The notes beneath the pieces are model-generated. The model was not told where the DNA came from, did not search any database, and saw only the letters and a list, made by a program, of their open reading frames with translations. A stretch of 64,000 bases of DNA, from the NCBI RefSeq assembly GCF_002954665.1, contig NZ_MSCM01000002.1, forward strand, positions 406,767 through 470,766, in the 5' to 3' direction. A program made the position numbers and the translations under genes. This document shows, piece by piece, positions 1-64,000 of the stretch. This stretch comes from Polaribacter glomeratus (GTDB lineage: Bacteria; Bacteroidota; Bacteroidia; Flavobacteriales; Flavobacteriaceae). Every line of letters starts with the position of its first letter. Within the stretch, counting starts at the first letter, position 1.

Positions 1-1566
1 TGGTGTATTTTTATTTTCTAAAGCCATTTTCCAAGCAACACTTGTTTCTGCAGAATCCGCAGGACGTAATGCTAAGAAACTCGGATTTCCACTATGATTT
101 TTTAATTTTTCTAACAAACGAATTTGTGCTTCTTGTTCTAAGGGTTGATGTGTTGGTCCGTCTTCTCCAACTCTAAAAGCATCATGTGTCCATACATATT
201 TTACACCTAATTCTTGAATTCCGCTTAAACGAATCGCTGGTTTCATATAATCTGAAAACACAAAAAATGTTGCAACTACAGGAATAATTCCGCCGTGTAA
301 AGCTAGTCCGTTTGCAATACAAGACATCGTTAATTCTGCCACTCCGGCTTGTAAAAACGATCCCGAAAAATCACCTTTTTTCAGTGCGTGTGTTTTCTTT
401 AAGAATCCATCCGTTTTATCAGAATTTGATAAATCTGCAGAAGAAACAATCATGTTTTCTACATTTTCAGCTAAATACCCTAAAATACTTGATGACGCCG
501 CTCTTGTTGCCAATCCGTCTTTATGTGCAATCGATTCAAAATCTAATGCTGGTAATTCTCCTGATAAAAAGAAATCTAATTTTGTTGCTAATTCAGTGTT
601 TGAATTTCTCCAAGTTGCAATTTCTGCTTTCTTTTCTGATGCTTTTGCTGTTTTTTCTTTTAATAAATTCTGATAAAATGCGCTTACATCTTTATAAATA
701 TCAAAAGGACTTTCTGGATTTGCTCCTAAATTTGAAAGTGTTTTTGCGTAATCTGCTCCTGTATGACCAATTGGTTGACCGTGTAATTCACATTCGCCTT
801 CAAAGGTTTTATCATCTGCAGTAACACAACCTTTCCCCATAATTGTTTTACCAATAATTAAGGTTGGTTTTTCAGTTTCGTTATTTGCATCTTTTAATGC
901 TTTTCTAATTTCATCGTGATTATGTCCATCAATGGTAACCACATTCCAACCCCAAGCTTTGTATTTCATTTCGGTATCTTCAGAAGTTACCTCGTCTGTT
1001 GGTGTTGATAATTGAATATCATTAGAATCATAAAACATAATAAAATTACTCAAACCTAAATGACCTGCAATTCTACCTGCTCCTTGAGAAATTTCTTCTT
1101 GAACTCCTCCATCAGAAATAAAACCATATACTTTATGATTCATCCAATCTCCAAAACGAGCTTTCAAAAAGTTTGCTGCAATTGCTGCACCAACACCCAT
1201 TGTATGTCCCTGTCCTAAAGGTCCAGATGTATTTTCAATTCCTCTTTTTACATCCACTTCTGGATGACCAGGAGTTATAGAACCCCATTGTCTAAAATTA
1301 GCAACATCCTCTTTTTCATAATTACCCAATAAATAATATTGCGCATACATTAATGTTGATAAATGACCAGCATCCATAAAAAAACGATCTCTAAATGCCC
1401 AAGTCATATCTGAAGGATCGAAGTTAAAGAACTCTGAATATAGAATGTGCATAAAATCTGCACCTCCCATTGGTCCTCCTGGGTGACCAGAATTTGCTTT
1501 TTCTACCATTGCAACAGCCAATGCTCTAATATTATCTGCTGACTGTTGGTCTATTTTCTTATTCAT
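1..1566 (-). CDS. tkt: Transketolase (C-terminus beyond window edge)
   Basis: The reading frame runs from an ATG at 1566 to the window edge without a stop, giving 522 codons of an enzyme that is usually about 660-680 residues; the C-terminal part is missing. The N-terminus (MNKKIDQQSADNIRALAVAM) and the following SGHPGGPMGGADF, GPLGQGHTMGVGAA and GDGG-like (SDGGVQEE) stretches are the thiamine-diphosphate transketolase signature, and EDGPTHQP lies in the pyrimidine-binding domain. It transfers two-carbon ketol units between sugar phosphates in the cytoplasmic non-oxidative pentose phosphate pathway. As the last gene seen of the xylose operon it would channel xylulose-5-phosphate made by the upstream kinase. 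An 83-bp gap with a hairpin separates it from the symporter gene, so it may also be expressed separately. Confidence 0.95.
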   Translation of the reverse strand, partial: MNKKIDQQSADNIRALAVAMVEKANSGHPGGPMGGADFMHILYSEFFNFDPSDMTWAFRDRFFMDAGHLSTLMYAQYYLLGNYEKEDVANFRQWGSITPGHPEVDVKRGIENTSGPLGQGHTMGVGAAIAANFLKARFGDWMNHKVYGFISDGGVQEEISQGAGRIAGHLGLSNFIMFYDSNDIQLSTPTDEVTSEDTEMKYKAWGWNVVTIDGHNHDEIRKALKDANNETEKPTLIIGKTIMGKGCVTADDKTFEGECELHGQPIGHTGADYAKTLSNLGANPESPFDIYKDVSAFYQNLLKEKTAKASEKKAEIATWRNSNTELATKLDFFLSGELPALDFESIAHKDGLATRAASSSILGYLAENVENMIVSSADLSNSDKTDGFLKKTHALKKGDFSGSFLQAGVAELTMSCIANGLALHGGIIPVVATFFVFSDYMKPAIRLSGIQELGVKYVWTHDAFRVGEDGPTHQPLEQEAQIRLLEKLKNHSGNPSFLALRPADSAETSVAWKMALENKNTP

Positions 1567-1585
1567 TATTTTATTTATATTTATA

Positions 1586-1626
1586 AATTAATCCAGTTGA
1601 AAAGAAAATAGTCAACTGGATTAATT
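1586..1626 (-). terminator. Hairpin between sugar symporter and transketolase genes
   Basis: Two perfectly complementary 15-nt arms (1586-1600 and 1612-1626, core AATCCAGTTGA/TCAACTGGATT) flank an 11-nt loop. On the minus strand the stem is followed by an AT-rich rather than pure-T run. It could be a terminator, a partial terminator or an RNA-processing/stability element inside the xyl operon. Confidence 0.65.
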
Positions 1627-1649
1627 ATTATTTTAAATTGCTTTTATAA

Positions 1650-3074
1650 TTACTTCTTTTGCCAAAGTTCTTCCATCTCTTCTAGTGTTTTCCCTTTTGT
1701 TTCTGGAACAAATTTTAGAATAAATAACATGGCTAAAATGCTCATAATTCCGTAGATCCAATAAGCAAAACCGTTATTAAATTTTTCTGTTAAATACGAA
1801 TTATCATTCATCATTGGGAAAGTTAAAGACACTAAATAGTTAGAGATCCATTGTGCTGCAACTGCAATTGCTAGAGCTTTTCCTCTAATTTTATTCGGGA
1901 ATATTTCTGCTAGTAAAACCCAAGCAACAGGTCCCCAACTCATTGCGAAACTTGCAACATATAACATCATACAAAACAATGCTAAATAACCAGTTGCGCC
2001 AGAATAAAATACAAAACCTAAAGACAACATGGCAACAGCCATACCAAATGCACCAATGACCATTAATGGTTTTCTACCATATTTATCTACTGTTTTTACT
2101 GCAACAATGGTAAATAAGAAGTTAACAACACCAACAATAATCGTCATCAACAACGCACTATCTGTACCTGATGAAATTGTTTTAAAGATTTCTGGAGCAT
2201 AATATAAAACTACATTAATTCCCACAAATTGCTGGAATACAGAGATTAAAATCCCTATAATAATAACTAGCCAACCAAAAGATAAAAGTTTAGCTGAAGT
2301 TTTTTCGTCCATAGACGCTTGTATTTCTGCCAAAATTCTATTTCCTTCTACTTCACCATTTACTTTTACTAAAACAACCAAAGCTTCTTCTGGTTTATTT
2401 CTCAATACCAAAGAACGAGGTGTATCTGGCACAAAAAATAATAGTCCTAAAAACAAACTTGCAGGAATTACTTCTGATGCAAACATCCATCTCCAACCAA
2501 TAGTATTTAACCATTCATCTGAACCACCACTTCTTGAAATAATATAGTTTACAAAATATACAACCATAAAACCACCAACAATTGCAAGCTGATTAAAAGA
2601 AACTAACTTTCCTCTACTTTTTGCGGGTGCAATTTCTGCAATGTATAAAGGTGATAACATTGATGCTAAACCAACTCCAATACCACCAATAACTCTATAC
2701 ACAATAAAAATTGTAGAAAAAGTATGATCTAACTCACCAATTGGTGCTAAAAACATTTCTGGCATTGCAGAACCTAGAGCCGATATTAAAAATAGAACAG
2801 CTGCTAGAATTAATCCTTTTTTTCGACCTAGTTTTTTACTAACTAAACCTCCAAAAATTCCACCAATTACACAGCCTATTAATGCACTAGACACTAAAAA
2901 ACCTTTAAAGGCACTTGCTGCTGTTTCTGATAATGCTTTTGGAAGCACAAAAAAACTATCTAAAGAACCAACTGTTCCTGATATTACACCTGTGTCATAT
3001 CCAAACAATAAACCTCCTAAAGTTGCAACTAAAGTAAGTTTAATAAGATATCCTGAATTTGTTGTTTGTGCCAT
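1650..3074 (-). CDS. xylE: MFS sugar:H+ symporter, XylE-like
   Basis: This is a 474-residue sugar-porter family protein of the major facilitator superfamily with about 12 hydrophobic segments. Family marks are LLFGYDTGVISG in the first membrane segment, the cytoplasmic GRKKG and KYGRKP loops, and the C-terminal PETKGKTLEEME motif. It should bring D-xylose (possibly another pentose or hexose) across the inner membrane with protons. The xylose assignment rests on the immediate neighbours, xylose isomerase and xylulokinase upstream in the same direction; the sequence alone cannot separate xylose from arabinose or glucose. A strong hairpin separates it from xylA. Confidence 0.9.
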   Translation of the reverse strand: MAQTTNSGYLIKLTLVATLGGLLFGYDTGVISGTVGSLDSFFVLPKALSETAASAFKGFLVSSALIGCVIGGIFGGLVSKKLGRKKGLILAAVLFLISALGSAMPEMFLAPIGELDHTFSTIFIVYRVIGGIGVGLASMLSPLYIAEIAPAKSRGKLVSFNQLAIVGGFMVVYFVNYIISRSGGSDEWLNTIGWRWMFASEVIPASLFLGLLFFVPDTPRSLVLRNKPEEALVVLVKVNGEVEGNRILAEIQASMDEKTSAKLLSFGWLVIIIGILISVFQQFVGINVVLYYAPEIFKTISSGTDSALLMTIIVGVVNFLFTIVAVKTVDKYGRKPLMVIGAFGMAVAMLSLGFVFYSGATGYLALFCMMLYVASFAMSWGPVAWVLLAEIFPNKIRGKALAIAVAAQWISNYLVSLTFPMMNDNSYLTEKFNNGFAYWIYGIMSILAMLFILKFVPETKGKTLEEMEELWQKK

Positions 3075-3107
3075 AAATTTATTTTAGGTTGTTGATTGAT
3101 TATTAAA

Positions 3108-3140
3108 AAAGCTCAAAGGTTATTCTAACTTTTGAGCTTT
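3108..3140 (-). terminator. Strong hairpin with T-run after xylA
   Basis: Arms 3108-3122 and 3126-3140 pair over 15 nt (AAAGCTCAAA against TTTGAGCTTT at the base, one wobble pair) around a 3-nt loop. Read on the minus strand, the stem ends in a run of six T. This has the form of an intrinsic terminator directly after the xylA stop and before the symporter gene, so it could attenuate expression of the symporter and transketolase. Confidence 0.75.
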
Positions 3141-3149
3141 AAGATACAT

Positions 3150-4466
3150 TTATATATATTGATTAATTATATTCTCAAACAATTCTTGCTTTCCGCTTTG
3201 TAAAGTTAACTCACCATTTTCTTGAGCAATTTTATACAAATCTGACAATTCTAATTTCCCAGCTTCAAAGTCTTTACCTTTTCCTGAATCAAAAGAAGAA
3301 TATCTCTTTTCTCTCAAAGAATTGTAAGATGATGATTGCATAATTTTATCAGCAGTAATTAAGGCTCTTGCAAATGTATCTGCTCCGCCAACATGTGCAT
3401 GAAAAACATCTTCCATATCTGTTGAGTTTCTTCTAATCTTTGCATCAAAATTAACTCCTCCACCTTGTAAACCTCCAGCTTGTAAAAACACTAACATTGC
3501 TTCTGTAGTTTCTTGAATGTTGTTTGGAAACTGATCTGTATCCCAACCATTTTGGTAATCTCCTCTGTTTGCATCTATACTTCCTAACATTCCTGCTTTG
3601 GCAGCAACCGCTAATTCGTGTTGCATTGTATGTTGTGCTAAAGTTGCGTGGTTTACCTCAATATTCATTTTAAAATCTTTGTCTAAACCGTATTCTTTTA
3701 AGAAGCCTATTGCAGTTGCAGAATCAAAATCATATTGATGTTTCATCGGTTCCATTGGTTTTGGTTCTATGAAGAAAGTTCCTTTAAAACCTTGTGCTCT
3801 TGCATAATCTCTTGCCATGGTTAAAAACTGTGCCATGTGATCAAGTTCACGTCCCATATCTGTATTTAACAAAGACATATAACCTTCTCTACCTCCCCAA
3901 AAAACGTAATTTTCTCCACCTAACTTAATGGTTGCATCTAAAGCTAATTTTACTTGACCACCAGCTCTTGCAACTACATTAAAATCAGGATTTGTAGCAG
4001 CACCATTCATGTAACGAGGATTAGAAAAACAGTTTGCTGTTCCCCATAATAATTTAACGCCACTTTCTGCTTGTTTTCCTTTGATGTAATCTGTAATGGT
4101 ATCTAATCTTTTTTCTGATTCTGCAAAAGTTGCTCCTTCTTGAATTAAATCATAATCATGGAAACAGTAGTAATCGAAGCCCATTTTGTTGATAAATTCG
4201 AATGCTGCATCTGCTTTGTCTTTTGCTGCTTGTATTGCATCTGATGATTTGTCCCACTCAAAACTTTGTGTTCCTGGACCAAAAGGATCTCCTCCTTGAC
4301 CACAGAAAGTATGCCAATATGCAATTGAAAACTTAAACCATTCTCTCATTGTTTTCCCTGCAACAACTTGCTCTGGATTGTAATATTTAAATGCTAAAGG
4401 ATTGTCTGATTCTTTGCCTTCGAATTGAATTTTATTGATTCCTTTAAAATATTCTTTGTTTGCCAT
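3150..4466 (-). CDS. xylA: Xylose isomerase
   Basis: The 438-residue product matches a class II xylose isomerase in length and motifs: [18 protein letters not shown] (metal-binding Glu and catalytic Lys), [18 protein letters not shown] and [19 protein letters not shown] (metal-binding Asp residues). It converts D-xylose to D-xylulose in the cytoplasm using divalent metal. The ATG at 4466 gives the usual N-terminus ([12 protein letters not shown]). It lies between the xylulokinase gene upstream and the symporter downstream on the same strand. A 195-bp gap to xylB holds a repeat element, so coupling to xylB may be partial. Confidence 0.97.
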
Positions 4467-4520
4467 TTTGATAAATGTTTAATTGTTTATTTGTGTAATT
4501 GTTGTTTTATGTACTGGATT

Positions 4521-4647
4521 TGCGTTAGGGATTGCAATGGAAATCCTTTTTGCTGTCAGTTCGAGTGAAATTTCTTTTTCAGAAATTTTGTATCGAGAAC
4601 AAGCAAAAAGATTGTATTGGAAAGCCCGACCTTTTTTGGTAACGCCC
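4521..4647. repeat. REP-like nested inverted repeat between xylB and xylA
   Basis: The gap holds a nested, imperfect hairpin. Outer arms are 4528-4554 (GGGATTGCAATGG...TTTTTGCT) and 4602-4626 (AGCAAAAAG...GGAAAGCCC). Inner arms are GTTCGAGTGAAATTTCT and AGAAATTT..ATCGAGAAC at about 4559-4600. From memory, elements with this TTCGAGTG/ATCGAGAAC core and GCGTTAGGG/AACGCCC ends recur in intergenic regions of Flavobacteriaceae genomes; that multi-copy status cannot be shown from this window. The element has no coding sense and could fold in the xylB-xylA transcript. Confidence 0.6.
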
Positions 4648-4661
4648 AAAACACTCTGTTT

Positions 4662-6146
4662 TTATTGTTTATTTAAAACCAATTCTAATTCTTTTTTCCA
4701 ATTGTTATAAGCTTCTAAATATGGTTTTTTGTCTTTAAAGGGCATAAATGTCATTACGTGATCGTTGTCCATAATCGATTTGCTAAATGCTTCAAAATTT
4801 CCCGTATGAAGGTTCGCTGCTCTTGCGGCACCAATTGCGCCGGTTGTGTTGTAAATTTCAATTTCTTGCTGAATTAAAGTTGCTACCGTATTGGCAAAAA
4901 TTTCTGAACGAAATAAATTATCATTTCCTGCTCTGATAACGGTTGGATTAATTCCGTCTGATTTTAAGATTTCCATTCCGTAATAAAAAGAGAACGCAAT
5001 ACCTTCTAAAGCGGCTCTGCACATATGACCTTTATGATGATTGTTCAGGTTCATATTTACGATTCTAGTGCCAATTTCTTTGTTGTTTAACATGCGTTCT
5101 GCGCCGTTACCAAAAGGAATTAAACAAACACCGTCTGAACCAACAGGAATTTCTGAAGCCAATGTATTCATCTCTTCATAAGAACTTACTGCCAAGTTAT
5201 TTAGCAGCCATCTGTATTGAATACCTGCACCATTGATGTTTAATAACTTCCCTATTCTTTTGCTATTTTTTGAATAATTTACGTGTGCAAAATTGTTCAC
5301 TCTCGTACTTTCTTTTCCTGATAAACTATCTGTAACTGCATACACAACTCCTGATGTTCCTCCAGTTGCAGCAACTTCTCCGGGATTAAATACGTTTAAA
5401 GAAAGTGCATTGTTTGGCTGATCGCCTGCTCTGTAATAAATTGGAGTTCCTGCAGCAATGCCACTTTCTTTTTCTCCTTTTTCATCTACTAAAGATTGAA
5501 TACCAAAAGTATCTACAATATCTGGCACTAAAGATTGGTCAATTCCGTAATATTCTAAAAGAAAATCGGCAACTGAATCGTTTTTAAAATCCCAGAAAAT
5601 CCCTTCGGATAATCCTGAAATAGTAGTGTTTATTTTATCTGAAAATTTATAGGCGATATAATCTCCAGGCAACATAAACTTATAAATCTGCTTATAAATG
5701 TCTGGTTCATTTTCTTTTACCCATTTTAATTTTGATGCTGTAAAATTTGCTGGTGAGTTTAATAAATGTGAAGCACATTTTTCTTCGCCAATTTCTGCAA
5801 AAGCATTGTTACCAATTTCTACAGCTCTAGAATCGCACCAAATAATAGATTTACGTAACGGATTTCCTTTCTTATCAACCAACACCAAACCATGCATTTG
5901 ATATGAAATACCAATACCTTTTATTTGTGTTCTGCTAACGTTATATTGCTTTTTTAAACTTGTAATAGCATTACAAATATGCAGCCACCAATCGTTTGGC
6001 TTTTGTTCTGCCCAACCATTTTTTTGAGCGAACATGCTCATTTCTTCTTTGGGCTCTTGAACAACTCCAACACTTTTTCCCGTTGAAATTTCTACTAATG
6101 CAGCTTTTATGGAAGAACTTCCAATATCTAATCCTAAATAATACAT
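4662..6146 (-). CDS. xylB: Xylulokinase
   Basis: A 494-residue FGGY-family sugar kinase. The N-terminal phosphate-binding LGLDIGSSSIKAALV, the substrate region ISYQMHGLVLVDKKG with WCDSRA, and AGDQPNNALSLN (catalytic Asp) fit xylulokinase. ATP-dependent phosphorylation of D-xylulose gives D-xylulose-5-phosphate in the cytoplasm. The start is one base after the stop of the GntR regulator gene, indicating translational coupling. Pairing with xylA, symporter and transketolase supports xylulose over other FGGY substrates. Confidence 0.95.
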   Translation of the reverse strand: MYYLGLDIGSSSIKAALVEISTGKSVGVVQEPKEEMSMFAQKNGWAEQKPNDWWLHICNAITSLKKQYNVSRTQIKGIGISYQMHGLVLVDKKGNPLRKSIIWCDSRAVEIGNNAFAEIGEEKCASHLLNSPANFTASKLKWVKENEPDIYKQIYKFMLPGDYIAYKFSDKINTTISGLSEGIFWDFKNDSVADFLLEYYGIDQSLVPDIVDTFGIQSLVDEKGEKESGIAAGTPIYYRAGDQPNNALSLNVFNPGEVAATGGTSGVVYAVTDSLSGKESTRVNNFAHVNYSKNSKRIGKLLNINGAGIQYRWLLNNLAVSSYEEMNTLASEIPVGSDGVCLIPFGNGAERMLNNKEIGTRIVNMNLNNHHKGHMCRAALEGIAFSFYYGMEILKSDGINPTVIRAGNDNLFRSEIFANTVATLIQQEIEIYNTTGAIGAARAANLHTGNFEAFSKSIMDNDHVMTFMPFKDKKPYLEAYNNWKKELELVLNKQ

Positions 6147-6147
6147 A

Positions 6148-7140
6148 TTATAATGATTCTCTTACTATTAATTTGGTTGGTACATAATGCTGAACAGGTT
6201 TATTTTGAGTAACAAATTCTGCAGCCTTGGTTCCTAATTCTTCAAAGTCTGTTGAAATGACAGAAATGCCTTTATAAATAAATTTTTTCATAGGTGTTTC
6301 GTTGTACGATAGAAACCCTACATCTACTCCTGGTTCAAAATTTTGGGTTTTGCATTGTTCTAAAAACTTGCCTAACATTCTGTCGCTTGTGCTAATGTAG
6401 GCAACGTTTTTTTCTACTTTAAATAATTTTGGCTCTGTTATTATTTCATGTTCAAAATTGAATAACTCAACATATTTTTTAAAATTAAGAATAGATTCTT
6501 TTGGATGAAATGTAAAAGTTGGATATAAAAAAACTAATTTTTCATATTTTCTAAAAACTTGAACAGCGTCTTTTAAAGCATCGAAAAAAGCTTTTCCAAA
6601 ATCTTGAAACACATAATTATTATTTTTGTTAGAATGGATATTCCAATCGATCAATAATAATTTATCGTTATCAATATTTGAGATTACAGAAGACACCTCA
6701 TCGTTATCAAAAGTCATAACTACATATTTATAATACTTACCTTTACTGTTGTTTAAAATCGTTTTAAAATTATCTATATTATAATGATGAAATTGAACAT
6801 CTGTAATAATATTATCTGGTAAATTATTTATAAAAGAGTGATAAAGAACTTCTTTATAGGCTTTAAACGTATCTAAAACCAACAAAACTTTTCGAGTTTC
6901 ATTCGCAATATAATAGCCTTTACTTGGCACTGATTTTATAACACCTTGATTCTTTAAAATAGTATATGCTTTAAAAACAGTATCTCTAGAAAGTTTATAC
7001 AAACCGCACATTTTATTTACGGAAGGCAATGCATCGCCTTCTGACAAAAGATTATTTGAAAGCTCATTATTTATAGCATTTACCAACTGCTGATATTTAG
7101 GCACTCCGCTATTAATTTTGATGTTAAAATTTAATTTCAT
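6148..7140 (-). CDS. GntR-family regulator with sugar-binding C-terminal domain (xylose operon)
   Basis: The 330-residue protein has an N-terminal winged helix of the GntR type (residues ~10-75: GDALPSVNKMCGLYKLSRDTVFKAY followed by a GVIKSVPSKGYYI wing). A C-terminal domain (~85-330) resembles the periplasmic-binding-protein/LacI-type effector domain. This architecture is common for Bacteroidetes pentose regulators. It is the first gene of the operon with xylB starting one base after it, so it probably senses xylose or a derivative and controls the operon. I saw no convincing operator in the 158 bp upstream (7141-7298). The name xylR would be an inference from context. Confidence 0.88.
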   Translation of the reverse strand: MKLNFNIKINSGVPKYQQLVNAINNELSNNLLSEGDALPSVNKMCGLYKLSRDTVFKAYTILKNQGVIKSVPSKGYYIANETRKVLLVLDTFKAYKEVLYHSFINNLPDNIITDVQFHHYNIDNFKTILNNSKGKYYKYVVMTFDNDEVSSVISNIDNDKLLLIDWNIHSNKNNNYVFQDFGKAFFDALKDAVQVFRKYEKLVFLYPTFTFHPKESILNFKKYVELFNFEHEIITEPKLFKVEKNVAYISTSDRMLGKFLEQCKTQNFEPGVDVGFLSYNETPMKKFIYKGISVISTDFEELGTKAAEFVTQNKPVQHYVPTKLIVRESL

Positions 7141-7298
7141 AAGACCATTCTGTTCTGTTTTCTAAATATAGTAATAAAATTTAATTTGTTGTTTTAACCA
7201 TTATTCTTTTAGTATTTATTTTAAAATCTTTAAAAGATAAAGTTTCATAAATTCCTTTAAATAAATGTTAATGAGATATTTACTCTATTTTTTTTAAT

Positions 7299-8867
7299 TC
7301 AATTAGTTTGTTTTTCAAATTTTATAGGCAACTTTCTAATTGATTTTATCTGAACATTTTTATAAAAAACCTCTGCTGCTTCAGACTGAATTTGAATACG
7401 TCCTTTTGTTAACGGTACAATTTCGTCATCACTGTTTTTATATCTTGAATTATACAAAGCCAACACCACTTTTCCGTTTACAACATGATAGCTTGTTCCT
7501 TCAAAAGAAATTAATTCCAAAGTATTCCATTGTCCATGTGGATTTTCGTTATCAAAACCTTTATTACAGTGATTTGGAGGCAAACGTTGTAAACTCGAAA
7601 ACGGATTCAAATCTCCATTTTTTATATACTTAAACTCTTTTTCTCCTTCTTTTATTTCTGATGGAATATCAATTAATGTTCCGCTTAAACCATAATAATC
7701 GCCTAAATCTCCTTCTTGAACTTGAAATTCTTGCGATGACATCCAAACATTCCAAAAAGCATCTTTTGCTCCATAACAGTGATATAGAATTCCGCTGTCT
7801 CTTTTTCTTTTTAAACGAGGTTCCCAAATTTGTTCTCCCCACTTAAATTGTAGTTTTAAATGATAGTTTTCATATTCTTGTTTCGTCGTTAAAGCCCCAT
7901 AAATTTCACCAGAAATATGCAAGATGTTTTCTCCGTTTTCTTTTTCAAAAATGAACACCTTTTTAGGATCCTTATTTAAACCTAAAGGAGCTGCGTTTTT
8001 ACCATCACTTTTTGGATCTACATTTTCTAAACCTTTTACAGTTGCATGCGGCGCGCCAATAAAAACATCCCAATTTTTAGAAGGATCACCCTCAAAAAGG
8101 TTCGTCCATTTTTTTGTGGATGGCTTTTTAATTTGTGCTAAATCTGCTGCCCAAAGAATAGCGCCTTTGATCATTTTTTGAAAACGAACATCAGCATACG
8201 ATTCTTCTGTATGACCTAAACCAGTGTAAAAAATTCTACCACCATCAAAATGATGAAACCAAGTAATTGGATGATTTTTGGTGTTCATCTGATTTCCTTT
8301 ATAAGAACTCTCATCAACAGTTGCCAAAATATTTACGTGTTTTGCAACAGGTTTTAAAAAATTATACCACTCATCTTTAAAAACCTCTTTCTTCTTTAAA
8401 TGATTAATTGCAGGATGTTCTGTAGATTTATCAAAATATACCGTTGCATTTTGCACTTTTGGATGGTCTTTAAAAGTTGCGCCAATCATTTCTGCAAGCC
8501 AAGGCCATTCTTTTTCGGTGTCTGATGCAGCATGAATTCCAACAAAACCATTTCCGTTTGCAATATATTTTTGAAATGCTTTTTTCTGATATTCATCAAA
8601 AATATCTCCTGATGTATTTAAGAAAACAAGTACATTATATTTCTTTAAATTTTCGGTTGTAAAATCATTTCCATTTTCAGAAAAATCGATTTTCCAATTG
8701 GTTTCTTTTTTTAGACTATTGAAAAACTCGACTCCGGCAGGAATTGATTTATGCCTAAAAGCACCTGTTTTTGAAAACACAAAAATGGTAGGTTCCTTTT
8801 GTTGTGCAAATTCACAATTAACTGTAAATAAAGCTAAAAAAATAATTACGATTTTCTTTAAATTCAT
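7299..8867 (-). CDS. Exported ThuA - DUF1080 (3-keto-glycoside hydrolase-like) fusion
   Basis: The 522-residue product has a signal peptide (~1-21, cleaved near FAQQKEP). A ThuA-like domain (~28-245, with FSKTGAFRHKSIPAGVEFF and GNGFVGIHAASDTE) is followed by a DUF1080/3-keto-disaccharide hydrolase domain (~255-515, WTNLFEGDPSKNWDVFIG to GRIQIQSEAAEVFYKNVQIK). DUF1080 members are known in oxidative glycan breakdown, where they cleave glycosides oxidised at C3; ThuA proteins are linked to disaccharide metabolism. Periplasmic action is inferred. The gene ends in TGA, showing normal use of that codon as stop. It has its own copy of the cluster's recurrent promoter motif 53 bp upstream, so it is probably a separate transcription unit. 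Confidence 0.88.
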   Translation of the reverse strand: MNLKKIVIIFLALFTVNCEFAQQKEPTIFVFSKTGAFRHKSIPAGVEFFNSLKKETNWKIDFSENGNDFTTENLKKYNVLVFLNTSGDIFDEYQKKAFQKYIANGNGFVGIHAASDTEKEWPWLAEMIGATFKDHPKVQNATVYFDKSTEHPAINHLKKKEVFKDEWYNFLKPVAKHVNILATVDESSYKGNQMNTKNHPITWFHHFDGGRIFYTGLGHTEESYADVRFQKMIKGAILWAADLAQIKKPSTKKWTNLFEGDPSKNWDVFIGAPHATVKGLENVDPKSDGKNAAPLGLNKDPKKVFIFEKENGENILHISGEIYGALTTKQEYENYHLKLQFKWGEQIWEPRLKRKRDSGILYHCYGAKDAFWNVWMSSQEFQVQEGDLGDYYGLSGTLIDIPSEIKEGEKEFKYIKNGDLNPFSSLQRLPPNHCNKGFDNENPHGQWNTLELISFEGTSYHVVNGKVVLALYNSRYKNSDDEIVPLTKGRIQIQSEAAEVFYKNVQIKSIRKLPIKFEKQTN

Positions 8868-8889
8868 TTAAATACTATTTTTGGTTAAG

Positions 8890-8935
8890 CAAGGGTACAG
8901 CTTCAAATTTCAATACATGTCCTGTACTGTGCTGA
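8890..8935 (-). promoter_or_regulatory. Cluster promoter motif, copy a (before ThuA-DUF1080)
   Basis: Minus strand: TCAGCACAGTACAGGA (8920-8935), then 22 nt, then TACCCTTG (8890-8897), a 5/6 match to the Bacteroidetes TAnnTTTG box. It sits in the 69-bp gap before the ThuA-DUF1080 start codon at 8867. The same 16-mer and the same 22-nt spacing recur five more times in the window. Confidence 0.75.
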
Positions 8936-8936
8936 C

Positions 8937-10157
8937 TCATTTATTTTTTGCCCAAATTTTCTTTTGGCTCCAATCTTTTGAATTATCTGTCCAAAAAAGA
9001 TTGTCTGAAGCCAAACCTAACACTAAAAAAATTTCTGTACAGATATATAAACTTCCTGTAGAAATATAACGTTCTGCCATTTCTGGTTGATGTCCATAAA
9101 AACCAATGGTTAACCAACCATTCTCATCAAACATATCTTTGGCTTCTAAATGTTTTTTAATAACTGCTTTAAATGCTGATCGAACTTGACTTGGTGTAAT
9201 CTGTGTTGGTAATTTTTCAAACAACGCAATTTGTGAAAGTGCTTGAAATGCGCCAAATCTATAAGTTAATGAACGCCCAATTGGCGGATACGTTCCTTCT
9301 GGAGAAATTAATTTTTCTTGAATGATAGCGTATTGTTTTGCGCGGTTTAAAACTTCATCATATGCTGATTGTGCATTTTCATAACGCCAATTAGCAAGGT
9401 TTCCTTTTTTAGAAATTAACACATTCCAAATATCCAATAACATTGGATGAATGACAAAACTATTGTAATAATCCCAATGAAAGTTAGGACCATCGCCATA
9501 AATGCCGTCACCTAAATACCATTCTTTATGTTTGTTTAAAGCATACTGAATTCTAACCATATCTGCTTCTCCTTCAAATTTTAGAATTGCCGCTTCAATC
9601 ATCGCTGTAAATAATAACCAATTGTTATAACCTGGAGATAATCTTCTTGTTTTCTTTAAAGCGATTAAAATGTTTTTTTGAGTATTAATATCTAATCTTT
9701 CCCATAATTGGGTTGGCGCTCTTAATAAACCTTGCGCTAAAAAAGCAGCATCAACTAAAGCTTGACTACCATCACTAAAATTTAAATAATCTGCTGATGT
9801 TGGATTGGTTGCATTTTTTAAACATTGCAACGTCATCAGAATGTATTTTTTTCTTAATTTTCCTTCATCAGAAGCATCTAAACCTAACTCTAACCAAGGT
9901 GCAATTCCGGATAAAGTTCTACCAAAAGCTTCTAAATGTGTAAATTTTGATCTATCATTTACAGCATCCGAAGAGATTTCTACCGGCATTATTTTTTTGA
10001 GTTCATTTTTACTCAACGCATCTAAAACTGGGTGTGCAATTTTTAACATGGCGTCTACATAAAATTGACGATCTTGATTTTTAGTTTGTGCCAGAAATGT
10101 ATTTGAATTGGCTGTAAAGGCTATGATAAAGCTTAAGAGTATTAGTTTTAATTTCAT
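8937..10157 (-). CDS. Exported DUF2264 protein
   Basis: The 406-residue protein has an N-terminal signal peptide (~1-24) and a body typical of DUF2264: an opening HPVLDALSKNELKKIMPVE, then HLEAFGRTLSGIAPWLELG, NNWLLFTAMIEAAIL and GDGIYGDGPNFHWDYYNSFVIHPML. Members are predicted all-alpha toroids found beside polysaccharide-degrading enzymes; the biochemical function is not established. It is last in a tight run following the Tat-exported oxidoreductase (16-bp gap). A role on an oxidised or unsaturated uronate/rhamnose oligosaccharide is plausible from context only. Confidence 0.85.
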   Translation of the reverse strand: MKLKLILLSFIIAFTANSNTFLAQTKNQDRQFYVDAMLKIAHPVLDALSKNELKKIMPVEISSDAVNDRSKFTHLEAFGRTLSGIAPWLELGLDASDEGKLRKKYILMTLQCLKNATNPTSADYLNFSDGSQALVDAAFLAQGLLRAPTQLWERLDINTQKNILIALKKTRRLSPGYNNWLLFTAMIEAAILKFEGEADMVRIQYALNKHKEWYLGDGIYGDGPNFHWDYYNSFVIHPMLLDIWNVLISKKGNLANWRYENAQSAYDEVLNRAKQYAIIQEKLISPEGTYPPIGRSLTYRFGAFQALSQIALFEKLPTQITPSQVRSAFKAVIKKHLEAKDMFDENGWLTIGFYGHQPEMAERYISTGSLYICTEIFLVLGLASDNLFWTDNSKDWSQKKIWAKNK

Positions 10158-10173
10158 TAGATATTGTGTAATT

Positions 10174-11469
10174 TTAAAATTTTCTAGGTATTCTTTTACG
10201 CATTTTATTCGCTTGTTTATTATTGATGAATTTCTCTTTTTTAGGATTCCAATCTAAAGTTTCACCCAATTCATAAGCTATGTTCGCGATATTGCAAACA
10301 CTTGCAGTTCTGTGACCAATTTCTGCACCAGAAATAGTTTCTGATCTATTTTTTATAGCAGTTAACCAATCTTGATAATGATTTCCTTCTGATGGTTTTG
10401 TATTTATAAAACTAGGAGTTTCTTGCTGATTTGTTCCTGCATCAATCTCTAAATATTTTCTACTTACATCTAACGTTCCATTAGAACCTATAAAACGAAC
10501 ACCCCATTCTCTTCCAAAATCTTCATGAACCATTTCAATACCGTTTTCATAAAACATTCGCAAACCTCTTTTTGCATTTGGATCTTTAGGTGGGCTATAT
10601 TTTACAGGTCCTGTAGCGTCCATTCCTAAAACCCATTGCGCCACATCAAACATGTGTGCTCCCCAATCTGATAAAATTCCTCCTCCAGTTTCTTTAAAAT
10701 CTCTCCAATCTGGATAAAAACTCACTTTACTTGGTGCAATTCTATTATTATAAGTTAAAAGTGGCGCTGGTCCACACCATTTATTCCAATCAATTCCATT
10801 TGGTAAAACCTCTTCTGGTAAATCGTAATTTCTAGCAGGATCACCAACATTTACCAATACTTTTTTAACGTCTCCAATTCTTCCAGAGTTTACAATATCA
10901 CTTGCTTTTTGAAAACGTTCCCAAGAGCGTTGCATACTTCCTGTTTGAAAAACTGCTTTTGTTTTTTGTGCAGTGTCTACAAGGGCTCTTCCGTCTGCAA
11001 TTGAGTTTGTTAAGGGTTTTTCACAATAAACATCTTTCCCAGATTTCATTGCATCAATAGCTTGAATAGCGTGCCAATGATCTGGAGTTGCTACTAAAAC
11101 GGCATCAATATCTTTTCTTTCTAAGAGTTCTTGATAGTCTAAATAAGTAATTAGGCTTTTATAGGAATCTATATTTTTGTGTTTGGAATACAACCCTTCT
11201 ACATGGCTTTGAAAATTGGCTCTTTTTGTATCCCAAACATCACTTCCTGCAACAATCTGAGCATCCTTAGTATTCCATAAAAATTTATTAGCGAGTATGC
11301 AACCTTGTTTTCCTAAACCAATAAAACCTAAATTAATTTTATCACTCGGTGGCGTATAACCTCTTCCTAAAACATGTCTTGGCACAATGGTAATTGCAGC
11401 AAAAGCTAAAGAAGTATTTCTAATAAAATCTCGTCTAGAAACGTTAAATTTTTTTGATTTTTCTATCAT
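10174..11469 (-). CDS. Tat-exported Gfo/Idh/MocA-family oxidoreductase
   Basis: The 431-residue protein begins with a twin-arginine signal (VSRRDFIRNTSLAFAAITIVP, residues ~10-30). A Rossmann NAD(P) fold follows (LGFIGLGKQG, ~47-56), then the family's CEKPLTNS motif and the catalytic-region GGGILSDWGAHMFDVAQWVLG. Tat export implies folding with bound cofactor and action in the periplasm. Relatives oxidise sugars or glycosides, including C3 oxidation that feeds DUF1080 enzymes. It lies between the GH106-like gene (9-bp gap) and DUF2264 (16-bp gap), in the same cluster as two DUF1080 proteins. The exact substrate cannot be read from the sequence. Confidence 0.92.
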   Translation of the reverse strand: MIEKSKKFNVSRRDFIRNTSLAFAAITIVPRHVLGRGYTPPSDKINLGFIGLGKQGCILANKFLWNTKDAQIVAGSDVWDTKRANFQSHVEGLYSKHKNIDSYKSLITYLDYQELLERKDIDAVLVATPDHWHAIQAIDAMKSGKDVYCEKPLTNSIADGRALVDTAQKTKAVFQTGSMQRSWERFQKASDIVNSGRIGDVKKVLVNVGDPARNYDLPEEVLPNGIDWNKWCGPAPLLTYNNRIAPSKVSFYPDWRDFKETGGGILSDWGAHMFDVAQWVLGMDATGPVKYSPPKDPNAKRGLRMFYENGIEMVHEDFGREWGVRFIGSNGTLDVSRKYLEIDAGTNQQETPSFINTKPSEGNHYQDWLTAIKNRSETISGAEIGHRTASVCNIANIAYELGETLDWNPKKEKFINNKQANKMRKRIPRKF

Positions 11470-11478
11470 AAGTATAAA

Positions 11479-13701
11479 TTATTTCTCTACCCAAAATGTG
11501 CTACTTACAGGCGATAAATTTAATTGATATTTTGTGTACATTTCACCCTTTATTTTTTGATAAATTCCTTTTCTAAGATTAGAAACTTCTCCGTTTTTAG
11601 GGTTCCAATTTTCTAACTGAACTTTACCTCTTAAAAATACAGTTGTATTAATTTCTTGATCACTAGAATTTGCAAAATAATAGTTGTTTTTACCTTCTTT
11701 TACTTTGTGCAAATAAGAAAATAATCCTAATTCACTTTTAATTATTGGGTTATTTTCAAAATAAACAGAAGGATTTGGATGAAAATTTTCAATCGTTTTT
11801 TCTAGTATTTCTTTGGATGGATTTGCAAGAAAAACTGCTTTTCCACCTTTTTTATTCGTCTGAACTTGTCCGTTTTTAGACGCTTCTTTACCAAATAAAT
11901 CATTGATTAGCGCAACAACTTGTTCATCTTTTCCTATTTCTGATGATTTTGATGGCAATAAAGTAGTTGCAATTACTTTTCCTCCTGCATCATAAAATTG
12001 TTTTATCTTTTGAAGTGCTTTTACAGAAATCACTTTACCACCAGGAATAATTATCACTTTATAGTCTTGATGATTTACTTTATTATTTAATATTATAGAT
12101 TTATTTTCAAGTACATATGTATCAGTAATTAAAAATTCTGGATGTACAAACGTAAAATCTTGTCGAATTTCATTTGTTAAAATACTTCCTATTTGTTGAT
12201 AATCGGCTTCTGGATATGCCCAAGTTCCTGCTCTTATATTCTCTGGAGCGTCAAAATAAAAACCTGCTTGTAAACTTTCTATAGGATATAAAATAGCGAT
12301 TTCAGAAACTTTTCTTCCACCTTGAAGCATATAACAAGAGCGACCAAAATAATTATTATACGCAGGTAAAACTGGTGCTAACTTTTCACTTTCTGCAGAA
12401 ATTAACGGCGGAATTCCTATTTTCTCTGGATTGTACCACATGCCATGAGGCACCATAAAATTAACACCTCTTACCAATAGTTCCATTGCAGCTCTGTACA
12501 GCATCTTTTCATCAACAGTATCCTCTTTAAACGCGCCATAAACCTCTGCAGAAACTATAGGTTTATCATAATAATCGGCAGCTGAGCTTATCATTTTATA
12601 ACCATCTCGTCCATGACCATAATTGATAATTGCATCGGTTAAAGGAAGATCTGTATATCTAAAAAACTTAAAAATATCTCCATGCATGTCAACTGGTTGA
12701 ATGGCGTAATTTCCTGGCGGATGACCTGTATTTTTTAAACCATATTTTTCTGTCCAGTTTTTTACTTGTTTTGGATATCCTTCTGCCAATAACTCTGATC
12801 GTGTATTAAAAAAAGCAACGCGTGCAGCTTCCGTTTCTAGCCCAATATCATACCACAAAGCAGGATAATATAAAGTTGGCGAAAACCCGTTTACTTCTTT
12901 AAATTTTTCGTTAAATTTACCTGTCCAAGTTCGTTCTCTTCTTAAAAAACCAACATCATCAAAAAATGTTAATTGAATGGTATTTTTAAAATACGAGCTA
13001 AAACGTTTTGCATATTCATCATACGTTAAATTTATAAACTGATCTACAGCAGCTGGATCCATCGCATCAACTGGCATATAACTTTTCCAAAAAGTTGCTG
13101 GCGTACACATATAAAATTGAACCGTCCAATTTCCTTTTCTAGGAAAATTCCAAGTCAATAATTTATTTTCAATAAAAGGAGCTAAATCAATACGCTCTTT
13201 TGTATCCATATCCATTCCTACCGCCGCCATTAATTTACCTTGAGGAACAAAACTTTTAAAAACAGCTCCTCTAATAATTTTAAATTCAATTTTTTCTAAA
13301 CTTTTACGCACATGCTGCGGATAATCTCTTTCAATTTTTCCGCCAGCAGTTCCGCTCGGGAAACCAACATCATCATATAAGATAATATTCAAATCCATAT
13401 TTTTAGCCTTCTCTAAAATAAGTTTGTATTTTTCAAAATACACTTCGCTTAAAAACTCTGGCGTCATATTATGCATCGGTAAAACAGCAATTCCGCTAAA
13501 ATTCATCCGTTTAGCTTCTTGCATTTGTCTCTGAATTTCCGCATCTTCTAAATCTCCATTCATGTGCCAAAAAGGCATTGGCATAAACTGACTTAATGGG
13601 TTTTTAAAATTATTTTTGTGTGTAATTTCTTTGGATTGAGCAACTGAAAAAAAACAGTTTGTTAGTAGTAAAAAAAATGTAAAAATTAGTATCTTTTTCA
13701 T
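11479..13701 (-). CDS. Exported GH106-like glycoside hydrolase (alpha-L-rhamnosidase-related)
   Basis: The 740-residue protein has a signal peptide (~1-21). It opens with the clan signature MPFWHMNGDLEDAEIQRQMQEAKRMNFSGIAV (residues ~42-75), seen in GH106-related families. Later come LTFFDDVGFLRRERTWTG, a glutamine-amidotransferase-like region (KVIIIPGGKVISV, ~550) and a C-terminal beta domain. It is shorter than the 1115-residue GH106 encoded at 34355-37702 and lacks the second galactose-binding-like domain seen there. The rhamnosidase role is likely given the adjacent rhamnose mutarotase, but the family assignment is less secure than for the longer protein. Confidence 0.75.
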   Translation of the reverse strand: MKKILIFTFFLLLTNCFFSVAQSKEITHKNNFKNPLSQFMPMPFWHMNGDLEDAEIQRQMQEAKRMNFSGIAVLPMHNMTPEFLSEVYFEKYKLILEKAKNMDLNIILYDDVGFPSGTAGGKIERDYPQHVRKSLEKIEFKIIRGAVFKSFVPQGKLMAAVGMDMDTKERIDLAPFIENKLLTWNFPRKGNWTVQFYMCTPATFWKSYMPVDAMDPAAVDQFINLTYDEYAKRFSSYFKNTIQLTFFDDVGFLRRERTWTGKFNEKFKEVNGFSPTLYYPALWYDIGLETEAARVAFFNTRSELLAEGYPKQVKNWTEKYGLKNTGHPPGNYAIQPVDMHGDIFKFFRYTDLPLTDAIINYGHGRDGYKMISSAADYYDKPIVSAEVYGAFKEDTVDEKMLYRAAMELLVRGVNFMVPHGMWYNPEKIGIPPLISAESEKLAPVLPAYNNYFGRSCYMLQGGRKVSEIAILYPIESLQAGFYFDAPENIRAGTWAYPEADYQQIGSILTNEIRQDFTFVHPEFLITDTYVLENKSIILNNKVNHQDYKVIIIPGGKVISVKALQKIKQFYDAGGKVIATTLLPSKSSEIGKDEQVVALINDLFGKEASKNGQVQTNKKGGKAVFLANPSKEILEKTIENFHPNPSVYFENNPIIKSELGLFSYLHKVKEGKNNYYFANSSDQEINTTVFLRGKVQLENWNPKNGEVSNLRKGIYQKIKGEMYTKYQLNLSPVSSTFWVEK

Positions 13702-13778
13702 CTGTGATTATTATTTTTTAGTTTTTGAGGTATATTTTGTGATTACATCTTTTAAAAAAAAATCAAAAAAGAGCTATA

Positions 13779-14096
13779 CTACTCTAAATAAAACACCTCT
13801 TTAAGTGGTTTTGAGACCGGTGAATTATCTTTATTCACTTCCATAATATCTTTCATATAATCCCACCATTTTTTTACAACAGGACTTTCTGATAAATCTT
13901 GAGAACTAAAACCCCATTCCACTTTTTGAAAGGCAAAAAGCGTATTCGTTTCTTCATCAAAAAAAATAGAATATTCGCTTACACCTGCCTGTTTTAACAA
14001 TACTTTTAATTCCGGCCAAATAGCATTGTGTCTTTTAAAATAGGTGTCTTTTTGACCTTCTTTCAATTTCATTTTAAAAGCTATTCTATTTTTCAT
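13779..14096 (-). CDS. rhaM: L-rhamnose mutarotase
   Basis: The 105-residue cytoplasmic protein matches the RhaM/DUF718 family over its whole length (RIAFKMKLKEGQKDTYFKR, HNAIWPELKVLLKQAGVSEY, FDEETNTLFAF, WWDYMKDIM). The conserved His in KRHNAIWPEL is present. It interconverts the alpha and beta anomers of L-rhamnose. In this cluster it points directly to L-rhamnose as a released monomer, in agreement with GH78 and GH106 nearby. No rhamnose isomerase, kinase or aldolase lies in the window. The gene ends in TAG, has no signal peptide, and is flanked by gaps of 77 and 94 bp. Confidence 0.93.
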   Translation of the reverse strand: MKNRIAFKMKLKEGQKDTYFKRHNAIWPELKVLLKQAGVSEYSIFFDEETNTLFAFQKVEWGFSSQDLSESPVVKKWWDYMKDIMEVNKDNSPVSKPLKEVFYLE

Positions 14097-14190
14097 TTTT
14101 CTAAACTGTTTTAATTTAAACCATTATTTGTTTGTTCCCAGTGATTTCAATGATTCTGGTAGATTTTTTTTTGGTTTAACCTCCTAAATA

Positions 14191-15297
14191 TTAATTTTTT
14201 AGTTTTAAAACCTCACTTCCTGCTAACAAAAAAGCTCCTGTTCCGTAATTTTGCCAACTATTTGCGTCGGCTGGTCTTGGATCAAAACCAATATTTTGTA
14301 CCCAACCAATCATTCCGTTTTCATGCTGACATTTAGCCAAAGCAATCCATCCTTTTTTTACCGATGGCAAGTATGTATCTTTGTCTAACATGCCGTTATT
14401 AACTCCCCAAGCCAAAGCAAATGTGAAAAAACCACTTCCGCTAACTTCACCATGATTAAAAGATTCTGGCGATAATAAACTTGTGCGCCACAAGCCATCT
14501 TCTGGTTGTAATGCTAGTATTTTAGCCGCCATTTCTTTGTACAAATTTTCGTAAAAAGCACGATGTTTGTAGTCTTTTGGCATATCATCTAACACTAAAG
14601 CCAAACCACCAATTACCCAACCATTACCTCTTGACCAGAATATTTTTTTGCCGTTTTCTCCTTTTTTATCAGATGGTTTTCCTTCCCATAAAAAACGAAC
14701 ATCTCTAGCAAATAACTGCTCTTCTTTGTCGTATAATAAATCATACGTTTGTTTGTAATATTTGTGCATTTCATCCAAATATTTTTCATCATTTTTTAAT
14801 TTTGCATAACTCGCTAAAACCGGAGGCGCCATAAATAAAGCATCACACCACCACCACAGCGTTTGCATATCTTTACCTTTAATTCCTTCTCTCCAAGGAT
14901 GCGGATCAAATAAATGCTGTTGAATAAAGGTATCTGTTGGTTCTAGGTTTACTAAATCTTTTCTAGTAGAATTGATGTAGATATATGCATATGAAATTGC
15001 AATATCATCTGCATGAAAAAATCTATTAAAAGGTTTCCACGCATTTCTATGTCCCATTGTTTTCAAGGCTGCTATAAAAGTCTGATTAGACGTTTCTTGA
15101 TGCGCTCTAGCTACACCAGTATAATACGCTCCATTTGTCCAATCTGTAGGATCAACTGCATAAATAGGATGTGCTTCTTGCCATTCTAAAGCTTCCACCA
15201 TTGCTTGTTCAATCTTTGATGTATCAAAAATTTCTTGAGCAACTGAACAGTTAAAAAGTGTAAAAACAGTTACTAGTGTTAAAATTGATTTCTTCAT
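14191..15297 (-). CDS. GH105 unsaturated rhamnogalacturonyl/glucuronyl hydrolase
   Basis: The 368-residue exported protein (signal peptide ~1-20) has the GH88/GH105 six-hairpin fold signature. Marks are [42 protein letters not shown] (containing the likely catalytic Asp) and [21 protein letters not shown]. These enzymes hydrate the 4,5-double bond of unsaturated uronic acids left by polysaccharide lyases, releasing the residue from rhamnose or another sugar. Its presence implies lyase-generated oligosaccharides. It starts 2 bp after the GH3 stop, so the two are co-translated. Confidence 0.93.
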
Positions 15298-15299
15298 TT

Positions 15300-17573
15300 T
15301 TAATTTTTTAATTTAAAGTTTGATTCTAAATAGTTTTTAGATGATGTTCCTATCATTACTCTATAATCTCCTGCTTCAAAAATTTTCTCCATTTTGATGC
15401 CCGTAAATTCTAACATTTTTGGGGTGATTGTAAATGTTACGGTTTTACTTTCTCCAGGATTTAACTCAATTTTTTCAAATCCTTTTAACTCTTTATCTGG
15501 TCTGGTAACTGAGCCAATTTCATCTTTTAGATACATTTGAACTACTTCTTTTGCTTTTACAGTTCCTGTATTTTTTACGGTTACACTTGCTGTAATTTCT
15601 GAGTTTGGTGTAATTTCTGAACTCGATAATTTGATATCAGGATATTCAAAAGTTGCATAACTTAAACCAAATCCGAATGGATAAAGAGGTCCGTCTTCTA
15701 AAAATAGATATCCTTTTTTAAAGTTGATTTCTTTCATACTATAATGAAACGGCATTTGACCAATTGATCTTGGAACAGTAACTGGTAATTTTCCTGAAGG
15801 TGATACATCACCAAAAATAATTTTCGCAGTAGATTCATCTCCAAATTCACTCAAATCCCAAGTATCTAAAATTGCGTCTGCTTTTTCTGCAATCATATTA
15901 ATTGATAAGGTTCTTCTATGTTTTAACACCACAATTACAGGTTTTCCTAAGGCTTTAATTTTTTCTACCAATTCGTCTTGAGCGCCAACAGGATCAATAG
16001 TTGCTCTGTCGCCTAAAGTGCTGTTACTAAAATAGGCTTCTTTGGATGTAAACTCATCTCCACCTAAAAACAGAATTGTAACATCTGCATTTTGCGCAAT
16101 GTTTACCAAATTAGCAATTGCTTTTGGATCTCTTTCTAATAATTTTGGAGCACCACCTTTTTCATCAGTAAGTTGAAAGCCTTTTTCTGAAATAAAACTT
16201 ACATTTTTACCAGCAACTGTTTCAAACATTGCTTTTGTATTTTCTTTTAAAAGCGGACCTAAAAGTGCTATTTTTATTGATTTATTCTTAGTTAAAGGAA
16301 GCGTGTTTTTTTCATTTTTTAATAAAATGATAGATTCTAAATCCGCTTCTTTTGCCAATTCTAAAGATGATTCTGCACGAACTCCTTTTTGCACTTCTTC
16401 CATATTTATATATGGATTATCAAACAAACCTAAAATGAATTTTGTTCTTAAAACACGTTTTACAGACCTGTCTATTAATTTTTCTAAAGCCGGATTTTTC
16501 TTCACCATTTCCGGTAAATATGCGTACGAATCTTCTGCATATAAATCAATATCAATTCCAGCTTCTAAACCCATTTGAGCTGCTGCTTCTGGTGATTCTG
16601 CTACTTTCATAAAATAATACAATCGTGCAATATCATTAGAATCGGAAACTACATATCCATCAAAACCCCATTCATCACGCAAAACACCTGTTAATAATGC
16701 TGCGTTTCCATGACTTGCAATTCCGTTTAAATCTCCATGAGAAGCCATAATTCCCAAAGTTCTTGCTTCCTTAATGGCAGTTTCAAAAGGCGGATAAATT
16801 TCATCAATTAATGTTCTTTCTGATATTTCAATCGCAGCAAAATTAGAACCACCCAACACTTGACCATAACCAGCAAAATGTTTTGCAACTGCGCCAATAT
16901 GTGTTCCTTTTCCTAAACCTTCATAATTTCCTTGCACACCAATAATGGCGTTTTTAACCATTTCAGTAGTTAAAAAAGTGTCTTCTCCAAAGGCTTCACT
17001 CATTCTACCAAAACGCGGATCACGCACAACATCTGCTTCTGGCGAATGGCACATGTGCATCCCTCGCAAACGTGCTTCTTTACCAACCACATCCCAAATT
17101 CTGTTTACTAAACTCGGATTAAAAGAGGCTGCAGAAGTCATTGGTCTTCCAAATTTTGTAGACCCAGCTGCATCCACTCCATTGTAAGATTCTGTAACAA
17201 ATAAAGCCGGAATTCCCCATCTATTATGGGAAATAATATATTTTTGCAATTCGTTATTTAACTTTGCCGCATCAACAGGACTCAAATGTTCTCCAGGATT
17301 TTTAATTCCGGCAATTCCTATTTTTAGCTTTTCAATTACTTTTTCAGATAATTTTAAATTGCCTTTTTCATCTGCTTCAACGCCAATATTTGCATGAAAA
17401 ATTCGCATTTGAGCTACTTTTTCTTCTAAGGATAATAACGGTAATAATGCTTCTACTCTTTCATCGATTGATAAATTTGCATTTTTATAATCTTTAGAAC
17501 TAGCTTTTGTTTGTCCGCTAGTTTGAAAGATAAAAGTGAGTACTGTTAATATTAAAATGTATGCTTTGTTCAT
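15300..17573 (-). CDS. GH3 beta-glycosidase (xylosidase/glucosidase type)
   Basis: This 757-residue exported enzyme (signal peptide ~1-20) has the full GH3 layout: the N-terminal barrel with [16 protein letters not shown] and nucleophile motif [10 protein letters not shown], the alpha/beta sandwich domain, and a C-terminal fibronectin-III domain ([24 protein letters not shown]). It cleaves non-reducing beta-linked sugars, probably in the periplasm. A second, longer GH3 lies at 38620-40986; the two probably differ in specificity. Beta-xylosidase or beta-glucosidase activity cannot be decided here. The gap to the GH43 gene upstream is 4 bp. Confidence 0.93.
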
Positions 17574-17577
17574 AATT

Positions 17578-18942
17578 TTACTTTAAAAATTGAAAACTAT
17601 CAAAGGTTACTAAATCTTGTTTTTTGACTTTAAAAACAAAACAAAGAGTTTTTATATTGGATAGTTTTTTTAATTTGAATTCTTGGTTTTTCTTATCAGA
17701 AACTGATAAACAAACTGTTTGTAGTAATTTTCCTTTTGGTGAATTTTCTCTGATTTCAATTTCCGTTTTTTGATGCACAGTAACAGAAAATGAAATCTTC
17801 TTTTTATCTGATAATCCTTTTATATTTTGATACACTAAAAAATCATTATTACTGATGTCATGCAGCACAAATCCACCATCTTTATTTTCTTTTTTTGAAA
17901 TCCCTTCGGATATAAAATAATCTTCCGCTTCAATTTTTCCTTGATTTGCGTCGTAATTTCCAACGCCAATTGCATCAACTCTAATTATTGCCATTTCGCC
18001 ATTTTCTTTATAATGAACGTAGCTTATAAAAGTATCTCTGAAATAGCGATTTCCTGTTTGGCTGATATCACAATACGCAAAATAGGTTTGATTGTGCCAC
18101 TCAAAAAACGAACCATGTCTACCTTGTTGAAATCCAGAAGGCCAAGTTGGTTTGTCATATCCATCAGCAAAACTGTCTAAATTTAAAATAGATCCTTTGC
18201 AATCAAAAGGTCCATATGGACTATTTGAAACTCCATAAAAAACGCCCCAAGACAAATAATACTTTCCATTCATTTTATGCATAAAAGGTTTGTCATCTGT
18301 TGGTTTTTCTGTGTTTTTTCCATCTAAATTATAAGGCCCCTTCGGATTTGTGATTTCTAACTTTCTTGGTTTTTCTGCAAGGCTCATCATATCATCATTT
18401 AACTTTGCGATATAATAATCCCAAACACCGAAAATGATATAATGATCGCCATTATCTTCTAAAATGGCCATGTCATATTCATCCGTAGGCGTTAAATCTG
18501 ATGTTAACAAAGGTTTCCCCAAAACATCTTTCCAAGGTCCAATTGGCGAGTCACCAACCACAACTCCTGTTTGCTGATTTCCTTCAGAAAAATACCAAAA
18601 ATATTTTCCGCTTTTATATGCCACATCTGTTGCCCAACAACTTTCAAAAGGCTTTCCAATATAAGTTTCTTCTGGTTTTAAAACGCTTTCTTGTTTCCAA
18701 TTTACCAAATCTGGCGAAGACCAAATCCACCAATCTTCCATCACAAATTTCTTGTTTTCTATGGATGTATCGTGCGATGCATACACATAGGCTGTATCGT
18801 TGAAAATGTGAATATGCGGGTCATTTAGACCTTTATTTGGCACAATCGGATTTTGTGAAAACACTGAATTCGATATCAATATTCCTAACACAAAACTTGA
18901 TTTTAAAATGCTGCTAGTTAAATTCATTGTTGATTTGTTCAT
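17578..18942 (-). CDS. GH43-type five-blade propeller glycosidase with C-terminal carbohydrate-binding-like domain
   Basis: The 454-residue exported protein (signal ~1-29) has GH43 propeller motifs. GLNDPHIHIFNDTAYVYASHD carries the likely catalytic base Asp, CWATDVAYKSGKYFWYFSEG and EYDMAILEDNGDHYIIFGVW follow, and GRHGSFFEW lies near the end. A C-terminal segment (~335-454) starting KIEAEDYF resembles a CBM6-like beta-sandwich. GH43 members are beta-xylosidases or alpha-L-arabinofuranosidases; related propellers can act on galactose or rhamnose-containing side chains. The 1-bp gap to the upstream oxidoreductase gene indicates tight co-expression. Confidence 0.88.
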   Translation of the reverse strand: MNKSTMNLTSSILKSSFVLGILISNSVFSQNPIVPNKGLNDPHIHIFNDTAYVYASHDTSIENKKFVMEDWWIWSSPDLVNWKQESVLKPEETYIGKPFESCWATDVAYKSGKYFWYFSEGNQQTGVVVGDSPIGPWKDVLGKPLLTSDLTPTDEYDMAILEDNGDHYIIFGVWDYYIAKLNDDMMSLAEKPRKLEITNPKGPYNLDGKNTEKPTDDKPFMHKMNGKYYLSWGVFYGVSNSPYGPFDCKGSILNLDSFADGYDKPTWPSGFQQGRHGSFFEWHNQTYFAYCDISQTGNRYFRDTFISYVHYKENGEMAIIRVDAIGVGNYDANQGKIEAEDYFISEGISKKENKDGGFVLHDISNNDFLVYQNIKGLSDKKKISFSVTVHQKTEIEIRENSPKGKLLQTVCLSVSDKKNQEFKLKKLSNIKTLCFVFKVKKQDLVTFDSFQFLK

Positions 18943-18943
18943 T

Positions 18944-19918
18944 TTAATTTATTCCGCAAAAAACATCCATAATTTGGGTAACAACTGCTGCTTCATGAAT
19001 TGAACACGGATTTACATTTTTTCCTAAAAAGTATCCAACTGTTTTTTCGATCATTGGTTGTTGCACGTGCATAGGGTTTTTGAACTGATATCTTTCTTGT
19101 TTTCCTTTTAAAAAAATAATTATTTCATCCCCATAAAAAGAAAATGAAATAGTACCTTTCATACCATAAATAGTACAATTGTCTTTGTCTTCTTCTGCAT
19201 TAAAATCCCAATTTCCTTTAAATTGTATGCCATTTTTAAACTGAACAAACCCTTTTACAACATCATTTGAAACTGTGTTCTTTTCTAAATCAACTGCTAT
19301 AATTGTGTCAACTTCACCAAAATAATGAACCATTAAATCTATTTGATGTGGCCCAATATCATGAAAATATCCACCTCCAGAAATTGTGGGATTTGTTCTC
19401 CAATTATCTGCTATTTTTGCAATTAAATTTGCACTTTTTGATTGATGTATCGTAATTTCTGCTAGGGAAACATGCCCTATTACATTACTTTCTAACAATT
19501 CTTTTACAGTTAAAAATACTGGTAAAACCCTACGATAGTGAGCAATTGTTAACTTACTTCTTGATTGTTTAAGCGCATCAGAAAGTATTTTTGCTTCTAT
19601 CGAATTTAACACCATCGGTTTTTCTAAATACACATTTTTATTAGCTTTTAAAACTTGTAATGCATATTGTAAATGTGTTGAAGGTGGCGTTGCAATATAA
19701 ATAGCATTTATACTTTTATCATTAATTATTTCTGACGCATTTGTAGTCCACTTTTTAACGTGATGTCTTTCTGCAAAATCTTTTACTTTTTCTTCATTTC
19801 TGCGCATCACAGCAACTAAGGATGAGTCTTCTACTTTTTGAAAAGCAGGTCCGCTTTTGAGTTCTGTAACATCTCCACAACCAATAATTCCCCAACAAAC
19901 ATTTTCATCAATCTTCAT
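18944..19918 (-). CDS. Cytoplasmic Gfo/Idh/MocA-family oxidoreductase
   Basis: The 324-residue protein has the Rossmann motif WGIIGCGDVTE (residues ~8-18), the family motif VYLEKPMVLN (~96-105) and GGGYFHDIGPHQIDLMVHYFGE (~180-200). It has neither a Sec nor a Tat signal, unlike the oxidoreductase at 10174-11469. It is an NAD(P)-dependent sugar or sugar-derivative dehydrogenase of unknown substrate. One option is reduction or oxidation of a 3-keto sugar imported after oxidative cleavage. The gaps are 1 bp to GH43 downstream and 50 bp to GH28 upstream. Confidence 0.9.
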   Translation of the reverse strand: MKIDENVCWGIIGCGDVTELKSGPAFQKVEDSSLVAVMRRNEEKVKDFAERHHVKKWTTNASEIINDKSINAIYIATPPSTHLQYALQVLKANKNVYLEKPMVLNSIEAKILSDALKQSRSKLTIAHYRRVLPVFLTVKELLESNVIGHVSLAEITIHQSKSANLIAKIADNWRTNPTISGGGYFHDIGPHQIDLMVHYFGEVDTIIAVDLEKNTVSNDVVKGFVQFKNGIQFKGNWDFNAEEDKDNCTIYGMKGTISFSFYGDEIIIFLKGKQERYQFKNPMHVQQPMIEKTVGYFLGKNVNPCSIHEAAVVTQIMDVFCGIN

Positions 19919-19968
19919 ATATTAATGTTTTTTTAGCTTTATTAAATCGACTTCCTTTGGGTTTTTTT

Positions 19969-21324
19969 CTAACTTTTTCCGTTGATAGAAACATTATCAA
20001 AAACAATATTTTTACCCTTTTTTAAACTGTAATCAGATACTGATTTTTCAATAAAAATATCTTTTAGTAAAATATTTTCTATTGGCAATTCTTCAAATCC
20101 TGCTAAATAAAAACCAGTTTGATTTGATTCTTTACAAGTGATATTTTCAATCATAAAATTCTTAAATTTCGTGGGATGAAATGCAGAGTGTTCTCCTTTA
20201 TAATTTGGTTCAAAACGAATTAAGCTAGATGCAACAGAACCTGCTGTGATGTTTCTAACATAAATATTTTCGATGTATCCTCCTCTATCTAAATTGGATT
20301 TAAAGTAAATAGCATTTGATGATTTTGGAATCTTTATATTCTCTATAAATACATTTCTAACACCGCCAGAAATTTCACTTCCAATACAAACTCCGTTTAT
20401 TTTTGAACTAAAAACGCAATTTCTGATAACAATATTTTCTGATGGTTGCCCAACTCTCCAGGCATCATTATCACGACCAGATTTTATAGCAATTGCATCA
20501 TCACCAGTGATAAAATTACAATCTTCAATCAATACATTTGTAGACGATTCTGGATCACAACCATCGTTATTTGGATTATTACTAATAACAGTTACATCTC
20601 TTATAATAACATTATTACAATAAATTGGATGAAGTACCCAAAAAGGAGAATCTAAAATTGTAATGCCCTCTATACGAACATTTGTACAGCCAAAAGGCTC
20701 AAAAAAACCCGGACGTAATTTATGTCCTTCTCCAAAAACTCTTTTGTAAACGGGCACATTTTCTTTCCCCATTTTACGGAGAGTTTTTTTATCAGCAGCT
20801 TGTAAGTTTTTCCAAGAAGCAAAATTTTTAGAACCATTTCCGTTGATAGTTCCTTTGCCTGTTATGGCAATATTTTTAACTTGATATGCATAAATTAATG
20901 GAGAAAAATTATAAAGTTCAGTTCCTTCCCATCTTGTAATAACAGCAGGAAGATAATCGTTTTCATTTGTACTAAAATTTAAAATTGCTCCTGCTTTTAA
21001 CTCAATATGAACGTTGCTTTTTAAAACAAGTGGTCCATTCATAAAATAATCTCCTTTTGTAACAATTATAGTTCCTCCACCATTGTCGCTACAGGTTGTA
21101 ATTGCATTATCAAAAGCTAGTTTACAAGGTGTTTTTCCATCGCCTTTTGCACCAAAATCTGTAATTAGATATGACGTATTTAAAAATGAATTTACAGGAT
21201 TTAATTGATTGATTATTTCATCCGCTTTATCCCAATTATTTTGAGAAAAACTAAAAGAACAAACTATAAAACATAGAATATATGTAATTATGTTGCTCTT
21301 TTTTATATTGGATTTAAAATTCAA
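19969..21324 (-). CDS. GH28 pectinase-type glycoside hydrolase
   Basis: The 451-residue exported right-handed beta-helix protein begins with the pectate-lyase-like fold entry ITDFGAKGDGKTPCKLAFDNAI. It carries GH28 elements NNDGCDPESSTNVLIEDCNF and ITGDDAIAIKSG (catalytic Asp residues). The usual GHG loop reads SKINGVCIGSE and the RIK site reads NAIYFKSN, so the canonical His and Arg are absent. That pattern is commoner among rhamnogalacturonan- or xylogalacturonan-type and uncharacterised subfamilies than among classical polygalacturonases. It would hydrolyse a uronic-acid linkage. It lies 18 bp after the GH2 gene. Confidence 0.88.
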   Translation of the reverse strand: MNFKSNIKKSNIITYILCFIVCSFSFSQNNWDKADEIINQLNPVNSFLNTSYLITDFGAKGDGKTPCKLAFDNAITTCSDNGGGTIIVTKGDYFMNGPLVLKSNVHIELKAGAILNFSTNENDYLPAVITRWEGTELYNFSPLIYAYQVKNIAITGKGTINGNGSKNFASWKNLQAADKKTLRKMGKENVPVYKRVFGEGHKLRPGFFEPFGCTNVRIEGITILDSPFWVLHPIYCNNVIIRDVTVISNNPNNDGCDPESSTNVLIEDCNFITGDDAIAIKSGRDNDAWRVGQPSENIVIRNCVFSSKINGVCIGSEISGGVRNVFIENIKIPKSSNAIYFKSNLDRGGYIENIYVRNITAGSVASSLIRFEPNYKGEHSAFHPTKFKNFMIENITCKESNQTGFYLAGFEELPIENILLKDIFIEKSVSDYSLKKGKNIVFDNVSINGKS

Positions 21325-21342
21325 TTTTATTATAATTTTTGA

Positions 21343-24333
21343 TTATCTTTTTTTAGCCATTACCGTATACATTCTGCAGTCTTTAGGCGCATCTCCATCA
21401 CTATTTCCAGCCATAATAATACTTTCACCAGCTTTGGCTACTCTATTAAAAATTGACATAGTTACGCCGCCAACGTCTATATTATCACCAGTATCTTTGT
21501 ATTTTTCTAATAAAAACTCTGGTCTTTTTACAGTGTCATCATGTAAAATATAGATATCCATATCTACACCAGCAATAAATTGCAGTTGATCTCTTGCCCA
21601 ATATCTATTATCAGAATTTGGCGTTCTTACATATTCAGCTTCATTTAAATACCTCGGAATTACCGTGTAATTATATTCTAAATCTGTATGTGCTTTTTTA
21701 CCCCAATGCATATTTGTTCTCAACATTGCTTTTCCGTTACCAGTATAACTAAACTTGGTAAACAACTCGCTTCTATTTTTAATTCCTACTTCGTAAGGTG
21801 GCATTATTGGCGTATAAATTGGCATTGGTTCCTCTGCAACAAAACCATCAATATAAACCTGAGGAAGTTGCGTTGTTAATCCGTTTTTAAGGGCAAATGG
21901 TAAAGAAGTTAAAGTAATACTTGCTGATGTTAACCCTTTTCTTGATGCAGTAATTGTTACATTTCCTGCTTTTAAAAGAGAACGGATTGCCACTCTATTG
22001 ATACCTACTTCTGTATCTAAATACAAATTATTAGTAGTATTTGGTTTTCCACTATTATAACCTCCACGCCAAATTGCAGGGCCAGAAATGGTAAAATCTA
22101 CTCTTGCAGCATCCAACGGACATCTATTACCCTCTTTATCTACTACTTCAAAGTCTATTAAAGCGATATCAGAACCATCTGCAAGCCATCCTTTTGAACC
22201 TGTAATTGATGTTGATTTTATTGAAACTGGAACGCCAACTGTCTTTTTAGTTTGCGAAACCACTAGTATATCATCAATAAAACCTTCTACTTTTATTTCG
22301 CCTGATTTCCATTCAACATTCTTAAACTTATATACATAACCATTTTCTGGTTCTGCATCTGTACCTAATAACTTTCCATTTACATACAGTTTTACTTTTG
22401 CGGTATTAGAAATTACATACATGTCTTTTTTTGTGCCTTCTTTATAATTCCAATGACCAATAACATGAATTTGAGCTTCTGGCCTCCACATTGCTTTTAG
22501 TGCAAAAAATGCTTCTTTTGGAAGACGAACTGCATCTACTTCGCCACTTGCTCTTGTAACTTCTGTAGGATTTCTTCCACCGTGTGTTCCATCAGAAAAA
22601 ATCCAATTTGCACCTCCAGAATGATATGGTTTTTTACCCATTTTATTCCACCATTGATCGGCTTGTCTTACCGCAAATTCTTCTGAACCTATTGTATAGG
22701 TGTTTTTATCTAAATTTTTATGACTCCAAAAATTATCATCCGGAGAAAATTTATCCCAAATACGTCTTGGCGCTTCATCTCTCATATATTCGCTTTCAAC
22801 AATTGGTAAATCTGGATATTCACGTTCCCAACCTTCTGTACCAATTTCTATAGATACATAGCCTTCAGAATCGTTTTTTACATCTGCGCGTCTGTTACCC
22901 ATTAAGCGTTTTCCATTAGGATCGTAGGTATTTATAACTTCTAAAATCTCTTTGTAATGCGCTGCAGTTTCTGCCCAATTACCACCTTCCCAAATAAAAA
23001 TAGAAGGATGATTTCTATAATACACAATCATGTCTCTAAAAGCTGCAATTCGAATTCTCCAAGTTTCGCCATCATCTTGAGATTCACCACTAACGCCTGG
23101 CATTAAGGTTACAAAACCGTATTTATCGCCCATAGCAATTTCTGCAGGAGAACCTGCAGAATGTCCCCATCTTATAAAGTTTCCTCCAGCTTCATCCATT
23201 AGTTGATAGGTGTAATCTCTTAACCAATCTGGCAGTGCAGCTCCTAAACCTGCCCAAGCATTTGTTGGTTTTTGCCCCCAGCCATGTAATTTTGCATATT
23301 CGCCATTGTTATGAAAACCTGAATCTACATTAAAATCGAAACTTCTAATTCCTAATGGAGTTTCATAACTATCTAAAACTTTATTTACATCTTTAAGAAT
23401 CGTTAAAACCTTGTACATATAAGGATTTCTTGTGTACCAACGATTCGGGTTTTGAACACTCGAACTTGTTGTAAAGGTGTGTTTCTCTCCAGCTTCTATT
23501 TTTTTAGTTGCAGAAGAAACTGCTACAACTTTACCTTCCCTATCAATAATTTGAGCTTCAAAAGTTATTTGTTTTGCAATTTTATGTTCGTTCTGAACTT
23601 CTGCATTTATCGTTACATCTGCATTTTCTGCAGTAATATTTTCCGCAAAAATATAGGTTCCAACAGTTTTTAAATTGTCATAAAGTGGTAATGTAATGTG
23701 AACTGGATTCATGGTGTGTAAAAACACATTTCTGTAAATTCCACCATGAGTTGGGTGCCAATGTTCGTGATTCCAAACTAATGGATCATTGTCTCTAAAA
23801 TTATCACTATTTCTGTCGTTATTTACTTTTACAGCGATTACATTTTCTTCTGATCCGAATTTTAAATACGGAGTGATATCAAACCCAAAAGGAATAAAAC
23901 CTGTTTGATTTTGCCCAACATAATTCCCGTTTACATATACATCTGCAATTTGACGAACCGATTCAAACTCAATATATGTTTTTTTCGCTGCGTCTTCTTT
24001 TTCTAATTTAAAGTGTTTACGATACCAAACAGTTCCTCTCCATTGGTTTTTCTCTCCGTCATGATGACCAAGACTTAAATCGTCAAAAGTATCGATATCA
24101 TTAAATGTATGGGGACAGCTAATAGTGCTCCAAGAAGCATCATCAAAATTTAAATCTTGCGCGTTTTCTGGATTTTCTTTAATAAATTTCCAGTCTGGAT
24201 TAAAGTTGTACTTGGTTCTATTTCCTTCTGATGAAATTGCCGTTTCTGTTTTATCTTGAGTTTTTATTCCGCAAGAAGTAAAAAGAAAACCTGCAAACGC
24301 AAATAGAAAAAATGCTTTTTTATATTGTGTCAT
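21343..24333 (-). CDS. GH2-family glycosidase, lipoprotein, altered acid/base site
   Basis: The 996-residue protein has an SPII signal (FLFTSCG, Cys21). GH2 domains follow: jelly-roll (~40-220, WRGTVWYRKHF, DVYVNGNYVGQNQTGF), immunoglobulin-like (~225-335), barrel (~336-640) and further beta domains to the C-terminus. The residue after Asn in the acid/base motif, normally Glu (WSLGNE in LacZ), is Trp: IFIWEGGNW (residues 446-453). A Glu two before the Gly pair (E449) could substitute. The nucleophile candidate is in IVESEY (~511-516). Substrate unknown; galactosidase or glucuronidase are family options. The gene follows a small exported protein gene and a terminator hairpin. Confidence 0.87.
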   Translation of the reverse strand: MTQYKKAFFLFAFAGFLFTSCGIKTQDKTETAISSEGNRTKYNFNPDWKFIKENPENAQDLNFDDASWSTISCPHTFNDIDTFDDLSLGHHDGEKNQWRGTVWYRKHFKLEKEDAAKKTYIEFESVRQIADVYVNGNYVGQNQTGFIPFGFDITPYLKFGSEENVIAVKVNNDRNSDNFRDNDPLVWNHEHWHPTHGGIYRNVFLHTMNPVHITLPLYDNLKTVGTYIFAENITAENADVTINAEVQNEHKIAKQITFEAQIIDREGKVVAVSSATKKIEAGEKHTFTTSSSVQNPNRWYTRNPYMYKVLTILKDVNKVLDSYETPLGIRSFDFNVDSGFHNNGEYAKLHGWGQKPTNAWAGLGAALPDWLRDYTYQLMDEAGGNFIRWGHSAGSPAEIAMGDKYGFVTLMPGVSGESQDDGETWRIRIAAFRDMIVYYRNHPSIFIWEGGNWAETAAHYKEILEVINTYDPNGKRLMGNRRADVKNDSEGYVSIEIGTEGWEREYPDLPIVESEYMRDEAPRRIWDKFSPDDNFWSHKNLDKNTYTIGSEEFAVRQADQWWNKMGKKPYHSGGANWIFSDGTHGGRNPTEVTRASGEVDAVRLPKEAFFALKAMWRPEAQIHVIGHWNYKEGTKKDMYVISNTAKVKLYVNGKLLGTDAEPENGYVYKFKNVEWKSGEIKVEGFIDDILVVSQTKKTVGVPVSIKSTSITGSKGWLADGSDIALIDFEVVDKEGNRCPLDAARVDFTISGPAIWRGGYNSGKPNTTNNLYLDTEVGINRVAIRSLLKAGNVTITASRKGLTSASITLTSLPFALKNGLTTQLPQVYIDGFVAEEPMPIYTPIMPPYEVGIKNRSELFTKFSYTGNGKAMLRTNMHWGKKAHTDLEYNYTVIPRYLNEAEYVRTPNSDNRYWARDQLQFIAGVDMDIYILHDDTVKRPEFLLEKYKDTGDNIDVGGVTMSIFNRVAKAGESIIMAGNSDGDAPKDCRMYTVMAKKR

Positions 24334-24414
24334 AAATGTTTTATTAATAATTTTATTTTGATGTTTTTATCAGAACTTATCCCAGTAAAATAAATACTAC
24401 TTTTTTTAAATTAT

Positions 24415-24444
24415 AAAAAAGGAATCCTTTCAGATTCCTTTTTT
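24415..24444 (-). terminator. Bidirectional-looking intrinsic terminator after the small exported protein gene
   Basis: A-run, GGAATC (24421-24426), 6-nt loop, GATTCC (24433-24438), T-run; the A/T runs extend the stem to 12 bp. On the minus strand the stem is followed by T-rich sequence. It lies between the small gene and the GH2 gene, so transcription from the upstream motif promoter would be largely or partly stopped here. Confidence 0.75.
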
Positions 24445-24467
24445 ATAAGCAAATAATTCTATGCTTT

Positions 24468-24806
24468 TTATTCCTTTTTTTTTCTTTGCTCTTTCAAATA
24501 ATTTGACCACTCAGCCATTTTTGATTTACCCAGAATTTTCATCATATCTTGACGTTTTTCTTTATCAAGAACTTTCATTTCTGTTCTTATTTGTGATTGA
24601 TTTCCTGCATTATTTTTTCGTATTTCACCTCTTTTTAGATTGCTTTTTAGTTCTAAATTATAAATAGCAACTTCTTCTTCTGACGTTATAGAAATTACAG
24701 TTTTCATTGTTTCTACTGTTGCTTTTGCCTCCGTTTCAAATCTTTTTTGAGAATACGTTGATACTGAAATAACCATTAAAAATAAAACTACTATTATTTT
24801 TTTCAT
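24468..24806 (-). CDS. Small exported protein of unknown function
   Basis: The 112-residue protein has a clear signal peptide (~1-19, ending STYSQ) and a mature part that is highly charged and predicted helical (KVLDKEKRQDMMKILGKSKMAEW). The layout resembles small periplasmic helical proteins such as Spy/CpxP, but I do not recognise a family. Its promoter carries the cluster's recurrent motif (89 bp upstream of the start) and an intrinsic terminator follows, so it can be made as an independent short mRNA as well as being first in the GH2-GH28 gene run. Confidence 0.75.
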   Translation of the reverse strand: MKKIIVVLFLMVISVSTYSQKRFETEAKATVETMKTVISITSEEEVAIYNLELKSNLKRGEIRKNNAGNQSQIRTEMKVLDKEKRQDMMKILGKSKMAEWSNYLKEQRKKKE

Positions 24807-24864
24807 GACACAGTGATAATTTAAATAATGTACTAAATAAATTTGCTCTTAAATAAAAGCATTG

Positions 24865-24910
24865 CTAATTTAAAGGTAGAAGAATTAAATACTGTCCTGT
24901 ACTATACTGT
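24865..24910 (-). promoter_or_regulatory. Cluster promoter motif, copy b (before small exported protein)
   Basis: Minus strand: ACAGTATAGTACAGGA (24895-24910), then 22 nt, then TAAATTAG (24865-24872), a 5/6 match to TAnnTTTG. The predicted transcript start would lie near 24858, about 50 nt before the ATG at 24806. It lies in the gap after the PL8 stop codon. Confidence 0.75.
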
Positions 24911-24919
24911 GAAAATAAT

Positions 24920-27034
24920 TTATTTTTTAAGGTAAAATTTCACAGTCTTACCAGACTCATTGCCAGAAGGTAAATCTACTTTCAAACTATTTTTCTCATT
25001 TAAAGAATCCTTTTTATTTTCAATTACATACTTTTTAAAAAGAACTGTAACCGCTTCTAATTTTTGTGACGGATCACTTATAGAAACTTCAATTCCGAAT
25101 TCTTTTTTTTGTAGTAAAACAATGCAAGGTTTATCAACAGAAATACCTCCATAAATGTTTGATGTTCCTGCTTCATAAAAAACAATACCTCCTATTTTTT
25201 CATCCGAAGAAATTACAGATTGCTGCGTTTTTGTATTTACAATTTGAAATGGTTTTTTAATTTTTAGTTCTTCCATTTTTTGCTTATTTGCATTCGGAAC
25301 CAAAATATATTCATACCGTTTATCCTTCGGGTTTTTGCCGTGATCAAACCAAATTTTAAAAGTGCTTTCTGTTAAAATTACAGGTCTAAAACGCTTGGCA
25401 ACGTTGTACCAACTTCCTTCTAAAAAACGAGTTTGAACTTTTACGTTGTCTTCATTTAAAAATAAATAACCAGTGTCGTCATGTAAAATCCAATCCAACT
25501 TCTTTAGTTCTGAACTATTAAATTTTTCTATTATTTTATTGTTTTCACTAACCATAATATCTCCTTTCAAAAATACTTGATTTACTGTTGTTGCTACTTT
25601 AAAATCAGTATTAGCTTCAATATCGGCGCCAAGACAAACAATTTTTTCATCAAATAGAAACCAAGATTTCTTTGCTTTTAAGCCATCTCTGTTATAGTCT
25701 AAAACTGCAATTCCGTTTTCATTATTACTAACTCCTCCAACAAATTCGCTATCGGTTTTAAAATCTGAAAATTTAATAATTGGTAATGGTTTTTCATCCT
25801 GAATAATGGTTGTTCCTGGCAACTGTTTCCAATCCCAAAAAGGAAAAATATCCTTATATTCATCACCATTTGAATATAGTAAAGAAACACCATCACCTAA
25901 ATAATACCCTTGAATATTTTCTTGATTTACAGACTCTGTGCCAATTACTCGTTTTGAACTCATTTTTACTGAAAAGTAAAAGTCTTTTCTGCGATGAACA
26001 TTAAAATCAGATTCCCAAAAATGCTTATTTCCACTTAAAATTTTAGAATCTTTTGCATGTTCATAAGCCAATGAAAAATCAGTATCCAAACTTTTCATTT
26101 TATCAATACATTTTTTTAACCTCTCATATTTATTAGACTGTTCATTTGGGAATAACTGTCTTCCAGAAGCATTTATGTCGTAATTTTTATTCCAAATTAT
26201 CCATTGTTGACCTTCTAAAATATAATTTCGTAAAACCTCTATTTTATCCTCTTTAAATTGAAAAGGCGTATCATTTACAAACGAATAACACTTTAACATA
26301 TCTTCTAAAAAAGACAAACCATAATTACCAAATTGAAGTTGCGCGCCATGTTCATGATACGACCAATCTGCTTTTACACCAACTCCTTTTGAGATTTGTA
26401 ATTCGTTTTGAATAGATTTACTTGCAATGGCAACAGAATCTACTTTTCGTAAGAATAATGAACGCAACATCACATTTGTAGAAAGCCACACTTTGTTTTG
26501 CCCAGACATTTTAATTTTGGCTCTGTACAATAAAACCAATGCTTTTTCCTTTTGATTTTTGCTCAATTCATCTTCCATTAAAAAAAGTGTTGGCAACAAT
26601 AATTCTGGAACTCCGATGTGTTGATCCCACCAATTTGTGCTTAAAAAATCATTATCAAGCCAATAATTTAATGATTGATGAATTTTTATGGAAAGGTTTT
26701 TATTCTGATAAAACGCTGAATTTTTATTTTTATAGACTATTGCAAAATTTTGAACTTTTTGCAAATGAAACTTCACTGGCCAATTTCCACGGATTTTATT
26801 TGTGTAATCTATCGATGAAAAAGAACCATTTTCTAGTAAATTTTCCAGATCTTTTTTTAATTCTTGATGGTCTATTTCTAAATTTAAATGATAATTTAGT
26901 ACATTTTCATGTAATTTTTTTAAATCCTCTGGATACTCAATTTTATCAAAACTGTATAATTCAGATGGTTTTATACAACTTAAAAAGCTTATAAAACAGC
27001 AGATTAATAAGGTATTCATTAAATGTTGTTTCAT
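24920..27034 (-). CDS. Polysaccharide lyase family 8, lipoprotein
   Basis: The 704-residue protein has an SPII signal (ISFLSC, Cys20) and the PL8 alpha-toroid plus beta-sandwich layout. Expected catalytic residues are visible: Asn134 in TNWWDQHIGVPELL, His in SYHEHGAQLQFGNYG (~225-239) with Tyr238, and Arg291 in NASGRQLFPNE. PL8 enzymes cleave glycosidic bonds next to uronic acids by beta-elimination (hyaluronan, chondroitin, xanthan and others), leaving an unsaturated uronate, the substrate of GH105/GH88. At 704 residues it is near the lower end of typical length. The polymer is unknown; the cluster suggests glucuronate linked to a neutral sugar rather than a glycosaminoglycan. Confidence 0.92.
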   Translation of the reverse strand: MKQHLMNTLLICCFISFLSCIKPSELYSFDKIEYPEDLKKLHENVLNYHLNLEIDHQELKKDLENLLENGSFSSIDYTNKIRGNWPVKFHLQKVQNFAIVYKNKNSAFYQNKNLSIKIHQSLNYWLDNDFLSTNWWDQHIGVPELLLPTLFLMEDELSKNQKEKALVLLYRAKIKMSGQNKVWLSTNVMLRSLFLRKVDSVAIASKSIQNELQISKGVGVKADWSYHEHGAQLQFGNYGLSFLEDMLKCYSFVNDTPFQFKEDKIEVLRNYILEGQQWIIWNKNYDINASGRQLFPNEQSNKYERLKKCIDKMKSLDTDFSLAYEHAKDSKILSGNKHFWESDFNVHRRKDFYFSVKMSSKRVIGTESVNQENIQGYYLGDGVSLLYSNGDEYKDIFPFWDWKQLPGTTIIQDEKPLPIIKFSDFKTDSEFVGGVSNNENGIAVLDYNRDGLKAKKSWFLFDEKIVCLGADIEANTDFKVATTVNQVFLKGDIMVSENNKIIEKFNSSELKKLDWILHDDTGYLFLNEDNVKVQTRFLEGSWYNVAKRFRPVILTESTFKIWFDHGKNPKDKRYEYILVPNANKQKMEELKIKKPFQIVNTKTQQSVISSDEKIGGIVFYEAGTSNIYGGISVDKPCIVLLQKKEFGIEVSISDPSQKLEAVTVLFKKYVIENKKDSLNEKNSLKVDLPSGNESGKTVKFYLKK

Positions 27035-27209
27035 CTCTAAATTTATTTTAAGTTTAAATTAATTGAATACTTATTTAAAGTATATAAAATGATTATTGCA
27101 ATAGAAACCATTTGTAATACCTTCATATTATATGTTTTTTTAATTGTACTGATTACTTATTTTCTTTATTATTTAAAAATTTGAAATACTAAAAAACAGA
27201 TTCTCTATG

Positions 27210-30200
27210 TTAATTTTTAATTTCAATTTCTAGCCAATTTTCTTTATTGTTAACGTCTGCTTTTAAAGGCATTTGAATTTTATTAGTTTCATTTTGTAAT
27301 ATAAACAAAGCTTTTCCTTTTTTTTCTTCGGGTTTTGTTGAGATTAATTTCCATGGAATTTTTAGCTCAAAAGTATTACCAACCATTTTATCCCAAGTAT
27401 TAATTTTACCACTTGCATGAATAAAATTGAATTGCAATTTGGTAGCATCCGTCATTTCTTTGGCATTTATAATTGCTGTTTTTGCTGATATTTCGTCATT
27501 AATTTTACCATTTATCGAAACCAAAAATTTAGCATTTAAAACTTCTATTTTAATACTATCGTCGTTCAATCTTATCTCTTGTTTGTAATTTTTTGGTCCT
27601 GGAAATTTCTCACCTCCAAAAAACATTTTCTCCATAAAAACAACTCCAGAAATAAGCAAAGCATCCGCATTCCACATCATATAATTGATGGCGGATAAAT
27701 TTAAATCGAAAATTTGAGGTCCTTCAACAGTGCTTTCTGATGTTAAATAAATAGGTTGCGCATGAATATATGGCGACACTAAACGATCTTCCATATCTTC
27801 TAACCATTCTTCTAAATTTCCATCCACTTTAATAGGAACTGTTTTTTTAATCGCTATTTCTGATAGTTTTGGTGTTTCTAAAAAAGGAATTGCAACACCT
27901 AAATTGGTTAAGATTTGTGCTAAAAATTCTTGTTGACTTGCAATTGGTTCTTTACTAAATTCAATAGTAGAAAGCAGTATATCTGAACCTTCAAAAGGAA
28001 TAGAAATTAAAATAGGATGTGCTTTTTCTACTTTCCAAAAAGTGGAACTAGACGTAAATCCTTGCAATATAATTTCTGCTTTTTTTGGTATTTCTTTAAA
28101 ATATGAATGTGCTAAACTTTTTTCAGTTGACATAAAATTTGCAGATGAAACTCCGTTTAATACTAGATGCTCATTAATTTTTGTAGCTAATAATCCGGTT
28201 TTTTCTTTTCCAATTTCAACACCGTCAAAAGTACTTGCTACAGCTGGCGATATTACCAAAACTTTTCCGCCTTTTGCCTGCCATTCTTTTATTTCATGTA
28301 AGGAAGTTCCATCAAAAGCAAATAGATAATCTCCTTTTTCTGGGTTGGCTCTTTCAAAAACCGATGCTTCTATGTTTACAAAATTAGCAACATCTTTTGC
28401 GTTTTTATCTCCTGCTATTTTAACTTTAGCATTTGCTATTTTTGGCTTTCGATTAGACAAATAATTAATCATATTCACCAACAATCCGTTTGCTTGTGCG
28501 TTTTCTATATTATCAATAATATTTAATTGACAAGCCAATAAAATTCCGTTTCCATAAAAAATTTCAGCAACACTTATTTGCTCTCTTCGAGTTCCGCCAG
28601 ATAAGGTTGTCCAATTTCCTTGTTCATATTTATCATTGCTTGATGGTCTCGAAAACAAGTCGTCTGCTATTCGGCCATCATACAAATCCCAACCTTGTAA
28701 ATTACTAGTATTTAGGTTTTTAAAAATAGGATGTGACTTTTGATAAATAGGTGCTTCAGTAGAAAAGAATAAATCTTTATTCAAACCTTCCCAACCCATT
28801 TTAGCATAATTATGTAAATTAGATTGATTTGCAGAACTAAACTGAAACTTTACAGGAAACCAAGTTGGCGCTTGATCTTGCTTTAAACTTAAAACGGCAC
28901 CACCATTTTTTAAATACAATTCAATGTCTTTTTTTAAATTGGTTAAGACTCTATTATTTGCATGTTCTGGAAAAACCCAAATGACTTGGTCTTTAATTGC
29001 TGGTATTTCTTTGGATGAAAAAGCATTAAAACCAGCACTTTTTAGTTTAGAAACCAATTTTTCATCATCATAAACCTGAATCTTTTTTGTCTGATTTAAA
29101 ATCGATTTTTCAAAAGGTTTGATAAAAAGTGTATCCGAAGAAATTAGTTTTGAGTTTACAGAAACAGAAGCAATTAGGTTTTCATTAAATTCAGGGCTTT
29201 TTAAGTTTAAAGAAATACGTTCTTGAGTTCCTGGCTTTAAAAAAACAGATTTCGAATATTCTTTTTGAAGCCATTTCCAGTTTACCATAAACGTGTTTTC
29301 TGTTTCGCTATCATTGCAAACAACTAACTCTTTTTTTAAAGTATCCCTTTTTTCTACATAACTTTCTCTTGGCCAAAAAAATGTTGTTACAGGTTGTAAA
29401 CCATGTCGCATTTTTTGAAGTATAACTTCTGGTTGTGAGTATATTTTTGATCCGTCATAAAATTCAAAAAAACCACCATTTTCTATTGGTCTATTATCAA
29501 AAGATAATAATTCTGTTCTAAAAGGCATGATTCCTGCAACACCCATATTTCGCATTTCTAGAAACTTTTCTTCATAGATTTTAGCCTCTTCTAAATATCG
29601 TTCTTGTACCGATTTAAATTCTGCAGCATTAGATAAACGTTGTTCAGATCTTCCTCCAACCCAAAATTCACCCATAATTAAAGGGCGTGAATCTTTAGAT
29701 TTCCAATCTTTCATAATTCGGGTATAATGTTCTTGCATGTGCAAAGAAACCATCTCCTGACTGTCATCAAACCAACCTGCGCCCGAATAATTAATGGGTC
29801 TTGTAGTATCAAATTTTCTAATATAATTGGGAAAATATTGAATCCATTGATAGGTGTCAAAATTAAAACGCAACATTTCATTTTCAACATCCCAAATAAC
29901 TACAGAAGGATTATTTCGATCTCTTTTAACCCATTCTTCAAATTCTTTTTCTATGTTTTTTGCAAACCATTCTCCTCCGTTTGAATAAAAAGATTTATTT
30001 ACAGACCAAATTGCAGATTGATTAATAAGTAAAATTCCGGCTTCATCTGCTGCATACATAATCTCATTTGGCGGCATCGTTGCATGAATTCTACAGGCAT
30101 TTACATCGAATACTTTTTTATGCATTAAAAAGATTTCTCGATGATAATCAACATCTTCTCGACTGCTTCTATAGTGAGATTGACCACGTAATTGTGTTGG

Positions 30201-31232
30201 CACACCGTTTAAAACAAATTGTTTTCCTTCTATCCAAAATTCTCTAAAACCAAATCGAGTATCAAGAACATCTGTTTTATTTCCATGTTTTAAAGTGGTC
30301 CTTAACACATATAAATTTGGATGATTCGGACTCCATAATTTTGGATTTTCCCAAGCTACTTTATAAGTGTTTTTTCCATTTTCGTCTTTAGTTAATTGAA
30401 CTTTTGGAAGCTCTAAAACTACTTTTTCTCCATTTGGTCAATGAAATATTTCAAAAGTTATAGTTGCTTTTTTATCGAAATTAGAAGTAACTTCATAGTC
30501 AATTTCTACGTTTTTTTGTCTTGTTGATGTTTTTATAAAAACGGATTTTAGATGAACCTCTTCTAACTCTTCAATAACAATTTTACTTTCAATACCGCCT
30601 TTTAACTTCTTGTTACTTTCTGGATTGTAATTTCCTAATCTTGTTGTACCAACTTGATTGTAAATTTTACCATTATCTAACGACGCACTTTGATCTCTTA
30701 CAAAAATGGCGATACTATTTTCTCCTGATTTTAAAAACTCGTAGATATCAAAATCAAAAGGAGTAAATCCTCCAAAATGATGTCCTACAAGGTTACCATT
30801 GATATAAATTTCAGAAAATAGTTGGATTCTATCAAGTTTTAAAAGGTATCGTTTTTTCTGATTTTTCTCAATTTTATAATTTGAAATATACCAACCAGCA
30901 ACGAAATCTCTTTCTTTAGCACTAAAATTGTGAGGTAATTTAATTTTCTCTGCTTCTAAAACAGGTTTTCCATTTTTAATAGGATAAAAATGCCAACTAT
31001 TATTTAAAACAGCCGTTTTTCTAGCTTTTTTAGAAACCTTATTAAAACCTACAGCGGTTTGAAATTGCCAATCTAAAGAGATGGATTTTACCTCATTCCC
31101 TTTCTCTAGAAACCAATTAGAGTTCACGTCGCCCCTTATTTTTTTAATATATGCGTCACTTGGTTGTGCGTTTAGTATTACGCCATAAAATAATAGCGCA
31201 AAATAAACACCTATTTTTAAACTTAATTTCAT
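27210..31232 (-). pseudogene. GH2 glycosidase split by a single in-frame TGA
   Basis: One continuous frame of 1340 codons encodes a GH2 protein, interrupted only by a TGA at 30438-30440 (codon 265). The first part (264 residues) carries a signal peptide and the jelly-roll domain. The second part continues in frame with PNGEKVVLELP, the end of the Ig-like domain, and the barrel with acid/base VVIWDVENEM (E452) and nucleophile PLIMGEFW (E522). A large C-terminal extension follows, with an amidotransferase-like part and a CBM9-like end (VDGNLEEWLEDMEDR). No other stop or frameshift is seen. It may be a recent nonsense mutation, a sequencing or assembly error, or read-through. Without suppression, the upstream piece lacks the catalytic domain. 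Confidence 0.88.
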
Positions 31233-31311
31233 GTTGAGATATGCTAATGCTTAGAAGAACGATGAAACTATCGTTTAAAAATTATTTCATCTGAATTCGT
31301 TAAATATTTTA

Positions 31312-31342
31312 AACCAAACAGGATATTAAACCCTGTTTGGGT
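31312..31342 (-). terminator. Hairpin after GH78
   Basis: AACCAAACAGG (31312-31322) pairs with CCCTGTTTGGGT (about 31331-31342) around an 8-nt loop, directly downstream of the GH78 stop codon on the minus strand. The following sequence is T/A-rich without a clean T-run, so termination strength is uncertain. Confidence 0.6.
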
Positions 31343-31349
31343 TACTATT

Positions 31350-34088
31350 TTATTTTTTTAAAGGATATTCAAATTGATACGTTCCTGCACCTAAAGTCAA
31401 TTCTAAAGCTTTATCAGTAGCCTTTATTTTTTGCTTCACATCAGCATTTACTGCTTTTGAATTTATCAATAAAGATTCAATTTTTGCATTATTTAAAGTG
31501 ATAGTTCCTGTTGTATTTGCCGGAATTGTAATAGCATACACAAAGTTGTCATTCTCAATTTTCCAGCCAGATTTTACCTCGCCATACAAAGATTGAAATG
31601 TTACTTTTGCATGCGTTAAACCGCCACCAACATGCGGATTGAATAAAATATGTTTGTACCCAGGATTTTTAGGATCTATACTTAAACCTGCCACATAATT
31701 GTACAACCATTCACCAATTGCACCATACGCATAATGGTTAAAACTGTTCATTCCGTCAATAATTGATCCATCTGGTTTTTGAGTGTCCCAGCGTTCCCAA
31801 ATAGTGGTTGCGCCCTGCGTTACAGGATATAACCAACCTGGAAATTCTTTTCTATTTAACAACATAAACGCTAAATCGTCTCTACCAATTTTTGATAATG
31901 TGCTACATAATAACGGAGTTCCTAAAAATCCAGTTGTTAAATGACCAAACTTTTTAACATCCGCAGCAAAATAATTAGCCGATTTCTGAATTAAATTTTC
32001 CGGAACTAAATCAAAAGATAAAGCTAGTGCATATGCCGTTTGTGTATGAGACATTAAGCGTCCATTTGGCGTAATATATTCTTGAATAAATGCTTTTTTT
32101 ACGTTCTCTGCTAACGTTTTATAATTGGCTGCATCTTCCTTTTTTCCAAGAATAGTTGCAATTTTGCTTACTAATGACGTTGAATATTTAAAATATGCCG
32201 TTGCAATTAGATCTTTTTCGGTTACAGAACCAGCATAATCTGGCGCATCAGAATTAAAAGCTAACCAATCTCCCCAGTGCCATCTATTTTGATCCCATAA
32301 AAAATTGTTTCCTGCGTGTTTTCTCATATATTCAATCCATGCCGTCATACTTGCATACTGTTGTTCTAAAACACGCACATCGCCATAGGTTTGATATACA
32401 GACCAAGGAATAATCACCGCAGCATCTGCCCAACCAGTTGTTCCACCCAGTTTATTATTCCACATATCCGGTATAACATTTGGCACTTCGCCATTTGGTT
32501 GCTGATCTAAAGCTAAATCTTTTAACCATTTTGTGTAAAAAGAAGCAACGTCAAAATTAAAACCAGCAGTCATACTAAAAACCTGAGCGTCACCTGTCCA
32601 ACCAACACGTTCGTCTCGTTGTGGGCAATCTGTAGGAATGTCTAAAAAATTATCTCTTTGACCCCATTGAATATTACTTTGTAATTGATTAATTAATGGA
32701 TTTGACGTTTCAAAAGTTCCTGTTTCTTGCATATCAGAATGAATTACCATTCCTGTAATATCGTCTGCAATTGGAGTTGCACCTTCAACTTTTATAAAAC
32801 GAAAACCATGAAATGTAAAATGTGGTTGAAATGTTTCTACACCATTTCCTGACAACACAAAACGATCTGTTGCTTCTGCAGCTCTTAAATTCTTTGTAAA
32901 AAAGTTACCTTCTTTGTCTAAAACTTCTGCAAATTTTAACGTAATGGTATCTCCTTTTTTCCCTTTTACTTTAATTTTTGCCCAACCCACAATATTCTGA
33001 CCTAAATCGAAAACCAATTCTCCTGTTGGTGTTTTTATCGTTTTAATTGGTTTTATTTCTTGTGTAATTCTTACTGGCAATCCGTTTGAAGCAACTAAAA
33101 TTTCTTTAGAGTGATTTAAAATACTTGTTGCTTTCCAAGTTGATGCATTAAAATTATTAGTAGCCCAACCTTTCATTTCTAGATTTGCATCATAGGTTTC
33201 GCCATTATAAATATCTGATTTTAAAATTGGTCCGTAACTAGATTTCCAAGAATCATTAGTAACAATAATTTCATTTGTTCCGTCTGTATATTCTATTTTT
33301 AACTGTACAAAAAGAGCTAAGGTATCTCCATAATAACTACGCAATCCATCCCAACCTAAATAACCTCTGTACCAACCATCGCCAACAATAGCGCCAATTG
33401 TATTTGCTTTTTGCAGCATTGAAGTAACATCAAAAGTTTGATATTGAATACGCTTTTTGTAGCTTGTAAAACCTGGCGTAAATTGTTGATCTCCAACTTT
33501 TTCTCCATTGATAAATAGTTGATATAATCCTAATGAAGTTGCATATGCTCTTGCTGATTTGATTGTTTTTGAAGCTGAAAATTCTTTTCTAAAATACTGA
33601 CTTGGTAATGAAGTTGCTGATTTTTTTTCATCTTTCATGGTAATCCAAGATGCTTCCCAATCAGTAGTTTTTAAGATACCCATTTCCCAAAAAGCAACAG
33701 CACTCCATTTAGAAGCCTTGTTTTTGTTGTCCCAAATTTTTACTTGCCAATACAAACGTTGCATCGATTTTAGCGCTTCTCCTTCATATTCAATATTTAC
33801 AGCGGTATCGCTCTTTACTTTTCCTGAAGTCCAAACTAAACTGCTTTTTTTGCTTAATTCTGATGCCGAATTAGCAACACGAATTTCATAAGCAGTTTGC
33901 GCACTATTTTCATCCGAAGAAAGCATTTGCCAACTTAATCTTGGTTTTTGAACATCAATTCCAATAGGGTTTATATGATATTCTACAACTAATTTATGAG
34001 CTTGTAACTTTTGTGCTAATAATGAGGATGAACCGCAAACGAACATCAAAAGTAAATTGAAAACTATCGTTTTATGAATTAATTTCAT
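31350..34088 (-). CDS. GH78 alpha-L-rhamnosidase
   Basis: I place the start at 34088 (MKLIHKTIVFNLLLMF), which gives a proper signal peptide; the open frame extends 31 codons further up but that extension would overlap the promoter motif. The 912-residue product has GH78 layout: N-terminal beta-sandwich domains (~25-330), LDIPTDCPQRDERVGWTGDAQVF at the entry to the (alpha/alpha)6 barrel with the catalytic acid Glu, and TTIWERWD near the barrel end. It hydrolyses terminal alpha-L-rhamnose. It has its own promoter motif 93 bp upstream of the start, and a hairpin follows the gene. Confidence 0.95.
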   Translation of the reverse strand: MKLIHKTIVFNLLLMFVCGSSSLLAQKLQAHKLVVEYHINPIGIDVQKPRLSWQMLSSDENSAQTAYEIRVANSASELSKKSSLVWTSGKVKSDTAVNIEYEGEALKSMQRLYWQVKIWDNKNKASKWSAVAFWEMGILKTTDWEASWITMKDEKKSATSLPSQYFRKEFSASKTIKSARAYATSLGLYQLFINGEKVGDQQFTPGFTSYKKRIQYQTFDVTSMLQKANTIGAIVGDGWYRGYLGWDGLRSYYGDTLALFVQLKIEYTDGTNEIIVTNDSWKSSYGPILKSDIYNGETYDANLEMKGWATNNFNASTWKATSILNHSKEILVASNGLPVRITQEIKPIKTIKTPTGELVFDLGQNIVGWAKIKVKGKKGDTITLKFAEVLDKEGNFFTKNLRAAEATDRFVLSGNGVETFQPHFTFHGFRFIKVEGATPIADDITGMVIHSDMQETGTFETSNPLINQLQSNIQWGQRDNFLDIPTDCPQRDERVGWTGDAQVFSMTAGFNFDVASFYTKWLKDLALDQQPNGEVPNVIPDMWNNKLGGTTGWADAAVIIPWSVYQTYGDVRVLEQQYASMTAWIEYMRKHAGNNFLWDQNRWHWGDWLAFNSDAPDYAGSVTEKDLIATAYFKYSTSLVSKIATILGKKEDAANYKTLAENVKKAFIQEYITPNGRLMSHTQTAYALALSFDLVPENLIQKSANYFAADVKKFGHLTTGFLGTPLLCSTLSKIGRDDLAFMLLNRKEFPGWLYPVTQGATTIWERWDTQKPDGSIIDGMNSFNHYAYGAIGEWLYNYVAGLSIDPKNPGYKHILFNPHVGGGLTHAKVTFQSLYGEVKSGWKIENDNFVYAITIPANTTGTITLNNAKIESLLINSKAVNADVKQKIKATDKALELTLGAGTYQFEYPLKK

Positions 34089-34150
34089 GTGTTTTTCTAG
34101 TGTAAAATAAATTATTAAACTCTTTTGACTTTTAAAAAATAAACTAAAAA

Positions 34151-34196
34151 CGAAACTATTTATATATTTTTTATTTAGCATCCTGTTCTGTGCTGT
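34151..34196 (-). promoter_or_regulatory. Cluster promoter motif, copy c (before GH78)
   Basis: Minus strand: ACAGCACAGAACAGGA (34181-34196), then 22 nt, then TAGTTTCG (34151-34158), a 5/6 match to TAnnTTTG. It is the most diverged copy, but the 22-nt spacing is kept. Confidence 0.7.
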
Positions 34197-34354
34197 AAGT
34201 ATGCTTCATTGTTATAAAAATAATTGTTGCACAATAAAGCACTAAAGACAGATTCGCTTTTAGAAGCAAGAACCAAGACTTGATTCTAATTAGCTGAAAA
34301 AAGCCGTAACTTAAAATAAAATTATTTTTAATCAGGAACTAATGAATGAAAATA

Positions 34355-37300
34355 CTATTTTTTGCTTTCAATAAAAATTAACCTCTCATTTTTTATTTGA
34401 ACCGGTCCTAATAATCCTGCGGATATTAAACTACTATTTTCATAGTAAAAGTTAGCAGTTGTAAAAGTAGTTCGTTTACTTTTAGGCATTGGTTGATTGT
34501 TTACATACCAATCTGGCATACTTGCACCCTCTTTATCGAAACCATCTGTAGCAGGAAATCTCTCATCACCAATTAAGCGGTTTGTCCATTGATTGGTTAC
34601 TTTTATTTCTAATGTATTTTCGCCTTTTTGTAATTGTTTTGTAATATCTAATTTAAAAGGAGACATCCATAAAACCCCTAAATTTTTCCCATTCAAAATT
34701 ACCTCAGCGGCAATACTTACTTTGCCTAAATCTAATATATAACGTGCTGTTTTTTCTGATTTCTTATCATCAAAACTAAAACTTTTACGATAAACGGCAG
34801 TTCCAGAATAATAGTTGATATTTTCATTTTTATGATCTTTCCAATCTGTTAATTCTTTAAAAGGAATCTTTGCTTCAAAGTCATTTTCTTTTAAAAATTC
34901 TACATTCCAATTTTTACTGATGTCAATCGGCTTTTCTATATTTTTAATTTCGATACGTCTCTTTTCTCCTGAATCTAAATTTGCTATAAATATTCCGTTT
35001 TCTTTTACCATTAATTGCAATTGATTCTTGCTATTAAGAATATATTCTGTTTGTATATTATTAGGTTGATTTTCTAAACTTACTGTATGAATTCCTCTTG
35101 ATGACTCTCTAAAAACTACAAAAACAGCTTCCTCACCTTCTAAATGTATCCAAGCTTTTGTTTGACCTTTTTTGTGAATAAACTGACCTAATTTTTTAGT
35201 GCTTCCGTCAATAGGATTCCATAATTCAGGAATTTTACCATCAATATTAAAATCACATTCAAATACAGCCGCTTTTTTATCACGATTGTAAAAGAAATAA
35301 ATATCGGTATTTTCATCTTTACGGTGTGTGTACAACAAATCGTCTCTATCCACAAAATCTAAATCGGTAGCAATATTATTTTCTTTAAATATTTTTTTCC
35401 AATTAAAATCGGCATAGGTTTTAGGTTGATTTTTAATTTCTAAAACCAACTTTTTAAACGTTTCTTTCAGTTTTTCTGATACCAAATAACCAGCGGGTTC
35501 TATAGTCTTTACACCAACTACAGGAATTCCTGCCAATGCTATTTTATGAATTTTCTCTAGCGATTTTAAGGATAATTTTTCACAATTTTTTAAAACCAAA
35601 ACTTTATAACTTGTACCACTTGGCAAAACTATTTGACCTTTTTTAATGGTAATTCCGTTAATTAAAACATCTGCATTTACATTGTCAAAATTAGTTTCAT
35701 TAGGAATGTTTGGTTCAAAATCGTCTCTGTAAAAAGGCGCATTTGGAGAACCTTCACCAATAAAAATCAATACATCAGAAACTGGCAAACCTTGTCGTAA
35801 CATATAAGAACCTCGTTGCATATATTTAAACCAAGCTTCGCCAGCATTGTACCACCAAGTGTTGGTTCTATCAAAATGAAAACCCCATTTATCCAACGTC
35901 ATTCCTGGTTTTACTTGTGTGTTTGCCTGATGCGCAAAACGATGTAACATAAACTGATTAATACCTTGCACCCAAGCAGAATCTCCTTCAACTTTTACCA
36001 TTCCAGGATGTCCTTTCCAATTGGTTTTTGGAATAGAAGTAAAGGATTCTGCAGAAACAATATTTTTGCCATAAATACGACTTCCAGAAATTGCTGCACC
36101 CATCATTTTTACTTTACGATCTGGCCAAAATTCTCCCATATTAATATCGGCTTTTTCCGCAACATCCAATTCGTTTATCATACCATCGCCGTAGGGTTCA
36201 AAATAAGTTTTTAATCCGTCTTTATGACACAACTCACTAAAATACCCATAATAATTTTCGGTAACTAAATCGCAAGTAAGTTTTCTAAAATCAGACAAAA
36301 CAGCATCCGAAGCTTTGGCACTTTCTACAAATCGACCTGTAAACAAGGGTAGAAATTGCACCAAATCATACCCATCCTTTTGTTTAAAAACAGTATCTAA
36401 TTCATCAGTCCAGTTTTGTAAGCCTCTTTCAAAACTATCAATCTCAATATATTGCAAGGAATTATTCCCTTTTAAATTTTGAACTGCTTTGGTAATAAAA
36501 TTATCATAATGCGTTTTGATTGCTTTTTTACTGAATTTATCACACTCTAACCCGCGACCAGAAACTGAGGACGGTGCATTCTCTTGACCATTTGTAGTAT
36601 ATCCAAAACGAATAATGGTATAATCACCCTTTGGCAAAGTGGTTTTTAAATTCCCTTTTGCATCCATTTTAGCCGATAAATTGATGATTGTTTTTGGATC
36701 AATAATCATCTCTTTTTTTGGATTTCCAATATTAGAAAGCTCATTATCGTCAATTCGAAGAAGACCAGTTCGTGCTAATAGATTCCCGACAGTAAAAGTA
36801 GCCATCAAATTAATTTCTCTTATAACCGAAACCGAATGGAGATTAATTCTAAAATAACGAGCAGTAATAGGTTCAAAATGATCAAAAAAATCAACTCTTT
36901 GATGAACTGTTTTGTGTTTAAAAAGGTCTTTTACTTTTGTATAATTTATGCCATCGTTAGAAGTTAACAACTCTGCACTTGCCCATCTATCTTTGACTTC
37001 CATAAAAAAAGACTGGATGGTATACGATTTGCCATAATCAAACTGTACCCAAGAATTTTTACCTTCAATTGTAGCTTCGGTTTTTGAATTTTTATCAACA
37101 ACCAAACCGCTATTAAAATTAGGATCTGATGAAGTAATTTTAGGTTTGTTATTAAAATCTACTTTTTCCGATGGCAAAGTTGGATATGCTAAAACCGCAA
37201 CATCTTTATAGAAATCTTTGCGTGTAAATGGCTGTTTTAGTTTTACGTTTACTTGTCCGCCTTTCAAAATTGTATCAGAATAGACCAACATTTTCATACT

Positions 37301-37702
37301 GTTTTCTGGCGTAATCCAAGGGCCACCGCTAGAAGACCATCCATCGCAATTATGAAACCCAAAAGTAAGCCCCAAACGATCACATTCAGTTGCCGCATGT
37401 TTTAACATTTCGTGATGTTCGGGCGAATTGTATGCAATCTTTCCAGCAGGAGTATGTTCAGAAACATTAAAAAGCAACACACCACCAAGTCCAACTTTCT
37501 CAATCGCTTCTAAATCTTTGGTCAAACCCTCTTTGGACATATTGCCACTTAAAGCGTGCATCCACGTTTTTGCTTTTGAGTCTGCAGGTGGATTTTTAAA
37601 ATTTGCTTCTAATTCTGATTGTTGAAATTGATTTTGAACTTGTCTATGACACCCAAAAAAAGTTAGCACTAGTATAAATTGAAATAGAAGCCTTTTTATC
37701 AT
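34355..37702 (-). CDS. GH106 alpha-L-rhamnosidase, lipoprotein
   Basis: The 1115-residue protein has an SPII signal (LTFFGCHRQ, Cys18). The GH106 N-terminal signature follows: ANFKNPPADSKAKTWMHAL, GLTKDLEAIEKVGLGGVLLFNV and FGFHNCDGWSSSGGPWITPE. A discoidin/F5-8C-like insert (~205-300, SYTIQSFFMEVKDRWASAEL) is visible, and the C-terminal galactose-binding-like domain (~1000-1100) has LGVLWMSPFKLDITKQL. Acidic candidates for catalysis lie in EIDSFERG and GEFWPD, but I cannot assign them firmly. It removes alpha-L-rhamnose, as known for GH106. Its start is 2 bp after the stop of the acetolactate decarboxylase gene. Confidence 0.92.
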   Translation of the reverse strand: MIKRLLFQFILVLTFFGCHRQVQNQFQQSELEANFKNPPADSKAKTWMHALSGNMSKEGLTKDLEAIEKVGLGGVLLFNVSEHTPAGKIAYNSPEHHEMLKHAATECDRLGLTFGFHNCDGWSSSGGPWITPENSMKMLVYSDTILKGGQVNVKLKQPFTRKDFYKDVAVLAYPTLPSEKVDFNNKPKITSSDPNFNSGLVVDKNSKTEATIEGKNSWVQFDYGKSYTIQSFFMEVKDRWASAELLTSNDGINYTKVKDLFKHKTVHQRVDFFDHFEPITARYFRINLHSVSVIREINLMATFTVGNLLARTGLLRIDDNELSNIGNPKKEMIIDPKTIINLSAKMDAKGNLKTTLPKGDYTIIRFGYTTNGQENAPSSVSGRGLECDKFSKKAIKTHYDNFITKAVQNLKGNNSLQYIEIDSFERGLQNWTDELDTVFKQKDGYDLVQFLPLFTGRFVESAKASDAVLSDFRKLTCDLVTENYYGYFSELCHKDGLKTYFEPYGDGMINELDVAEKADINMGEFWPDRKVKMMGAAISGSRIYGKNIVSAESFTSIPKTNWKGHPGMVKVEGDSAWVQGINQFMLHRFAHQANTQVKPGMTLDKWGFHFDRTNTWWYNAGEAWFKYMQRGSYMLRQGLPVSDVLIFIGEGSPNAPFYRDDFEPNIPNETNFDNVNADVLINGITIKKGQIVLPSGTSYKVLVLKNCEKLSLKSLEKIHKIALAGIPVVGVKTIEPAGYLVSEKLKETFKKLVLEIKNQPKTYADFNWKKIFKENNIATDLDFVDRDDLLYTHRKDENTDIYFFYNRDKKAAVFECDFNIDGKIPELWNPIDGSTKKLGQFIHKKGQTKAWIHLEGEEAVFVVFRESSRGIHTVSLENQPNNIQTEYILNSKNQLQLMVKENGIFIANLDSGEKRRIEIKNIEKPIDISKNWNVEFLKENDFEAKIPFKELTDWKDHKNENINYYSGTAVYRKSFSFDDKKSEKTARYILDLGKVSIAAEVILNGKNLGVLWMSPFKLDITKQLQKGENTLEIKVTNQWTNRLIGDERFPATDGFDKEGASMPDWYVNNQPMPKSKRTTFTTANFYYENSSLISAGLLGPVQIKNERLIFIESKK

Positions 37703-37704
37703 AA

Positions 37705-38505
37705 TTATTTTTTATTGTATTGAAAACTTTTCTCTAAATTAACAGAATCATATGCTGGAGTTTCTGGTAAATCAAATTGATATTTTGCAATTCTTTTAAA
37801 ACCTCCAGATAAATTTGAAGCATCAGTAAATTCCATTACATGACCTGCAGATTTTTTATCAGCAGAAACAAAATGAAAATGATAGCCAGCCACATTTATT
37901 TTTCCGATGAAATCTGGACAGTAAAAACCAACCAACGTTCCAGTGATATTTTCCCTATCAAAAACAGGTCTATTTGGGATTAAAACATCCAAACCTTCTG
38001 TATACGGTTTTTCTTGTTTTGGAACTCCACCTAATTTTAATTTGTTAAAAGTACCATGAATTTGAAACGCATAGAAATAATTTCTAGAGCCTATTTGTTC
38101 GTTAATTTGTGCTCTTAAATGATTATAATTTTCAACTTTATTGATATCAAAAGTTTTGTCTTCTGTGTAAAATGCAGCATTAGCATAGGCAATTTTGGTA
38201 GTGTCATTTACTACAATTACTTGTCCGTTTCCTAGTGCTTCGTACAAAATTCAGTCTAACATAATTAGCTCGCCATCTAAACCATTATAAGAACCTAAAC
38301 CAATAGTTCCTTTTTGTTTTAATTCGCCGGCAGTTAACGTACCATCGTAAATTTTATTTACAAAAGCTTCCCAAATAGAATAATGATAAAACACATCGGT
38401 TTCATTTTTTTGGATACTATTCTCTTGAACTGCTATTTTTGTTTGATCATTTTTACAACTAATTATTACAGCGAAAATGATGAATAGATACAATAGTTTT
38501 TTCAT
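37705..38505 (-). pseudogene. Exported acetolactate decarboxylase split by a single in-frame TGA
   Basis: The frame of 266 codons begins with an SPII lipoprotein signal (FAVIISCKN, Cys17) and matches acetolactate decarboxylase. The N-terminal part has YSIWEAFVNKIYDGTLTAGE and LGSYNGLDGELIMLD; the C-terminal part has IHGTFNKLKLGGVP and the zinc site GYHFHFVSADKKSAGHV. A TGA at 38251-38253 (codon 85) replaces the position where the family usually has Gly (LDG), so GGA to TGA is the simplest change. No other defect is visible. Family activity is conversion of 2-acetolactate to acetoin in the cytoplasm; a lipoprotein form inside a glycan cluster suggests a different role or substrate. Confidence 0.87.
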
Positions 38506-38619
38506 AAGTTGATTGTTTTTAAATTCATTTTTATATAACAGAAATCACATCAAATATCAGCCAAAAAAGACCTCATGATTAGCAATTTTCCCATATTTGA
38601 AACTGACCAAAAAATCGTA

Positions 38620-40986
38620 TTATTTTAATCTAAATATTTTCTCTAATCGAATATCATCCGAAGCACCTCCAACCATCAAATTGAATTCGCCAGGTTCTAC
38701 AACCTTTTTTAAATCTATTCCTGTAAATGATAAATCTTTTTCTGGATTTAGCGCAAACGTCAATGTTTTTTCCTCACCTGCTTTTAACCATACTTTCTCA
38801 AATCGCACTAACAATTGTGCAGGTCGAGTTACAGAAGCCACTTTATCTCTAAAATATATTTGTGCAATTTCAGCACCATCAATTTTTCCTGTATTTTTTA
38901 CTTTTACAGAAAAAGTAACAGCTTCATTCATATCAAAAACTTCTTTTTCAATATTTAAATCTGAATACTCAAAAGACGTATAGGATAAACCATGACCAAA
39001 TGCATACACTGGCGTTGGTGGTGTTTCCCAATATCCTTTATAAAAAGAATTTGCTTTCATAGAATAATAAAAGGGAATCTGTCCTGCAGAGTGCAAGAAG
39101 CTTATTGTTAATTTTCCTGAGGGATTTACTGCGCCAAAAATCACTTTAGACAAAGCGTCACCATTTGTTTGTCCCAAATAAAAGGTATTTACAATGGCAC
39201 TTGCTTTTTCCGCAATTTCAGGGATAGCATAAGGTCTGCCGCCCATTAGCACAACGATTACGGGTTTTCCAGTTGCAATTGCATCCATTACTAGTTTTTT
39301 CTGATTTCCTAACAAATCAATTGTCGACCTATCTCCTGCAACTCCTGGTCTGTAAAAAGCCTCCCTACTTGTCTTTTCATTTCCACCCACACAAACAATG
39401 GCAACATCTGATTTTTTAACTAAATCGATTGCCTTAATCATCGATTCCTTTTCTTCAGATTCTGTGTATTCTATAAGTCGGTCTTGTCCATTTTTATTTT
39501 CAAATTTGGCTATTTTGCATCCTTCTTCATAATTGACTTTAACCGATTTTCCTACGTAATTCTTTATTCCCTTTAAAATAGAAACAACATCATCATTTTT
39601 CATGGAATATGTTCCCATCTCATCCGAATTGGCATTTGGCCCAATAACAGCAATATTTTTAATCTCCTTTACATTCAAAGGTAGAATATTATTGGTGTTT
39701 TTTAATAAAACGACTGATTCTGTTGCTATTTTCTCAGCAAGTGCTACATGTTTTTTATTTCCTATAAAATCACTCACTCCTTTTGTTTCTGTATACGGAT
39801 TTTCAAATAACCCCAACATAAACTTTAAACGTAATATCCTTTTTACACTTGCATCAAGCTCCTTTACAAGTGCTGGATTTTCTTCTACAACTTCTTGTAG
39901 ATATTTAAAAGCAGAAGCAGAAGGCAAATCTATATCCATCCCAGCGATAAGACCTAGTTTTGCTGCTTCTTGAGTTGTTGCCGCTATATGGTGGAATTCT
40001 TCAAGACGTTTTATATCATTATAGTCAGAAACCACAATACCTTTAAAACCCCAAGTATTTCTTAACAAATCGGTTAAAAGCCATTTATTTCCATGTGCAG
40101 GCACACCGTCAACTTCACAATGTGACGCCATCATTCCTAATGCGTTGGTTTGTTCAACAACCGCTTTAAACGGAGGCAATATCTCATCAAAAAGAACTTT
40201 GGTATCAATAGGTGTTGCAGCAAAATTTCTACCACCTTCTACTTGACCATAACCTGCAAAGTGTTTAGGCGACGCAATTACATGCGTTAATCCTGGGTTT
40301 CCTGTGGTTCCTCCCTGTAATCCAGAAATAATAGAAATAGCCATTTGAGTTGTTAAATACGTATCTTCTCCATAGGTTTCTTCGATTCTACCCCAACGCG
40401 GATCTCTACCGATATCTAGCACTGGTGTATGTGCTTCGTGTCCTCCTCTAGTTCTTGCTTCACGTCCAATTACATCAAACACTTCGTTAACAAGTTTTGT
40501 ATTCCAGCTAGAAGCCATGGCAAGCGGTGTAGGAAAAACAGTAGAATTACGACCTGCGTGTCCATGTAAACATTCTGTCCCAATAATTGCAGGAATCCCA
40601 AGTCGGGTTTTTTCTTTTAAGTATTTCTGAAGACTGTTTACCATCTCAACACTTTTTTCTGGCATGCGCTGATCAAAAGTGTTTTCAATAAAACCGATAC
40701 CGTTTTTTAGCTGTTCTTCAATTGATTTTTCAATAAGCTCTACTCCTTCTTCTACAGCTGCGGATTTTCGTATAGATGCCGAATTCAATTGCATTGCCTT
40801 TTCTTCCAAAGTCATTTTAGAAAGCAAGTCATTAACTCTATCGTTAATATTAGCATTCGGATTTTTGTAAATCGCTATACCTTTCTTTGATGGTTGATCA
40901 CCTAAACTGATGTACTTTTTGCCTGAAATAAATAATACAGAACTTAAAGCCAAGCCCATAAAAATATACAAATACTTGTTTTTCAT
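38620..40986 (-). CDS. GH3 beta-glycosidase (larger paralogue)
   Basis: The 788-residue protein has an N-terminal hydrophobic signal (YIFMGLALSSVLFISG). The GH3 domains follow: barrel with [17 protein letters not shown] and nucleophile motif GIVVSDYNDIKRLEEF, the alpha/beta sandwich (KSDVAIVCVGGNEKTSREAFYRPGV) and a C-terminal fibronectin-III domain (EIAQIYFRDKVASVTRPAQLL). It is closely related to the GH3 at 15300-17573 in motif order. Beta-xylosidase or beta-glucosidase are the likely options; GH39 upstream in the same direction suggests beta-xylosidic substrates. Confidence 0.93.
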   Translation of the reverse strand: MKNKYLYIFMGLALSSVLFISGKKYISLGDQPSKKGIAIYKNPNANINDRVNDLLSKMTLEEKAMQLNSASIRKSAAVEEGVELIEKSIEEQLKNGIGFIENTFDQRMPEKSVEMVNSLQKYLKEKTRLGIPAIIGTECLHGHAGRNSTVFPTPLAMASSWNTKLVNEVFDVIGREARTRGGHEAHTPVLDIGRDPRWGRIEETYGEDTYLTTQMAISIISGLQGGTTGNPGLTHVIASPKHFAGYGQVEGGRNFAATPIDTKVLFDEILPPFKAVVEQTNALGMMASHCEVDGVPAHGNKWLLTDLLRNTWGFKGIVVSDYNDIKRLEEFHHIAATTQEAAKLGLIAGMDIDLPSASAFKYLQEVVEENPALVKELDASVKRILRLKFMLGLFENPYTETKGVSDFIGNKKHVALAEKIATESVVLLKNTNNILPLNVKEIKNIAVIGPNANSDEMGTYSMKNDDVVSILKGIKNYVGKSVKVNYEEGCKIAKFENKNGQDRLIEYTESEEKESMIKAIDLVKKSDVAIVCVGGNEKTSREAFYRPGVAGDRSTIDLLGNQKKLVMDAIATGKPVIVVLMGGRPYAIPEIAEKASAIVNTFYLGQTNGDALSKVIFGAVNPSGKLTISFLHSAGQIPFYYSMKANSFYKGYWETPPTPVYAFGHGLSYTSFEYSDLNIEKEVFDMNEAVTFSVKVKNTGKIDGAEIAQIYFRDKVASVTRPAQLLVRFEKVWLKAGEEKTLTFALNPEKDLSFTGIDLKKVVEPGEFNLMVGGASDDIRLEKIFRLK

Positions 40987-41198
40987 GTTTATTAAAAATA
41001 TTTATGTATTGATTTAAATTGATGCAATATTCAACTCATAATTGCAACAAACTTTTATTAAACGCTTTACTACTTTGTCATCTTTTTGTAGTAAATTTTA
41101 CTCTATGAACAACCACTTAATAATCTGGTAAATCCATCGTTATTGCTTGACTGTTTTATGTTACTTTAAGTAGATAACAAAAAGATTCATAATAAAGA

Positions 41199-42770
41199 CT
41201 ACATTTTAGTCATGGTCATAAAAAAAACATCATTTTCTTTAATTTTAAGCGTCTTAGCAAATTTTCCGTCTTTGATGGTTACAGTTAATTCTTCAACAGG
41301 GTTGTTTTCTGAAGCTTCCTTTAACTGTTTTTCTTGAGCTTTCGTTATTTGCGATGGACTTCCCATTTGGATGTACTTTGTATAAGCATCATTGACTAAA
41401 TAACCAGTTTGGTAAACCTGAACGTTGTATGTACCAGGTTGCAAATTGTTGACCTTGAGCGTAACGTCTCCAATTGAATTTGCTGGTACTTCTTTCCCAA
41501 AATATTCGTTATTGTAAGAACCTTTGAAATCAATATTGGTTAAATTCCAAAATAAAGCTTGAACATTCCCTTTGTCATCTTTACAAACTATGGCACTTTG
41601 ATCATCGGTCGTTAATTCTTTATTACCTAAGCCTGCCAAAAATTCATACGCGAAGTAGGAAGGCTTTTTAATATCCTGAAGGTTAATTAAACCAAAACCA
41701 CCATGGAAAGGCGTTTTAGGCGGGCCTGCTTCTTCAAAAATATCTGTAAATGTCCAGTAACTCATACTAGTAGCTTCATTTTCCGATTTTTTAAGAACGT
41801 TAAGAATATAAGCTGCATTAAAATATGTATCGTGAATTAAATCTGCGGGCGAATATGAGGTGTTCCATTCCGTAAAATGAAGTGGAAGATCTGGGCGTGG
41901 AGATTTAAGTATGTCCTGTTTCGAGTTAGCCACTCTACTGGGTAAAACGTCCAAATCTGGACGTAAAATAAGCTTTTTAGTACCAAATTCATCTAAGCCA
42001 TCGCCTTTTACGCCGTAAGCATGGGTAGAAACAAAATCAACTGACCAATTATTTGCAACGCAAAGTTCTATGAAATCTGAAATCCAAGCTGTACCTGAAG
42101 TTGCAGGTCCGCCAACTTTATAATCTGTAGAAACTAACTTGACAGCTTTTGCCGTTTCACTATACAATTTCATGTAAGCGTCCAACTTATTTGGAAACTC
42201 AATATTATTTGAGATAAAGAAAGCTGGATGATTTGGCTCGTTCCAAAGTTCAAATAGCCATGTTTTTACTTCTTCTTTGCCATAGCGTTCTTCTAAATGT
42301 TTTACAAATGCCGTAATAAGTCCGTTCCATTTAGCATAATCTTTCGGAGGCGTAACATTTCCTTTCCACCAAAAAACAGTCTTATCGTCACTGGCTAAGG
42401 CCGATGGCATAAATGATAACTCAACAATTGGCTTAATGTTTTGCGTTAATAAAAAATCATAAAGCCTATCTACATATTGCCAATTATAAATTGGGGTGCC
42501 TGCTTGATCTTCAAAGTAAACGCCCATATCGTCAGATAAAATTCCGTGGAAACGAATATACTTAAAGCCGATTTCTTGTTGCACTTCTTTCAGTTGAGCT
42601 TGCCAGTCGGCTCTTAAACCTTCGTTTGCCCTTCCTGCACCAATGCAGTATAGGTAACTTGGCGATAGTTCGCCTTTTACTTTATTTACATCAACAGAAA
42701 TGGTGCGTTGTTGTGCGTTTGTAGGTAAATAAAAGAGAGATAATAATAAAAGGATACTTTTAATATTCAT
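41199..42770 (-). CDS. GH39 beta-xylosidase-type glycosidase
   Basis: The 523-residue exported enzyme (signal ~1-19, ending TNAQ) shows clan GH-A/GH39 motifs: KYIRFHGILSDDMGVY, acid/base Glu in WLFELWNEPNHPAFF (~170-184) and nucleophile Glu in LPLHFTEWNTSYSP. GH39 members are beta-xylosidases and alpha-L-iduronidases; some act on xylose in algal ulvan oligosaccharides. With xylose genes in the window, beta-xylosidase is the favoured role. It is last in the tight run GH2-DUF1080-GH39 (17-bp gap to DUF1080). Confidence 0.92.
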   Translation of the reverse strand: MNIKSILLLLSLFYLPTNAQQRTISVDVNKVKGELSPSYLYCIGAGRANEGLRADWQAQLKEVQQEIGFKYIRFHGILSDDMGVYFEDQAGTPIYNWQYVDRLYDFLLTQNIKPIVELSFMPSALASDDKTVFWWKGNVTPPKDYAKWNGLITAFVKHLEERYGKEEVKTWLFELWNEPNHPAFFISNNIEFPNKLDAYMKLYSETAKAVKLVSTDYKVGGPATSGTAWISDFIELCVANNWSVDFVSTHAYGVKGDGLDEFGTKKLILRPDLDVLPSRVANSKQDILKSPRPDLPLHFTEWNTSYSPADLIHDTYFNAAYILNVLKKSENEATSMSYWTFTDIFEEAGPPKTPFHGGFGLINLQDIKKPSYFAYEFLAGLGNKELTTDDQSAIVCKDDKGNVQALFWNLTNIDFKGSYNNEYFGKEVPANSIGDVTLKVNNLQPGTYNVQVYQTGYLVNDAYTKYIQMGSPSQITKAQEKQLKEASENNPVEELTVTIKDGKFAKTLKIKENDVFFMTMTKM

Positions 42771-42787
42771 AATTTTTTATGTAATTA

Positions 42788-43591
42788 TTATTTTAAAAAT
42801 GTTTCTGCTGGTACAAATTCCTTCAATTCTTTAATCATAATATTTCGATAGTAAATTTCAGCAGTTTCAGATTGAAAACCTATTTTACCTCCATCCATTA
42901 CAAAGTTCGTTGCCATATTTACAATCTCTCCATTTAGTTTGTGAATTGAATATTCACTTCCCATAACGATGACTTCACATTGATTCCATTTGTCATTTAA
43001 ACCGTTAAAATTTCGAGTCGGACTTGCCAAATGCTCCATACCTCTTGGTGGTTGTGGTTTTCCTCCATCTTCAATAAAAGCAAATTCGTTGTTTTCATTA
43101 GAAGTCCAATTATACGGCGCTAATCCCCAATAATCTCCTGTATGATTTTTATCGATTTCCGGGTTATAACGCACTTGATATTCTATTCCTTTTGGCCAAA
43201 TAGCATCATCGATAACATGATAATACAACCCAGCATCATATTGAAACATTGGGTAATTATTTGCTTTATTCTTTCCCCATTTGTATTCAAATTTCAGAAT
43301 ATACTTGCTGTAGGCTTTGTCTGTATAAAACAAACCATGCGTTGGGTTTTTACCATTTGCAACCTCTGATCCTTCTGGCACTTCTTTAAAAACATGGATC
43401 ATACCATTTTCAATCTGAAACACTTTATTTGCTAAATCAGCATCATTATTCCTGATTTTTAAATACCAACCCTCCCAATTTTCTCCATTAAATAACGAAA
43501 CAAAACCGGTCATGTCAGCTTTAGTTTGTTGCATTTTACAAGCGCTAATGGTAATCAATATAATCGCTACAATACTTAATTTTAATTTCAT
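42788..43591 (-). CDS. DUF1080 (3-keto-glycoside hydrolase-like) lipoprotein
   Basis: The 267-residue single-domain protein has an SPII signal (ITISACKMQ, Cys18). The concanavalin-like DUF1080 fold starts SLFNGENWEGWYLK and includes KFEYKWG, DAGLYYHV, GIEYQVRYN and a closing GKIGFQSETAEIYYRNIMIKEL. DUF1080 proteins take part in breakdown of 3-keto-glycosides. This one stands alone, without the ThuA domain fused to the homologue at 7299-8867. It sits between GH2 (10-bp gap) and GH39 (17-bp gap). Confidence 0.9.
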   Translation of the reverse strand: MKLKLSIVAIILITISACKMQQTKADMTGFVSLFNGENWEGWYLKIRNNDADLANKVFQIENGMIHVFKEVPEGSEVANGKNPTHGLFYTDKAYSKYILKFEYKWGKNKANNYPMFQYDAGLYYHVIDDAIWPKGIEYQVRYNPEIDKNHTGDYWGLAPYNWTSNENNEFAFIEDGGKPQPPRGMEHLASPTRNFNGLNDKWNQCEVIVMGSEYSIHKLNGEIVNMATNFVMDGGKIGFQSETAEIYYRNIMIKELKEFVPAETFLK

Positions 43592-43601
43592 CTTCTTCTT
43601 T

Positions 43602-46718
<3,117 letters not shown>

Positions 46719-46765
46719 TTATTGCTAAACATAAGTTTTTGTAAATCAACCAAAAAATAGTAGAT

Positions 46766-48157
46766 CTACTTTTTAAATTCCCACCAATTAAAGTTGAAAA
46801 CATTTGCTCCTTGACCTGTAAATTTAAAGTACACATCGTGTGTGCCTTTTATTTGCTCCACAGCACAAGTTACAGTTTTCCATATCGTTAAATTTCCAGT
46901 AGGTGTAATTTCACAAGTACCAATTAATCTACCTTTTTCACTGCCAATTCTTATTTCAATTCCGCCAAAATTTTGTGCTGCTATTCTTGCTTCAAAAGAT
47001 GTTGCGCCGTTTTCGAAATCTACTCCAGCAACTTTTATCCAATCGCCACTTTCAATTTCTGTAACCATTCTTCCTTGAAAAATATCATTACAAGCAGCAG
47101 TTTCAATTCCCGGTAACAAATATGATTGTGTTGCCATTGTTTCTGCTTCATTTCTTTGAAACGGATTTACATTTTTAACCTGTTTTGGTCCTTCGGATGT
47201 TGGAATTACTTCTTTGATTGTACCATCGGTATTAAAAAATAATTCATCCACAGAAACAGAACGTTGACGCAATGCAATGTTTTCCTCCACTTTTCTATCC
47301 GTAGCAATTTTTCTTGTATGATATCCTAAATACCATTTGTCTTTAAATGAAAAAACACTTGCATGAGAATTGTTATAATTATCTGCTGGTTGTTTTAAAA
47401 TAATTCCTTTATATTCCCAACCAGACATAGGGTTATCACTCATCATATACTCTATATTCATACCTGTACCAATATTAGTAAAATATGAAAAATAGTATTT
47501 TGTAATTCCCTTTACAGTGCGTTTACTAATATAACCACCCTCGTAAAAACCCGGCGCATCAATTAAAACAGCTTCCCCAACTGTGCTAACTAGATCGTCT
47601 CCTAATTTAATAATTCTTCCATTTTTTTTACGTTTTCCATCCATCTGAATTTTTGTTGGTCCGCCTCCAAAAACGCAATAGGCTTGACCGTCATTATCAA
47701 TAAAAACAGTGGGGTCAAAAAGCCATTCTACATCAGAATTTGGAGTTTCTTTAGTTATTAATGGTTTGCCGCCAACACCTTTAAAAGGACCTGTTGGACT
47801 ATCGCTGACAGAAACATTTACACTTCTATTTCCATCACCTGTGTACAAATAAAATTTTCCGTTTTTTTCTACTACGGATGGAGCCCAAGCTTGTGTAACC
47901 CAAGGCATATCATCTGGCGCTTTAAACACTTCGCCATGATCTGTGTAGTTTTTCATATCCTCTGTAGAAATACAGGTAATATCATTCATCCAATATCTTT
48001 TTTGTTCATCGATATCATGTGAAGTCCATAGGTATAAACGACCATTGTATTCTAAACCAGTTGGATCTGCAGTATATCTTTGGGAAATAACTGGGTTTTG
48101 TGCGTAATTTTGTAATGTAATTATCACTAATAACGTTAAGGTAAAAACTCTTTTCAT
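46766..48157 (-). CDS. GH43 glycosidase with CBM6
   Basis: The 463-residue exported enzyme (signal ~1-19) has a GH43 five-blade propeller: RYTADPTGLEYNGRLYLWTSHD with the base Asp, TQAWAPSVVEKNGKFYLYTGDG, EWLFDPTVFIDNDGQAYCVFGG and FYEGGYISKR with the likely acid Glu. A C-terminal CBM6 (~335-463: NPFQRNEAETMATQ to FNFNWWEF) follows. This pairing is typical for beta-xylosidases and arabinofuranosidases that act on xylan-like chains. The gene ends in TAG. It heads the run GH43-GH2-DUF1080-GH39, without the recurrent promoter motif directly upstream. Confidence 0.93.
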   Translation of the reverse strand: MKRVFTLTLLVIITLQNYAQNPVISQRYTADPTGLEYNGRLYLWTSHDIDEQKRYWMNDITCISTEDMKNYTDHGEVFKAPDDMPWVTQAWAPSVVEKNGKFYLYTGDGNRSVNVSVSDSPTGPFKGVGGKPLITKETPNSDVEWLFDPTVFIDNDGQAYCVFGGGPTKIQMDGKRKKNGRIIKLGDDLVSTVGEAVLIDAPGFYEGGYISKRTVKGITKYYFSYFTNIGTGMNIEYMMSDNPMSGWEYKGIILKQPADNYNNSHASVFSFKDKWYLGYHTRKIATDRKVEENIALRQRSVSVDELFFNTDGTIKEVIPTSEGPKQVKNVNPFQRNEAETMATQSYLLPGIETAACNDIFQGRMVTEIESGDWIKVAGVDFENGATSFEARIAAQNFGGIEIRIGSEKGRLIGTCEITPTGNLTIWKTVTCAVEQIKGTHDVYFKFTGQGANVFNFNWWEFKK

Positions 48158-48189
48158 CTATTTATTTTTTAATTTAATATAGAACAAAA

Positions 48190-48241
48190 AATGCTAATTT
48201 AATCTGATAAGATTGTTTCAAAATCAGATTAAATTAGCATT
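48190..48241 (-). terminator. Long perfect hairpin after the GH-A lipoprotein gene
   Basis: Two perfect 18-nt arms (48190-48207 and 48224-48241; AATGCTAATTTAATCTGA and its complement) enclose a 16-nt loop. On the minus strand the stem is followed by a T-run. It should end transcription of the gene at 48265-49776 and separate it from the GH43 run. Confidence 0.85.
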
Positions 48242-48264
48242 ATGATCGTAATTAATTCTACTTA

Positions 48265-49776
48265 TTACAATGAAATTTTATTTACTGATAAAGGAGGTAA
48301 TATGATAACTGATGTTCCTTCATCTATTAAAGTTAAGGCACTTTGATCAAGATTTAAATACTTATTATCTTGAAGGCTTTCGAAAAATAACGCTTCATGT
48401 TTTTTAGAACTTGTTAAAACGGTTCCATCTAATTTTACTCTAAAAGGCACACTTCTTACCGTTTTATTTACTGCAAAAATTAATGTTTTTCCATTTTTAG
48501 TTACAGCTTTTGCCTCTACAGCATTTACTCCTGTATCTAAAATTCTTGTTGAAATTGAAGTTTCATAAATCTGACTATCTTCGAATACATCACGTAATAT
48601 TTCATAAACTGCACCATGTCCAGTTTTTTTCATATTTCTTAACGATTTTTCTGGGCGTCCACCGTTATCTGTAAACTCATCACCAAAACTATACATTGGG
48701 TTTAAAGCCGTTGTTAATCCAAACCATTCTGCACGTTCATAGGTGTCTTGGTTTTCAAATAAATACATATAAGCGTCTGCTTGACCTAAAAAAGAAGCAG
48801 CATTTAAACCACAACTTACGCCCCATTCTGTTAACCAAACTGGTTTTCCTGGCGCAAAATCTTGAACAAATTTTGTAGAATTTTTTAATTCGATTCTTGG
48901 AGTAAGAATCGTTTTATATGTTTCAATACTTTTTATAATTTTTGGATCTGTTCTTTCTGGATCAATATATTTATGCAAAGAAATAGCATCAAAATACGTT
49001 TTACTAAAGATTCCTATTTGAAGATTATAAGCTGCTTGGTCTGTCCTCCATCCCATTGGCACGGATATTTTTAAGCCTGGTTTTGCTGCTTTTAAAGCTG
49101 CTGATATTGGCCTTACCGTAAAGAAATATTTTATTGGTGTTGATGTCTTTGAACTTCTTTGATCTAACCAAAATTGTTCATTTCCTAATTCTATATATTT
49201 TACATCAAAACCTTTTGCCTCACTATCTTTTAAACGTGCTACAGATTTTGCTGCATTATCATAATTTACATTATAAGTAAAAATAGTATTAAAACCCATT
49301 TCTGCATGTAAATCTGTTAAACCAGGAAAACCAGCTTTTGTATTATTATTAGCCCAAGTATCCATTACGCCTCTATGAAATTCACCAATATCATAAGGGT
49401 CTGTAGCATCATATTCAGACATATCTTTTTCCCAATTGTACCAATTAGCCCAAACTCCACTTGGAAAACGAACAGTAACGGGTTTTAAAAAACGTACAAT
49501 TTCTTTTTCGTCATTGGTTGAAAATCCTCCAAAATTTGCACCTAGTAAAAGGTTATTAGCTGCAATTGTATTAGATGAATTGATACTTAGTGTTGCCGTT
49601 GTCATTTTTGCTGATTCATAAGGATATCCTGTTTTATCTGCCAAAGGCAAATCTAGGCCTGCAAACCAATTGTCTCCTTCTCCTGAGACCCCTCCTCCTA
49701 TTATCTCGTCTTCAACGTCTTTTTTACAAGAAAATACTACAACACATAATAACAATATGTAAGTGATTTTTTTCAT
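48265..49776 (-). CDS. Clan GH-A-like glycosidase lipoprotein, family unassigned
   Basis: The 503-residue protein has an SPII signal (VVVFSCKKD, Cys17) and a serine/glycine-rich linker. A TIM-barrel body has GANFGGFSTNDEKEIVRFLKP, a probable acid/base in KYIELGNEQFW (~197-207) and a probable nucleophile in PVWLTEWGVSCG. A small beta domain ends the protein. These motifs place it near GH39/GH51/GH79-like enzymes, but I cannot name a family. It has its own promoter motif 63 bp upstream and a strong terminator, so it is a single-gene unit, perhaps a surface endo-acting enzyme. Confidence 0.8.
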   Translation of the reverse strand: MKKITYILLLCVVVFSCKKDVEDEIIGGGVSGEGDNWFAGLDLPLADKTGYPYESAKMTTATLSINSSNTIAANNLLLGANFGGFSTNDEKEIVRFLKPVTVRFPSGVWANWYNWEKDMSEYDATDPYDIGEFHRGVMDTWANNNTKAGFPGLTDLHAEMGFNTIFTYNVNYDNAAKSVARLKDSEAKGFDVKYIELGNEQFWLDQRSSKTSTPIKYFFTVRPISAALKAAKPGLKISVPMGWRTDQAAYNLQIGIFSKTYFDAISLHKYIDPERTDPKIIKSIETYKTILTPRIELKNSTKFVQDFAPGKPVWLTEWGVSCGLNAASFLGQADAYMYLFENQDTYERAEWFGLTTALNPMYSFGDEFTDNGGRPEKSLRNMKKTGHGAVYEILRDVFEDSQIYETSISTRILDTGVNAVEAKAVTKNGKTLIFAVNKTVRSVPFRVKLDGTVLTSSKKHEALFFESLQDNKYLNLDQSALTLIDEGTSVIILPPLSVNKISL

Positions 49777-49808
49777 TTTAATATTTATTTATTTTGTTTC
49801 TTATTATG

Positions 49809-49854
49809 TAAATTTAACCGACAGATTATACAAAACCATCCTGCACTATACTGT
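49809..49854 (-). promoter_or_regulatory. Cluster promoter motif, copy d (before GH-A lipoprotein)
   Basis: Minus strand: ACAGTATAGTGCAGGA (49839-49854), then 22 nt, then TAAATTTA (49809-49816), a 5/6 match to TAnnTTTG. The predicted start of transcription is about 25 nt before the ATG at 49776. Confidence 0.78.
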
Positions 49855-49897
49855 ATATCTTAACAAATTTTATTTTAAAATAGTGATAACTAAAAAA

Positions 49898-49922
49898 GCT
49901 ATCTAAAAAATAATTAGATAGC
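49898..49922 (-). terminator. Intrinsic terminator after the CBM-like T9SS protein gene
   Basis: GCTATCTAA (49898-49906) pairs with TTAGATAGC (49914-49922) around a 7-nt loop; read on the minus strand, the stem is followed by a run of T. It lies 31 bp downstream of the stop codon of the gene at 49954-50922. Confidence 0.8.
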
Positions 49923-49953
49923 CCTTATTTAATATTATTCTAATACTATTCTC

Positions 49954-50922
49954 TTAATTTGTAATCAACCTTTTAGTTGCATGTGGTGTTTTTAAAATAT
50001 AAACTCCTTTAGCAAATTGCGAAAGATTAACCGAAGTTCCTTCTCCTCTTAAAACTTTAACTCCAAGTACATTATAAACTTCCCAGTTACTTTCCTTGTT
50101 TAAATTAAACACTCCTCCAGCAGATGGATTTGGATACGCAGATAATTTACTTCCTAAAACTTGCTCATCATCAACACTCGCTGTTGCGGTACTATCAAAG
50201 GTAAATTTTATATAATCAAAAGTTGGTCCACCATCTAATGTTCTAGCATAAACGATCCAAGTTCCTACTTCTAGCGTAAACGGCTTAGAGTTTTGTGAGT
50301 CTCTATAGATATAACCACCATCATCTGCAATATTTGTTGAAAGTAATGTTCCATCAATTGCATCAGCACTAGTAGCTACAAATAACTGCTTAACAGGTGT
50401 TAAAGTTGCTGGAGAATACAAAGTAATTTCATACCTTTTACCAGCACCAAAGCTTTTAAAGTTAAGGTTTAAATGATAGGTACCAGCTGTTACAACCTCT
50501 ACCGTCTGTAATGTGTATTCGCCTCCTTGATTACCTGTAATTACATAACCCGTGCTAGTATCTTCGTAAGTTATTTCTGCAACATCAACATCTCCAGCTG
50601 GCCTATATGTACCTGCAACATCATTACCAGAATTGTTTCCTGGTACTGCTCCTGCGGCTACTGATTTATCCCAATAAGTACCAAAAGCTTCACTAGACAT
50701 ATTTGCCCCAATATTAAAACTATCAGGAAAACCAGGTAAAGAATCAAAATTTTCTAATTCCATTCTAGTCACAGATCCAACAACGCCTGTTGCACCAATT
50801 TTTATAGCGGTACCTCCAAATGGCTCTCCTAAATAGACATTATCCCCTTGTGCTTGTGACGTTTGCGCTCCTAAAAGTGCTAATGCACCAATAAATAGTG
50901 CTTTGTGTAATTTTGTCTTCAT
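49954..50922 (-). CDS. Secreted CBM6-like protein with T9SS sorting domain
   Basis: The 322-residue protein has a signal peptide (~1-24, ending SQAQ) and a beta-sandwich module (~30-245) with the CBM6-like pattern GGEYTLQTVEVVTAGTYHLNLN and DYIKFTF. A C-terminal type A T9SS sorting domain (~255-322: YPNPSAGGVFNL, VYNVLGVKVLRGEG, FAKGVYILKT) follows. No catalytic domain is seen; it may be a cell-surface glycan-binding protein, perhaps taking the place of the SusD-type binder not found here. It has its own promoter motif and terminator. The binding module and sorting domain are related to those of the adjacent 985-residue protein. Confidence 0.87.
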   Translation of the reverse strand: MKTKLHKALFIGALALLGAQTSQAQGDNVYLGEPFGGTAIKIGATGVVGSVTRMELENFDSLPGFPDSFNIGANMSSEAFGTYWDKSVAAGAVPGNNSGNDVAGTYRPAGDVDVAEITYEDTSTGYVITGNQGGEYTLQTVEVVTAGTYHLNLNFKSFGAGKRYEITLYSPATLTPVKQLFVATSADAIDGTLLSTNIADDGGYIYRDSQNSKPFTLEVGTWIVYARTLDGGPTFDYIKFTFDSTATASVDDEQVLGSKLSAYPNPSAGGVFNLNKESNWEVYNVLGVKVLRGEGTSVNLSQFAKGVYILKTPHATKRLITN

Positions 50923-50955
50923 AAAGTTTTTTATTTAATTAATGATTGTTTTTAA

Positions 50956-51001
50956 CAAATTTAAAGCTACATCTTAAAAAAAGCATCCTGTACTATGCTG
51001 T
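50956..51001 (-). promoter_or_regulatory. Cluster promoter motif, copy e (before CBM-like T9SS protein)
   Basis: Minus strand: ACAGCATAGTACAGGA (50986-51001), then 22 nt, then TAAATTTG (50956-50963), a perfect TAnnTTTG box. This copy best anchors the reading of the motif as sitting over or just upstream of the -33 region. Confidence 0.82.
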
Positions 51002-51047
51002 AAAGTGTTTAACTTTAACATATAACTGTTCAATATTGATGTGAAAT

Positions 51048-54005
51048 TTAATTATAAAGTAATCTTTTCTTAATTCCGTTTTTAGTTTTTAAAATGTAAA
51101 CACCTTTCGAAAATTTTGATATATTAACAAGATTGCCCTCTCCTTTTAAAATTTGTTTTCCTAAAGTTGAATAAACTATCCAAGTTTGAGAAGTACTTAA
51201 ATTAAATATGCCATAATTACTAGGAACAGGATATATATTTAATATTTCTTTTTCATTATTTAGGTAATTTAAACCTAGGGTTTCTACTTTATTTAAGGTG
51301 ATATAATCATATCTTGGCCCTGCGCCACCATTAGGAATTCTAAACTCTAAAATCCAATTTCCTTTAGTTAGATTAAAATTTGATGAAGTATAATCTCCAA
51401 AAATCACTTCATCATTTTCATTTACTATTTTTTTAATTCCTGTTGTTGACGAGCCTCCAAGTGCTGCAAATAACTGGGTTGAACTAGTCAAATCAATTGG
51501 CAATATATATGCTTCTAATGGTTTTGAAGTTACCGAATATGTAAAGTAATTTACAAGTATTTGATAAACTCCATCCTCTTCAACATTTACACTATACCTT
51601 GTAAATTCTCCTCCTGAAAGTGATTCAGTAACAAACCCAGAACCTCCAGTACCTATATCTACATTTTCGCCTTCTTTTGTTCTATATACACCACCTGAAT
51701 TCCCGTCAGTTGTATCATGAAAAGCTACTCCTTCTCCGCCTTCATCATAATCTTCAATCTGTATAATACCAGGAATATTATGTATAACTCCCCCATAAGG
51801 TTCGTGCACAACGGGCGTTTTTACATAAACAATAATTGTTGCTGTAGAAATTTTTGCGGAAGTATTTGTAGTTTTTAAGAGTAAAACATAGGATCCTTCG
51901 TCCATATTTTCTAATTGTGTATTAGATTGACCATTAAAACCCCAAGTATAAGGTGCTTGATTTAAAATACTTACAGAAACATCATCTATAAAAAGTTCAA
52001 TACTTTGTATTTGTGATGCATCTATATTTGGCGCTGCTTCTACTTCTATGGTTGAACCCGTTTCAAAAATTTTTTCATTTTTTGGATTAAGAAACTCTGC
52101 ATCTGGTGGAATTACAGGAATATATTCTAAAAACAATTCTTTTAATTTTAGAACATCACAAGAAAAATCACCGCCCGATTTAATAGTCGCCCAATAATAG
52201 ATCATACCAGCATCAGAACAATCAAATTTACCAACAATTGCTGGGTAATTCATTGCTGTTGTTTGGGCTACAAAGCCTCTATCCCAAAGCCAATTTATTC
52301 TAGAATCTGTATGATCTCTTGCCCAATACCAATCGCTTAAAGGCTTTTTTAATAAAATATTTTGATCCGGAATTGATTTTAAATTTGTTGTTGGAATTCC
52401 CAACGACATTACATCACTTAAATCATATGTATCACCAACATCATTTGCAGGATGATGTGTAATTACAAATATAAATGCTCTTTTTGATACTTCTGCAGCA
52501 TTTACAGCCTCCCAAATAATATCTGGTTCACCTGCTTCTATAATCCATAGAGGATTTGATTTTGACGAGTCGTTAATTTTATCTTTTAAATCCTTTATTG
52601 CTGCTGCTTTTTGCAATTGACAGTTGAAAAAAGTAATATGATCAAAACCACCAAACCTTAATGCTGTTCCGTCGCAACTCGTTTGCATTTCTGCTTCACG
52701 AAAAGCACCTCCAGGATCATTTGCTCCAGGAACTAAATCACAAGAATGCGAATAATGTACCAATTGGTTTTCTAAACCCAACGCTTTTAAAATTGCTAAT
52801 GAAATTGGTGTTCCTGCAATATCGTCAGAATCTCTATAATTTCCATCTGCAACAACTGCAACTCTTCCTTGGTAAACAGTTGGTACCATGGCAACACTTT
52901 TCCATCTTCCTCGTGCCCAAGCTGTTCCTGTTCCTTCAGAAATTATTCCATTTGTGTGCGAATTAGATTCAACGGCAATAATATCACCTTTATTAATCTT
53001 TACACCTTCAAAAATAACCTCTTGATGTTGATAGTCCTTATCTTGACTAACTGACGGATTTGTATACGTACCAACCACAACATCATTTACTAAAAAACGA
53101 TATGAACATTCACCGTCAAACTCTGCCAACGTTTTTAATATAACATTATAGGTGTCATTTTTTCCTTTAAAATCTGTGTTCGCTTTGGCAAATTTACCTC
53201 TATCAGTTACTGCGGATGCATCAATTGCTAAAGCGCTTCTTGCAACATCTTTATAATAATCTACTTCGCCTACATTAATATTTGTAAAGTGATTAATTGC
53301 ATCATAAGTATATCTTTCTACAATTCCGCCATCATCAAACCATTGAGATTCTTGAGTAATTGCTCTTGCTTGATGAGTTGGAATTGAAGTTTTTGCTAAT
53401 AAAATTCTATCAACATTAAAACGTTGCGAACGACCAGACATCGTTAATGTATAAATTTCTCCTGCTTTAAAACTGAATATAGCTTTTGGTTGCAAATGAT
53501 TTCTATCATAATTGGTACCCCAGCCCCAATCTCCATTTCCTCCTCTACCCACAAATATTTTAGTATCAGTGTTCATCCAACTAATATCTGGTGGCCCATT
53601 TACACCTACAGTATAATCTCCCTGTACCTTAAACCAAGCATCATTTCCCCAATCTTGGGGCTCGTCTGCAAGCAACCTAGACCTACCTCTTACATTTAAG
53701 GAATAATCGCCTGCTTCATTAATTTTAAATTTGTAAACTAAAGGCGATAAAGGTGACCCTGAACCTGTTACAACCCCTCCAGAAAACTCTAAATGACCCG
53801 TTCCGGAAAATGTTGAAAAAGTTGTACTTGTTACCCACAAATCTAATGGACTCGTTGTATTTTCTGCCTCCATCATTACAATACCCGCTTTTTCTAGAAA
53901 TATTTTTTGCGAAAACATCTCTAAGGTTGTACCAAATAAAAAATAAAGAAACATAAAATAATAAAATGCTTTTTCTTTAATATTATTGTTATTCTGTAGA
54001 TCCAT
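51048..54005 (-). CDS. Large modular T9SS-secreted protein, nucleoside-hydrolase-like central domain
   Basis: The 985-residue protein has a hydrophobic signal (~12-33). An N-terminal binding-type beta domain (~38-210, GIVMMEAENTTSPLDLW, HLEFSGG) and a second beta domain (~215-378) follow. A central alpha/beta domain (~380-640) begins RVAVVADGNYRDSDDIAG; its Asp cluster recalls the metal site of nucleoside hydrolase/DUF1593-like proteins. An Ig-like repeat (~645-740), a CBM6-like module (~755-915) and a T9SS sorting domain (~920-985) complete it. I do not recognise a characterised family for the centre, so the activity is unknown. It is secreted to the surface and has its own promoter motif. 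Confidence 0.8.
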   Translation of the reverse strand: MDLQNNNNIKEKAFYYFMFLYFLFGTTLEMFSQKIFLEKAGIVMMEAENTTSPLDLWVTSTTFSTFSGTGHLEFSGGVVTGSGSPLSPLVYKFKINEAGDYSLNVRGRSRLLADEPQDWGNDAWFKVQGDYTVGVNGPPDISWMNTDTKIFVGRGGNGDWGWGTNYDRNHLQPKAIFSFKAGEIYTLTMSGRSQRFNVDRILLAKTSIPTHQARAITQESQWFDDGGIVERYTYDAINHFTNINVGEVDYYKDVARSALAIDASAVTDRGKFAKANTDFKGKNDTYNVILKTLAEFDGECSYRFLVNDVVVGTYTNPSVSQDKDYQHQEVIFEGVKINKGDIIAVESNSHTNGIISEGTGTAWARGRWKSVAMVPTVYQGRVAVVADGNYRDSDDIAGTPISLAILKALGLENQLVHYSHSCDLVPGANDPGGAFREAEMQTSCDGTALRFGGFDHITFFNCQLQKAAAIKDLKDKINDSSKSNPLWIIEAGEPDIIWEAVNAAEVSKRAFIFVITHHPANDVGDTYDLSDVMSLGIPTTNLKSIPDQNILLKKPLSDWYWARDHTDSRINWLWDRGFVAQTTAMNYPAIVGKFDCSDAGMIYYWATIKSGGDFSCDVLKLKELFLEYIPVIPPDAEFLNPKNEKIFETGSTIEVEAAPNIDASQIQSIELFIDDVSVSILNQAPYTWGFNGQSNTQLENMDEGSYVLLLKTTNTSAKISTATIIVYVKTPVVHEPYGGVIHNIPGIIQIEDYDEGGEGVAFHDTTDGNSGGVYRTKEGENVDIGTGGSGFVTESLSGGEFTRYSVNVEEDGVYQILVNYFTYSVTSKPLEAYILPIDLTSSTQLFAALGGSSTTGIKKIVNENDEVIFGDYTSSNFNLTKGNWILEFRIPNGGAGPRYDYITLNKVETLGLNYLNNEKEILNIYPVPSNYGIFNLSTSQTWIVYSTLGKQILKGEGNLVNISKFSKGVYILKTKNGIKKRLLYN

Positions 54006-54045
54006 TATTATTAAAGTTGACGTGATATTTTGTTTGTTTTATTTT

Positions 54046-54091
54046 AAAATATAAATTTTCAAAAAATTAAAAGTATCCTGTACTATACTGT
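54046..54091 (-). promoter_or_regulatory. Cluster promoter motif, copy f (before large T9SS protein)
   Basis: Minus strand: ACAGTATAGTACAGGA (54076-54091), then 22 nt, then TATATTTT (54046-54053), a 5/6 match to TAnnTTTG. The 16-mer is identical to copy b, 29 kb away. It lies in the 236-bp region shared with the divergent uxaC gene. Confidence 0.8.
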
Positions 54092-54189
54092 TGAATTTCA
54101 ATTATCCACTTTTATATTTTATACAACCTAACTTTAAAAAATTAAGCATTTATTGTTGTTTTTTGATGTTAAAAATAAGTTCAACTTTG

Positions 54190-54197
54190 TATATTTG
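54190..54197 (+). promoter_or_regulatory. Probable promoter -7 box for uxaC
   Basis: TATATTTG is a perfect TAnnTTTG box 44 bp before the uxaC ATG. A TTTG at 54162-54165 could serve as the -33 element, though the 24-nt spacing is a little long. Confidence 0.5.
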
Positions 54198-54241
54198 AAT
54201 TTCTTAATGGCAATATTAACTTCCTTTCTTAAACTTAAAAA

Positions 54242-55645
54242 ATGAATACATTTCTTACTAAAGACTTTCTACTTCAAAACGATTTTGCTAAAAAATTGTA
54301 TCATCAATTTGCTAAGGATTTACCAATCATTGATTATCACAATCATTTATCACCGCAGCAAATTGCAGCAGACACTAAATTTGAAAATATTACCCAAGTT
54401 TGGTTGGCTGGTGACCATTATAAATGGCGTGCAATGCGTGCTTTTGGTATCAATGAAAAATACATAACGGGTACCGCAACTGATAAAGAAAAATTTTTAA
54501 AATGGGCAGAAGTGGTTCCTTTTACCATTAGAAACCCGTTATTTCATTGGACGCATTTAGAACTGAAAGCGTATTTTGGAATTGATGAAATTTTATCACC
54601 AAAAAACGCAGAAAAAATTTACGAGAAAACTCAAAAAATATTGCAACAAAAAACACATTCTGCAAATGGTTTATTAAAAATGCAAAACGTAGAAAGTTTA
54701 TGCACAACTGATGATCCTGTTGATTCTTTACAGTATCATATTGCCATTCAAAAAGATGCTGCTAAAGTAAAAACGTACCCAACATTTAGACCTGATAAAT
54801 CTTTTGCAGTAGAAGATGTAAAAAGCTACAATGAATATCTTAAAAAGCTTGAAACAGCAAGTAATTTATCAATTAAAAATTACGCAGACCTGCTGACTGC
54901 TTTAGGAAACAGAATCGATTTTTTTAACGAAAATGGCTGTAAATTATCGGATCACGGTTTAGAACAATTGTACTTTTTTGAAACTGAAAAATATGATATT
55001 TCTTCACTTTTTGATACAGTAAAAAATCATCAAGATTTAACGATGGATGAAGTTGCTTTTTTTAAATCAAAAACCATGATTGCTTTAGGAAAAATGTATC
55101 ATAAAAAAGGTTGGACACAGCAATTGCATTTGGGTGCTATCAGAAATAATAACAAACGTTTATTAAGCGAACTAGGGCCAGATACTGGTTTTGATTCTAT
55201 TGGCGATTTCTCGCAAGCGAAGGCTTTAAGCGGATTTTTAAATACTTTAGATAGCAAAAATCAATTAACAAAAACGATTGTTTATAATTTAAATCCGGCA
55301 GATAATGAAATGTTTGCAACGATGGTTGGTAATTTTAATGATGGTACTATAAAAGGTAAAGTTCAGTTTGGCGCTGCTTGGTGGTTTTTAGACCAAAAAG
55401 ACGGAATGGAAAAACAAATTGAAACGCTTTCTAATCAAGGTTTATTAAGTTGTTTTGTTGGTATGTTAACAGATTCTAGAAGTTTTTTGTCTTTTCCTAG
55501 ACACGAATATTTTAGAAGAATTTTATGCAATATTATTGGTACTGATGTTGAAAATGGAGAGCTACCAAACGATGAAGAATTTTTAGGCAAAATTGTAAGT
55601 GATATTTGCTATTACAATGCTAAAAATTACTTTAATTTTAAATAA
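54242..55645 (+). CDS. uxaC: Glucuronate isomerase
   Basis: The 467-residue cytoplasmic enzyme matches uronate isomerase over its length. The N-terminal metal-site motif is LPIIDYHNHLSPQQIA, then TQVWLAGDHYKWRAMRAFG, GWTQQLHLGAIRNNN (metal-binding His), VQFGAAWWFLDQKDGME and DSRSFLSFPRHEYFRRILCN. It interconverts D-glucuronate and D-fructuronate (or D-galacturonate and D-tagaturonate). It is alone on the plus strand, divergent from the large T9SS protein, and convergent with the TRAP-uxuA-uxuB run, which supplies the next steps. Confidence 0.96.
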   Translation: MNTFLTKDFLLQNDFAKKLYHQFAKDLPIIDYHNHLSPQQIAADTKFENITQVWLAGDHYKWRAMRAFGINEKYITGTATDKEKFLKWAEVVPFTIRNPLFHWTHLELKAYFGIDEILSPKNAEKIYEKTQKILQQKTHSANGLLKMQNVESLCTTDDPVDSLQYHIAIQKDAAKVKTYPTFRPDKSFAVEDVKSYNEYLKKLETASNLSIKNYADLLTALGNRIDFFNENGCKLSDHGLEQLYFFETEKYDISSLFDTVKNHQDLTMDEVAFFKSKTMIALGKMYHKKGWTQQLHLGAIRNNNKRLLSELGPDTGFDSIGDFSQAKALSGFLNTLDSKNQLTKTIVYNLNPADNEMFATMVGNFNDGTIKGKVQFGAAWWFLDQKDGMEKQIETLSNQGLLSCFVGMLTDSRSFLSFPRHEYFRRILCNIIGTDVENGELPNDEEFLGKIVSDICYYNAKNYFNFK

Positions 55646-55743
55646 TATTTTTAGTCCATTTATTATTTTTAGCCGAAATTTTTTAAGCCTTAAATAATGT
55701 AATATTAGCCTCAAAAAAACTAACCGATAGTATACATTTCCAA

Positions 55744-55796
55744 AAACCACCTTTAAATTTTATTTTATAAATATGCGTAAAACCTAAAGGTGGTTT
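55744..55796. terminator. Hairpin between convergent uxaC and dctM; rest of gap empty
   Basis: The 372-bp gap 55646-56017 separates convergent genes. Arms AAACCACCTTTA (55744-55755) and TAAAGGTGGTTT (55785-55796) are perfectly complementary with a 29-nt loop and AT-rich flanks, so they could end transcripts from both sides. I see no gene or other structure in the remainder. Confidence 0.55.
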
Positions 55797-56017
55797 AAAT
55801 ATATAGTTTCTAAAATCTAAATAATTCTAGTCTAAAACCATAAGAAAATCTCTAATTACAGGGTTTAAAAATTAATTGATTTAAAAGTATTTAGAATCAA
55901 CTAGTTCTAATATAAATAAACTTTAAATCCGAAGAGATTGATGCTAAAAACGTCTGTTTTATAGTTCTAATTTGCTAACCTATTTCGTATTTAATCAGAT
56001 TAAAAAAACCACGTACG

Positions 56018-57316
56018 TTAAATTAAATCAAATTGTCTTGGTAACCATAACGTTAATTCTGGAAAATAAGTAATCAAAAGCAATATTGCAATCATTGCTA
56101 AAAACAAGGGTAGCAAGGGTTTTATTACTTGTTGAATTTTTAAATTAGCAACACTACACCCTACAAAAAGTACAGAGCCAACAGGTGGTGTACAAAGACC
56201 AATACATAAATTCATAATCATAACAATTCCGAAATGAATTGGATCCATTCCTAATTCTGTTACAATTGGTAAAAATATAGGTGTAAAAATTAAAACAGCA
56301 GGAGTCATATCCATAAAAATACCAACAAACAACAATATTAAATTGATGATTATTAAAATTACAATTGGATTATCGCTTATTGATAAAAGCGTGTTGCTAA
56401 TTTCTTGCGGAATATTTTCATAACTCATTACCCAAGACATTGCAATAGAAGTAGCTATTAACAACAACACAATTGATGATGTTTTTACGGTTTCTAATAA
56501 AATTGGGGAAATGTCTTTCATAGAAATTTCCTTATAAGCAAAACCTAAAACGAGTGTATAAATTACTGCAATTGCAGATGCTTCTGTAGCTGTAAAAATT
56601 CCTGCTACAATTCCGCCAATAACCACCACTAAAAGCATTAAACTAGGAAATGCTGCTATAAATCGTTTAAAAAACTCTTTAAACCCAACAACTTTATCTG
56701 TCGGATATTTTTTAATAATAGAATAAATCAACGCAACAATCATTAACGCCAAACCCAATAATAAACCAGGCACATAACCGGCAATAAATAAGGCAGCAAT
56801 AGAAACACCACCACTCGCTAAAGAATACACAATCAACACATTACTTGGCGGAATTATTAAACCCGTGGTTGCACTTGTTATATTTACAGCTGCACTAAAA
56901 GATTTGTCATAACCATCTTTTTCCATCATTGGATTCATAAAACCTCCAATTGCGGATGCTGCTGCAACTGCCGACCCAGAAATTGCGCCAAATAACATAC
57001 ACGAAATAATGTTTACAAAAGCCAAACCACCAGGAAGCGGACCTACAATTGCTTTCGCAAAATTAATAAGTCTTACGGCGATTCCTCCTCTGTTCATAAT
57101 TTGACCAGCGAGTATAAAAAACGGAATTGCAGACAGCGTAAAACTATCCAACGAAGTGGCCATTCTTTGTGCCAATGTTGTTACAGAAGGCAAAAAGGGC
57201 ATCGCACTTAATAAGGTAAATAATGCAGCTAAACCAATTGCATAAGCAATTGGAACTCTTAATGACAAAAAAATCAAAAAGCTTGTTACTAAAATGAAGA
57301 CTTCTATTAAATTCAT
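56018..57316 (-). CDS. dctM: TRAP transporter large permease subunit
   Basis: The 432-residue membrane protein has about 12 hydrophobic segments and DctM/SiaM motifs: LSLRVPIAYAIGLAAL at the N-terminus, IPFFILAGQIMNRGGIA, FGAISGSAVAAASAIGG, TATEASAIAVIY and LCIGLCTPPVGSVLFVG. It forms the Na+-coupled substrate channel of a tripartite ATP-independent periplasmic transporter with the small subunit (4-bp gap upstream). The link to glucuronate catabolic genes suggests uptake of glucuronate or a related uronate. Confidence 0.95.
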   Translation of the reverse strand: MNLIEVFILVTSFLIFLSLRVPIAYAIGLAALFTLLSAMPFLPSVTTLAQRMATSLDSFTLSAIPFFILAGQIMNRGGIAVRLINFAKAIVGPLPGGLAFVNIISCMLFGAISGSAVAAASAIGGFMNPMMEKDGYDKSFSAAVNITSATTGLIIPPSNVLIVYSLASGGVSIAALFIAGYVPGLLLGLALMIVALIYSIIKKYPTDKVVGFKEFFKRFIAAFPSLMLLVVVIGGIVAGIFTATEASAIAVIYTLVLGFAYKEISMKDISPILLETVKTSSIVLLLIATSIAMSWVMSYENIPQEISNTLLSISDNPIVILIIINLILLFVGIFMDMTPAVLIFTPIFLPIVTELGMDPIHFGIVMIMNLCIGLCTPPVGSVLFVGCSVANLKIQQVIKPLLPLFLAMIAILLLITYFPELTLWLPRQFDLI

Positions 57317-57320
57317 ATCT

Positions 57321-57791
57321 TTAGGCTTTATTCATTTTTCTTTGGTTGATAAATGTGTGCAAACTATAATAACAAATTAACAATCCCGAAAGCGGAACAA
57401 CCAAGTAAATAAACCCTAAAGGGATTTCTAAAGTTGCTGATGTTTGTCCGAATTGAAAACACAATTGGCACAATCTAAATCCGCCAATAACCATTACTGT
57501 AAAAGCAAAAGTGAAGGTTGATAAATAAACAATCCCATCATACAAATTTTGTTTTTTTGCAACTACTTTTTCGGGAATTAAATCAATTGCTAAATGCAAA
57601 TGTTTGCCAGTTGCATAGGCTGCTCCTAACAAGCCTAACCATATTAATGAGAAGCTAGAAATTTCGTCTGTAATGGTACTTGGTGCCCTTAAAACAAACC
57701 TAGAAAATACTTGCCACACAACACTTATCAGCATTAAAAGCAAAACAAAAAGCACTAACCTTTCTAAAATAACATCAATTTTTGCTCTCAT
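57321..57791 (-). CDS. dctQ: TRAP transporter small permease subunit
   Basis: The 156-residue protein has four hydrophobic segments and DctQ features (VVWQVFSRFVLRAPSTITDEISSFSLIWLGLLGAAYA, KHLHLAIDLI). It partners the large permease. Its start shares a base with the stop of the binding-protein gene (57791), so the three TRAP genes are translationally coupled. Confidence 0.94.
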   Translation of the reverse strand: MRAKIDVILERLVLFVLLLMLISVVWQVFSRFVLRAPSTITDEISSFSLIWLGLLGAAYATGKHLHLAIDLIPEKVVAKKQNLYDGIVYLSTFTFAFTVMVIGGFRLCQLCFQFGQTSATLEIPLGFIYLVVPLSGLLICYYSLHTFINQRKMNKA

Positions 57792-58777
57792 TATTGTTTG
57801 TTTTTAATTGATTGAATTAACGCTTTCATTTCTTGATCATCCTTAAACATGTCTAAAATTCCTTTTGTTTGTTCTTCAAAAGGTGCTTTATCAGGATAAA
57901 TTATTTGAACTCCTGCTTTTTTTACCGCTTCTAATGATTCTATTTCAGATGCTCCCCACAATTTTCTTTGTTCAATTGTACTTACTTTTACAGCTTCTTT
58001 TAACCAATTTCGTTCTTGCTCGTTCAAGCGATTCCAAGTGTCTGTGCCGATTAATAAAACATCTGGTACCGCTGTATGTTCGTCTAAAGAATAGAATTTA
58101 CACACTTCATAATGTTTAGAAGTATAAAAACTTGGCGGATTATTTTCTGCGCCATCAACAACCCCTTGTTGCAAAGCGGTATATAATTCTCCCCAAGAAA
58201 TTGGTGTTGGCGAGCCGCCTAAATCATTAACCATAGCAACGGCCATGTTACTTTTTTGGACTCTAATTTTTTTACCAACTAAGTCTTTTGGAGCGTTAAT
58301 TGGGTTTTCTTTCATGTAAAAGCTTCTGCTTCCTGCATCATAAAAAGTTAAACCTCGCAATCTAAATTGTTGTCCTTTTAGCAATAAACTTTCACCAATT
58401 TCGCTATCAAAAACACTAAAAGTATGTGCTTTGTCTCGAAACATATACGGAATACTAAATACTTTATATTCTGGAATAAAGTTTTCTAAAACTGCAGCAG
58501 AAACCTTTGTAATATCTAAACTACCAATTTGTAACAACTCTAAACATTCTCTTTCGCCGCCCAATTGGCTACTTGGATAAATGTTTAATTTTAATTTTCC
58601 TTTAGATACTTCTGATAGCTTTTCGCCTAAAATAACCATGGCTTGATGCACAGGATGTTTGGTATCTAAACTATGACCTAATCTTAAAATTTTTGTAGTT
58701 TCATCAGATTTACATCCAATAAATACAAGCGAAAAACTTAAAAAAAAGAGTGTTAAAAAAAGCGTGTTTTTTTTCAT
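57791..58777 (-). CDS. dctP: TRAP transporter solute-binding protein (probably uronate)
   Basis: The 328-residue protein has an SPII signal (LVFIGCKSD, Cys22), so it is a lipoprotein, which is usual in Bacteroidetes but not in Proteobacteria. DctP-family marks are LRLGHSLDTKHPVHQAM, SSQLGGERECLELLQIGSLD, GKKIRVQKSNMAVAMVNDLGGSPTPISWGELYTALQQGVVDGAENNPPSF. The RVQ Arg normally binds the substrate carboxylate. Sitting between uxuA and the permease genes, it most likely binds glucuronate or another hexuronate; an unsaturated uronate is also possible. Confidence 0.93.
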   Translation of the reverse strand: MKKNTLFLTLFFLSFSLVFIGCKSDETTKILRLGHSLDTKHPVHQAMVILGEKLSEVSKGKLKLNIYPSSQLGGERECLELLQIGSLDITKVSAAVLENFIPEYKVFSIPYMFRDKAHTFSVFDSEIGESLLLKGQQFRLRGLTFYDAGSRSFYMKENPINAPKDLVGKKIRVQKSNMAVAMVNDLGGSPTPISWGELYTALQQGVVDGAENNPPSFYTSKHYEVCKFYSLDEHTAVPDVLLIGTDTWNRLNEQERNWLKEAVKVSTIEQRKLWGASEIESLEAVKKAGVQIIYPDKAPFEEQTKGILDMFKDDQEMKALIQSIKNKQ

Positions 58778-58869
58778 CCCAAATTGATTTTAAAATATTG
58801 TTTCTAAAATTGAAACAGTTTTTTTGGTTACTAATTTTGGTAAATATAGCAAAATACAATCGATTGCAA

Positions 58870-60057
58870 TTACAATGAACCTCTAATTCCTATTTCTAAA
58901 CCACGTAATTCTGCCAAACCTCGCAAACGTCCTATTCCAGAATACCCCGGATTTGTTTTTTTCTTTAAATCGTCTAACATTTTATGACCGTGATCTGGTC
59001 TAAAAGGCATTCTTACATCTTTTCTGCCAGCTACAATTCGTTTTTGTTGTTCTAAAACCAACGCTTTCATTACAGCAAACATATCCACATCGCCCTCTAA
59101 ATGATCTGCTTCATGAAAATTGCCAACAGCATCTCGTTTAGTAGCGCGTAAATGAATAAAATGAATTCTATCGCCCAAGCGTTCAACCATTCCTGCTAAA
59201 TCATTATCAACTCTAACCCCAAAAGAACCTGTGCAAAAAGTTAAACCATTATTTGGCGATTTTACTGCATCATATAAATCTACAATATCTTGTTCTGTAG
59301 AGACTACTCTTGGTAAACCTAAAATTGGAAAAGGAGGATCATCTGGATGAATACACATTAAAACACCTGCTTTTTCTGCTGATGGAATAATTTCTGATAA
59401 AAAAGAAAACAAGTTTGCTTTCAACTCTTTTGGACCAACATTTTTATACGTTGCTAAAATTGCATTGAATTCTTTTAAAGAATAGCCTTCTTCTGCACCT
59501 GGTAAACCTGCAATAATATTTCTAATTAGTTTTTTTTGTTCTTCTTCGGATGAATTTTTAAGAAACTCGGCCGCTTTTTGTTTTTGACTATCAGAATACT
59601 CATTTTCTGCTCCTGGCCTTTTTAATAAATACAATTCAAAAGCAGCAAAAGCAGCAGCTTCGAAACGCAAAGCAGTAGATTTATCAGCAACTTCGTACTC
59701 TAAGTTTGTTCTTGTCCAATCTAAAACTGGCATAAAATTATAACATACAATATCGATTCCGCATGCGCCTAAATTCAGTAAAGTTTGCTTATAATTTTCG
59801 TAATACCTTTTATAATCGCCAGATTTCGTTTTAATATTTTCATGAATTGGCACAGATTCTACTACAGACCAAGTTAAGCCAGCGCTTTCTATGATATCCT
59901 TTCTTTTATTGATTTCTTCAACCGTCCAAACTTCTCCATTTTTAATATGATGTAACGCAGAAACGACGCCCGTTGCTCCAGATTGTTTAACATCTAACAA
60001 AGAAACTGGATCATTTGGTCCATACCAACGCCAAGTTTGTTCTAATCTTTCTTTCAT
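58870..60057 (-). CDS. uxuA: Mannonate dehydratase
   Basis: The 395-residue cytoplasmic enzyme matches UxuA in length and motifs: [33 protein letters not shown] at the N-terminus, [58 protein letters not shown] and [14 protein letters not shown] (metal-binding residues). It dehydrates D-mannonate to 2-keto-3-deoxygluconate. It follows the SDR gene with a 12-bp gap and precedes the TRAP genes by 92 bp. KDG kinase and aldolase genes are not in the window. Confidence 0.96.
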
Positions 60058-60069
60058 ATTTATTGTTTT

Positions 60070-60897
60070 TTAAACTCCACTATATGCTGCGAATCCACCA
60101 TCAATTGGTATTACTACACCTGTTACAAATTTTGCGCCATCACCACATAAAAACAAGGTAGTTCCTACTAAGTCTTCTGCTTTCCCATAACGTCCCATTG
60201 GCGTTTGATCTATAATTTGTTGTCCTCTTTGTGTTAAACTTCCGTCTGCGTTTGTTAATAAACTTCTGTTTTGATCTGTTAAGAAAAAACCAGGAGCTAA
60301 TGCGTTTACACGAATTCCTACTTTAGAAAAGTGAACGGCTAACCATTGTGTAAAGTTCGATACAGCTGCTTTTGCACCACTATACGCCGGTATTTTTGTT
60401 AATGGCGTAAATGCATTCATTGACGAAATATTTAAAATATTACATCCTTCTCTGCCAACCATATCCGTTGCAAAAACTTGCGTTGGTAATAAGGTTCCTA
60501 TAAAATTTAAGTTGAATGTAAATTGAATTCCGTTAACATCTAAATCAAAAAAAGTTTTAAAACCCTCTGTTTTATTCGCTAAATCTGCAGCTTCTAAATA
60601 CGGATTGGAAGTGGTACCTAAAGGATGGTTTCCACCTGCGCCATTCACTAAAATATCAACCTTACCAAAAGCATCATTTATTACTTTTTTTGCTGCGAGT
60701 AAAGAATCTTTTTCTAACACATTTGCAGCAACACCAATTGCTTGCCCACCTGCTTTATTAATTTCGTCTGCAACTTTATCTGCCGCATCTTTTCTTAAAT
60801 CTAAAACAGCAACTTTGTTGCCTTGTTTTGCAAATGCCATGGCTAAAGTGCTACATAAAACGCCTCCTGCTCCTGTTAATACGATTGTTTTATTCAT
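60070..60897 (-). CDS. uxuB: SDR-type D-mannonate oxidoreductase (fructuronate reductase)
   Basis: I place the start at 60897 (MNKTIVLTGAGG). The frame is open 24 codons further upstream, but that stretch covers the promoter and operators. The 275-residue protein is a classical short-chain dehydrogenase: VLTGAGGVLCSTLAMAFA cofactor loop, DILVNGAGGNHP, NISSMNAF and catalytic Tyr/Lys in PAYSGAKAAVSNF. Gene order with uxuA and uxaC supports reduction of D-fructuronate to D-mannonate, as for SDR-type UxuB proteins in other phyla; it is not the long-chain UxuB of E. coli. Confidence 0.88.
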   Translation of the reverse strand: MNKTIVLTGAGGVLCSTLAMAFAKQGNKVAVLDLRKDAADKVADEINKAGGQAIGVAANVLEKDSLLAAKKVINDAFGKVDILVNGAGGNHPLGTTSNPYLEAADLANKTEGFKTFFDLDVNGIQFTFNLNFIGTLLPTQVFATDMVGREGCNILNISSMNAFTPLTKIPAYSGAKAAVSNFTQWLAVHFSKVGIRVNALAPGFFLTDQNRSLLTNADGSLTQRGQQIIDQTPMGRYGKAEDLVGTTLFLCGDGAKFVTGVVIPIDGGFAAYSGV

Positions 60898-60922
60898 AAT
60901 TATGATACCTATTTTATTAATT

Positions 60923-60939
60923 TCGTGTACGCAAACGTA
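60923..60939 (-). promoter_or_regulatory. uxuB promoter -7 box overlapped by an operator-like site
   Basis: The minus strand has TACGTTTG (60932-60939), a perfect TAnnTTTG box, 35 bp before the uxuB ATG. It is overlapped by GTGTACGCAAAC (60925-60936), which matches the core of the palindrome at 60951-60976 except for one base. A repressor bound here would block the promoter directly. Confidence 0.72.
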
Positions 60940-60950
60940 AATATATAAAT

Positions 60951-60976
60951 AAAAATAGTGTACGCACACTATTTTT
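60951..60976. promoter_or_regulatory. Palindromic operator, probable LacI-family site
   Basis: Perfect 11-nt inverted arms AAAAATAGTGT and ACACTATTTTT enclose ACGC; the core GTGTACGCACAC contains the central CG typical of LacI-family operators. It lies between uxuB and the divergent LacI gene, 47 bp before the latter's ATG and about -30 relative to the uxuB promoter. Confidence 0.78.
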
Positions 60977-61023
60977 ATTTATTTTTATTGCTTTATTATT
61001 TTCGAGTAAATTAAATAAATAAC

Positions 61024-62103
61024 ATGTTAAGAATAAAAGATATTGCCTTAGAAGCAAATGTATCTGAAGGAACGGTTGATAGAGTGCTGCATAACAGAGG
61101 CGGTGTTTCGAAAAAAACGGAAGAAAAAATCAAGAAAATTTTACAAGAAAGAAATTTTATTCAAAATCCTGTTGCTAGTGCTTTGGCGATGCAGACTAAT
61201 TTTAGCATTGGCGTTTTAATCCCTGAATTTACAGACGAAGATATATTTTGGAAATCTCCATATTATGGAATTTTAAAAGCAAGCAATGAGGTTAAAAATA
61301 CAGGTATCCGTGTAGATTACTACTCGTTTAATCAATCTGAACCTAGTTCTTACATAGCTGCTTTTACTAAATTAATTGCTACAAAACCAAGCGCTGTTTT
61401 GTTAGTTCCTTTTTTTATTGAGAAAACAAAAAAAATACTACATCAATTAAAAGCATTAAACATAGAATGTTATTTTTTAAACATAGAACCTTTAGGTTTT
61501 GACGATGTTCGTTTTATTGGTCAAGATGCTTATAACGCTGGGTTTATAGCTGGTAAATTAATGAATTTAAGCATTCCAGAAAACACATCAACCTTAATAA
61601 TTAAAACTAAAAATCAAGTAAAAAACCAAACAATTTCTTCTAGAATTAAAGGTTACGAAAATTATTTTATAGAAAATAAATTAAAGAATACCGTTACAAA
61701 ATTAACCATAGATAATTTTACGGACCTAAGTTCTAATAGAAAAATAATTGAAGCTTTTTTAGAAAAAAACAAGACAATAAAAGGTGTTTTTGTGCCATCA
61801 AGTAGAATATCGCAAATTGTAGCATGTTTATCCGAAGAACATTTAAAAAATTTAAAATTGATTGGTTTTGATAATATTGAAAAAAATATTGAACTTCTAA
61901 AAGACGATTCTGTTGCCTTTTTAATTTCTCAAAAACCCTTTGAGCAAGGCTACGAAGCCATTCGTTTAATTGCAGATCAACTAAAGTATAAAAAAAAAAT
62001 AGCTACAAAAATTTACCTTCCTATTGATATTCTCATAAAAGAAAATGTAATTTATCATGATTTAAATCAAAAGTTATTTGAGAACGAAAACTATCCTAAA
62101 TAG
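61024..62103 (+). CDS. LacI-family regulator of glucuronate genes
   Basis: The 359-residue protein has an N-terminal LacI helix-turn-helix (RIKDIALEANVSEGTVDRVL, HNRGGVSKKTEEKI, residues ~3-45), the hinge region ending ALAMQTNFSIGVLIPEF, and a periplasmic-binding-like effector domain (~60-350). Divergent placement from uxuB, with two matching operator-like sites in the shared 126-bp region, makes it the likely regulator of the uxuB-uxuA-TRAP run and of itself. The effector would be a glucuronate-pathway intermediate. The hinge lacks the usual YxPN tract (here FIQNPVA), which is common in Bacteroidetes members. Confidence 0.9.
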   Translation: MLRIKDIALEANVSEGTVDRVLHNRGGVSKKTEEKIKKILQERNFIQNPVASALAMQTNFSIGVLIPEFTDEDIFWKSPYYGILKASNEVKNTGIRVDYYSFNQSEPSSYIAAFTKLIATKPSAVLLVPFFIEKTKKILHQLKALNIECYFLNIEPLGFDDVRFIGQDAYNAGFIAGKLMNLSIPENTSTLIIKTKNQVKNQTISSRIKGYENYFIENKLKNTVTKLTIDNFTDLSSNRKIIEAFLEKNKTIKGVFVPSSRISQIVACLSEEHLKNLKLIGFDNIEKNIELLKDDSVAFLISQKPFEQGYEAIRLIADQLKYKKKIATKIYLPIDILIKENVIYHDLNQKLFENENYPK

Positions 62104-62201
62104 CATAAACTAGACGATAATGCACCTATTTTGAACTATAAACACCTTCTTTATTTCTATTTTTACAAAGCATACATATTATAAATAAAAATTTATCGAT
62201 T

Positions 62202-62361
62202 ATGGATTACAAAAAATAAATTCTTTTTATTGTTCTAATTTTTAAATCTCTTCAGCTTATTATATGCTCAAGAAGTTGCGAAAATTATTTCTGATAAAGA
62301 AACTATCAGAAAAAATTATTTGCCAGATTTCAGCTACGCTGGATATCAATTTGGGAAATAA
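62202..62361 (+). pseudogene. Relic of the N-terminus of a secreted protein
   Basis: Within the otherwise empty 341-bp gap 62104-62444, an ATG at 62202 is followed by MDYKK, a TAA at 62217, then ILFIVLIF. After a frame change near 62240 comes LFSLLYAQEVAKIISD and KNYLPDFSYAGYQFGK, ending in TAA at 62359. Joined, this reads as a signal peptide plus the first ~30 mature residues of an exported protein; LPDFSYAGYQFG resembles the opening of beta-helix polysaccharide lyases or hydrolases. The remainder of that gene is absent. I see no other gene in the gap. Confidence 0.5.
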
Positions 62362-62444
62362 AATTCTTTCCTCATATAAATATCAATAAAAAAGGCATCA
62401 AAAAATAAGTATATTTATAGCTATTGAAAAATTAATAAAAACGC

Positions 62445-63194
62445 ATGAAAAAATTAGTATTCCTTCTTGTTTTTACTTGTTTACTTTATAATTGTACAAA
62501 AAAAGATTCTAAAGTTCAGCTTCAAAAAGAGCTATGGAATCTCGAAAAAAGAGAACAATTTTTAGAAAATAGAAATGATTCTACAACTTGGGATACAGAA
62601 ATGCTTAAAAATGACAAGCAATTTATAGGAATTGCAGACTTTGGTCCTTTTGAGTTTGGTGCTTTTCCGGTTTCTGATTACGATCTAATTGGCAAAGAAA
62701 GTTTTAAAGGTTTAGGAAGTATTAGCGAAGAGTTTGAATTAGGAAACAAGCAAATTTTAATGAATAGCTTTTCTGTAGGGAATAACGAATTGAATAAAAA
62801 CAGGTTAAAAGAATTAAAAGATGCCGTTTTTTTTCACCTAATTATTTTAACCGACACCATCGATACTGTAAATTATAATTTAAATCAAAGAACGCCTGTT
62901 TCTAGAAATCATCCAGATTATTTAGGACAAGGATTTATTAAAACCAAAAATAATCGAATAGATTATGTTGCGTTTCAAACAGCAGAAAATGCTGCGTATG
63001 CAATTATTAATACAAGGCTTTTTGATTTAAATTTTGGAAAAACAATTTTAATTGCTCCTCAAAAAGATAAATCGTTACGGTCATTTCAAGTTAAAAGCCC
63101 TACCATCTCATCAGACTCAATTATCGATTACACCAAAAAATTACTAAACAAACAAAAAGTAGTTGAGTTCTTTGGTAAAAAAGAAAACATATAG
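62445..63194 (+). CDS. Lipoprotein of unknown function
   Basis: The 249-residue protein has an SPII signal (CLLYNCTKK, Cys17) and a mature part of mixed alpha/beta character (FIGIADFGPFEFGAFPVSDY, NHPDYLGQGFIKTKNNRIDY, TAENAAYAIINTRLFDLNFG). I do not recognise a family. It lies 28 bp upstream of the hybrid sensor gene on the same strand, so it may be co-transcribed with it. Confidence 0.8.
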   Translation: MKKLVFLLVFTCLLYNCTKKDSKVQLQKELWNLEKREQFLENRNDSTTWDTEMLKNDKQFIGIADFGPFEFGAFPVSDYDLIGKESFKGLGSISEEFELGNKQILMNSFSVGNNELNKNRLKELKDAVFFHLIILTDTIDTVNYNLNQRTPVSRNHPDYLGQGFIKTKNNRIDYVAFQTAENAAYAIINTRLFDLNFGKTILIAPQKDKSLRSFQVKSPTISSDSIIDYTKKLLNKQKVVEFFGKKENI

Positions 63195-63222
63195 GCAACT
63201 TCTAAAAGAATTTTAATCATTT

Positions 63223-64000
63223 ATGAACATAAAATATCGCTTTCTTTACTTCCTTTTTTTAATAAATTGTTTCTTATGTTTTTCGCAAACAGAAGAAATT
63301 CAATTTAATCATATTTCTACTTCCGAAGGATTGTCACAAAGTTCTGTAATTGCAATCCATCAAGATAAACTGGGACAAATGTGGTTTGGCACAAGAGATG
63401 GTTTAAATAAATATGATGGTAATACATTTACAATTTATAGAAATATTTCTGATGATAAAACCTCTATAAGTAACAATGATATTTTATCCATTTTAGAAGA
63501 TAAAGAAGGTTTTATTTGGATTGGAACCTATAATGGATTAAACAAATACGATCCTAAAAAAAACACTTTTACCAACTATTTTCACAACAATAATAGCAAC
63601 TCTTTAAGTAACAATACTATCTGGACGCTTAAAGAAATGTCTAATAACGAAATATGGATTGGTACTGCTGACGGACTTTCTATTTATAGCAAAACAACAG
63701 ATTCATTTACAAATATTTTTAACAAAACAAACAATGAACAAAGTCTTGTTGGTGACCATATTTTATCGATTTTAGAAACTAAAAATAAAGATATTTATAT
63801 AGGCACAACAACAGGTTTAAGTCATTTAATTAAGAGAACAAATAGCGAATTTACTTTTAATAATTTTGCAAATTTTAAGAATAATAAGAATCCTATTTAT
63901 GTTCAAGATTTACTAGAAGACCGTAAAAGTAACTTACTCATTGCATCAAAAAATGAAGGATTGTTGTATTTAAATAAGTCTAAAAACAGCATAGAATATC
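63223..64000 (+). CDS. Hybrid two-component system regulator, reg_prop sensor part (3' end beyond window)
   Basis: The frame opens with an ATG at 63223 and runs to the window edge (259 codons). A signal peptide (~1-22, ending CFSQ) is followed by [21 protein letters not shown] and repeated propeller blades: [42 protein letters not shown] and [12 protein letters not shown]. This is the periplasmic two-bladed-propeller sensor of hybrid two-component systems, which continue with a membrane helix, histidine kinase, receiver and AraC-type domains. Such proteins sense oligosaccharides and switch on glycan-utilisation genes. It could be the regulator of the adjacent cluster, though the kinase and DNA-binding parts are not in view. 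Confidence 0.9.

Follow-up and report, generated by a model that had tools for sequence, protein, structure and literature searches.

Two in-frame TGA codons in one polysaccharide utilisation locus of Polaribacter glomeratus probably reflect independent nonsense mutations

Results

Two genes of one locus are each interrupted by a single TGA

An in-frame TGA within an otherwise continuous gene of the alpha-acetolactate decarboxylase (ALDC) family raises the question of whether the codon is translated, truncates the protein or is an error of the assembly. The window analysed here is a stretch of 64,000 nucleotides (G000:C2:406767-470766) from a 4.06-Mb genome held in 4 contigs. A preliminary description of this DNA had reported the frame correctly but had left its strand unstated: the gene is read on the minus strand, from 38505 to 37705, and the TGA at codon 85 is the sole internal stop among its 266 codons. 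The plus-strand reading of the same interval was rejected, as it contains 17 stops. With X placed at the stop, residues 40–258 of the translation matched positions 2–218 of the 219 in the PF03306 profile (E = 1.1e-62), and the protein also matched seven distinct PDB sequences whose annotation is alpha-acetolactate decarboxylase or similar to it.

Codon 85 is Gly in all five named relatives, which are the closest ones: Lutibacter agarilyticus (74% identical along its whole length), an uncultured Flavobacteriaceae, a Segetibacter MAG, Allomuricauda and Flagellimonas. A wider alignment took in 12 relatives, leaving out 5 loci without the filter motif and several weak matches; Gly occurs in 11 of the 12 and Ser in one (L205), and the PDB chain 4bt2 carries Thr at the aligned position. 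The earlier statement that the family normally has Gly here thus holds for the closest relatives; across the aligned sequences Gly is usual, not universal. The Gly of the relatives also supports the proposed single step from GGA to TGA, a G-to-T change, as the probable origin of the lesion; the codon at this site in L. agarilyticus is GGT. The base after the stop is A.

The other gene with a single TGA, 7.8 kb away and also read on the minus strand, was likewise confirmed. It encodes a GH2-type glycoside hydrolase and is interrupted at codon 265 of 1340 (Table 1), upstream of its TIM-barrel domain (residues 331–525), with C as the base after the stop. Only two homologues were found, namely one in the L. 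agarilyticus locus (L021; 64% identity, partial) and one in genome G276 (L027; 47–48%), and both have Trp at this position, which points to a TGG-to-TGA, G-to-A change. The two TGAs were therefore not of the same type, as had been suggested, since they differ in ancestral residue (Gly vs Trp) and in substitution, and with lesions of different types a shared cause is not required. G-to-T sequencing damage, one of the common causes put forward, fails for the GH2 stop and also for a third TGA found elsewhere in the genome, where congeners have AGA. Phase-variation-like mutation found no support either, as neither window site shows a long run or tandem repeat on inspection by eye. The shared orientation is real but carries little weight, because every ORF of at least 160 aa between 1650 and 54005 lies on the minus strand.

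Table 1. Coordinates of the two interrupted genes, their neighbours and the related ALDC-family genes (window positions unless a locus is named)
Feature	Position	Strand	Remarks
Polysaccharide utilisation locus	1650..48157	minus	contains both lesions
ALDC-family (PF03306) gene	37705..38505	minus	266 codons, one interruption; lipoprotein-like N-terminus (by eye); subfamily member
In-frame TGA, codon 85 of ALDC-family gene	38251..38253 (read 38253-38251)	minus	reverse complement of TCA
GH106 alpha-L-rhamnosidase gene	34355..37702	minus	intact; directly downstream of ALDC gene, which it also adjoins in Lutibacter agarilyticus
GH78 rhamnosidase gene	31350..34181	minus	intact; equivalent place in Lutibacter agarilyticus
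GH2-type glycoside hydrolase gene	27210..31232	minus	1340 codons, one interruption
In-frame TGA, codon 265 of GH2-type gene	30438..30440 (read 30440-30438)	minus	Trp in both relatives found
PL8-family lyase gene	24920..27034	minus	intact; adjoins broken GH2 gene
ALDC subfamily member, L021	10001-10801		
ALDC subfamily member, L022	10001-10798		
ALDC subfamily member, L023	8513-9310		
ALDC subfamily member, L024	10001-10789		
ALDC subfamily member, L025	10001-10783		

The locus is rare, and the codons after both stops are conserved

Both interrupted genes belong to a polysaccharide utilisation locus that also encodes an MFS transporter, an FGGY kinase, a GntR-type regulator, glycoside hydrolases of families GH106 (two), GH88, GH3 (two), GH43 (two), GH28, GH78, GH39 and GH2 (three in all), a PL8 lyase, DUF1080 domains and Gfo/Idh oxidoreductases. 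The gene order in L. agarilyticus is ALDC-GH106-GH78-PL8-GH2; here the broken GH2 gene precedes PL8. At E ≤ 1e-50 the GH2 gene was found in 1 of 146 genomes of the genus, its own, and in 2 of 299 genomes of the family, its own included, and the ALDC-family gene at E ≤ 1e-30 in 5 of 345 genomes of the class, again counting its own. With the threshold relaxed to E ≤ 0.001, 18 of the 146 genus genomes (own included) gave an ALDC match, and the matches apart from the gene itself were about 23–34% identical or of partial coverage only. One congener (G029, L005 about 1440–1750) holds a truncated ALDC remnant, 60% identical to residues 35–96 alone and adjacent to a gene that looks sulfatase-like by eye, so the gene has been lost in a congener too.

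Compared with the L. agarilyticus locus (L021), both genes show less nonsynonymous difference downstream of the TGA than upstream (ALDC, 0.127 vs 0.222; GH2, 0.129 vs 0.295), while synonymous difference is similar on either side (after vs before: 0.62 vs 0.616 and 0.481 vs 0.577, respectively). The sequences after the stops therefore bear no trace of decay: either the two lesions arose recently, or they are not real, or they are read through.

A further GH2 gene, about 10 kb past the end of the window (L068 about 10352; G000:C2 about 481,118), appears to carry a frameshift at a short run of T, and its downstream piece starts inside the GH2 domain. With it, the sugar-degradation genes here may bear three lesions.

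The decoding machinery gives no support to UGA suppression or reassignment

The proposal of a UGA-suppressor tRNA was followed up across the genome. A search with RF00005, in which 150 of 401 first-look candidates were scored, found 35 tRNAs above the cut-off, and ARAGORN, which assigned anticodons at all 35 places and detected zero tRNAs within the 64-kb window, placed a UCA anticodon, and thus one that reads UGA, at none of them. The sole tRNA-Trp found carries CCA. The tRNA-Sec model (RF01852) gave no match over its cut-off, and its three sub-threshold matches are two Leu tRNAs and one Ser tRNA. RF2 is intact (prfB, 475.8 bits against a cut-off of 370, with no internal stop), and TGA terminates 30 of 756 long ORFs. 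A suppressor tRNA, tRNA-Sec and loss of RF2 were each rejected on this tRNA set, these sub-threshold matches and the intact prfB, and nothing supports UGA suppression or reassignment in this genome.

Interrupted genes elsewhere carry several kinds of lesion

A sample of 1,664,000 bases (41% of the genome; the window and 80 further stretches), of which 1,638,149 are not N, was scanned with a codon-usage score to find frames that remain coding past a stop. The scan, which is blind to lesions close to the end of a gene or in genes that score poorly, gave 36 rows for 864 kb and 112 rows for the full 1.664 Mb; 28 places were checked by translation, and for the remaining rows the tabulated output was the sole basis of judgement, which may have let some lesions escape. 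The 28 places comprised 9 lesion-like cases, 2 ambiguous ones (L101:3921 and L101:4158) and 17 gene boundaries, antisense frames and similar cases.

The suggested search for further single in-frame TGAs yielded one, with other lesions alongside. The third TGA lies in a family-2 glycosyltransferase (GT2) gene at C1:1618164 (L093 18164) and is followed by A. Three congeners have this gene intact at 86–90% identity, with AGA at the site in the two whose codons were read, and against G009, G006 and G004 its dN/dS is 0.052–0.069, a range for which synonymous sites are close to saturation. At C1:317424 (L080 17424), an HsdM-like N-6 methylase gene contains an in-frame TAG just before a DPTCGSGS motif; a 64% identical paralogue elsewhere in this genome carries Ser (TCG) at that site. 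The paralogues of these two genes (GT2, C1:1572518; HsdM-like, C2:188128) were rejected as stop-containing, both frames being intact. Two probable TAA lesions, judged without a homologue check, lie at L116:5816 (minus) and L101:14870, and L101:14285 has two stops and looks decayed. The broken genes of L116 and L101 are small, secreted or lipoprotein-like, with premature stops. At least four genes in the sample look frameshifted: the L068 GH2 gene described above; an HbpS-like gene (L062 5048-5254, minus), two frames of which match consecutive parts of PF03928; an RE_endonuc-domain (PF19778) gene at L136 about 8209 (minus), by eye and not at a run; and a lipoprotein-like gene at L102 about 8177, by eye and at a TA repeat. 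When the pieces of broken genes were searched against Pfam, no family was found for L102 or for either piece of L116.

Random single-base nonsense mutation at this codon usage would yield a TGA share of 0.26. The observed share is 3 of 4 among homologue-verified genes (P = 0.058) and 3 of 6 with the probable cases added (P = 0.191); two of these TGAs are the window pair, and without the window the share is 1 of 2 or 1 of 4. TGA is thus not significantly enriched among single-stop genes of the 41% sample, and the added TAA cases put slightly further weight against a TGA-specific cause. Two lesions per 64 kb have a Poisson P of 0.003 at the verified outside rate (2 in 1.6 Mb), with 0.19 such windows expected genome-wide, or 0.0115 and 0.73 windows once the two probable TAA cases are included, for a window that was ascertained and not randomly drawn. 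Relaxed selection on one locus would likewise cluster lesions. In two control congeners (G013 and G106, 400 kb each) the scan gave 39 and 36 rows, four of which were opened out of 75. Those in L153, L162 and L160 are gene boundaries or ends. At the fourth, L149:12659 (minus) of G013, a TAG probably stands in frame inside the gene for a small protein whose C-terminal part is rich in glycine, so single stops would occur in a control as well.

Discussion

Independent nonsense mutations in an accessory locus

Our preferred explanation, to which we assign a probability of about 0.7, is that two genes of one accessory polysaccharide utilisation locus were each inactivated, recently and independently, by a nonsense mutation of a single base. 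The ribosome would stop after 84 residues of the ALDC-family protein, before the conserved H209, H211 and H222, which we take to be the metal ligands, and after 264 residues of the GH2 protein, before the TIM barrel, presumably the catalytic part; both truncated products would then be null. Being rare in the genus, and probably dispensable, the locus could accumulate such lesions. The stops in the sequence, the intact remainder of both frames, the residues of relatives, the difference in substitution and the broken genes elsewhere are observed; that the stops are real in the organism and end translation, and that selection on the locus is relaxed, we infer. In support, the residues of relatives differ at the three TGAs (Gly, Trp and Arg, encoded by AGA), and TAG, probable TAA and frameshift lesions occur elsewhere. 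Against it, conservation after the stops is equally expected under sequencing error or readthrough, two hits fall within one 64-kb window, the ALDC relatives are not all Gly, and the search turned up no close relative that carries an intact copy of the locus.

As in known bacterial pseudogenes with a single nonsense mutation, there is one in-frame stop with the frame intact on either side, the aligned codon of relatives is a sense codon, intact homologues exist elsewhere and several unrelated lesions occur in one genome; the present case differs in that two such genes share one catabolic locus and are known from one assembly.

Assembly error, readthrough and a shared event

Consensus base-call errors, with both genes intact in the organism, are the main rival of the nonsense-mutation reading, and we regard them as unlikely. 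The frames are otherwise perfect and the downstream codons conserved, as errors would leave them; the assembly is in 4 contigs, 25,851 of the 1,664,000 sampled bases are N, for whatever reason, and the frameshifts in L068 and L102 fall at a short T run and a TA repeat, respectively. On the other side, the three TGAs imply three different substitutions (G-to-T, G-to-A and A-to-T), neither window site has a long run by eye, the L136 frameshift is not at a run, and the completeness is 99.99%.

Readthrough of UGA, whether by wobble of tRNA-Trp, by a suppressor or by regulated recoding, would allow both proteins to be made at some level, and appears very improbable. The predominance of TGA among the homologue-verified single-nonsense genes, its rarity as a normal stop and the conserved codons after the stops are consistent with it, and UGA followed by C, as in the GH2 gene, is a leaky stop context at a site where relatives have Trp. 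The ALDC and GT2 stops, however, are followed by A; no single amino acid would restore Gly, Trp and Arg at the three sites, none of the relatives read has TGA at the ALDC, GH2 or GT2 site, and a UGA-specific mechanism would not account for the TAG, probable TAA and frameshift lesions. The absence of a UCA anticodon among the 35 tRNAs and the intact RF2 also argue against it. Established UGA-recoding systems, namely reassignment to Trp (table 4) or Gly (table 25), selenocysteine insertion and suppressor tRNAs, likewise show in-frame TGA in conserved frames, but here UGA ends ordinary genes, tRNA-Trp with CCA is the only one found, RF2 is present, no tRNA-Sec exceeds the cut-off and the residues in relatives differ. 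What had looked like a recoding or suppressor signal is thereby removed, as relatives show different origins for the two TGAs.

A variant of this idea, to which we give slightly less credence still, is that UGA is leaky enough for single-UGA genes to yield some full-length protein, such lesions being retained in catabolic and surface genes as a state of low expression; the three conserved TGA-interrupted genes (ALDC, GH2 and GT2) would then be the visible part. If true, this leakiness would matter for the annotation of Bacteroidota genomes. A shared mutational event or a mutagen in culture as the source of both stops appears highly improbable: the two hits are only 7.8 kb apart, but their substitutions differ, a similar lesion lies far off in C1 (GT2), and other kinds of lesion occur in the genome.

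Users of this genome should call the ALDC-family and GH2 functions of the polysaccharide locus broken or unverified, not present.

An ALDC-fold subfamily beside polysaccharide-degradation genes

The interrupted gene also draws attention to a small, lipoprotein-like subfamily with the ALDC fold in Bacteroidota, which lies beside genes of polysaccharide-degradation type in all five named relatives (Table 1). Among the titles and abstract openings listed in literature searches on ALDC together with polysaccharide utilization, with rhamnogalacturonan or with glycoside hydrolases of Bacteroidetes, none deals with ALDC in polysaccharide utilisation loci. Like alpha-acetolactate decarboxylase (PDB 4bt2), the protein covers nearly the full PF03306 profile and keeps H209, H211 and H222, which we take as its metal site, as well as the Glu of the LDGE motif (E79). 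It differs from 4bt2 in its lipoprotein-like character (by eye), its setting in polysaccharide loci and its C-terminus, and Gly159 stands at the position of Arg145, which we take to be the active-site Arg of 4bt2. In the alignment of the six subfamily members (A1), all six keep the three His and all six have Gly at the Arg145 position. Among the seven other rows of the wider alignment, two have Arg there (L004 and L205), indicating that this Arg is not universal in the wider family either. The subfamily may have a different substrate, and its activity is possibly a new one, perhaps on a branched sugar acid. The neighbouring genes vary among its members: GH3, GH43, GH106, GH78, PL8 and GH2 in L021, GH88 in L022, Gfo/Idh only in L023, and GH43, GH3, GH88 and Gfo/Idh in both L024 and L025.
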